DNA of 64,000 nt from Liolophura sinensis (taxonomy: Eukaryota > Mollusca > Polyplacophora > Chitonida > Chitonidae): contig NC_088300.1 in the NCBI RefSeq assembly GCF_032854445.1, positions 6,696,001-6,760,000 of the forward strand, written 5' to 3'. The notes beneath the pieces were generated by a model. It saw only the letters and a list, made by a program, of their open reading frames with translations, searched no databases and was not told the DNA's origin. The translations under genes were made by a program, and so were the position numbers. Below are positions 1 to 64,000 of the stretch, in pieces. Numbering within the stretch: the stretch's first letter is position 1; every line of letters begins with the position of its first letter.

Positions 1-2
1 CA

Positions 3-145
3 ATGGATGTTACTGGCAGTTCAGTCCTTATGGTTGTTAGTGGCCGTTCAGTCAGTATGGTTTGTTAAAGGCAGTTATGATGGATGTTAACGGCAGATCA
101 GCCATAATGGATGTTACTGGCAGTTTAGCCACAATCGATGTAATT
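3..145. repeat. Degenerate 27-bp tandem repeat in POMT2 intron
   Basis: About five imperfect copies of a 27-bp unit resembling atggatgttactggcagttc plus a short variable tail lie directly upstream of the first POMT2 exon in the window. The copies differ by point changes and one short deletion, so the array is old. No coding role is visible. Confidence 0.6.
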
Positions 146-209
146 CACTTATAATCATAATAGTTGTTATTGTTGACGTGTCCTTGACTCAGCAATGTTT
201 ATTTGTCAG

Positions 210-3200
210 ATTACCACATACACACACAAAGATGACAACAACTACTGGATCATTAAGAAGTTTGACGTTGAGCCTACAGAAGAAGACAAACCTGAGTTCG
301 TCACTAATGGAGATTATGTACGACTGGAGCACTTTGCGTAAGTTCTATACAATACTGTGTATACTGTGGTCTTATACCCACTCTTAAACCCGACTGTTAA
401 GTAAGATATAAGCAGGGAGGTTATATGTTCAAATCCAGCTCGTACTGCTTTGGCTACTGCTGTCAGGAGATTTGTCCGTGGTTTCATCTTGTTATGCAGG
501 GTTTCTTCACTCATATACCTGACGACCATCGAACAAGTAAAAATTCTTTTGTCATGCCATTAAACACAATCAGATGAATACATAAATAAATAATAAATAT
601 ATAAATAAATAAGATTTTGCTTTTAGTTAAGTTAATTTATTTATCTTCATCATTTGTAAAGAACAATTGTATTCATGTATTACATGTATTACATGTGGTT
701 TGAGACCACATACTACTAATTCTTCTCATTAACAAATGTATGTCATCAAGGTGTTGTGTGTCTCTTTGTCTGCCTGCCGTCCTGTCTGTCAGTGCTGGTG
801 CTTGTTTCAGAACACGGCGCAACTTACACAGTCACAGAGAGCCAGCTCCTATCACGAAGCGCCACTACCAAGTTTCTGCATACGGTGTTGTAAGTCCATA
901 AATATACATACATGTACAATGGCTGTTCATTGAACAGTAAATGTGACTTTAGTTTATGAAGGCTTTGTGGTGTTTTCCCTCAAAAGTTTATGAAGTGTGG
1001 TTTGATTGTGAAATAATCAAATAATCCTCATATGTTTATCTCCACTCTCAGACAGTCAGCATTTACCCTATTTTCCTATACACCTGCCCTCTCATGTTGT
1101 ATGTGGCAAGGTCTGTCAGCAATCTGCCAAACACTCGTGGGCTTTCCATCGTCCATTTTCCTCCCACCATAAACTGGCTGGTTGTCGTAGAAGTGAAATA
1201 TTATTGATTACGGCATGAAACATCTATCAAATAAGTAGAACCTGTACAGTTGTGTTTCACAATCGTGTTAGAAGGGTAGATTGAATGACACTATACGATT
1301 ATTCAGTGCACCAAAAACTTGTAAAACGAGTTCAGAATGTTGTGTTTCTGACTAAATCAGTGCGAGTTCAGCAGTCTAATCAAGTTACTTACTCAAGTTT
1401 TCCGTGTCCTATGTCGTTTTCAGAATGGTACGGGCGATGCTAATGATGTATGGATAGTTGACATTGTGGGTGCTCCCAAGGGCGCCCCCCTCAAAACTGT
1501 CCGCTCCCGGATACGCCTCATTCACTATCATGTCCGATGTGTTCTTCAGTCCAATGATAAAAAACTGCCAAAATGGTGAGTCATCTAATTGTGCCTGTGC
1601 TAAGTCAGGACCTCTGTTCTGTGAGTCACCTAATTGTGCTTGTGCTGAGTCAGGACCTCTGTTCTGTGAGTCACCTAATTGTGCTTGTGCTAAGTCAGGA
1701 CCTCTGTTCTGTGAGTCACCTAATTGTGCTTGTGCTAAGTCAGGACCTCTGTTCTGTGAGTTCACCTAATTGTGCTTGTGCTAAGTCAGGACCTCTGTTC
1801 TGTGTTGTGTATGTGTATATGTTATTCCATTTTATGAAATGGAAGATGGAACTTTGTACTGCCTATGATATTTGTCACTGGTCATTGCTTAGTACAAAGC
1901 AGATGCATGCTTAGATATGCATGTGGAGAGTTGCATAACAGGTAATATGCAGCCCTTTTGCATAGCACATACACATGTATCTCTTTCAGCCTTAAATCAA
2001 TCATGAAAGGTCACTAGAATTTATTGCCATATTAGCTGATTGTGAAGACAACATATTCAACATGTAAGATGCGTACATTACGAGTAATGTTTTAAACTGT
2101 GGATTTTGTGGCTATCTGGGTCTGTTATGTCTTAAATCCAGACCTGGTCAGGGATATGAAATTTGTTTAAAATGTCACCTTGATTGCAGGGGATTTGAGC
2201 AGATGGAAGTCACGTGCAGTCCTAGCAGCAAAGGGCAGATAACTTACTGGAATATAGAAGAGGTGGTGGATCCAAGATGTAAGACATTTGTGCATGGATG
2301 CCGACTGATGTAGCTCTCAGTATTCATTTAACAGGCTAACATGTTTGTATTCCTTGAGGGAAGAAGATAAATAATCTATGTTATCTGATCAGACTAGGTT
2401 AGCTAAGCTTAATATATCTCTATATCTTACTACTCTGTCAAATTCAGGGAAACTATACGTCGGCTCACTGTTTTGTCCCCAGGATGGAATTAGATCGTGG
2501 TTGGCACAGATGACATTGAATGGAAAGAAACTTTACATGAACAAATTCATGCTTGATATGCTCAGTATTTTGACATTTGTTATGCTATGACCAGGAACCA
2601 TACCCCACACATATTGTGGTGTTAAATATACATACATACATACATACATACATACATACATACATACTGTACATACATACATACATGTACATACATACAT
2701 ACATACATACATACATACATACATACATACATACATACATACATACTGTACATTCTTAACTTTTGGCTTGCCTCAAACTTACCTGTGGAACTAAATAAAA
2801 GAGCGGTGGAAATCCATCCTGCAACATGGAGGCGCATTACATGCACTCTAAGCTCCTTCATCGTCATATGACTGAAAAATTGTTAAGTACAACATTATAG
2901 CCTAAGCACTCACTCACTCACTCACTCACTCACTCACTCACTCACTCACCATTGATGACATGTTATGGCCCACAGTGTGCTGGTTCACTCCAGTTTCCTT
3001 CACCTGTAAATCTGACTCTGGCATATAAGTGAAAAAATTCTTTAGAGAGATGTTGAACATCAGTACAATAAGTATTTGTGGCCTGTCAGCAAACAAAGGT
3101 AATTTTGTTACTTTTTGTTATGCAGTACCTAGTGTAAGTTTCCAGGTGTACAGGCCAAGTTTCCTGGAGAAGTTCATAGAGAGTCACGCTGTCATGTTTC

Positions 3201-6200
3201 AGGTAGGTCACCTCCACCTCCACAAGTTCAAGGTCAAATTCATTTATTGTGGATTTGAAATGCATGCTGTGTTTCTAAGACAGTGGATTTTGAGGAAGGT
3301 TTACAAAAATGTTAAGTACATTGGAAGGCAATCTCTGCGTCTCTTAGTACATGTACATACTTCAGAACTGAGAATAAACATTGTTGTCTTTTACTATACG
3401 GAAGTCTTGAAGCATGTAAAATATAATTACAGCAAAGTATTCTTCTTTGAAATACAGGGAAACAGTGGGCTGAAGCCAAAAGAGGGGGAGGTTACTTCTG
3501 TACCCTGGCAGTGGCCTGTCAACTACAAAGTATGTGAAGCTTGAATTCTGCTCATCATATAAATCAAGCATACAAATTTTTGTTTATCCATCCATGCAGA
3601 AAACAGACTAATATATAAATGGAAAAAGAGACATTTCAGATTGTAATGTAAGATATATCTGCAAACAAAATTAAGTTGTTATGAGAGGGCCTTGGTGGCC
3701 AAGGGGGTTAGCAGGCTAGTGCTTTCTCTGATCGTATCATCATTGTGCTCTGCTCTTTGTCTCTGCTACAGGGTCAGTTATTCTCTGGGAGGGACCATAT
3801 GGTTTACCTGCTGGGTAACCCTGTCATCTTCTGGGGTAACCTTGTGGTACTGGGGCTATTTCTGCTCCTGTACACTGTACATGCCTTAAGACGTCAGAGA
3901 GGATGCCACATCCAGCCAAATCTTCTGGGTGAGAAACTCACCTCAACACCTTGTTTACCATGATACAAATATAACTATTAGCTACATATATCAATGTAGG
4001 AAACATAAACACTTCAAAGGTTTACAGTGGCATTACTTGCAGTAGATTTGTTAGTTAATCAAATTAAAAGATGATAACTTTTTATAGGGTGTTGCTGTGT
4101 TCTTTTTTAGGTTTACACTATACCATTATAGCCTGTCATGTTCTGCGAACTGTACAATATCCATGCATCTGTTCATCCAATATACATGTATGATGGTAAC
4201 CTTTCATGTTCTGTGAGCTGTACAGTATCCATGCATGTGTTCATCCAGTATGCATGTATGATGGTAACCTTTCATGTTCTGCGAACTGTACAATATCCAT
4301 GCATGTGTTCATCCAGTATACATGTATGATGGTAACCTTTCATGTTCTGTGAGCTGTACAGTGTCCATGCATGTGTTCATCCGGTATACATGTATGATGG
4401 TAACCTTTCATGTTCTGTGAGCTGTACAGTATCCATGCATGTGTTCATCTAGTATACATGTATGATGGTAAGTTTTCATGTTCTGTGAGCTGTACAGTAT
4501 CCATGCATGTGTTCTTCCGTTATACGTGTATGATGGTAACCTTTCATGTTCTGTGAGCTGTACAGTATCCATGCATGTGTTCTTCCATTATACATGTATG
4601 ATGGTAACCTTTCATGGTCTGTGAGCTGTACAGTATCCATGCATGTGTTCATCCAGTATACATGTATGATGGTAACCTTTCATGTTCTGTGAGTTGTACA
4701 GTATCCATGCATGTGTTCATCCAATATACATGTATGATGGTAACCTTTCATGTTCTGTGAGCTGTACAGTATCCATGCATGTGTTCATCCAGTATACATG
4801 TATGATGGTAACCTTTCATGTTCTGTGAACTGTACAGTATCCATGCATGTGTTCATCCGGTATACATGTATGATGGTAACCTTTCATGTTCTGTGAGCTG
4901 TACAGTATCCATGCATGTGTTCATCCAGTATACATGTATGATGGTAACCTTTCATGTTCTGTGAGCTGTACAGTGTCCATGCATGTGTTCATCCGGTATA
5001 CATGTATGATGGTAACCTTTCATCTTCTGTGAGCTGTACAGTATCCATGCATGTGTTCATCCATTATACATGTATGATGGTAACCTTTCATGGTCTGTGA
5101 GCTGTACAGTATCCATGCATGTGTTCATCCAGGATACATGTATGATGGTAACCTTTCATGTTCTGTGAGCTGTACAGTATCCATGCATGTGTTCATCCAA
5201 TATACATGTATGATGGTAACCTTTCATCTTCTGTGAGCTGTACAGTATCCATGCATGTGTTCATCCGGTATACATGTATGATGGTAACCTTTCATCTTCT
5301 GTGAGCTGTACAGTATCCATGCATGTGTTCTTCCATTATACATGTATGATGGTAACCTTTCATGTTCTGTGAGCTGTACAGTATCCATGCATGTGTTCAT
5401 CCATTATACATGTATGATGGTAACCTTTCATGTTCTGTGAGCTGTACAGTATCCATGCATGTGTTCTTCCGTTATACATGTATGATGGTAACCTTTCATG
5501 TTCTGTGAGCTGTACAGTATCCATGCATGTGTTCTTCCATTATACATGTATGATGGTAACCTTTCATGTTCTGTGAGCTGTACAGTATCCATGCATGTGT
5601 TCTTCCGTTATACATGTATGATGGTAACCTTTCATGTTCTGTGAGCTGTAAAGTGTCCATGCATGTGTTCTTCCATTATACATGTATGATGGTAAGTTTT
5701 CATGTTCTGTGAGCTGTACAGTATCCATGCATGTGTTCATCCAGTATACATCTATGATGGTAAGTTTTCATGTTCTGTGAGCTGTACAGTATCCATGCAT
5801 GTGTTCATCCAGGATACATGTATGATGGTAAGTTTTCATGTTCTGTGAGCTGTACAGTATCCATGCATGTGTTCTTCCAGTATACATGTATGATGGTAAC
5901 CTTTCATGTTCTGTGAGCTGTACAGTATCCATGCATGTGTTCATCCAATATACATGTATGATGGTAACCTTTCATGTTCTGTGAGCTGTACAGTGTCCAT
6001 GCATGTGTTCATCCAGGATACATGTATGATGGTAACTTTTCATGTTCTGTGAGTTGTACAGTATCCATGCATGTGTTCTTCCAGTATACAGTATACATGT
6101 ATGATGGTAACCTTTTATTGAGTGGCCCTTTGTTATAGACCCGTCAGCGAAGTTAGGTTGGTGTACAGCAGGAACCTACTCTGTGCGTCTCTCTGTCTGT

Positions 6201-8317
6201 AGACATGATTTTATCTATGCATTTCCTGTCAAACTACTGTGCTGATTTAGGTGAAACAATACATCTTACATCATATGGGTATTGTCTGAAGTTCTGCATG
6301 CTGAAGTATGATGGAAATTGGGTAATTATTATCTTAATTACCCCCATTTAGGACTTTGCAACTGCCTCCTGTTCAGGTACTTAATGAGTATAATAATGGA
6401 TTTTCATGTATTCTGTATTCTCTTTTGACTGCTACATTTCTCCTGGATGTACCAGTAGTAGAATCAGTGCACACCACGAATGGCCCATGAAACAATCTGT
6501 ATGAAGAGAAATTAAGCAACCTGTCATCCTTTCATTTCTTGTAAGGTTTCTTAGTTTTCGTTCTTTTATTTTTTTTCGGACATCCAGAAATTTTTTGTAG
6601 GCGCACACTAAACTATAGTAATCTTTCATGTTTTGTGAGTTGTACAGTATGCATGTATGTGATGTATAATTTTCACATAATATATGAGGATAATTTTTCA
6701 TGGAGTGACCCTGTGTTTCCAGTTTACAGGGAACAGCGTTTCAGTGCCTGCTGGTGGCTATTCCTGGGCTGGATCCTGCATTACCTCCCTTTCTGGGCCA
6801 TGGGGAGGGTCTTGTACTTTCATCATTATTTCCCAGCGTTCCTCTTTAACTGCATGCTGACAGGTAGGCCAGTTAAAAATTGAGAAAGGTCCTCATTCGT
6901 TGTGGTGTCTAACTGCCTGAAGTCAGACCATTGGTCACCTGTTTGAATCCAGCCATTGCTGGCTCTGATGTAGCTCCACATCCAGAAGATTGTCAAGTAC
7001 CTGGACAGGTGCGCTGGCTTGCTCAGTCATAAACATGACACCTGATAAATATTCTGTAAAAATGCACAAAACACCAATCAAAGGAAATAAATAGTGAAAT
7101 AGGTAAACAGATAAGTATAACAGATTTCATCATTAGAAACAAAATTGTGTGATAGTACAATGTAGTAATAGTGAAGAAGTCGAGACATTATCACGTAAAT
7201 GTAAAAGGTTTCACAAGCTTTCAGTCCTCTTGCTGGGACCTTTATCCACTGAGCCTGTGAAATCTTTTACATTTACATGGAGATGCCTTGACTCATGCTC
7301 ACTGTAGTATTAATGGTTAAATATTTAATGCTTGTCATGTTTCTTGTTTGGAGAGCTTGGTTTTTTTGGAACATGTATTAAAAGAAATGTCAGGCTTGAA
7401 TAAATTGTTTACTAGTCTTGCCTAAATGTTAAAACTGAACTGATAATGCAAATCTTTGACTCGCTGTAGATGTACAGATGTGCTCACAGTGTTTATACAT
7501 GCCTGTGCTTCTCTACTGCAGGGATAATGCTGGAGTACATGATAACAGAGGTCTGTAGAAAGGTCCCTGCCCACCTAGCCATGCCCATGTTCCACTGGCT
7601 CTTAGGGGTTACCCTTGGGGTTATTCTCTACAGGTATGCACATACGTTCCAGCCACCTGGACATGATTATGGTTAATAATGCCCCAAAGGCTCTGTAATC
7701 ATCTGCCCCTTTCACTCATTCACCATGGTCAGGATAGACCTAAAACACAGCCACTGAGGTGTTCGACCCCAGGCTCCAGGGTTATGAAATTTACCCAGGT
7801 TTAGCATGTCTGTGAAAGAGCCTTCAAATATGTTTTCAATGCCAAATTTTGGACTAGTCATGGAAAGTTTTAATGCTGAGAAAAGGTAAAATCTGTCATG
7901 GCAGAAAATATGTATAACGACAAAGCAAAGATCAGAAATAAGGCCGCAAGTCAAGATGTAGCTGCTTGCTAAGCTTAAAAGATGACTGTATGATCACAGG
8001 GCCAGTGATTCCTTCTATGTGAGGGATTAACTGCACAGTAGGAATCTGAGCTCCAGCTGACTGTAATTTAATGATCCGCTCTCTGGATGCAAATATGGTA
8101 ATCACAGTAATGCAGCACATACAGTCATCCAGTTGGCATCACAAGGCAATCTCGTGATAATGAATGTAATGAATGTGCTGATTTTCACTTTTGTCTTTTC
8201 TGTTGTTGCAGTTTTTATCTATTTTATCCACTGACTTATGGGATGTCAGGTCCTCCAGCCACAAACATCACCAGCCCTATGTACAACCTCAGGTGGATGG
8301 ATTCCTGGGATTTCTAA
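210..8317 (+). CDS. POMT2: Protein O-mannosyltransferase 2, 3' part (10 exons)
   Basis: ER membrane enzyme that, with POMT1, transfers mannose from dolichyl-phosphate mannose to Ser/Thr, as on alpha-dystroglycan. Exons: 210-337, 811-889, 1424-1575, 2190-2278, 3126-3202, 3458-3529, 3772-3928, 6723-6863, 7522-7633, 8212-8317. All ten join in phase to 370 codons plus TAA, about half of the 750-residue human protein; earlier exons lie left of the window. The first four exons encode MIR-domain sequence ([31 protein letters not shown]). [10 protein letters not shown] and PWQWPVNY follow. Later exons encode hydrophobic segments, including [16 protein letters not shown] and the family signature [13 protein letters not shown]. 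The ending [14 protein letters not shown] is POMT2-type; POMT1 ends differently (WKDSWDI plus extra residues). No frame break is seen. The introns carry several tandem arrays, listed separately. Confidence 0.95.
1104..1236 (+). repeat. Degenerate tRNA-SINE copy
   Basis: Eroded sense copy of the main SINE of this window. It keeps 'ggcaaggtctgtcagcaa', 'tttcctcccaccataa', 'gaagtgaaatattattgat' and a final 'atcaaataa'. It lies in the POMT2 intron before the exon at 1424. Confidence 0.6.
1576..1802 (+). repeat. 45-bp tandem repeat starting at a POMT2 splice donor
   Basis: Five copies begin at 1576, 1621, 1666, 1711 and 1756. Each starts with GTGAGT, the first being the real 5' splice site after the exon ending at 1575. 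The unit continues ctaattgtgcttgtgc, then taagtcaggacctctgttct. Copy 5 has one extra t inside the donor-like motif. The exon side is not repeated. Confidence 0.9.
2626..2753. repeat. (CATA)n microsatellite
   Basis: Long tetranucleotide run of cata units, interrupted twice by ctgtacata or catgtacata, in a POMT2 intron. It reads open on both strands but is plainly low-complexity. Confidence 0.95.
2797..2948 (+). repeat. Dispersed repeat ending in (ACTC)n
   Basis: Contains 'aaagagcggtggaaatcc', 'catatgactgaaaaattgtt' and 'cctaagcactcactcact', ending in an (actc)n tail at about 2908-2948. A second copy lies on the opposite strand at 50722-50845 with the same order of blocks, so this is an interspersed family and not a lone microsatellite. 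Confidence 0.7.
3687..3730 (+). repeat. SINE head fragment
   Basis: Short fragment 'gccttggtggccaagggggt' followed by tagcaggctagtgc. It matches the tRNA-like head of the main SINE (compare 59540-59584 on the opposite strand). It ends about 40 bp before a POMT2 3' splice site. Confidence 0.5.
4137..6115. repeat. 68-bp minisatellite array in POMT2 intron
   Basis: About 29 head-to-tail copies of a 68-bp unit with blocks 'catgttctgtgagctgtaca', 'gtatccatgcatgtgttcat' and 'tatacatgtatgatggtaac'. Copies are highly similar. The last base pairs vary: most read gtaacc, but several (around 4467, 5690, 5760 and 5826) read gtaagt, a consensus donor. Palindromes tgcatg/catgca and tacatgta occur in each unit. 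It lies between the exons ending at 3928 and starting at 6723. Confidence 0.95.
6625..6722 (+). repeat. Diverged single copy of the 68-bp unit at a POMT2 acceptor
   Basis: 'ctttcatgttttgtgagttg' then tacagtatgcatgtatgtgatg matches the unit of the 4137-6115 array. The following 'catggagtgaccctgtgttt' before the real acceptor (ag at 6721-6722) resembles 'attgagtggccctttgttat' after the last array copy. The array and the acceptor region therefore seem to share an origin. Confidence 0.55.
7160..7313. repeat. Palindromic (hairpin) element
   Basis: Two imperfect inverted arms of about 58 bp (7163-7220 and 7251-7312) flank a loop of about 30 bp. The best matched core is gtaaatgtaaaaggtttcac against its complement gtgaaatcttttacatttac. 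No coding content. Likely a small foldback or MITE-like element in a POMT2 intron. Confidence 0.7.
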
Positions 8318-8323
8318 AGGTTC

Positions 8324-8527
8324 TTATCTGTACCAGGCTCTCAACTGTGCCAGGCCGTCATCTGCATCAGGTTCTCATTTGTGCCTGGCCGTCATCTACA
8401 TCAGGCTCTCACCTGTGCCTGACTCTCATCTGTGTCAGACTGTCATCTGTGGCCTGCTTACATCTGTGCCAGGATCTCATCTGCGGCAGGCTCACATCTG
8501 TGCCTGGCTCTCATCCGTGACAGGCTA
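8324..8527. repeat. 17-bp minisatellite right after the POMT2 stop
   Basis: Twelve copies of a 17-bp unit, consensus tcatctgtgccaggctc, begin six bases after the TAA stop at 8315-8317 and so fall at the start of the 3' UTR. Copies differ at a few positions, but the 17-bp register never slips. Confidence 0.9.
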
Positions 8528-8671
8528 TAATCTATCAATACAACCTTATCTTGTGGCCATGCGGGTGTATAACAACAACTTTCAGATGACTTGTGCTGAG
8601 AAACATATCATTGAGATAAATGATGAGTCTTATAAGTTGAAATATTTGCAGTAAAAGTTTCTGGCTGTGAA

Positions 8672-8677
8672 ATAAAT
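8672..8677 (+). promoter_or_regulatory. Candidate POMT2 polyadenylation signal
   Basis: First AATAAA downstream of the POMT2 stop, about 355 bases after it. Others occur near 10578 and 10787, so the true transcript end is uncertain. Confidence 0.4.
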
Positions 8678-11600
8678 CTGTGATAGACAGATTGCTCAAA
8701 GGGTCTGGTGCGGTGGGACCAAATATGTGAACAACTGTTGGACATGAATATTGAATGGAATCAGATGTTCATACTAATTGGTTGTGAAAGTACCGATACT
8801 GTTAGTTTGGGAAATGTGCTAGTAGATAACTTTGGCAGCAGGTTCTTAAGTTTGTCCATTGCAGATCTGATGCCACAGTTATTCAAGTTATAGAAGTGTG
8901 TGGCAAAAAGTGTGGTCCAAAGATAGTTCCATTGTTTACAAGTATGTACATGTAGATATTTTATTTGTTTTTAAGAGACTTATACATTGAAGAGCAGTGT
9001 GTGCTTTGGCCTTGCTTGTTATACAATATCACTATTGATTTTGTTGATTTGCTTGTACCTTATGATGTTTAATTATGTATTATTAATTGATGGTTTTGTA
9101 CCCTGCTATCTTGATCACTACACTAGAATCACTGCCATGTTGATGCATTTGAACGGCTGAATCATTTGAAGAGTCATTGATATTGCAATAGAATGTGGGA
9201 GGTATGGATGTTCGTTATGGTTAAAATTGTGCGTATTCACTGGTGCTGGTCATTTATGGGGCAGTGCAATGATGATAAGCTTTGCTACCTTTTCTGGTTA
9301 CTTTGCCTAACATGGGTAAATCTCTTAATAATTCACACTCTATCTACCTTAAATGGCCTAAAATTTCGCCCACAAAAGTGTGTATTTAGAGGCATATAAA
9401 TGTCACAAAATATTATTTTTGGTGCCAAAACTTTAAATTTTCCAGTTGAATATCATCTCATGTTCCAAGTAAACCCCAAAACACCTTTCTAAAATTAATA
9501 GAACTCTAAGAATTAGGAAAAATGGGCAAGTTAGTCATGGATGAAATTTATAGTCATTTAGGGTACTCAGTATTACAGGTAAACCTATTCAGGGACTGTT
9601 ACACAAGATGAGTAACTTATGTCAATTTCATCACAACAAATGCCGTAGAAATACATCATCAAGGTTGATTTGTAGGACATAGTGTTTATACAGCCTTGTT
9701 GTAGAATAGGCCCTGAAACTCCAAACTAACTTGCCTAGATTAAGTTTTCCTGAATTCTGCCTAACTTAACATGTTTCATGTCTGAAGTTGGACCTTAGAA
9801 CAAATCTTAACAATTAATCTGAAGTTGACATGCCTTCCATCCTTGGCTTTTTATAATTCTGCTAATTGAAGGATGCTGACAGCGAATTCTTAGGTAATGT
9901 TCGACACACCTGGTATGCCTTTATTCACAAGGTCGAATGCCAGGGAACTCAATCTAATGTCTCATACTAATTTTTATAATACTGTTTAACGATATATCAT
10001 TTAGATATCATGACATCCCAGAGTAAGTCAAATGCAAATGACATTTGTATCAACTCATCTGATGTCACTTCATCAAAGGACCCCTTATAAATATCCCATA
10101 CACATCTATTCTCAAACATAACTGATAAAAGTGAAATATTCACTTATGTCCTTATATTAAATGCATAATTCCAGTTGTTATGATGCTGCCTTCGTTTACT
10201 GGGTTCGGTTTCATCCCATTTTTATTGTACTAGTTGTACGTTATATTGTGAGTGATACATGTACATGTAGTACTATTGTAGGAGTAAAATGAGAATAGAA
10301 CATTATTGTAGGCCATTACATAAATGGGTTTTCTTCTGTGTATTGTTGTATTGAGGTCTATTCTTCATAGTCAATAACAAATGGAACTAACAGACATTTT
10401 ATATCTGTCAAGGTATTTTTTTTTTTCACCGTTACCGGTACAAAATATTTACTAACTTGTTGACTGTAGTTTGTGCCTTAGTGATTTGTGCTACACACAC
10501 TTGCACTACAGCAAATATGAAAAATTTTATGTGCAATGTCAAGTTTATGTTCAACTTAAGAGTGATAGTATTCGCTGAAATAAAGTATATATGTGTACCT
10601 TTTCTGAAATCTCATTTGTTTATTTCAAATGTCATTGGAATGTTTTACCTTGTGTGTTGGTGATTGGATTACTTTTTTCACGATATTGTGTGCATCAAGC
10701 TTTTGCTGGGACATTCGGTTTCTATTGTTTTTCCGGTGCCTGGTGAATGGCGGTGTTTGATTCTGAGTGTTCTGTTTTACTGCACCAATAAACCACACGG
10801 GAGATTTTAGTTCAAACTCTTTTGTCGCCTAAGATAAAGTCCTACTGTATCATGTGAATGGTCAAAAGTGTTTCTTAACGATCTAAGTTCACAAATGTTC
10901 CGCTCTTCTGTTTTCTCCATTGTTTGTCTAAGTAAACGTTAGCAAAACCTAAAGTAAATGTAGACGTTAACAAAAATAGTTGCCCAACATGACAGTCACA
11001 TGGAACAATAGGGGAGAGGGCTTTTTTTTTTTCACCTCTAGCCATAGAAGAGTTTGAGTTGATGTGTAAGTGATAATTCTTGAATAGTCAGACCAGCAAC
11101 TGTCACAACAATGAATGCTTAACTTGGTACCATTTTGTATGAATTTCAGGAGTTGGTAAACCACATTAGAAGCTAATGGCAGACTGAAAATAGTGCAGCT
11201 AAGCATTGTGATTTGCTGGCTGCTGCATGACAGGATTTTGGGGAGGGGGTCAAGGGTGAAATGGTTTAGAAGAAATTCCTTTTTCACTGCAGTACTGTAA
11301 AATTTTTGTTCTTAAAATGGCAGTGTTCAATTTTAGGGACAGAGGAAACTAGATTTATGGAGATGACCACTGGTTTTCCTCGGGTACCTAACAAATAAAC
11401 ACTGACAAGATACATTGCCATAAGAGCAAGCCAGCTACATAATAAACCCTGAAAAACTGGACAAAGGAATCAATTCATGAGTGATTTGCAATTGAGATGC
11501 ATTATTCATTGAAACTGTACAAACATGTAACAATCTTAAATAAATACTCCTGATAAACAATGACATCATCAACTGAATTTACACCCCCATGGTTTTCAGG

Positions 11601-11960
11601 TAAACGTGTTAACAAAACGCTATAACAAAATCATGGGATAACCAGAGGAATGAGACGCAGTCATATTCAGATAGTATCAAACTAGACCAAAACTTTGTGT
11701 ATAATACAGCTCTACTCCACAGATAACCAATTCCAATAAAACAAAAACTTGGTGAACCAAGTCAAGTTTATACTGAACTCACTAAATCTTTGTCCACATA
11801 TACAAACATTCCTTCTGTCATGATGAGTTAAACCCTTATGAACCACCCAACCCCCTCCCCTTGCAAAAATGCCTAAAAAGAGTGAAAAATAACATATATG
11901 ATAAACATGTGACAAGACGAGCCCACTTTGCTCTACATTTTTCATAATTTGTGCATAAAT

Positions 11961-12103
11961 TTATTTATTTATTTATTTGATTGGTGTTTTATGCCGTACT
12001 CAAGAATATTTCACATATACGACAGTGACCAGCGTTATGGTGGGAGGAAACCAGACAGAACCCAGTGGAAACCCACGACCATCCGCAGGTTGCTGTCAGA
12101 CCT
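11961..12103 (-). mobile_element. tRNA-derived SINE, truncated, with target-site duplication
   Basis: Antisense copy: begins with ttatttatttattt, then 'gattggtgttttatgccgta', 'ggtgggaggaaacc' and 'acccacgaccatccgcaggt'. It is flanked by the perfect 10-bp direct repeat gtgcataaat at 11951-11960 and 12104-12113. The tRNA-like head is missing. Confidence 0.85.
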
Positions 12104-13334
12104 GTGCATAAATAATCGTGTTCACTAGCTTCACAATCACTAACCATGAGAGAAACAGATTTCCCATTTGCACCTTTCGCAGCTGACAGTACAAGGAGAT
12201 ATTTAACTAACAACTTAGTACTTTTCTAGCTTTTAACATTTACCACAGAAGAACCATAAATTAATGATGATCACGCCTGAAAAGAAAAATTTTCTACTAC
12301 TTGATTTCTGATAAAAAGGGATTCTGATTCACCACATGCTTTCCAAAATATGCAGTTTTATATTATTTAACTCTTTAGCTTGCGCAGTAATTACAGACAA
12401 TCTAAAAACCTTGCAAATCAAAAATGTCCGAAGTGGTGATCCAGAACTATGTGAAAGCTTTATTCTAGATGGGAACATACACTTTAAGTTTGGCCATAAA
12501 CCTCACAGATGAGTCACAATCATAGCGTTAACCAGATACTTGTTCAAATGGACAGCCTAAATAGAAAACTATTGCTCTTTAGACTTTTCAGCACTTTAAC
12601 ATGTGAGAGACGGGAGGAAAAGATGAAATCTGGACGTGCTCCTCAAATAAAATTCCCTGAAAAAAAAAGAGTTCTTTAGATATACTTTTTCACATTTCTC
12701 TTTCACATTTCTGTGTAACTCCCTCAACACGTATATATGAAGGCAGGGAACAAAGCTCCAGAATCCAGGAGGCTTTAAAATCCAAATGTAGCAGTCTAGC
12801 ACTTAGCTACTGGGAAAGATTTTGTCTTGAGGAAGTAAATGAAGTTTGAAGACTTTAAATTTTGACTGCAAAACAAACTTAAAAAATACCTGATGGTATC
12901 AAATATTTTTTGTTTCTACTACATGTGCCTCTTAAAATGAAATGCACCTATCTGTCTTGTTGAATTTTTTAATGACCCTTAATATTTGTTTGCTATGTGA
13001 GCAGATTTGAATTGGATGCATGCGACAGCCTACAAATGTAAGAAATGAGATGATTAGATATTGCAGCTTGACTAGCACTTTGGCCATCTATAGCCTTAAT
13101 GTGGCGCTATAAAGTAGGGGAGACTTACAAATAACAGTGGAATAATAACACAAAACTACCGTGTGTGATCTGAATATATTACAAGTACATGAATGTGTAA
13201 TATCTATTTGGCCCCAACTATTAGTGTAGAAGAATTAAATCAGAATTCAATGCTGGAATAACATGCACATGCAGTTGATGCCAATGTAGTAATGAATCTT
13301 TGTAAATTTATCTTGATCTATGAACATTTTTCTG

Positions 13335-13430
13335 AATCATTTATTTATTTGATCTGTGTGTTATGCCATACTAAAGAATTACTTATTGACAGCTGCCAAC
13401 ATTGTTGGAAGGAAAATGGCAGGTTTTTTT
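13335..13430 (-). repeat. Degenerate SINE tail
   Basis: 'atttatttatttgatctgtg' then tgttatgccatactaaagaa, followed by 'ggaaggaaaatggcagg', matches the antisense SINE pattern with many changes. Confidence 0.5.
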
Positions 13431-13754
13431 CTGAATTAAGAATTAAATGCAGTTCTAAACACAGGGCACAACAGTCAGTACCTCTGTGCTTCTTAGTTTT
13501 AGCTTACAAAGACTGAGTGAATACACTGTTACTAATGACATCATGAATTTAGGGAGTATTCTTTTTTTTCCACACTATTTTCAAAATACAGATCACAACA
13601 TATGATCGAAATTAACCTGCTGCACTAGATTTGGCAAATGGAACAGAATATGTTTCAGCACCCAAAATGAAAACATTGTAATGAGGCAAAAAATACATGT
13701 AGGTCTTCAGGCTGTGGGCACTACCATGTATATACTAAACCATGCACAGCCTGC

Positions 13755-22090
<8,336 letters not shown>

Positions 22091-22760
22091 ATTGCTTACG
22101 ATAAACAACAACGAGTCACTTTAGCAGCTCGCAAATTTCCTTTCAAAATCATTGTAAATATTTTCCTTCACTTAGTTTCCCGCAGAGAATATTGAACTGC
22201 CGTTAAACCTTGAAAATAATCACTATTTTAACCTCCAAAATATAAAAGAAAGAATTCCCAGTGGCGCGAACCGTCGATTTCCTCTTTTCGACACCAGTAG
22301 AGGGCGCTAACATTATGTCAAAGGTCAATGTGGTCTGTCAGTGGTTGAATGTCACCTCTGTGCTTGATGGTTTTGTGTTTGATAAACAATGTCATCTGTG
22401 AATTAACTGTGTTTCTCTGACACAATGCAGTCATACGTAAATCTCACTTAGCAATCAACTGGGGAAGTGATCAGCTAGGTGTGTGTCATTTCAAGCTGTT
22501 ATGCAGATTAAACTAAAGTTACAAACATTCAAGCATTTTCTAATAAATCGTCAGAAAACATTTGATGACGATTTATTCATATCTACAAATGACGGGTTTT
22601 AGTCTAGGATGTCTTTTCAGTGACATTGGTCCGTGTTAAAACAAAGCCTTCATGACACCAGAGCGGGATCTAGTTATCTTCTGCTTACCTCCCCTTATCG
22701 GACTGCGGCGATGGCGGCAAACTCAAGTTGTCGGCGCCACGACTGTCAGCTACGTCTAAC
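22091..22760. promoter_or_regulatory. Putative shared promoter region, ZNF839 (-) and MCM8 (+)
   Basis: The ZNF839 start codon is at 22090 on the minus strand. A likely MCM8 leader exon lies to the right, ending at the donor 'gag|gtaagt' (22979). The stretch between is relatively CpG-containing ('ggcgcgaaccgtcgat', 'ctgcggcgatggcggc'). An ATGGCGGC motif at 22711-22718 resembles a YY1 initiator site. Shared promoter use is inferred from layout only. Confidence 0.4.
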
Positions 22761-25082
22761 ATAAAAAGAAATTCTTGTGGGAAAATTGAGATGATCACAA
22801 GTGGGCTGAACGAAACCAAAGAAATCACATGGTATGCTGTCTCTCCCTATGCAGTGACGTGATGAAGTTACCAACATTACGCAGATTGTTTCTATCATGA
22901 AGTTCAAAGATGTTAAATACAACAACAACACATATCTCTTGACACTATAAATGGTTTGCAACAGCAGCCGTCTTTGAGGTAAGTTTGTGTATTACCCACT
23001 TGGTGTCTATTGTTAAAGGTGTCATAAGCTGGACAAAGGCCCTTGGCTGGAATGGACATACAATGGGCAATATTCACAAACTTACCTTAAAGATGGTTGC
23101 CATTACAAACCATCTAGGCCTATATCGTTCAGACATACGTTTTCGTGGTACTCACGTTTTCGTGTCAGTGCGAAAAAATGCAACATTTTAAACACAATGC
23201 ATTGGATTGTGTGAATAAAATTTAATTTGAATTTGGTAAACAATCTGTTTATGCTGTAGACTGTAGTATGTTCAGCAGTAATTTTTACTCTAAAAGGCGT
23301 CGCTTCTTGTGCTCAAAGTGTTAATGCCATGAAAACCCACAAGGCGATTCTAGACATTGCGCCATCAACACTTTCTAACCCAAAGCTAGCTGAACATAAT
23401 TAGGTAATGCCCAGCTTGGGTCTAACTTAGATCCATGTGGAAAGTTTTACTGAAATAACAGCTCAAATTCTACCCTGCATTTGGTCAGCTACATTAAAAC
23501 AATCGATTACTAATTTTCTCGGCATGTCCAGTTACTCCTTTACAATGCTTTTGGCCCTAGAGTACCTGACTGATAAAATCCCAAGCTATTGATCATCCCA
23601 AAGGTAAATATCCATCCATATTTCATCAAGTTCATCCTCTGCTGATTTCCAATCCCCATGAGGGCCACTGTCTTTGGTCTGTTATGACACTGGATACCTG
23701 ATTTTCCTGGTTCCCAGGCCTGACAACAGCAAACTGTGTGGCCCAGGAACCCAATGGGCAGCTGGTTTTTTCAACTTCATGCAGGCAGAGATGTTAAACT
23801 TGCTAAAATATGGATGGATATTTACATCATCATCAGTTTGCTGACAGTGATTGACAGTTTGTTAAATATAACGTCATTAGTATCTACTCTTAATTGCCTA
23901 TAGCCCAGGAGCTGAAAAATCCAGTTTAAGAATGGCTTATATTTATTGAGACCGCTGACCAACTAGACCATGCCGAATATTAAAAGTGTGATTTCTTGGC
24001 TACCTGACCCCGAAACTGTCACAATTCATTCTCATTTTGTTCTTGCATGCTTGATATGACCTTGTCATTTTCTAGGCGTGTGGTGACATTCCTGCTTCAT
24101 AGAAGAGCCTGGCAAATGCAAACGCTAAAATTATGAAGCCCTGAAAACCAGGAGGATGGTTATTGCTTCATGTGCATGTTTGACCTTACACATGCCACAT
24201 GGATTCACACGGTTGTACACATAGCAGCTTACTGAGTGTTGACAATATCCAAATATCAAAGTGAGGCTATGCCACTTTAGTCATCACTCTGTGATAGCAA
24301 GTTCTCAGGTGAGGTCATTTTAATTCAACTGTCAGCCAAACAGAAATGGTATTTGAGGATTTTGTTACGCAGCTGGTGGCAGTGGACGATAATTGAGTCA
24401 TCTCTATAGATATAAATGGCAGCGAAAATGATGAAAGCCTATTGTGTCTTCACAGCTATGAGTTATAGTGCTACATTTTACCAGGTGAAGAATTACTGCC
24501 TACTTGTGACCTCACACAATTCATACCATGCTGGACAGGTAACTTAGAGTGGGTGCGGCCCAAATGCTAAACGCACTTTAAAATGTCTATATATTCCACC
24601 AAAACAAACAACATCGTATTAATATTTTTTTTTGTTACGTAGGGTATGATATTTTTAGTTACATCCATTTTCAGTGACTGTGTCACACTTGGAATTTACG
24701 TACTTCATTTGAGTGTAGGTGTGTCGCACTGACTTAATGATGTGTTAGATTCCTTTAATCTTGTATACTACAAAGTCCAAACACTTTAGTGCAAGTTTTA
24801 AATGTAAATCATTAAAGGCAAAAGCGATATATCATTAAAGCCTGAAGTCATAAAAGGTTTACAGGTAGTTTGCAATAATGCATGTATAGTTTTACGGGAT
24901 TTATGATCTAGACTTACATCATATAATATTGGCATTTGTTTCTGTGATGTTTCAGTACACATATGTGCATTTAAATTATTTTCTTTGGTGTAGCACATTT
25001 ATTGACATTTAATGGTCAACACTTCTGCATCATATGCTTAGCAACTGTGCTTTTATGTCTTTCAGGCTAGAGTATAGGAAGC
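22761..25082. other. Probable MCM8 leader exon and first intron
   Basis: The MCM8 start codon at 25083 is preceded by a good 3' splice site (tctttcag, ending at 25064), so an untranslated exon must lie upstream. The best donor candidate is at 22979. The stretch also holds an inverted-repeat element at 23604-23825. No coding exon is supportable. Confidence 0.45.
23604..23825. mobile_element. MITE-like element with 29-bp terminal inverted repeats
   Basis: Arm 23604-23632 (gtaaatatccatccatattt, then catcaagtt) is matched by the reverse complement of 23797-23825 with three mismatches. The interior of about 165 bp is non-coding. No clear target-site duplication is seen, so the mobile nature is inferred. 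Confidence 0.5.
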
Positions 25083-28000
25083 ATGAGCACTCAGGGCTCT
25101 CAACAGAGTCGAGGTGGGCGCGGATACAACAACAATCGCTGGGGATGGAGAGGTGGGCGTGGCTGGCGAGGGAGAGGGCGTGGCGGTGGTGGTTACTATG
25201 GTAACAGAGGCAGAGGATACAGAGGTAGCTCTTGATGCGAATATGTGTAACATTCAGTGGAGCAATGTTTGTTCACTCAGATGTGTGTTTACAGCAGAAG
25301 GTTCTGTGCTTTACAATAAAATGATGTTGTTTTACTAGTCTGCACTAATAAGACATTTAGGATGTACTGCAAGTTGGCAATTCTCTTTTGGCATTATGTT
25401 TGACTAATTTGCCTGTATTGTGTACCTTTGGTTTAAGTTAGCCAAATTACTGCCTGAAGTTTGAAGTGTTTGTGTTAAGAAACAATGTACTTATTTGATT
25501 GATATTTTACACCATACTGAAGAAATCTCACCCAGTTTACTGATTGTTACATGACTGCAAGTATTGTCTGTCTCTTGTTTATGTATAATTGTTCATGTGT
25601 CGTTGCCTGTCTTATTTTACACAAGATCTGCCCTCTGACCTTCTCTTTTCTGTAGTTTGAGGCTTGTATATTTTTTGCTGCAGGTTCATGGTCACGCGGG
25701 GGAGGGTCAGTGATGCCTGATCCACAGCCGGGGCATGGCGCTGTCCGTAGACCCAGACAAACAACACTCCTGGAGGTTCCCTCCCCATACTCTGGCTGGT
25801 CTATCTATTTCCCGGATGAAAGTAACAAGAAAATTGATTTGAATGATGTTTTGTTTTATCAGTCCCACTCAGATTTGCTGTCATTCCAAATATCTGTAAC
25901 ATATATGGCATGTAGTTTCTGGCTGTTGAAAATTAGATGGACATTAAAACTGAAGCAGATACCTGATGCATGCTTAGGTTGTTTTAAATTGCTTATTGTT
26001 TTTAAAGACTTTGTATACTTTTTGATCCATGGCCTCCCAACTTATCCTTATACTCATCTAAAACTCACTCTTGTGTTTCACTCAGTCTCTCTACTTTAAG
26101 TAGAAGTGGAGTGTTTATGTTTTATTTATTTGTAAGTGGAGATCCCCAAAGTTTCTAATACACTTGTTTGATTTCAGTGTATGTGGAGCATTCTCCAGTG
26201 GTGAAGCGAGTGCAAGCCTTTGAAAAGTATATACTCAGTTGGAGACAGCTGTTTGATTTTGTAAGCCGTTGGATACAATTGAAAAGTATTGAAAAGTGGA
26301 ATGGTTTTTGTATCTGTTATTTTAACTTTTGGGATATGTAATGTCTAAAGATATTTTATTCTGAGTTCATTTATGTATTTTGCATTATGATGAAATTCAG
26401 CTTTCCTTTGTATTAGTAGTGTTTATTCTCAGTGAAAAATTGTTGTGTTCTTACGTGTAGTGAGTGTTAAGATCTAAGGTAAAATGAGCAATGTAGATTT
26501 TGAATACCATAAAAAAAATACAGTAACATGTGTTTTGTTGATACTGAAGTTATGAGGGCATTGTTGTCAAACTTGTAGAGGTGTTTCCCATAAAGTCAGA
26601 AAGGTATATCATTGTATCATAACAGCTTTGAAAGGAACACCTGGGGAAAACACATCAAAACAAACTAGCTTCTGCTCTCAGCTGTTTTCAGTATTCAGTG
26701 CAAGTTTTAAAATTGCAGGGGAAAAGTGGTACATAGTTTACTGGAAAGCAGGTCCTGAGATGTAAGCAGCCTCTTCAGTCATGCCGGTATAGGCTACAAT
26801 GTTAGTCAACAGTGTAGAAAAAAGACTGGGATTCAAGTGTATACAAGGTGCATGGTTGCAGTTTACGTATTCTAATAGGCAGATACATGTAGCAGTAAGG
26901 CTTATTGTTGGGTCATGTGTTATCCTTGCAGTAGGCACTGTCCGCTTTTCATTTAGAGCAGTTCAAGAATATTTATTTTTATTCAGAATGACATTGAAGT
27001 TAAGAAGTACTTCGTTTTAGATTTCAAGGATCTAAAACAAGACCAGGGTAAGCAGGCATTCATAATAATAATAATTCTTCAGCAAGACCTTCATAGAGAA
27101 AATATTGTATAGGAAACATGCACTTCACAGTCCAGGCAAAAAATACATCAATATATACAAAACTAGGTGAAGCATTGTGTAGTTTGAAAAGTGAAGCTAC
27201 ATGTTCATACATTCATACATACAAAAAATAACAGCACAACTAATAGCGCTGTTCCCGCAACAGACCCAACCAGTAGGAGAGGTAAGGTAGTGAGAGGTGG
27301 CCCATAATTCATAACGTTACTCTTGCTTGAAAAGTCATGAAAAATTAATGTAGGTCAATACAAATTGTGTTTTTTTTTCTTTTATCTTTTTCCATAAAAT
27401 TTTGCGTTTAAAGGCAAATTGCATTGAAAGTAAAATTATTTTTGAGAGAAAAGCTGCTGGGTAGGTAGGGTGAAGTGAAACAAGCATATTATTGCCCCTA
27501 ATCAACATCACAGGGCATACAAAAACTGTTGTGATTGGGGCAATTTTGTTGTCCATAAGAAAATGAAGTTCACCTAGTTCATTGTCCTCAAATAACAAGG
27601 CTGTTGTGATATAAATCAGTGGCATGTAATGTTCATGGCAAAGAGGTTGCCTGAGATAGAGAAGTCTGACTGATATGTTCAAATGTATTCCTTTGCTTTG
27701 GAAAAAGGGAATTAAAGGCTTGATCTATTGCTATTGAAAATCTTCTGTCAGACACTTCCATAGGATAATATTTAATTGCTGTTAGAATGTTCATAGCTGC
27801 TACATTTCGGTTGTTTGATTCCAGGTTTACAGGGTGGTATCCCTGAACTAGCTTCTGAGCTGAAGGACTCACCTGACAGACTGATTGATTGTATGGGGTT
27901 AGCCATGCACCAGGTAAACACTCATCTATCATTCCCTACTCTGCATGGTAACATGGCAGTGACTTGGTGTGCAAGCAGGACATGAGGGTGCGGATGGTTG

Positions 28001-31000
28001 TGGGTTTCCCACCGTGCTCTGCCCTGTTTCCGCACACTGTAATGCTGGTCACTGTCGTATAAGTGAAATATTCCTGAGTACGGTGTAAAATACCAATCAA
28101 AAAAAAAAAAAAAAATAGAAATGAGGGTATATGACCATGCTATGTCTACGTCCGGTTTCATAAACTTATCTGGTTTTCCTTAATGCTATACTTTTGAAGT
28201 GTTTGACTGAAGTTTTATCAAGAAACATTCTATTTTGGGCTAAAAGAAAAAAGACTTAGCAATTGACTGAACTTAGGAATTTTTGTGAAACTATGCCCTA
28301 GTGTTTTCCAGTGAGGTGGCGTTATATGAAAATTATGCCATCATTGGGAACAAATTTCTTACAAGAATACACCATTATGGTATGATTGAAATAAGCAATG
28401 TTAAGCTCCAGTCCAGTAAACAGTATATGCTGATTAACCTTAATTGGACCATCTGTAAAACAGTGATTACTTTAAAACACAGTATCTAAAAACAGATACA
28501 TGTACATGTTGCTGGTTTAACATGTTATATAAGTATTTTTAACCGGACATCACTTTACCATCATTTCATTATGTTGCTATTACAAGTAAAATTCTCAGGC
28601 AAAATTGTGAATATAGATAACACAAACATGTATTGTGGCAGTGTCCAGACAGAAATGCTTTCATTCATATTATATCAGTGTAAGCAGAAAGGGTGAAAGG
28701 AAAATGTGAAAAATGTGTTTGATGTGTATGGAAATCTCTTGAGTTGATAAAATTGGTATCATATTATGTGACAGGTTGTGATGAGCAGTAGACAGCCGAG
28801 GAGAACCAGATGGGAGAGGGCACCCCCGCCCCTAGCCCTGCCTGTCCCCCTACACCTCTCCCCAGAGTACATGCTAGGGTGGTCAAACTATGATCACATT
28901 GTACCACTCAAACACCTCAAAGCTAATTACTATGGTAAGATACAAATTGTGGAGTTCATGCTGTGTGAACCCTGTCATCATGGAAACCAGACAAGTGACC
29001 TCTATTTTAAGCAAATAGCAACTTTTTATGGTGCTTTGATTGCTCCTGTATAACAAGCGATAACCGACAAAGATCAGAATAGTTTTCTTCATTCAGATTT
29101 CCAAAGTTTCTAGAACTCCATTCAATTTAATATTCACCCAGTTCACAGTGGTTCAAGTTGGTTAGTGTGCTAGCGCAGCGTTATGACCCAGGAGCCTCTC
29201 ACCAATGTGGTCGCTGTGAGTTCAAGTCCAGCTCATGCTGCCTTCCTCTCCTGCCGTACGCGGGAAGGTCTGGCAGAAACCTGTGGATGGTTGTGGGTTT
29301 CCGCCGGGCCCTGCCCAGTTTCCTCCCACCATAATGCTGGCCGCCGTTGCATATGTGAAATATTCTTGAATTCGGCGTATAACACCAATCAAATAAATAA
29401 ATAAATTATATTCTGGGGCAGTGTGCATATCTTAGGGGTGGGGTCCAGGACCCATCTAAAAAGGCCTAGCCAGGGGTATGTATATATAGAGAGGGTTCTG
29501 GCCTACTCGTGTAAAAGCCTGAGACCTTGGTCTAAGGGTGCTTATATATACTGATATGCGGGACCGCTGGCCACCCTTAGCCCGAGAGCTATTTGGACCT
29601 GATTCCAGTGTAATTCTTACAAAGAGATACCCACTCGTTCAATTCCGATGCATGCGTGTTAGATTCGTTCTGAGTAAACCGTAAAGCATGGCTATTCTGA
29701 AAGCTGAAATATTTACCCACATTTTGCCACAATCGCTGTTTGCCTTTACATCACCATTCTCCTGTAAATTATAGCCAAAGTCGAAAATATACTCATGGTT
29801 TTAAAATCTGGGTCAGCGAGGCGCGCATGCGCAGCAGCGGTTGACATTTGCGTGAAATTGAATGGAACGGTTGCCGAAAATAACCCCCCTTTTTACTGCA
29901 AACTTAATTGACAGTTCGCACCATCAGTCCGTCATTCTGCTCCATTGCCCTTCAGTCAATTACAAATTTGTGGTCTCTGCAGTCACATAGCTTTTTTGTC
30001 TGTCAAAACTGACAGCCAGCTAATCAAACCATGGTGACGTTGTGAAAGGTCAACCACGTACGCGCGAAGGAATGACCCGATTTGTTAGGTCATGATGTCA
30101 ACACGGCAATGAGCATAAGTCACAACTGTGAGTTATCTTGGATTTACTAGTAGTAAAGGCTACAGAATGTGGAAAAATTTGGCAGAGGAACAGAGAATGT
30201 CTTGCTGAACATACTTTATGGAGTTTTGGTTTCTTACAAGCATAAACTTGGCTCCTGATGTGTAAACAAACTGTCTAGAAGTTGAAAGTAAAACACAAAC
30301 TTAGTAGCTAAAACATCAAGAACGTTTTACCTCGAATCACATGAAGAGCAGGAGTGTTCTTTTTTTAAGAAGTCCATATTTGTAAACTGATTCATGTTTC
30401 AGGTAAGTTTGTGTCGTGAAGGGGACAGTTGTCCGAGTCAGCAATATCAAACCATTGTGCACTAAGCTTGCGTTTGAGTGTAACAGTTGCGGGATTGAGC
30501 AGGTGAGAGTTTTGACAGGTGATAACTTTTGTTAGAGTGTACATATAGTTGTGAAATTATGCATTTAATTATAACTTCAATTATTTAATCATTCTCACTA
30601 AGAGTATGATTAAGTGAAGAAAACCTGGGAAGTAGCTATAGGAACAAATGCAGGTGTTTAATCAGGTTGAATTTAAGCTCAGTCAATCAAAAGTGTTTGT
30701 ACCAGTTGGAGATAAGTGATTTTCAATTACAGCTGTATACTGATTGTAAAGGGATAATTTACCTGAAAGGATCCAGACAAATACAGTCACTCGATCTCTT
30801 CCTGGCCAGGAGGGTGTGTTTCTAGGCTAACTTTTGTTAGGGAAGATTTCTTGTCGCATTGGGCATTACAGGCCAAGCCAAAGATTCAAAATGTAAACTC
30901 ATTTGCTGATGCTTAGCAAGGGTTACAATGTCAAACCTTTAAGGGGATGTTTTTAAAACTCCTTGAACTGTGATCTCCTGAAAAGTGAGCTATGAAAATT

Positions 31001-34000
31001 ATTGCTTTTGATTATATTACCAGTCATTAAAACAAATTGATTCTGGTATATTTCTGAGCAAAAATGTGAAGGTAATGTTTTGTTGTTACAGAGTATAGCT
31101 CTCCCAGATGGGAAGTACACCATGCCAACTGCTGTAAGTTCACTAATATTCAAATTTTCATAAATATTACATGGAAAAAAATTCAAGTTTAGTATGAAGT
31201 GCCAGTTAAGTTGTGGAGATTACGTCTTAGAACCTGAAGGATGTAGATGGATTAACATTTGCTTGGCAGTAAAACTAGTTCAACCATTAGATTTGTCAGA
31301 AGGAAATACTTACCTGTACGAAGACAATCATTGTCCTGTTCATCAAAGCAAATCCATAAACAGATTTCACGAGAAATACTCAGTCAAGACAATTTAGTAT
31401 TGAACTTTCAACAAACTCAATTCACAAAGTAAACTTTGTGTATAAAGTTTACAGGATGGCTCCTCTGTTATTAAGAATGTTATTTGATTTATGTTATTCT
31501 TATGTTCGTTGTTGTTGGTGTGTGCTTTTGTGTTGACAGTGTCCGAATACCGAATGTCGAGGGAGGACATTCACCCCTAAACGGGGGCTCTGGCCTCACA
31601 CAAACTATTGACTGGCAAACTATCAGGTAAAAGTATGGTGGATCTAGTTTTCTGGAAAGATTCCCCCTATGACATCTTGTATAAAATGTGTAACACTCGA
31701 GAATCACACTGAAAATTATATTGAGAAAGACAGTATGTAGAGCTTCCCATTTTTTATATCGGCTATTATAAGATCACAACCTAGCCATTTGTAAAACTGG
31801 AAAATGACACATTTGAGTACAGATTGCATCAATGGCTAGTATTAATATGTGTAGAAACTGGAATAGGTAGTTACAAAAAACATACATAATTTTCCTGCTG
31901 TGATCAGAAAAGTCCCATAAAAAAAATTGTCTCTGTCAGGAATAGTAAGCTTATGTTGTGAGTGTGTGCTTGGCTGCCTGACACCTGTGCTTGTGATATA
32001 ACTGACAGAGTTCAGGAGGTGATGGGAGATGAACAGAAGGAGGCAGGACGCATCCCCAGGACTGTTGACTGTGAACTGACGGAGGATCTAGGTGAGGTCA
32101 GGGTGGGATTAACATATCAACCGTTGTCTCTCTGTCAGGGCCCTCTTTCACAGAGAAATTGCATCTACAATTCCTTTGAAACCCTACAGTTGAGTTTACA
32201 ATTGATTGTAAAAAATAAGTTGCACCGCTTTCTCATGGGAATTGTAAGGTGATGTGTGAAACGTAAATGTACATTTTTGAAGTTACAATGATGATCATAG
32301 GCCAAATACGTCTCTTTCATGAAGATGGCCTGTGTGTACCGGCCAGAACATTTCTTGCCTTCATTTTCAAAAGAGTTCTACATCATAATGATTTAGCATC
32401 TAACAACATGTCAAGAAAGGCATATTTTTGAAACATTTCACATTTTCAACCAAGTCCAAAATTACTGATGGTCTACCTAAGGCAAGTATTTGTACTGAAC
32501 ATTAATTTTGGGAGTTTGTGAACATTTACGACTGGGTCCACCTGATTGTAATTTCTGATTGTAATTTCTGATTTTAACTTCTGTTACTCACCTTTTTTGT
32601 CTTTTAGTTGACAGCTGTGTCCCTGGGACGTGGTGGTTGTGTCAGGAGGGGTCAAGGTCAACAGTACGGATGAGGGTAAGTATATGGTGTGGTATTGGGG
32701 GTCAGGGTCAACAATACAGATTAGGGTAAGAATATAGTGTAGTATTAAGGGTCAAGGTCATCAACACAGATGAGAGTAAGTATATGTGTGTATGTGTGTA
32801 TCCATGAGGTTTAACATTGTATTCATCAATTTTTTTATGAATATGACGTTGAGGAGTGATTAGGTGTGTGTACAAATACTGTGTCTCCCTGTGGCAGGGC
32901 AAGTCCATCCCACCAAAATTCTGCCAACACTGAGGTTTCATGCCGAAGACACCAGACAGGACACCTGATCCAGTCACATTGCACTGGCATGCATTGAGCC
33001 AGTGAGTCCTGTTTTCATACTGGTATTTTTTTTACCAGTATGAAAACTTTTTGATGTATTTTGTATTGTTGATTTCAGGCCGAAGCAGGAACAAAGATAA
33101 GTGTATGTTTCTTCTGTACATACACGCCAATTCTGTGAGCAACACTAAGGGAGGTAAAAAGTGTGCTGAGGGTCAGAGTTCAGGGGTTACCATGGAGTTC
33201 TCCATGAAGGAACTCTATGCTGTAGAAGAGATTCACAGTCAGAAGAATCTGTTTAGGCTTTTAGTTGGGTAAGTTATTCTTATTGTGTGTTTGAAGTGCT
33301 GCTTTCATAAATCCCATTATCACATGACCTGTGGTCACTAATTCAACCTGGCCCTGCCCCTGTCAGCAAAACTTTTACGAACATGGTGTGATATATTTAG
33401 CTGGGTGGTGTCATTTCCTCTACTCATTTTCACCACCCCTAAACTTGTTTTTGTCATTTGAGTGAAAAGTATGTAATCCTAAATATGGAATAAAAGACCA
33501 CGGAATGAAATTAGTTTGAACTAAAAATATTTTGTTACATTTTAAACTTATGTCTTCCACTGTTCTGGGAATTGGCACTTGTACTTTTCCCTTGTTAGGA
33601 ATTTCTCTGAAAAAGATAAGCAAAAAGCAAAAATGAAACTTTTTTTTTTTCTCCACCAATCACAGTATCATTTTGTCACCAAGGAGAAACTAGGTTGTTT
33701 AACATATTATCCAATGTGTTTCACTACATGTTTTCGAAAAAGTATGAAACATAACCCATTTTTGTTAAATTGGGGTTCTTCCTGAAGTTATTAAAATGTA
33801 CTTCTCTTTATTATAGTATTCAGATATGTTTTTTATTGAAGTACGTAAAACATATGTGTCCCGTATTTTGCTTTGTTAGTCATAGTATACTTTTTTGCCT
33901 ATATTGTTAAACAATTTAAAACCAGCATACTTTTATCCCATCCAAAAATTATTTTTTCTTTTGTTAGTTTATCTTTTAATCCGCCTTTAGTTTTGATCCA

Positions 34001-37000
34001 GTTTTAGTATTGATCCCAAAGTGCTGAACAGTTGAGCAGTGTAAAAATAAGTGCTGTATTGTGTCTTTATTTTGCTTACAATAATCACAGGTGTCCTATG
34101 ATTTTCACCCAGTTTTATGAAGATACAAGTATGTATTGGTTGGAATTATTCTATGTAAATTCTTATATTGGAAGTCTTTCAGTTTTGTATTGGGAGAACA
34201 GTGGAAAACGGCAAAAAAGACATCACGCCAATCTGTATTTCTTTATATTCCGTACATTTCCCAATGTTGATGTTTTTGTTCTGCAATTCTCTTAAGTGTT
34301 TAAGATTTCATAGGAAGCCCCGAAACTCGATAGAACTCTTATTGTTTTCATTCTTGATGTTTTTTTAAAGGTCATTGTGCCCAGCAATATATGGACATGA
34401 GGTGAGCTGATATGCAGTTGTATGATGTGGGGTGTGTATAAACTTTGAGTCAGTGAGGTCCTCATAGTACACAGCAAAGCTTTCTTTGAACAGTCCTGTA
34501 TGGTTCCCAAAGGTCCTCACATTGTACCACATGGTTTTAAACCTTGTACGTGGTGCAAGGTTAACTGCACAATACTGTGTGGCTGCTGTGCAATACTGTG
34601 TGGCTGCTGTACATTGCTGTGTGTTTGATGCACAGAACTGTGCGGCTGCTACATGGTATGTGAAAATATACACATGGTACAGTACTGTGTGGCTCACAAC
34701 CTACACACCACTTAGTTGCTGAGTAGGTCGTACTACAGTATCCATGACTGGACTGTACAGTACCGACATAACATTGCACAGAATACTGTTGGTGAGCAAG
34801 CTGCCAGAGTACCACTCAGGTATTTGACCTTTCTGAGTGGTGCTGCATGGTGCAGAACTGTATAGTTTGGCTCTGTGTTGATAGTACAGGTACATGCACA
34901 TTTATTACAGATTGAGCAAAGCCATGCCACAAGCCACAGGATTGGGGGAAGAGGTTTTTATCCAGATATTACAGAGAAAGCATATGATGTATAGCTGTAC
35001 ATGTAGTGCCTCACTTACTAACCACGTGCACTGCTAAACACTATCTTATATCATAATCACGTTGTAGATGTATATTTATCAAAAACCATCGCAGTCATAC
35101 AATTCAAAATCCCATAAATGTTTCGTCTTAGGTTTAGCCGACACCACTAACAAATCCCCACTAACTTTATATTTAATGGAGGCTAATTGTTCAAGAGTGC
35201 TATAACTTTAAAAGGAGACAGTTTGCAACAATTTATGAAATGCGGCTCGAAATGATGCTTTCTGAGTAAGTCTGTGAATGATAGAATTCGTACGAAAACT
35301 GAACTTTGTATTGGTAAACCATCTTGTTTATTTGTTTGTTTAATACAGCTACTGCTTGATTGGGCGAACATCAGTTTGGAAGTCCAATTGTTTTCTGGAA
35401 CTAAAATGGCTCTAGCTATGGCCATCAGGGTGTTTTTTTGCTGTAGTATTTTTATGAGGAAGGGGGGTATTTGTGTATCCTTCTTGGCAATAGAGGTATG
35501 GGTGGATCATGAATAATATTGCTGATTTCACTGAATTAAACGCCAGAGAATTTGCTAAAATATGGAAAGAAGACACCAATTTAATGCAGCAGTAAAACTA
35601 TGTGCAAGTTTGTGTTTGTTGTGTCGTCAGCCATCCTGTGTACATGTATATTGGTTCCAGATTGTCAAAGCTGGTCTGTTGTTGGGTTTGTTTGGAGGGA
35701 GCCAGAAGTTTACAAATGATAGGGTAGGTTGATTGTGGTCTGCTTTGAAGCAATTTTGGGTTTGAAATGTCCTTGAATATTTACTGGTTTGAAATCATGA
35801 ATATTTACTATTTCTTGTATGGCTCGAGTAATGTGGATATGGCATGTAATGTCAGTCATACATGTAATTTTTATTGCCTGTATCTTTTGAGAGACTTGTA
35901 GTTGGTTAAATTAAAAGTGTACCAATAGAATGTGAAAGCTCGCATGATATACATGTATGTGAAGATCTGTTGTAATTAATCTATTTGTGTGTGTTTTTGA
36001 CTTCAGAACCGTATCCCGGTGCGTGGGGACCCCCACATCCTAGTGGTCGGAGACCCAGGGCTAGGCAAGTCACAGGTAAGGGTGTATATATGTACATTTT
36101 ATTATCAAGCTAGCCAGGACTTCTGCTATAAGACATTTACTCGTGATTCCCTCTTTCCTGTTGCATATAAACATCTTTAAGTTTGCTCAGATTCTCTTCA
36201 AGCTAAGCCCAGGATACTTCATGTTTTGTCTGTTAATACAACAATAGGCATCATTAATCTTCCAGAACAGTCTTGTAATGTTGAGCTGCTTAAAGTCTGT
36301 TGATGACCACTTTGAATTCTTACAGACACTATCAGAGAGGATACTAGAAATCGTTTCCAACTAATGTTATGATGAATCATGATAGCACGGTGCCAAAAAG
36401 GGTTACCACTTGTCAGATAATTGTCTTCACCTTTATAGATGACTACATGTTGTAGTGCGTTAAGAAAGAAATAATGTTTGTGAAGATGTGGTAGAGCATT
36501 AATTAGACGAGTATTTAAAATGTGTTATATTTTAACTAATGACAAATTTATATTTTCAGATGTTACAAGCTGTATCCAACATTGCCCCAAGAAGTGTATA
36601 TGTCTGTGGGAATACAACAACAACATCAGGGTTAACAGTAAGTGCTTCACTTGACTCCCATCATGTTTTTCAAAGGATATGTCAACTAATTATTGGCTCT
36701 TTTGAAGTGATTTCTTCAAAAGTGATTTTTTTCTGTTTACTGTCAAGTAAAGGTAAAGTACGTGTTTAAAGTAATATTTCTTGAAACTTAATGATGCTGC
36801 TAATTGCACGACTGTTGTTCTGCCCTGTTATCCTCAGGTGACACTGTCCAAAGATGGAGGATCAGGGGATTATGCCCTGGAAGCAGGAGCCTTAGTGCTG
36901 TCTGACCAGGGTTGCTGTTGTATAGACGAGTTTGACAAGATGTCCAACCAGCACCAGGCCCTACTAGAAGCTATGGTCTGTATACTGAAATGTATCTTGT

Positions 37001-40000
37001 ATCATACAGTAATACTGATTACATTATCATTGTAAACTGCAGTATGTTGTGCCATGCATAAATGTTTTGAAGAACAGAGAAATATGCATGCAGGGAGCAT
37101 TGCAGACAAGGTCTGACCTGTTGTTACAGTTCTGTTGTATTTTTGAGTCAGTTTTAGGAAACTTACAGATCAAGTCAGATAAAATGGGTATGCTTTGAAA
37201 AAGGATCACAAAGCTTGTTTTATTTTGTGGCTTTAATATAGAAAATTCAGTAGAAGAAATACGCCTAATTTTATTCAACATCAAATTCAGCTCCTTTTTA
37301 AATCTTGCCTCGAATGTCTTTTAAAGATAGGTTACAAAAGGGAATTGGATATATATTGGCTCTGGAGATACAGAAATTTCTCCACTGTTTCAGTTATGAA
37401 TATCAAACACAAGTGTCATTCAGTTGTGTGTCTCATATGTCTTGTTTTGTAATTCAGGAGCAGCAAAGTATCAGTATTGCCAAGGCTGGGATAGTTTGCA
37501 GGTGAAGTATGGAAAAGTCATTCCTGTTGTACAGGCCTTTGTTCAGACATTTTGTAGTAATCAAGACAACTGCGGCTCTCTTATCTCTGGTAGTGTTTGT
37601 GTACTATCTGTTTCAGACATACAAGGGGGAATAATAATAATTGTTGTTTGGACATATGAATGATTTTCTTGTTTTTTTCTTTGTTTTTTTTTTTTTTCCA
37701 AATGTGTATTTTATACACTGTTCTGCTAGTTTGCTAACAAACTTTGCACCTGTTTTGGATGTGGTGTTGTAGAACCTTATACTGGATGAGGCAGTCATCA
37801 CTGTTGATGGCAGCTTTGGAAAATTCAGTTATATATTACGTTTCTGTTTTTCGTGAATTCCTAAGAGGGTGATTCGTTTGTGTTTTCTGAATGGCTCATT
37901 ACATCTCTGTCATGTTTTATTTTACGTATACATAACAGACATACAATCAAGTTTGAAAATGATTTTAAAGTTGTGAGGAAATGACTGTATTGATGTGTAC
38001 AGTTATATGCTGATATGTACAGGTACATGCTGATGTTGATGCACTCATGTTTACTTTCATGATTACAGTTTACCTGCACGGACATCAATCCTAGCAGCAG
38101 CCAACCCAGTGGGAGGTCATTACAACAAGTCTAAAACTGTCTCTGAGAACCTCAGGTCAGCTGTTTTACTTCTGTCTTCTTCTAATGTACTCTAATTGAT
38201 AATTTAAAAAAGTTTAGGGAGTTCCTCTCTACAAGTTCAGGTAGAATTTAAATTTTTTCCACCAGTGAAATCTTACGGTTTTATTGCCAGCTCTGTTTGA
38301 TAAACCTGTAACTGTGTGGGAAAATATTGCTGCCAGAAACATGGAGAATAAACCAGAGTCATAATGTAGAGTTGTTGGTCATCATTACAGTGTTGATGCA
38401 GAGGATTTCTCTGCCTTGAAGTGTCACTTGCAAATATACAGGTAGCCAGTAAAACACACCAATCTTAGTTCTAATGGTTTTACTATATACTCACTCAAAG
38501 TTTTGTCAACTGATATCGTATCAGATTGAGTGGCCTAGGTGGCCGAGGTGGTTAGCTCTCCAGCCATACGTGGGAAGGTCTGTCTGCAGCCTGCAGATGG
38601 TCATGGGTTTCCTTCGGGTTCTGCCTCCCACCCCTGTTTCCTCCCACCATAATGCTCACCGCTGTCACAGAAGTGAAATATTAAGTGCTTCAGTAACACC
38701 AATCAAATGAATCGTATGAGATTGATGCAATAGATGTTAAAATGATACTTGATATAAATATTAAGTATAAATATTATGATTTGGCGATATTGTTGGTTTG
38801 ACTTTGAAGTACCTGGTTTTGATGATTGACAGGATGGGAAGTGCCCTTCTCTCCAGGTTTGATCTTGTCTTCATCCTCGTGGACAAACCAGATGAGGTAA
38901 GACTGGCAGACGGGTGGGGAGCAGGCTTGACATAAAAGACATCTCCAGCACAAGAAAAATACTCACTCATACCATATCTTTATAGGCAATATCAGCATTA
39001 GGTTGCCGTTTGGAATTTGTACTGGTTCTCTGCAATCAGTCATACTACTGTTTTGCATCAGTCCTGATACCACAAATTAAACACTGTTGACATTGGGTAA
39101 AGTGTTTGATAAATCATGGTATTTAAAAGGTGAGAATAGAACGTGCATTATGTAAAAGAAATAGCTGTAGTAGTTGTGTGCATGTTTGCTGCATGTGTTG
39201 TTGAATTATTTAACAGTACATGTACATCGTGGGGCTCGTGAGAATATTGATTGTCTCAACACAGTATCAGGCTGTATAACCAGGCAACATGTTCGTGTAA
39301 CTTATAATGTAAATAGAGGGAAAAACCGCCTGAACAGATGTACTGTGGTTTGCATGATATAAAAGGGTTACTGTATGTCATCTAAAGCTTGGTATGTGAA
39401 AATGCACTTTGAGGAGCACAAAGTGATGCATTTGATGATGACATGTACAATATTAATGATACTGTGAAGTACTTAATTTTCACATGGGACAAATTTTCAC
39501 GGATCTCGCGGTCAATAATTTACCCCGAAAAATAATTTCAGCGAAAAAATATCCAATATTGAATCATATACTACAGGTAGTAGTAATAATGAAGTGAAAT
39601 CTTTGTCAGGGTGACGGGAGTTGCACTGAGAAACCCCGTAAGGGCCAGCTAAGTTTTTAAACAGCAGGGAAGGGAAATTATGGTTTAAATATATACAAAC
39701 TCTGGTGCTAAGGCTTGGTGGATATAAAACAAAGTGGGGGTTTTATTTGTCTTTAGTTTGATCAGTCTTCGCTATGCCCGTAAAGTGAAAGAAAATTAGA
39801 TACTAGCATGTGCTGGCTTCTAATGAATGTTGTTCTGATACACGCTGTGCCATTGGCTGTCTCTCTCCTGTGGTCCAATGAGTGAACTTCTAACAAACTG
39901 TGAAGTGTGTACACCACCACAATGGCCGTTTGACAGCTACGGCAATGATTGCTATTTCTGACCTGCTACTGAGGACGATTAAAACCGAAAACAATGCAAA

Positions 40001-43000
40001 CTTACCATGTTGCTTGATAAGGAATGAATGACTGGTGCTGATAATGGTGAATTCATATGTCTTGCATTGAACGCTCAAAAGGTGACAAGTCACTTTGCCA
40101 AGTGTTTAAAAGTACTCATGATAATCCCCCCCACCCCCCCACCCCCCCTTTGTTTTAATCTCTGATCTAGAACACGAGGATTAGCGACACTGCAGGAAAC
40201 AAAGGAGGATTAAAGCCATCTTTGATGATTTCGGCCAAATTATATCTTGGAAAATTTTAAGATTTTAAGATTTGTTTTTCAGTATTCTCTTAAATACGTG
40301 AAAATTAATGCTGGCGAATAATAAGTACTTTACAGTATTAGGTTGCAATACCTCTGGCATTGTGTGGGGTCTGCTGTTAAATTCTAAATTCGTACATCTT
40401 TACACGAGTGTCTATTAATTTTTAAATTTTTAAAATATTTTTATCCAATTCACAGGAAATGGATAACATTCTGTCAGATCATGTGGTGGCATTACATGCT
40501 GGGAAAAGGTAAATTTTCTTAGAATTTTAAACTCTGGTCACCAAATGCCCTTATGTAGGAAAAACAGTGACAGTGACTTGTACATATATAAAAGGCAACA
40601 GTAGTAACAATCATACTTGCCAAGAGAAAGTTTTGTAAAATGATGTTTGCAGTCCAAAAGAAATGATTATTATAAGTCATACAGGTGTGATCTAATAAGC
40701 CAGATAGCTAATTGAGTGGAGCCTCAGTACGTATGTGTGTAACATCTCATAGGAAATTCCCAGAATTCGAATTCCATATAATGGATGTTTGTAAGTGGTG
40801 AAATCTGTACACTGGAAACTGCCATCCAGTTTATTATAAGGGATTGTGTATGACCAAAATTCTTTGGAATTATCTGTGTATGTCAAATAGGTTTGTCCTG
40901 TGTACTCTAAACAAGAAACACATGATACATGACTTGAACTGTCATACAGAAGATTAGAAAACCAGCTTTCCACTAATATGACAGATACATGGAGCTCATT
41001 CTGTGTGGGAAAGTCTGCAGGAAAGTTTGTCACTTACTTGCCTAAGTCTCATGGTTTTCTGTGAGGGCTCAGGTGAAATTTACTAAAGAACATGTATGTC
41101 ATGAAAATATCAATCAGTCATAGCCAGTTGTCTGTTTCAGATCATTTTCCCATGCTACAGCTAGAAGAGGGGTGAGTTACAAACACTGTGTGTGTTTTAC
41201 TTTTAGTTATTGCAAATTTTAAATAGATTTTAAAAATCCACTCATTGTAATGTATATCGTATACTATTTTTGAATAATAATATCTCAAGTTTTAGTACTG
41301 GTCAAACCTTTTTTAATGAGAACAGCTCTATGTATGAACAGTGTAAGATGATTCTGTTTGTCTCAGGGGGGTGAAGCTGTCAATGTGGAGGATGACCATG
41401 ACAAAAGTCTTAGTGAGAGGCTGAAGTTATCCTGGGCTGAAGCAGGCACATTTGACCCCATTCCTCACCAGCTGTTAAGGAAGGTACTTTTACCATTATT
41501 GTCTGTCATATTTCTTACGTATATGAGATTTTGTAAGATGCTTTTTACGGTGTGATGGTCTACCCGGTCATGTACAACATCTCAACCAGTAAACCACAAT
41601 GAAGTGATTTATATTATGTAGATTTTTCAGTGAGGAAATACAGTTGTTATCATTCCTGTGGTGGGTCTTGGCATGCTGCAGGTGACATACTTGACAAAAA
41701 CAGTTACAAAAAAACTGGATAAAGGTGTGACCTGTGAAAATTAAAAAACTAATGTCAGATTTAGCCCTTCAACTAGTATATGTGTTCTGTGTGTAACGGT
41801 TGAAGGATTTCACTACATGGGTCGCACAAGGATTCAAACTCGGGTCTCTGCAGCCAAGGTCCAGTGCTGTACTAACTGAACTATAGGGAAATTCCCGCTA
41901 ACTGCTGCTAGTATAAGCACTGGAAAGCTGCTCCTGTTACACTCCTCCCCACTTAAACCCTTTCCCTCTCCCAAGACACACCCACGTCCACAGGCCCAGA
42001 GCCCCACGCTTCTTGGGACCTGTTAGGTCACGGCACCAGTCTAATGGTTGAACGATTTCACTATGTGGGTCACACAAGGATTTGAACTTGGGGTCTCTGC
42101 AGCCCAAGTCCAGTGCTGTACCAATAGCTACAGGGAAATTCCCGCTAACTGCTGCTAGTATAAGCACTGGAAAGCTGCTCCTGTTACACTCCTCCCCACT
42201 TAAACCCTTTCCCTCTCCCAAGACACACCCACGTCCACAGGCCCAGAACCCCATGCTTCTTGGAACCTGTTAGGTCACGGCACCAGTCTAATGGTTGAAC
42301 GATTTCACTACGTGGGTCACACAAGGATTTGAACTCGGGTCTCTGCAGCCCAAGTCCAGTGCTGTACCAATAGCTACAGGGAAATTTCCGCTAGCTACTG
42401 CTACTATAAGCACTGGATAGCTGCTCCCGTTACAGAGAAGTATTTGGATACATGTAAATGTTTACGCTTGTGTGCCAGGACTGCGGGTTAATCAGCTGTC
42501 AATCTGACGCAGAATACACCTTCGCTGTAGTCAAGTGTGACTTGGGAATTACAGCGTTTCTCTCACACTGAACTTATGCATTTATTTTGTGTTCATTTCA
42601 GTACGTGGGATATGCCAGGAAATATGTTCATCCTAAGATTGGTAGAGAAGCTGCTCGTGTTATACAAGTATGTCAGCTGAGTAGACAGAAATAAAAAGAC
42701 AGAACTTTGAGTATGATTTACTGTGGTATGATGTTTTATGACGTAACAAATCTCAAGAGTGGCAGTCTTACTTCATGAGAATGGGTATCAAGATAGTAAA
42801 ATATAAATTATTAAGAAGGTAATTGCTTTTTACATACATCGTTGACAATAAGTGGTAGACAAGCATCATCTGGCTGTTATCACAGTCTAATTTTCGTTGA
42901 ATACCACTTGAGTTTCACCAATATGGTGTGCTTATCTGTACATCATATTTGAAAGCTTATCAGTAATAAAGGTGACTGTCATCATATTAGTGAAAAGTTG

Positions 43001-46000
43001 GTGAGAACGGCAGTGAGAGCCTATTAAATAAATAAGTACATTCTAATCCCTTTCCTTTAATTTGGATTTTATAGTATAAAATGTAGGCAACAGCTAGGGG
43101 ATCTCAAGAAAGTATGGAAAAAAAATTGTATTGGATGAATCACAGTGATTCTCCAGGTCACAGAGGTCAGTGCTGCGGAAGTATTTATAATTATCCAAGT
43201 GAAGGAAATTATTCACTGAAATCGATTCATAAAGACTGAGGTTATCAATGGATCCATTGATGGAGTTAAAAAAGCTCTGCTTCATACATTTGGTCGCAGG
43301 ATTTCTACCTGAAGTTGCGTAAGCAGCACAGCTCTGACTGCACACCAATCACGACGCGTCAGCTGGAGTCCCTGATCCGACTGACAGAGGCCCGCGCCCG
43401 CCTGGAGCTGAGGGAAGAGGCAACAGAAAACGATGCTGCTGATGTCATCCAGATTATGAAGTTCAGGTGAGTGAGGTACTGGTATTCACGGTGTACAATA
43501 CCAGTACGGAATCTTAGAAAAGGATGTGATGTACAGGAAAATGTTTGAATGGCTAACATATAACCATAGATTTTACATGTATATATAGTTACTCTAAGTG
43601 GTTTCCTTCACCCTGAGACATGCGTCAGAAGAATTTTGAGTGAGGCCAAATATAACAGTCAAAGAAATAAATCAAAGTGTTACGTTTATAGGTAGGCAGT
43701 TGTGGTGCATGATTTTCATAGTTTGCCTGCTTTCTTCCAGTATGAGGGACACATTTTCTGACGAGTTTGGTTGGATGGATTTCCAGCGGTCTCAGCATGG
43801 CTCAGGGATGAGTGGCAGGGCTCAGGTAGATATATATATATACACATCATTAATCAGTCATACTGCTAGGGACTTCAGCATAAAGTGTTGAGACATGTCA
43901 ATGTAAATGAAAAGCCTGTAATAGAGAAATGTTGCCGTATGAGGTTAAAGGGCAGCTTAACTGGTGTCAGTTTCCGTTTATGTGAAGTACATTTTGAGAA
44001 TTGACACGTGAAGTAGAAAAAAGTGGATTTACAGTGGATGATTGTGAGATAGCTACTTGAAGCAGCTTGCTTATTTTTCAGATTTTAAGTGTTGATAAGA
44101 GACCACCCACCCTTTGTTTACCAAATGCTAATTTGGCTGTGTACATGTCGCAGAACAGATCAAACATTGTTGTATTTCCTGTTTCAGCCGAAGAAGTTTG
44201 TGGCAGCATTACAGAGGGTCAGTGAGCAGACCTATAACTCCATCTTCACTGTGGAGCAGATGAAACAAATAGCTATGGTAAGTATAGCTGGCTTCACAGT
44301 ATTACTATATAGAAAACATCAATATGATTATGTGAGCAGACCTATAACTCCATCCTCACCGTGGAGCAGATGAAACAAATAGCTATGGTAAGTACAGCTG
44401 ACTTCACAGTATTACAATATAGAAAACATCAATATGATTATGTGAGCAGACCTATAACTCCATCCTCACCGTGGAGCAGATGAAACAAATAGCTATGGTA
44501 AGTACAGCTGGCTTCACAGTATTACAATATAGAAAACATCAATGTGAGTAAGTGAGCAGACCTATAACTCCATCCTCACCGTGGAGCAGATGAAACAAAT
44601 AGCTATGGTAAGTACAGCTGGCTTCACAGTATTACAATATAGAAAACATCAATATGATTATGTGAGCAGACCTATAACTCCATCCTCACCGTGGAGCAGA
44701 TGAAACAAATAGCTATGGTAAGTACAGCTGGCTTCACAGTATTACAATATAGAAAACATCAGTGTGAGTACATGAGCAGACCTATAACTCTATCTTCACT
44801 GTGGAGCAGATGAAACAAATAGCTATGGTAAGCACAGCTGACTTCACAGTATTACAATATAGAAAACATCAATGTGAGCAGACCTATAACTCCATCTTCA
44901 TTCTGGGGCAGATGAAACAAATAGCTAAGGTAAGTACAGCTGACTTCACAGTATTACAATATAGAAAACATCAATGTGAGTAAGTGAGCAGACCTATAAC
45001 CCCATCTTCACTGTGGAGCAGATGAAACAAATAGCTATGGTAAGTACAGCTGGCTTCACAGTATTACTATATAGAAAACATGTGTGAGTACATGAGCAGA
45101 CCTATAACCCCATCTCCACTGTGGAGCAGATGAAACAAATAGCTAAGGTAAGCACAGCTGACTTCACAGTATTACAATATAGAAAACATCAATATGATTA
45201 TGTGAGCAGACCTATAACTCCATCTTCACTGTGGAGCAGATGAAACAAATAGCTATGGTAAGTACAGCTGACTTCACAGCATTACTATATAGAAAACATC
45301 AATATGATTATGTGAGCAGACCTATAACTCCATCTTCACTGTGGAGCAGATGAAACAAATAGCTATGGTAAGTACAGCTGGCTTCACAGTATTACAATAT
45401 AGAAAACATCAATGTGAGTAAGTGAGCAGACCTATAACCCCATCTTCACTGTGGAGCAGATGAAACAAATAGCTATGGTAAGTACAGCTGGCTTCACAGT
45501 ATTACTATATAGAAAACATCAATATGATTATGTGAGCAGACCTATAACTCCATCTTCACCGTGGAGCAGATGAAACAAATAGCTATGGTAAGTACAGCTG
45601 ACTTCACAGTATTACAATATAGAAAACATCAATATGATTATGTGAGCAGACCTATAACTCCATCCTCACCGTGGAGCAGATGAAACAAATAGCTATGGTA
45701 AGTACAGCTGGCTTCACAGTATTACAATATAGAAAACATCAATATGATTATGTGAGCAGACCTATAACTCCATCCTCACCGTGGAGCAGATGAAACAAAT
45801 AGCTATGGTAAGTATAGCTGGCTTCACAGTATTACTATATAGAAAACATCAATATGATTATGTGAGCAGACCTATAACTCCATCTTCACTGTGGAGCAGA
45901 TGAAACAAATAGCTATGGTAAGTACAGCTGGCTTCACAGTATTACAATATAGAAAACATCAGTGTGAGTACATGAGCAGACCTATAACTCCATCTTCACT

Positions 46001-49000
46001 GTGGAGCAGATGAAACAAATAGCTATGGTAAGTACAGCTGGCTTCACAGTATTACTATATAGAAAACATCAATATGATTATGTGAGCAGACCTATAACTC
46101 CATCTTCACTGTGGAGCAGATGAAACAAATAGCTATGGTAAGCACAGCTGACTTCACAGTATTACAATATAGAAAACATCAATGTGAGTAAGTGAGCAGA
46201 CCTATAACTCCATCTTCACCGTGGAGCAGATGAAACAAATAGCTATGGTAAGTACAGCTGGCTTCACAGTATTACAATATAGAAAACATCAATATGAGTA
46301 AGTGAGCAGACCTATAACTCCATCTTCACTGTGGAGCAGATGAAACAAATAGCTATGGTAAGTACAGCTGACTTCACAGCATTACTATATAGAAAACATC
46401 AATATGATTATGTGAGCAGACCTATAACTCCATCTTCACTGTGGAGCAGATGAAACAAATAGCTAAGGTAAGCACAGCTGACTTCACAGTATTACAATAT
46501 AGAAAACATCAATGTGAGTAAGTGAGCAGACCTATAACTCCATCTTCACTGTGGAGCAGATGAAACAAATAGCTATGGTAAGTACAGCTGACTTCACAGT
46601 ATTACAATATAGAAAACATCAATGTGAGTAAGTGAGCAGACCTATAACTCCATCTTCACTGTGGAGCAGATGAAACAAATAGCTAAGGTAAGTACAGCTG
46701 GCTTCACAGTATTACAATATAGAAAACATCAATGTGAGTACATGAGCAGACCTATAACCCCATCTTCACTGTGGAGCAGATGAAACAAATAGCTATGGTA
46801 AGTACAGCTGACTTCACAGCATTACAATATAGAAAACATCAATGTGAGTAAGTGAGCAGACCTATAACTCCATCTTCACTGTGGAGCAGATGAAACAAAT
46901 AGCTAAGGTAAGTACAGCTGGCTTCACAGTATTACTATATAGAAAACATCAATGTGAGTAAGTGAGCAGACCTATAACTCCATCTTCACTGTGGAGCAGA
47001 TGAAACAAATAGCTAAGGTAAGTACAGCTGGCTTCACAGTATTACTATATAGAAAACATCAATATGATTATGTGAGCAGACCTATAACTCCATCTTCACT
47101 GTGGAGCAGATGAAACAAATAGCTATGGTAAGTACAGCTGGCTTCACAGTATTACAATATAGAAAACATCAATGTGAGTAAGTGAGCAGACCTATAACTC
47201 CATCTTCACTGTGGAGCAGATGAAACAAATAGCTATGGTAAGCACAGCTGACTTCACAGTATTACAATATAGAAAACATCAATGTGAGTAAGTGAGCAGA
47301 CCTATAACTCCATCTTCACTGTGGAGCAGATGAAACAAATAGCTAAGGTAAGCACAGCTGACTTCACAGTATTACAATATAGAAAACATCAATGTGAGTA
47401 AGTGAGCAGACCTATAACTCCATCTTCACTGTGGAGCAGATGAAACAAATAGCTATGGTAAGTACAGCTGACTTCACAGTATTACAATATAGAAAACATC
47501 AATGTGAGTAAGTGAGCAGACCTATAACTCCATCTTCACTGTGGAGCAGATGAAACAAATAGCTAAGGTAAGTACAGCTGGCTTCACAGTATTACAATAT
47601 AGAAAACATCAATGTGAGTACATGAGCAGACCTATAACCCCATCTTCACTGTGGAGCAGATGAAACAAATAGCTATGATAAGTACAGCTGACTTCACAGC
47701 ATTACAATATAGAAAACATCAATGTGAGTAAGTGAGCAGACCTATAACTCCATCTTCACTGTGGAGCAGATGAAACAAATAGCTAAGGTAAGTACAGCTG
47801 GCTTCACAGTATTACTATATAGAAAACATCAATGTGAGTAAGTGAGCAGACCTATAACTCCATCTTCACTGTGGAGCAGATGAAACAAATAGCTAAGGTA
47901 AGTACAGCTGGCTTCACAGTATTACTATATAGAAAACATCAATATGATTATGTGAGCAGACCTATAACTCCATCCTCACCGTGGAGCAGATGAAACAAAT
48001 AGCTATGGTAAGTACAGCTGACTTCACAGTATTACAATATAGAAAACATCAATGTGAGTAAGTGAGCAGACCTATAACTCCATCTTCACTGTGGAGCAGA
48101 TGAAACAAATAGCTATGGTAAGCACAGCTGACTTCACAGTATTACAATATAGAAAACATCAATGTGAGTAAGTGAGCAGACCTATAACTCCATCTTCACC
48201 GTGGAGCAGATGAAACAAATAGCTAAGGTAAGCACAGCTGATTTCACAGTATTACAATATAGAAAACATCAATGTGAGTAAGTGAGCAGACCTATAACTC
48301 CATCTTCACTGTGGAGCAGATGAAACAAATAGCTATGGTAAGTACAGCTGACTTCACAGTATTACAATATAGAAAACATCAATATGAGTACATGTATGTG
48401 CTTGTAATGTTTTATCAGTGATGTGAAGGTACAGTGTACCCTCATTATTCAACCTTTCTAACTGCCTCTGCAACCAGTGTTTGGAAACATTCTGAGAGAA
48501 CTATGGGTTGTAGAGAAATACTTTGCATAGTATTATGAAGCTTGTGTTTTTGATGACACAAACAGATCATTTTTAGCATAATTGTCATAATAATTGTATG
48601 CATAAATTGCACTGAAAGAATTGCTTTAGTGGCTGAAAAGGGTGAAGAAAAACAACGTATTCTTCAAAGTGTAATAATAATGACCACTATCTATATTATA
48701 ATAAATAATGTACATGTAGTATGGCACATTGTATATAAGTGATAAACTGGGACGCGTAATGTCATACTGTAAAGCAGTATTGTGTACAGTAATGAGACTG
48801 CTCTGGTCAGCCTCTGCATAGTGTATTCTCTGACTTGATATCTTTTCTCATACTTCTTCAGATAAACTTCTTTTGAAGTCTCTGCTGTTATTTTATTTAC
48901 AGGAAATGGGTTTACGAGTTACAGACTTTGAAGGGTTGATTTTGTCACTGAATAATCAGGGCTATCTACTGAAGAAAGGTCCCAAGGTGTACCAGCTGCA

Positions 49001-49016
49001 GACAGCTGGATACTGA
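25083..49016 (+). CDS. MCM8: MCM8 helicase (28 coding exons, three frame breaks)
   Basis: MCM-family AAA+ helicase that acts with MCM9 in homologous recombination and interstrand-crosslink repair. Coding exons: 25083-25224, 25684-25821, 26178-26260, 26987-27047, 27825-27913, 28775-28934, 30403-30502, 31092-31133, 31540-31626, 32009-32091, 32608-32675, 33079-33268, 34371-34401, 35661-35723, 36007-36075, 36560-36637, 36838-36975, 37458-37501, 38069-38155, 38833-38896, 40456-40508, 41141-41171, 41367-41483, 42602-42667, 43300-43466, 43741-43825, 44188-44277, 48903-49016. Features: an RGG-rich start; zinc-binding CNSC/CPNTEC; Walker A GDPGLGKS (about 461-468); Walker [21 protein letters not shown]; arginine finger LLSRFD; C-terminal winged-helix ending [14 protein letters not shown]. 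Corrected length is about 846 residues (human 840). Single-base breaks occur in exon 7 (near 30416), exon 9 (31583-31587) and exon 11 (32625-32627). Every other junction is in phase, so indel errors in the assembly are the simplest reading. Confidence 0.93.
25491..25560 (-). repeat. Very degraded SINE tail
   Basis: 'tttgattgatattttacacc' and atactgaagaaatctcac resemble the antisense SINE end (tttgattggtgttttacgcc). No other part survives. Confidence 0.35.
27968..28115 (+). mobile_element. SINE copy with poly-A tail
   Basis: Sense copy in MCM8 intron 5: 'cggatggttgtgggtttccc', 'aatgctggtcactgtcgtat', 'gaaatattcctgagtacggt', 'accaatc', then a run of about 17 A. It lacks the tRNA-like head. Confidence 0.75.
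29147..29408 (+). mobile_element. Near full-length tRNA-derived SINE
   Basis: Sense copy in MCM8 intron 6. The tRNA-like head carries 'ggttagtgtgctagcgc' and a B-box-like 'gagttcaagtccagctc'. The body has 'ggatggttgtgggtttccgc' and 'cctcccaccataatgctggc'. The tail is 'caccaatcaaataaataaat'. Confidence 0.85.
29409..30402. other. Rest of MCM8 intron 6
   Basis: About 1 kb between the SINE and exon 7. I see no coding sequence, tandem array or recognisable element in it. Confidence 0.5.
32651..32800 (+). repeat. 50-bp tandem triplication across the MCM8 exon 11 donor
   Basis: Units start at 32651, 32701 and 32751 (gtca(a/g)ggtca). Each contains the last 25 bases of exon 11, a donor (GTAAGT at 32676, GTAAGA at 32726, GTAAGT at 32776) and about 24 bases of intron. 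The first copy is the real exon end. Confidence 0.9.
34566..34697. repeat. Degenerate 21-bp tandem repeat
   Basis: Units close to caatactgtgtggctgctgtg, two near-perfect and three to four degraded, in the MCM8 intron after exon 13. Confidence 0.65.
38530..38710 (+). mobile_element. SINE copy with target-site duplication
   Basis: Sense copy in MCM8 intron 19: 'cctaggtggccgaggtggtt' head, 'gcagatggtcatgggtttcc', 'cctcccaccataatgctcac' and 'aacaccaatcaaatga'. It is flanked by 15-bp repeats atcgtatcagattga (38515-38529) and atcgtatgagattga (38711-38725), one mismatch. Confidence 0.85.
40126..40148. repeat. C-rich run
   Basis: Three blocks of seven C separated by single A in MCM8 intron 20. The minus strand is therefore a G-tract with quadruplex potential. 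Confidence 0.7.
41792..42434 (-). mobile_element. tRNA-SINE-like element with inverted ends, tandemly amplified
   Basis: A 149-bp unit (41792-41940) starts TGTAACGG and ends CTGTTACA. Its minus strand carries an A-box-like segment (complement of 41864-41885, tagttcagttagtacagcac) and a B-box-like gtttgaatcc (complement near 41830-41840). With a 98-bp spacer it forms a 247-bp unit repeated about 2.6 times; the last copy ends CCGTTACA at 42434. It lies in MCM8 intron 23. Confidence 0.75.
44222..48392 (+). repeat. 110-bp array built from MCM8 exon 27 end plus its donor
   Basis: About 38 head-to-tail copies. Each has 56 bases of exon 27 (gtgagcagacctataactcc through gcta(t/a)g), then GTAAGT or GTAAGC, then about 50 intron bases. 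The first copy is the functional exon end (donor at 44278). Nearly every copy keeps GT at the donor; the one at about 47676 reads AT. One unit near 44875 is about eight bases short. Units at 46461-47340 and 47341-48220 repeat the same order of eight variants (880 bp). Confidence 0.97.
48393..48902. other. Unique remainder of MCM8 intron 27
   Basis: Single-copy sequence between the array and the final exon, ending in the acceptor ttatttacag. It would have to be paired with one of the many donors upstream. Confidence 0.7.
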
Positions 49017-49504
49017 TGTTAACCATGAAAACTTCTTGTCGTGTTCCCACACTGGTGAAAAGATTGATCACTGGTCACCACTGAAGGCAACGCTTGTAGG
49101 CTATAGTTTGTTATGGTAGGGGCGTAGAGTACAGTATCAAATGTATGATGTGCTGTCCTTGCCAAAACATTCAGCTAAAGTGTTCATCTAGCCCATCAGC
49201 CAGTCTGCCCATGACCAATGAGAACACAGACTCAAATCCAGCTCACACTCGCTCAGCCACAGCTTTCTCATTAGGTATGTCAGACACCTGGCCAAGGTCA
49301 GTGATTTACTCCGGGCACTCCGGTGTCCTCCACCCGTATACCTAATTGCTGACCTGTAAGTGAACAATCTCTGAGTATGTGTCAAAAACCACGCCCAGGC
49401 ATACATTGTACATTTATATGTGAATGGACATTAGTATTGTCAGCTAAAGTTAAAATACACACATTAAAATGACACATTTTTGTCATGTTCACAGTTTTTT
49501 TGTA

Positions 49505-49510
49505 AATAAA
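49505..49510 (+). promoter_or_regulatory. Candidate MCM8 polyadenylation signal
   Basis: AATAAA about 490 bases after the MCM8 stop, followed by T/GT-rich sequence. Confidence 0.55.
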
Positions 49511-49662
49511 CTTATGTTGTTATTTTTGCTCTATTGTATTTATGTGTTTGTCTTTATTTCTGTTAGACATGAGATAAGAATCATACCTGACACTTGAACA
49601 TTGTTAATCTTGGCACTACGTCGCTTAGTGCTCAGCACAAATAAGCCAAGTACTTGTCGGCC

Positions 49663-50150
49663 CAGTGTCAGTATACTGTGACTGGGTGGGCTGTCATGTC
49701 TGGTGCCAGATTAAAATGACTGGGTGGGCTGTTATATTTCTCAATAGTAGAAAGTGACTGGGTGGGCTGCCATGTCTGGTACCAGTATAATGTGACGGGG
49801 TGGGCTGTCATGTCTGGTGCCAGATTAAAATGGCTGGGTGGGCTGTTATATTTCTCAGTAGTATAAAGTGACTGGGTGGGCTACCATGTCTGGTGCCAGT
49901 ATAATGTGCCAGGGTGGGCTGCCATCTCTGGTGCCAGTATAAAGTTGCTGGGTGGGCTGTCTGGTGCCAACATAATGTGTCCGAGTGAACTGCCATGTTT
50001 GCATGGTGTCAGCATAATGTGACTGGGTGGGCTGCCAGTGTCTTCGGCATGTCATTATAAATATGTTAGTATTGGACCTTGCCTGTTACTAGGAGTGAAA
50101 TGACCGAAATAATGTTGAAAGCTATGTTAAACCTCAATCAAGCAATCAAA
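49663..50150. repeat. Tandem array of a 'tgactgggtgggctg' repeat
   Basis: About ten diverged units of 35-60 bp share tgactgggtgggctg, (c/t)catgtctggtgcca and gtataa, ending near 50040. A tail 'gttgaaagctatgttaaacc' follows with tcaatcaagcaatcaa to about 50150. Related single pieces lie at 60460-60627 and 63562-63600, so this is an amplified interspersed family. Confidence 0.7.
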
Positions 50151-50721
50151 CAAGTGTTCATGAGATTAATAGTTATGACGGTATCTCTTGTTTTTTGCTG
50201 CTGGGAAGGATGAATGTGGAACTGTGCTTTAACATGCTGTCAGATCTTTCCTTTTATGAACAAATTCATTGTCAAAACGAAGGATTGTTAGCCTGTTGCT
50301 CTGTGTTTTTCAGATTATTTAATGTTTATATGTATCCAATAATATTTCTCAGCAGTATTCATTCTTTTTGTTACAATGCATGGTGCATATTAAGGTTTTG
50401 GGTCTGTCATGCTTTTGTTTCCTGTGCAACAACTACCCCAAATACTGTAACAATTTCATTTTCAGTTTCAGTTTCACTATTTGTTGCCTCAGATTGACAA
50501 TCAGCATGATCTATAAATGTTCTGGATATTTAATGATTTCCTTCATTGTGATTGGTCGCTCAAAAACTAGCTTGTTCAAAGCAGACGTTTTGCATATTTA
50601 GAATGGGGTAAAAATCTATTTACTAAAATTCTATGAATTTACTTACTTGATTTTGACTGATAAGAACAAAGTCAGTATTTTACATTAGATACTGGTTGCA
50701 GGCAGTTAGGTGCACATATGC

Positions 50722-50845
50722 TGAGTGAATGAGTGCTTAAGGTTTAACGTCGTACTTAGCAGTTTTTCAGCCATGTGACTGAGTGCATGTAAGTGTAGTG
50801 TGCCTCCTTCTTGCAGGGCGGATTTCCTCCTCTTTTATAGCCTAG
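50722..50845 (-). repeat. Dispersed repeat, antisense copy
   Basis: Reverse complement carries 'aaagaggaggaaatcc', 'gctgaaaaactgctaagtac' and 'gacgttaaaccttaagcact', the same block order as 2797-2948. Confidence 0.7.
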
Positions 50846-51138
50846 TGCGGCAAATGCTGAGAAAACTGTAATTGTTTGTTAGGTACATGGTAAACATATT
50901 TTAAACAGTACAAGGAAGACATCTTGCACCAGTGATGCCTTTATTTTTATTTTTTCACTCGGTTCATGTTTTTTTGTCCAGCCTGAGGCCTCTGGAACTG
51001 AACATTTTAGGCAACCCAAGGCCTAGTCGACTTCCACATGGGCATGAAGTGGGCGTGGTCGGCCATGGACCAATGAAAACCTCGCGAGCTCTCCGTGCAG
51101 ACACTTTGACCTCGGCAGTCCACGTGTGGAAGTTTACA

Positions 51139-54100
51139 ATGGCTGCTGTAAAAGTATGTCAAGGGACCTTGTAATTTACGTTTTATGGCGATTTAAAAAG
51201 CTGTGTACATTATTTTCTGTGTCATAATACATTAATCTGAGGTACCACACTGACTGACAGGCGCATGTACCAATGTCAAAGGAAAGCACGAATGTTTACC
51301 TAACTGTCACATGCGCTACAACAACAACGTTAACAGTAACACTTCACTTTGCGCAAATTAGTCCCTAGTTTGGGCGCACGGTAGTGGTTTTTGGGCTTAT
51401 TAGAGAACATTTAATAGGACCTGAAGGGAGTTTATTTATTACCTGTGTATTGTTCGCCTAAGTAAGGGTGGGTGGTTTATGGAATAACCCGAGATAATAT
51501 GACCTGAAGCTATCTTGTACGGTCTTCATGTGACCTACTTGCACTCCGTGTGAAGTAACATGATCACTTTCAGCTGGTCCCTCATTGAACATGGTCAAAA
51601 ATACGTGTAGGTTGAACAACTACCGGTACTGCTGATTTAGTAAGAAAATATGTTCTTTGATTAGAGGGTCGGTGGTCCCCTGAGCCATGAAGTAGTAGTG
51701 CGTGGGGAGTACATGTTTGAGGATTCATGTACATTATACTGTATGACACATGAACACATCATTTAAATCAGTCAAACTTCAGGATTGAACATCATTATAA
51801 TGGGTAATAAAATATTGTTATTTAAGGGTTTAACACCTTCATCTGGGTGTTTGTTATGTAACTCGATACCGCTAAACTTTGTTTTGTACCAAGTCTTTTT
51901 TACAGCATTTAAGGGATTTGACTCGGTATGAAATAAGGCTCAGATATATCTGGTTACACAACAAACACCAAGATGAAGGTGCTAAATTCTATTCTACCCC
52001 AAAAACTGAAGAAAATGTGCCAAAAACGGCATATTTCATGCAGTTGTTACTTTTCACTCCCTATGTAGAGGTCCTGTATTTTAGACCAATCAGTGGTAAG
52101 CTTAGGCCACTGCTGTTGACCTAGGGTGCTTATGATTAAACAGAATCACCGGTGTCTCCAGCCTGCCTGAGCCATTCGTGTGACGTTATTGTAACGTGAT
52201 TGATCCTCATCAGCTAGACCACCAGGATTTCTGTATAGTCGTAAAAACCTCTAAATATTTCAAAGATCCGTATATAAGATGTGTTTTTTTGTTGCGTGAT
52301 GTAAAAGTATACTGTAGATGTATTATGATGTCATGACACTGAGCTCAGTTTGAAATGTCATGAAACAAATGTTTCTCTTTCCATGTCATGGCATCTGCAT
52401 ATAAAATATCAAAGATGTAAAACAACAAAGGCGATATCTATAAGTTGTGCGAAATAACACTTTTTATCACTAAGAGAAATTCCAATAGTTCAGCTTCATG
52501 TAAATGATAAAAGGAAGTCTAACAAGTAAACAAACTCCAGTTCTTATGTTTGTAGAAATAAACAGCTTGGGATGATATTATTTGGGGAGGTAAACGTACT
52601 GGTTGGTTTGTTGCGTGACACACTTGATGGTGTTTGAAATGTCATCTCTATTATTATTTATATTTGCACACGGCTTGCAACTTACAGCAGGACAGAAATA
52701 CACACCTTTAGGTCAACGTTTAATTCGTCATAAGTAATAAAGAATGAGAAACAATTATTTATGGCCCTAATTAAATGTTGCTTATAAATATTTTGTTTTC
52801 AATTTCAGCCTGTCCTTTATTCGTATTACCGTAGCTCATGTGCATGGCGAGTCAGAATTGGTGAGTTGTGACAGGTATCTTCACTGATCACATATATGAT
52901 CTGTTTCGTTATATTGTTGTCACAAGAGGGCAAAAAATCTGTTTTGTGATCCCAGTTTAGCTATCTTTTTTTCCATGGGGAACCAATAATCTAATTTGTG
53001 TTAAAAGTACATCTGGTAGGAAATCCAGACTAATTTCAGTTGCGGAGTTTTATGTGAACCACTCTAATTACTGCAAATAACAATATCTAATTGATTCAGA
53101 TGTCTTAATTATAAGAGACCATGCTGTAGGAATGTATTGCCACTTCTACGGTGTTAATAATATACACCTGTTCTGTATCTATTACAGCCCTTGCACTAAA
53201 GGGAATAGACTATGAGTATGTTCCGGTACATTTGGTCAAGGATGGAGGACAGCAGGTAATTATGATTGAGCTATTTTAGTGCAAGAAATTACAGAAAAGC
53301 TTAATAGTGTAACACATGGCTGTTGAGGGGCCCTGGACAGCTGGTGGCCGGTGCTGGATGTCCAGAAGCCCTGGACTTTGCAGGTTCATATACACCTTCT
53401 GTTGGTTTGGGTTGCAATCTACTTTCCCAAGGGTTGTGCCCAGTTCCTCTTGTAATAATGTTGGTCGCCATCATATAAGTGAAATATTCTTGACTACAGC
53501 GTAAAGCACCTGTCAAATAAATAAATGTGCACAAACTTGTTTAAGGCACCTGTCTGATGAGGTGTAGCAGTGATTCCCCTAAGCTCTATCTGGCTTCTGT
53601 CAGCCATATTCCTAGCGCCTACCATGTAAAGCATGGAACACGAATCAGCTAATAACCTGTATGTGGGAAGGTATGTGAGCAACCTGCGGATGGTCGTGGG
53701 TTTCCTCCTGGCTCTGCTCGGCTTCCTCCCACCATGATGCTGGCTGCCGTCATAAAAGTGAAATATTCTTGAGTATGGTGTAAAACACAAATCAAATAAA
53801 TATATAAATAATAAACATACAACTGTAGAGAATAAGTTCATTTGAATTTGAAATTCTACATAAACATGTGTACTACATTTTAATGTCAACAAAACAGAGA
53901 TACATTTATGCAGATGTTCATCTATACATATTGGGGTTGCTTATGAAATGGATACTGAGTGTTGTGGTTGTTGCCAAACTGTTGTTGAGCCCTTCCACTG
54001 CCATGGAAAAGCTCTTCATGGACATACTATGTGGTAGATATGTATATGTGTGTTTGCAGCACAAGGAGGATTACAAGACCATGAACCCCATGGCTCAGGT

Positions 54101-57100
54101 GCCCACCCTGCTCATTGATGGCCTCACCCTGACCCAGTCCGTGAGTCACCTTGTTCCTCATTTCTTATAATTGGTTACATCCCATTAATGGAAATCTGCA
54201 CGTGATCTGACAGTGCTGCCTCTATGGCCGTATGTGGGAAGGCCTACCAACAAACTGCCGATTGTCATGGGTTTCCCTCTTGCTCTGCATGGTTTCCTCT
54301 TACCATAATGCTGGCTGCCGTTGTACAAGTGAAATATTGTTTACGGAGTAAAACTCTATTCAAATGAATAGATACTGGTAAATAATGCTTGAGCGTATAT
54401 CCATCCTGTGTCTGAAACGGGTTGAAAAAGTGATCCTGGATAGGGCTTGATTGAGGATAAAAGTTAGGGCACCCTGTAAGTTGTTCCAGCATTGACTTTT
54501 ATTTGAATAAGCACTTTTTCACTCCGGCTAAAGCCAGTTTGAGACAATAATGTTACATAAATTACCTGCTCATGAAACCTTTAAAAGACAAGACAGCACC
54601 TGGCTAGGATACTCAGACTTTCAAGTATTATAGTACAAAATGTCAATACTATATCCAAATGGCTAGTGTGAGTTAAGGCAGCCATCTTGAGAATTTTATT
54701 CAATTAAACACGTTGTTGTCCGATTGCGCCGCCCAAGCTGTGACGTAGCCTTTAACCGTGAAGTGACCTATGATAACACAGAACGACTGTATAAGATATC
54801 AATTTGAGATAGTGTACAATGATTTAATGACATGTAGCCAAAGGGCCATTTCACAAAGTGTTGTGGGGCAGGTCTGTATCATTTCACCACAGACATAAAA
54901 TCAGTTGATTTACAAGCTGTGTAATATCAGCGTCAGTGCAATACTCATTAGAGATGCTGAACTAAGGTTTATGAGGATGAGAAGACGGCATCTCATCAGA
55001 CAACACTTACAAGTATTTAAATCTTATGATACAATTTTTTTCTCTGAAATTATTACAAATGAAGAATTAAAATTTTGTTCCTTCCTCTTTCTAGCATACA
55101 AGTGATGTTTTTTTCTGTTTTCTTTCATTAAGTGCAGTAAAATAATTTTAACGCTGTGTTCAAGCCAAAGTACTTTATCTGACGTCCGGTATAACTAGGT
55201 CAGCACTGTAATTTAATAAACATTTACTTGGGGTAAAAATCACCAGGACAAACCCTCTGAAGGCAGACCACTCAATATTCTCCACTTTTTCCAGATTGCA
55301 ATAATTGAATATTTGGATGAGACCCGGCCATCTCCACCTCTCTTGCCCTCTGACCCCAAGGACAAAGTCAAGGTTGGTATGGCTGATATCCTATTATTTA
55401 ATGTTTCTTGCATACTCTGTTGTGGAAGTGATCAACAGTTAAATCTACAGGCTTGTCATTTACGTGTAGCTAGCAGGCTGTAAGGGCTTTCATCAGCTTT
55501 TATCCAGTTTCTCCACTCATAAACCGGACTGAAGTCAAGCGAGTGAAATGTTCTTACGTATAACATAAAACATGTGAGGATTTTTATTTATTTGTGTACA
55601 TTTTCTCTCCCAAGAAAATGATTTGTTTGGAAGATAACATGTGTCCCTCTGGAAAAATGAGTTTCTGCAACAAATGTACTCCATGACCTTTATTTACCTC
55701 TTAAAATGGATTTTTGTCCAGCAAATTTTGAGGGCAGGCACAGTACCTCATTTATAATCAGCATGTTACGCTCTGTAATCTTCAGGTGAGAATGATTGCA
55801 GAGACAATAGCCTCAGGAATTCAGCCATTGCAGAACCTCGCTGTCCTCCTCCAGCTAGACGAGGACAAACGCCCAGCCTGGGGGAACCGCTGTATTGACA
55901 CAGGATTCCAGGGTACTTTGTTCTCCCAGACCTGTTCACATTACATACTTTCTGGTCATAAGTCTTTAACTAATGTTGTTTTATGAAAAACCATAGTACT
56001 GATGATTATGTTAATTACATGAGACCACTCTTACAGGGATTTGTGATGGGGATTCCCTTGCAACCACTTCAGTGTTGCGTCCCCAGTGAAGTAAAAACTT
56101 AATATGTCTTGCTGGCTAACTCTGGAGAAAAAAAAGCTTTATGAGATTTGTCAGATACCTGGTGGAGAGCAGTGGGTTTCCCCTGGCTTTTGGTTCATCC
56201 ACCCATGAACCAGATTGTCGTGATTTTGGGGGAAAAGTGTTTCCTGCAGGGTTTCGCAGGTTTCCTTCCACCAGCGTGGATAAATTGTATACATGTACAT
56301 ATAAATAAATCTGTGTTTCCAGTGAGTGTTTCCATCGGTGTTTTCTTCATAGAGCCCTTTCATAGGGTTTTAATGGATTCTCAACACCTCACCACAACCT
56401 GGCTAATATAGTGCCATTGTGGCATTAAACCTGTTATTCATTCATTCTTAAGGATACCAACAGTAGCTTTTATGAATTGAATTGTCTGCTACCCATGGAA
56501 ACTTGTGTACTTGCTGAATATCAAAATCTTCCCTGCGAGATGGGACTACAGGAAAATATTTTCTAGAACATGTTTAAGTGGCTTGTTTTCTCATCAGACC
56601 AGAGTGGAATTCAAAGATTAAGAGTGACAACATGTGCCTTGGTTCATTTATTAGAACTTTGAAACTTTTATCATAATTATGCATACTAAGGAATCTTGAG
56701 ACATTTGAGGCATTTTGTGCCTAATTGCTTGATGTATTCTTGGGTATGGCATGAAACACCAGTCAAATAAATAAATAAATTTTGCCTGATGTTGTGTTTC
56801 TGTTGTCTCAACAACACTAGTCAATCACTGTCTGTTCTGTTCACAGCTGTGGAGGCCATGCTATCTCAGACAGCAGAGAAGTACAGTTACGGAAATTCCC
56901 TCACTGTTGCAGATCTCTGCCTGGTTCCTCAAGTCTACAATGCTAACAGGTTAGTTATCTTTCCTTGTGAATGGTCTCTCATGTGTATTGATAAATTCAT
57001 ACTGCAATAATTAGTTGATGAATGGATTTCTAGGTTAAAATTTACGCTTGGTATGGCCACTTTTAATTGTTGTCTTCTTGATTGTTAGTAATTTTTGCAT

Positions 57101-57638
57101 TTACTTTGAGCCTGGATCAATATTATGCTGTGTATTAGTGTTTTGTTTGCCATATTTATCTGATACATTTAGTAACATGTACATAGTACTGATGCCAGAA
57201 CACTTTTTGCCATCAATATTGCATACAAAATTAAGCTCACACTACAAGTGAAACTGTGTGACCGTGGGAAAGTTTGTCAGTTACTTGCCAAAAGTCGGTG
57301 GTTTACTCAGGGACCATAACTAACCACTGACAGAGGTGAAATATTCTTAGGCAGTGTTAAAAACCAATCCAGCAAATACATTGGATTGTCAATAAATTTG
57401 ATGTTGGTACATGTGCTTTGGTTAGTTGCCATACGTAATCTCTGCAGTCCGGATGGCTTTTTTGTCAGCAGTATGTCATACTTACATCCATTCTGTGGGT
57501 TGTCTGTTTGATAGGTTCAAAGTGGATATGTCCAAATTTCCGACCATTTCTCGTGTTCATGATGAACTGGCCAAACTGGAAGCATTTAAGAAAGCTCATC
57601 CTAGCCAGCAACCTGACTGTCCCGATGACCAGAAGTGA
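51139..57638 (+). CDS. GSTZ1: Glutathione S-transferase zeta / maleylacetoacetate isomerase
   Basis: Glutathione-dependent isomerisation of maleylacetoacetate to fumarylacetoacetate in tyrosine breakdown; the family also dechlorinates dichloroacetate. Exons: 51139-51153, 52809-52860, 53188-53255, 54060-54140, 55295-55372, 55786-55912, 56847-56949, 57515-57638. All are in phase and give 215 residues plus TGA, against 216 in human. The zeta-class active-site motif SSCAWRVRIAL lies at residues 14-24. The thioredoxin-like domain continues with NPMAQVPTLLIDG, TLTQSIAIIEYLDE; the helical domain has GIQPLQNLAVL and LTVADLCLVPQVYNA. Start MAAVK chosen by homology; an in-frame ATG at 51073 could add 22 residues (see findings). 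Lies 2.1 kb downstream of MCM8 on the same strand. No defects seen. Confidence 0.96.
51154..52808. other. GSTZ1 intron 1
   Basis: About 1.65 kb of single-copy AT-rich sequence. I see no nested gene, tandem array or clear mobile element. Confidence 0.55.
53316..53526 (+). mobile_element. Diverged SINE copy
   Basis: GSTZ1 intron 3. The second half is clear: 'tgcccagttcctcttgtaat', 'aatgttggtcgccatcatat', 'gaaatattcttgactacagc', 'tgtcaaataaataaat'. The head is poorly preserved. Confidence 0.65.
53640..53812 (+). mobile_element. SINE copy, head missing
   Basis: GSTZ1 intron 3, second copy: 'tatgtgggaaggtatgtgag', 'cggatggtcgtgggtttcct', 'cctcccaccatgatgctggc', 'gaaatattcttgagtatggt' and an aaatcaaataaatatataaa tail. 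Confidence 0.75.
54205..54372 (+). mobile_element. SINE copy, degraded
   Basis: GSTZ1 intron 4: 'tatgtgggaaggcctaccaa', 'gattgtcatgggtttccctc', 'ccataatgctggctgccgtt', 'gtgaaatattg' and 'attcaaatgaata'. Confidence 0.7.
55450..55572 (+). repeat. Very degraded SINE-like sequence
   Basis: GSTZ1 intron 5: 'tttctccactcataaaccgg', 'gcgagtgaaatgttcttacg' and 'tataacataaaac' follow the SINE order loosely. Confidence 0.4.
56710..56780 (+). repeat. SINE tail fragment
   Basis: 'gtattcttgggtatggcatg', then aaacaccagtcaaataaata, in GSTZ1 intron 6. Only the 3' end of the element is present. Confidence 0.6.
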
Positions 57639-57899
57639 ATTCTAGTATTATATCATGTATGAATTTGTATTAATCGGAGGACTTATAATTTCTGAACTGG
57701 TTGTGGTTGTAATTCGTTTCTAGCATACAGTGGTGTTTTCAGTGAAGGCTATTACTACCTGGGAATTGAACAATTTAATACAGCCTTGAACTCTAAACAC
57801 ATCTTTATGTTATTTTACAGTCAATAAGAACTCACATTTAAGTTTTGGCAGAATTTCTTGGACTGTATTATTGGACTGCATTTGTCATTTTGTAAAAGT

Positions 57900-57905
57900 A
57901 ATAAA
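57900..57905 (+). promoter_or_regulatory. Candidate GSTZ1 polyadenylation signal
   Basis: AATAAA about 260 bases after the GSTZ1 stop codon, the first in that UTR. Confidence 0.55.
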
Positions 57906-59334
57906 AAGAAGACGTTTATAACTATACAGGATTTGTACATGTGTTAAAGGAACGTGAACAGTGCTTATACCATTATTTCACCTCATATAAATCCTACAAG
58001 ATTAGAACAAGGCTCATTTCGTCTCCATTCATTTGGGTAAATCAGATAAAAGATAATTAACATGTCAGACAGTTTATATCTAGTGATATGCAAAATATGT
58101 GTGCATCTTGTTTATGTTTTGAGTTTTACAGACTAGGTATAGTTGAGTTATACTTATGTTGGTTTGCTATGTTGGCTTACGTTAAAAGTGTTCTAAACTG
58201 ATCAGATTTATCTAGTCTTATCCCAGAGTCTCAGTACCAGAATGAGACCAGGATTTGATGCTGGGGCACTAACAAATGTTGTGGGTGTTGTAATATTGGC
58301 AGGCCTCAGAACCCTTTACTCTTCAGGGAGAAAAAGTATGGATTATAAGTTATAACTCACATTTCATTTTCAAACTTGAGATAAATTTTAGCACTTAGTA
58401 TTTGCTGGCTAAGTAGTGAAAGGTGCGGGAACAGGTATCCTTTAATCATATTTGTGTAAGGAACTAAGAACAGAAGTACTCTCCTGACATAAAGAAGAAC
58501 TGTTTGCAAACAGTGTAACAGAATGTAACTAAAGTATTAATAGATGACTATACCACCACAGCTGCTAATCTAGAGATTAGTATGGTTCCCATGCATTGCA
58601 AGAGGTCCTGTGTTTAAATTCAGTGATCTGTGGTTGTCAGTATTACAACCATTAAAACTGATTACCGTAAGTCTCCAACCTTTTCGCTTGTTTGCAAGGT
58701 GTTTATTCAAGCATATTCCGAGAACAGTATTCTACATAGCCTGATGAAGTTATATTTTTTGTGAAGTCTTGAAATTTGCCTCACCCAACTAATGTAGTTT
58801 TGTCTCTGGAAGCAAATTAAAAATTGCATAAATCTCACTGAAAGTTGTTCTTTCATATGCGAAAAGGTTGAGGAATTAGGGTAGTGCTCTACCTGCTGGA
58901 GATTAACTGTCAGAAACTGTTTTACCGTCACTAGACCCTAGACATCAGAGGAATGTAGGTTTTTGTAGAGGAATGTAAGTTTTTCTTTGTTTTTTTTTTG
59001 TACGAGTCTCTCTCGGCTCATTGAAGCTGTCACTAAACACTTTTGGAATCTGATGATTCTAGGATTTGTGTATTAACCCAGCTTATGAAAGCAGTGCCTG
59101 TTGAAAGGATTTGTGACATCATCATTGCCTAATTTGTATTCTTTCCCCTATGGTTGGATACTGTCAGTATGGTTACCATTATTTCAATCATTCAAACTGA
59201 TAGTGTTAAAGGTTCTCTAAATGTGTGAACTGGACTGGACCAGTGGGCATGATACAACCTTAATATTTTAGCTGTATCATATCATGTGTTTAGTATGCAT
59301 ACCCCACTTCTACATCATACTATAATTACTATGA

Positions 59335-59584
59335 TTTATTTATTTATTTATTTGATTGGTGTTTTACGCCGTACTCAAGAATATCTCAGTTATACGACGG
59401 CGGCCAGCATTATGGTGGGAGGAAACCCACAACCATCCACAGGTTGCTAACAGACCTTCCCACTTACGTCCGGAGAGGAAGCCAGCATGAGCTGGACTTG
59501 AACTCACAGCAACCGCATTGGTGAGAGGCTTCTGGGTCATTATGCTGTGCTAGCGCACTAACCGACTAAGCCACGGAGGCCCCC
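59335..59584 (-). mobile_element. Full-length tRNA-derived SINE with target-site duplication
   Basis: Best copy in the window. Antisense order: (ttta)n tail, 'gattggtgttttacgccgta', 'cggcggccagcattatggtg', 'ggaggaaacccacaaccatc', 'gacttgaactcacagc' (B-box complement), then 'gcgcactaaccgactaagcc' (A-box complement) and 'acggaggcccc'. Flanked by taattactatga (59323-59334) and taattattatga (59585-59596). Confidence 0.92.
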
Positions 59585-60459
59585 TAATTATTATGAATAA
59601 ATTGGTCTAAAATGACATTCTTTAGTTCTCTTATTATTGGGTTAGTGTCCGTAGCAGTAGAGGGAAGTAAAGGGGTGTTACATTTGATGAAGTTTTGAAA
59701 GTCTATGGGGAGAAAAGAAATTCTCTGTTACTAGGGCATGAAGCCCTGGTGAGGAATTTATTTTTCACGTGCCTATCAAAGAGCCATTAGGTTTATTAAT
59801 GGATGGTAGCAGACTACCATGATGGAAATGCCGTACTTTTCAATGAGTCTTGACAAATTTTCTGATTTTAACCTGTGGTTAAGCCATTAGAAGTTACAAT
59901 GAAATCTGACTTCAAATTGATCGAGGGCTTAGACACTTCCAGAAGACTTGTGAAGGCCTGCAAGGGCTTGCTGAACTAAAGTAGCATCAGACCCAAGAAA
60001 AAGTGTTCTTATTTGCAATGATTTACCATTTGTGCACTGGCCAATAACTTGTGCAAAGGTACATCCAGGCAGCTGGAAGAGAGTAAAACAAACTTATCTA
60101 GTTTTGCTCCTATGAGATTCTTTCCAGTTTTATTATCTTGAAACCAAAATCCACACACTTAGTTATCCCACATCTCGCTGCAATGGCCGAGATGTTAGAA
60201 CCTAACCCAGGGTGAAGCCTAACCCAGGGTGAATGGGCAATCTTTGTACTTCCCTGGCTTGGCTCTAGCATTACGGGAATTGTTGGTCACGTACTTACAT
60301 GCACATGTGTACTGTGATATGTTCACATTCTGATCTGATATTTTAGGACACACAGTGCTTGATTTGATCAACTTGTCTTACAGCTGCCAAGAGTATCCCA
60401 AAAAGTATAGTTCAAGGTGTAAGCATAAGATGGTAAAATAAAGGCTGATTTGTGTCATT

Positions 60460-60627
60460 GTGACTGGGTGAGGTGTCATGTCTGGTGTCTTTGGTATGGC
60501 ATTCCACACTATAAAGCTGTATGCCTTGGGTCAGGCCTGCTACAAGTAGATACTGTTCTGCAGATGGCTGAAACAATGCTAAAAGGGACAACAGACCTCC
60601 AGCAAATAAACACAATCAAACATTACA
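60460..60627 (+). repeat. Single copy of the 'tgactgggtg' repeat family
   Basis: 'tgactgggtgaggtgtcatg', 'tctggtgtctttggtatggc', 'attccacactataaagctgt', then 'gctgaaacaatgctaaaagg' and 'aacacaatcaaac'. Shows the longer element from which the array at 49663 was probably amplified. Confidence 0.6.
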
Positions 60628-60861
60628 ACACATTGGATTCAGAATCTCGACAACAAACTGAAAGCATCTACATATTTTACAGACCTTAATTATTGTAATT
60701 TTATTTTCATTTAAATTAACATTCTTGTAAAGAAAACAAATGCTTATTATCCAATAGAAACAGTTATTTCAGGTACTGAATGAAGACCATGGATCAAAAG
60801 GTTTTCATTATGAAATTTTACTACTGAATGTAGTACACGTGTTCTGATACATTTATTAGAA

Positions 60862-60867
60862 TTTATT
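60862..60867 (-). promoter_or_regulatory. Candidate polyadenylation signal for the minus-strand gene
   Basis: AATAAA on the minus strand, about 220 bases past the stop at 61085. Others lie at 60852-60857 and 60700-60705. Confidence 0.4.
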
Positions 60868-61084
60868 AATGACAAACAACTTTAAAAATATCATTTGTAA
60901 GTCATGTTAAAGTTGAGCTAGTAAGAAGCAGGGAAGTGACACTGGTAGTATGACCCATTAAAGACAGGTACACAAGTTGTGTACCAATTGTACATGATTA
61001 CCCAAGTCGAAGACCTTACAACTGTCAAGAGGACTTGGGTTAACAATGAAACAAGTAGACTATGTCAAGGCAGGTAGATGACCT

Positions 61085-62466
61085 CTAGCTGAAGATATCA
61101 TCACAACTGAACAGGCTGATGGGTCTGTCGCACAGAGGTTTGGCCCTAGGAGAAAGTCTCCACTTGAGTAGAGACTCTCTTTTATATGTGGATTGCTCTT
61201 TCCTTTCCTTATCATTTTCAGAGGTTTTCAGATTACATTCCCCTTCCAACCACTGCAACCCCAAGGAAGTTTTTTCTTGGCTTGTGTAAGGTGTGGAAGG
61301 TACCACTTGTTCTGCTACATCTCCAACTGTAAAGAAGACAAATTTTCAAATACATTCCTTGCTTTTGAAGATTAGGTATGATACCACAAATTTAAACAGC
61401 AATATGTTATGACAATGTTTTATACTTGAGGCTATGCATTGCGATCAAGAAGACATCTTCATTGTAAAACTACCTAGTCATCAAACACAAATTTAGTTAC
61501 TTGTTTAATGCCTTCAAGTTAGATATAAAGTAACAGAATTTGTTGGTTTCATGAGGTAGTTTCACCATGAAGATGGCCATGCATAGACAGAAGTATAAAA
61601 CATTATTAAAAATATGCATTTATCTTACAATCACCTGCCAGTTGTGAGCATCTATTGTTTTACAGAAAGTAAATTAAACCCTTGACATGCCTGAGTACAA
61701 AGAGCCTTCTGTAGTTGACCTAAAGTTTGTCCTGTAAAGATGCACATTCAGAAGCACGTACTGGCCATTAAGTGATCCTTTTGATGCCAACACTTAAGTT
61801 CTTTGATAAAAAATCTAAAAATATGTCACTTGGAAAAACTAAACTATAATACACTAATTTTGATCCCTGGATTCTGTGAATGACATCAATGTGTACCTTT
61901 TGGTGAGGAAGGGGTTGAATTGCACTTCAGCTTTCTGCGTACCCTGTGTAGTGCTGAATTCTCTTTTATAACAGGTGTCAATCGAGCAGTTGGAGAATGC
62001 TGCAATCGTGGGGTGTATGGCACTATGGCAGCTGGCAAAGCAAGATAGTAATACTTTATATAAATTCTTGCAACCTATTTACACAGTGGCAAAAATTTTC
62101 AGGAGTACATTGAATACAAATTTGTAATTTGGAATCTTGGTCAGGTTAGGGCTAAAGATTATTATATTGACACCAGTAGCACATTTGTTCCATCCCTTTA
62201 CGGTATGGTCATCAGACAAAGAGAATACTGTATTACTTGAATTTGGTAGCTGGAACTTGGAAAATGAATTTGGTTACTGATATCTGATGTTATGTTCACA
62301 ATGAAATGTGCTTACTTGGAGTAGAAAAATCAGCATTGTTTGTGCTAGTCTGGTATCTATCCATGATGTCCGGAACCAATGCCACAGGAGAATTGACACT
62401 TGACCATACTGGATGGAGGGATAAAGAGGGTGTAGATGGCACAAACTGATGCGGTGATGCACTCAT
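61085..62466 (-). CDS. Unrecognised 175-residue S/T-P-rich protein with KEN box (3 exons)
   Basis: I do not recognise this gene. Coding exons in transcript order are 62466-62316, 62031-61897 and 61326-61085 (TAG at 61087-61085). The first exon begins at an acceptor (ctctttacag) before 62487, so an untranslated exon lies upstream. The acceptors (gctttgccag, cttctttacag) and donors (gtaagc, gtacac) are normal. Both junctions are phase 1 and match, giving an unbroken 175-codon frame. The start ATG has A at -3. The protein lacks membrane segments and looks disordered. It has many S/T-P sites (PSTPS, VNSPV, PYTPR, QHSPT, RLTPV, PSSPK, RLSPR), a KEN motif inside PVIKENSALHRVRRKL (residues 70-85) with an RxxL just after, and the end SLFSCDDIFS. 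KEN plus RxxL with CDK-type sites suggests a cell-cycle protein degraded through APC/C; this is inference only. Confidence 0.65.
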
Positions 62467-63561
62467 TGTTGGTAAGGAAGATTTGTGCTGTAAAGAGTAA
62501 GGCAGATATATTAAATCTAGAAGTTAATTTGTACACGTACAAACGACTAGCGTGTTTTACTGAATCTTTGGGCGCCTAGTGCGAATGGTTTTCTGTTTAG
62601 GAAACTGCAAGCTTCGTGTACATATTACACTGTAAATAGCTTGCAAAATAGTTTTTGGAGAGCACACGACAAAATAACATCCGATGTCGGCGAAAAATAC
62701 AGTTTTGATGAAGATAAAAGACTGCAACGATGGCCATATGGTATTCAACTCGCCGATCACATCGCATTTTGTAACATGTAAGTGCTTTTATACTCAAAAA
62801 TGATTAACTTCTGCTCAATTCAACAACAACAAACATCAGACATTCTTTCTCTTCAATGTTGAAAACCGTGTCGAGCGCGTTAATGTCATCGTTTGTGCCG
62901 ACATGCAAGCTGTAAACCGAATTTTAATTAAATTTTCTGATTGTTAATCCGCATTACGCTTGGTGTAACAAATACCTGTTAATCTCGTCGATCTTTCAAT
63001 GCAAAACCGGATGTTTCTGTTGATGAAAAAGGCACATTGCCATTTTCCAACTTGGTCAGAGACATTCTACGGAGATTCGTAAAATCGCGCACTGCGAAAA
63101 ATCTGTCAGCCACAGAGACATCTACTGTCCTAACCAGTAAGGGAGATAAGCAAGTCTTGTTATGTTGGGTCTGCTTTCTTACCACGAAGGCCGTTTTACC
63201 AAACTACTGTACTGGCACTTTCCCGCATTGCCCTTGACATTTACTGCGTTAATAGAAACTACTACTATTATCTGGGGTATTCCTTCGCTGTTCTGATTTT
63301 TTTTCTTTCTTGGGATTTGGTATCATTTCCAAAATTATTTATCATAAACTATATCATGACGTAGTGTCTCCTTGCAAGAGGCCAGTTTCATTGCTTATAC
63401 ATTAGTGCTGCGTCACTGGACCCGACCGCTTCGGAAGCCTGTGGTCAGAGCGTCAGAGAGATAACGGTATCAAAGACTTTAAAAATGGTACTTCTTCGCT
63501 TGGCACTCTGTACTGAGAGATTAGGGCAAGGAAACAAGGCCTGGTTGGCCGGGTGTTAGTA

Positions 63562-63600
63562 TAATTTGACTGGGTGGGTTGTCATGTCATCAACTGCAGG
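63562..63600 (+). repeat. Fragment of the 'tgactgggtg' repeat family
   Basis: 'atttgactgggtgggttgtc' followed by atgtcatc matches the start of the family seen at 49663 and 60460. Confidence 0.5.
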
Positions 63601-63775
63601 GGTCAAAGCTTACCCCAGAAATTGAGGAATATTGCACTACAGACTTGATTGCACAAAACAGATATAGTGTCAACACAAAATGCTACATCTGCAAAGTACA
63701 ACCGTCTTCTGTTGTTTACAACAAAACGTCTAGAGCAGAGATGAAACAGCTTCATGTCCCAAATTTAAAATTTAT

Positions 63776-63900
63776 GTTGATACATTTATTTGATTGATTG
63801 GTATTTAATGTCATGATCAAGAGTTTTTCACTTATGTCATTGTGGCAGGGGTCCGGTTTGAGCTCGAGAAAAGCAGAGTGCCTTTAGTAAACCTCTGACT
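63776..63900 (-). repeat. Degraded antisense SINE
   Basis: 'tttatttgattgattggtat', 'tttaatgtcatgatcaagag' and 'tttttcacttatgtcattgt' follow the antisense SINE tail. The rest is eroded. Confidence 0.5.
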
Positions 63901-64000
63901 TATCAGATGTGTCAGGTACCTGACATGCAAGTCCTCACATAAAGCTGTCAAAGTTCTAAGAGCTGGATTGACACGTGCCACAATTTGTTTGAATAACTGA

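Follow-up and report, generated by a model that had tools for sequence, protein, structure and literature searches.

We find that the last intron of MCM8 in the chiton Liolophura sinensis opens with a minisatellite of 38 tandem units, each of which fuses a copy of the end of the penultimate coding exon to a copy of the start of the intron (Table 1). It is likely, in our judgement, that this is a minisatellite of the mirage type, that MCM8 is spliced from the first donor, and that the array most likely has no function. Mirages, tandem repeats across exon-intron boundaries, were named in amphioxus Adh3 and are described in globins as well in the excerpted text of PMC3087553. The kind of array is thus known from amphioxus; what is new is the phylum, the length of the array and the presence of two further arrays that abut donors. 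The finding shows that minisatellites at exon boundaries, described in amphioxus, occur in a mollusc too, and a chordate-specific cause is thus not needed. Additionally, the locus is a natural setting in which to study how a donor is chosen, with dozens of near-identical donors in one intron, of which the first alone would be productive and some of the decoys are the stronger.

Table 1. Positions of the features discussed, numbered from the first letter of the window (a slash in a motif marks the splice junction)
Feature	Position	Strand	Details
Third array, 45 bp x 5.1	1576..1804	+	begins at the 5' splice site of an exon for a MIR domain (boundary placed by eye)
Second and smaller array in MCM8, spanning the donor of another exon, 50 bp x 2.9	32647..32792	+	donors after 32675, 32725 and 32775
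Penultimate MCM8 coding exon	44188..44277	+	90 nt, phase 0; final 54-57 bases supply the exon half of the unit
Array of 38 tandem units	44224..48393	+	110 bp each, except unit 6 (102) and unit 8 (108)
Authentic donor, ATG/GTAAGT	44275..44283	+	junction between 44277 and 44278
Last MCM8 intron	44278..48902	+	length 4625 nt; extra units account for about 4.06 kb (arithmetic); acceptor junction between 48902 and 48903
First in-frame stop when the authentic donor is skipped	44371..44373	+
Higher-order duplication, offset 880 bp (8 units)	46412..47974	+	46412-47094 equals 47292-47974 except for one base
Unit 32 donor, ATG/ATAAGT	47675..47683	+	GT to AT, the sole loss; unit starts at 47624
Final MCM8 coding exon, including the stop codon	48903..49016	+

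An exon-by-exon comparison, with human MCM8 as reference, places MCM8 on the forward strand of the window (the whole stretch of 64,000 nucleotides analysed) between about 26 kb and 49.0 kb, with weak matches at the 5' end. The first exons of the gene model rest on these weak matches and some boundaries are uncertain; our argument needs the last exons only. All MCM8 stretches tested match MCM8 chains in the PDB, and Pfam names both the MCM P-loop domain and the winged helix (WHD_MCM8, 1.5e-26). The exon that bears the array, called exon 27 in the first-pass annotation and here designated only as the penultimate coding exon, belongs to this winged-helix domain, which retrieves MCM8 chains from the PDB (best 8e-23) and, in a search of the genome, gave two matches corresponding to its two exons at this locus and none elsewhere. 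Among the six PDB matches listed for the winged-helix domain, three are MCM8 and three are designed repeat proteins. The 17 modelled introns range from 200 to 4625 nt with a median of 567 nt, and the last of them, less its 37 extra units, would measure about 565 nt (arithmetic), near that median. Exon 32604-32677 shows a one-base frame shift relative to both the PDB chains and human MCM8; this may reflect a defective gene in this haplotype or an assembly error, and either would weaken the protein argument for the first donor made below. Scans of the window against Rfam and for tRNAs returned no match.

TRF calls the array at 44221-48390, with a period of 110, 38.0 copies and 95% matches. Splitting at a shared word gives 36 units of 110 bp (the length of the last one set by hand) plus a unit of 102 bp and another of 108 bp, and the two results together bear out the first-pass annotation, which had described an exon-derived array of some 38 copies in an MCM8 intron. 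Its exonic part had been put at 56 bases; the exon origin holds, and the length is 54 bases, or 57 at most by eye. Each unit consists of 54 nt of exon copy, a donor and about 56 nt of intron copy, and so spans the boundary as mirage units do; the splice signals are also retained, with GT in 37 of the 38 units. The possibility had been raised that the unit is an unrelated satellite found elsewhere, and a search of the genome of 609,464,459 bases in 632 contigs, with a tool that scores its best candidates alone, gave 19 matches, every one within C6:6740222-6744388; among the candidates scored, none lay beyond this locus.

The amphioxus mirages of Adh3, BflGb6, BflGb9 and TnC are, as far as the excerpted sources describe them, alike in being boundary-spanning minisatellites with intact splice signals and similar units. 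The MCM8 array differs from them in that its host is a mollusc and not a cephalochordate, that it has 38 units and that it lies at a 5' splice site, whereas the BflGb6 repeat occupies the 3' end of its intron and counts 6 units in one haplotype and 3 in another (excerpts of PMC3087553). Intron gain by tandem genomic duplication, the Rogers model as outlined in the same excerpts (PMC3087553), shares with the chiton array the duplication of a segment with a splice signal, but no new intron is evident in chiton MCM8. No molluscan mirage appeared among the matches listed from titles and beginnings of abstracts in the open-licence literature, and no report of a tandem repeat in amphioxus MCM8 was found in that literature. 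Work on donor competition and VNTRs held nothing closer to the MCM8 array among the matches listed.

GT had been said to persist in all extra copies but one, and it does (36 of 37 extra units; 37 of 38 overall). The 9-mer at the joint is ATG/GTAAGT in 22 of the 38 units, AAG/GTAAGT in seven, ATG/GTAAGC in four, AAG/GTAAGC in four and ATG/ATAAGT in one. Scored with splice-site matrices and a U1 5' end that are general consensus forms rather than ones trained on chitons, the authentic donor has a predicted U1 pairing of -11.0, equalled by one other unit, and the seven AAG/GTAAGT decoys reach -12.0. Additionally, 19 sites of a further type, AAT/GTGAGT, lie close to the unit joints; they score 8.8 bits, about as much as the weakest intact main donors, and pair less well with U1 (-6.9 to -7.1). 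The count of about 38 donors given earlier is thus right for the joints, and these sites take the donor-like total above it. The clustering is not due to chance: 37 joint donors of at least 8.8 bits occupy 4.17 kb, compared with 40 sites of at least 8.7 bits in the 59.8 kb of plus strand elsewhere in the window.

With seven decoys predicted to outdo the authentic donor in U1 pairing, strength cannot be what selects the authentic one, and we infer that the choice must be set by position. Under exon definition, the sole upstream acceptor, at 44188, would pair with the nearest donor, at 44278; the exon 44188-44277 would then be spliced to 48903, the intron taking the 37 extra units with it. Splicing assays often favour the acceptor-proximal donor, a preference that would promote the late decoys and counts against use of the first.

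The first donor alone preserves the protein, as had been proposed, since an in-frame stop precedes each of the 37 later donors, and the tail made with donor 1 matches MCM8 chains in the PDB. Splicing from a wrong donor would yield a truncated MCM8, with decay of the transcript expected from donor 3 on. With donor 2 in use, 14 nt separate the stop from the last junction, and with donors 3 to 6 the gap grows to 124-454 nt; nonsense decay usually follows a 50-55 nt rule for this distance. With the array in the last intron, the donor 2 product would be spared by that rule, and decay is expected for donor 3 onward. The suggestion in the first-pass annotation that mis-splicing could lead to nonsense decay is accordingly apt for most decoys, and not clearly so for donor 2.

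Such consequences might be put to use, if competing donors diverted MCM8 transcripts into truncated or decaying forms and copy number tuned the level. The retention of GT in 37 of 38 units, the seven decoys that exceed the authentic donor in U1 pairing and the stop codon on every decoy path are all consistent with a regulatory decoy of this sort. We nevertheless consider it unlikely, because donor positions are no better conserved than the rest of the unit and because splicing is reportedly undisturbed by the amphioxus arrays. Data for Adh3 and RT-PCR of the globins point to normal splicing even though many units retain AG/GT (excerpts of PMC3087553), and the same is reported for amphioxus Adh and TnC (excerpts of PMC3902484).

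The pattern of variation among units argues for neutrality. Strong conservation of the donors, as first described, is not what the units display: diversity is 0.091 in the donor 9-mer, compared with 0.030 in the exonic half, 0.048 in most of the intronic half and 0.172 in its last 8 columns, so that the donor is more variable than most of the unit. Counting the donor's own window, 92 of 102 9-mer windows have a diversity equal to or below that of the donor, and at least 37 of the 38 units share the same dinucleotide at 82 of 109 positions. Selection on the donors was considered and rejected, the 9-mer not being protected relative to the rest of the unit. The exon-half variants comprise seven nonsynonymous and two synonymous changes, with an expected nonsynonymous fraction of 0.775. 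As this ratio is what would be expected without constraint, and the donor is not protected, the extra copies are best read as neutral and homogenised. On this neutrality within one array rests our conclusion that the array itself is most likely functionless.

Homogenisation had been suspected behind the similarity of the donors, and multi-unit duplication of recent date supports it. Mean identity among units is 94.75%, and 28 distinct sequences occur among the 38 units. Identical units are never neighbours (0 of 37 pairs) but occur at lag 8 (6 of 30 pairs) and at lag 10 (3 of 28). The duplicated blocks at the 8-unit offset extend over 683 bp and differ by a single mismatch, the G-to-A change that destroys the unit 32 donor; most simply, this loss is younger than the block duplication, as it is the sole difference between the blocks. 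The high mean identity and the block duplication together mark concerted evolution among units. The excerpted account of the amphioxus globins places the cluster edges outside concerted evolution, whereas in the chiton array the edge units 1 and 38 have identities of 0.945 and 0.952 and the most divergent are the internal units 6-9 (0.887-0.933).

The array may have originated in a single duplication that brought intron sequence up against the exon at a point about 54 bases upstream of the donor. Expansion and homogenisation would have followed by unequal exchange or conversion, at least once as a block at a distance of 8 units. A more elaborate possibility is that the array, with its more than 50 strong donor-like sites, serves as a docking platform for U1 snRNP and so influences MCM8 RNA, as a shield against early polyadenylation or through a level set by copy number, while gene conversion returns coding variants from its exon copies to the real exon. 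We regard this combination as very improbable.

Acceptors matter here as well, as the units had been described as lacking an evident one. This holds at the joints, where the AG of GAGCAG has a median acceptor score of -6.1 (best -3.7), and in the intron half, where AGs at unit positions 64, 76 and 89 have medians of -6.0, -3.2 and -2.5. It needs qualifying for the exon copy, in which the AG preceding ATGAAACAA is weakly acceptor-like (median -0.1, best 1.1, 37 scored). This AG is at the low end of the range for MCM8 acceptors (-4.5 to 5.6 over 21 modelled sites, some of them uncertain), and its score is common in the window, being reached by 372 of 3490 AGs elsewhere on the plus strand.

Were these exon-copy AGs used, the units could be nascent exons, giving in-frame mini-exons (of 18 nt in phase 0, for instance) and short peptide repeats. 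Exons of 18 nt are rarely used, however, and the implied introns of about 92 nt (arithmetic) fall well short of the shortest of the 17 modelled MCM8 introns, at 200 nt. The neutral look of the unit variants and the commonness of such acceptor scores in the window also count against nascent exons. We therefore hold this outcome to be extremely improbable, despite the acceptor-like AGs and the proposal in the globin paper that introns may be gained from mirages (excerpts of PMC3087553). The earlier reading of the units as decoy donors rather than duplicated exons is supported.

An expansion of the array during assembly, with a real copy number of one or few, had been named as one possible refutation of the observation. 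The excerpted description of assembly GCA_032854445.1 gives PacBio HiFi reads with a mean length of 8,347 bp at 14x coverage (PMC11068029); the species name in that paper, L. japonica, was later corrected to Liolophura sinensis. Coverage of only 14x, and the one-base frame change in another MCM8 exon, would be in keeping with an artefact. However, reads with a mean length of 8.3 kb can span the 4.17-kb array, which weakens this explanation, and the 28 distinct sequences among 38 units, with no identical neighbours, argue against it further. We thus judge an artefact very unlikely, and take the array to be a genuine mirage-type minisatellite.

We see no sign that donor capture is a general habit of this genome. 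Tandem repeats make up about 16% of a sample of 20 stretches of 10 kb (200 kb), in which GTRAGY occurs in 2 of 74 array units of period 18 or more, compared with a mean of 7.3 in shuffles (2% of which are as low) and 8.3 expected from the density outside arrays. General targeting of donors by minisatellites is thus not supported, the motifs being rarer than expected. With minisatellites so plentiful and donor motifs below expectation, some arrays may merely happen to include exon ends. Five of the ten window arrays compared with the genome sample contain GTRAGY. Of the ten arrays in the two gene spans, three touch a donor against 0.56 expected (P about 0.011), a weak result in which spans and donors were picked after seeing the data, 8 of 29 donor positions are off by 1-2 bases, and overlapping rows, like those with a period below 13, were excluded.

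The third array belongs to a gene that looks POMT-like, and GTGAGT opens all five of its full copies. It resembles the imperfect 60-bp and 108-bp repeats of lancelet PGBD5, the first copies of which also adjoin a 5' splice site (excerpts of PMC3902484). There the copy number varies with the assembly, being 2 or 7 for the 60-bp repeat and 3 or 6 for the 108-bp repeat (PMC3902484).

At the last codon of the penultimate MCM8 coding exon (window 44275-44277), directly before the authentic donor, the exon reads ATG (Met), and the MCM8 chains in the PDB carry Lys at the same place. The matching codon is AAG (Lys) in 11 of the 38 units of the 110-bp array. The array may hold an older Lys codon, or conversion may have altered the codon of the exon itself. 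Additionally, a one-base change of reading frame relative to known MCM8 was found in the exon at 32604-32677, where LVDSCVPG is read in one frame and the remainder in another. The change lies near a short G run, and either the sequence is in error here or the allele is broken.

Minisatellite density is high in the part of this genome that was sampled: 20 stretches of contigs C1, C2, C3 and C6, 200 kb in all, hold 74 arrays with a period of at least 18. In the window, a further tandem array apparently lies within an intron of the MIR-domain gene that flanks MCM8, with no exon boundary at the array as far as seen. Seven further segments look like copies of one dispersed repeat, present on both strands, with arms 78-91% complementary when inverted pairs only are compared. 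A 62-amino-acid reading from one copy had no Pfam match, and an Rfam scan of the whole window returned no match.

Features of the window beyond the MCM8 exons and their array (the dispersed-repeat copies are putative)
Feature	Window position	Strand	Detail
MIR-domain gene	1-8000		flanks MCM8; Pfam domain
Dispersed-repeat copy	1157-1237
Tandem array	4132-6094		68 bp x 28.9 copies
Dispersed-repeat copy	11954-12103
Long reading frame	20879-22117	-	Pfam DUF4764 (5.5e-08)
Dispersed-repeat copy	28003-28113
Dispersed-repeat copy	29156-29415
Dispersed-repeat copy	38549-38613
Dispersed-repeat copy	53444-53811
Gene with GST C-terminal domain	53900-57640		flanks MCM8; Pfam domain
Dispersed-repeat copy	59338-59567

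We take the two genes on either side of MCM8 to be POMT-like and GST zeta-like, respectively. As POMT2 lies next to GSTZ1 in the human genome, this arrangement suggests that their linkage is old. The DUF4764 reading frame is located between a flanking gene and MCM8.
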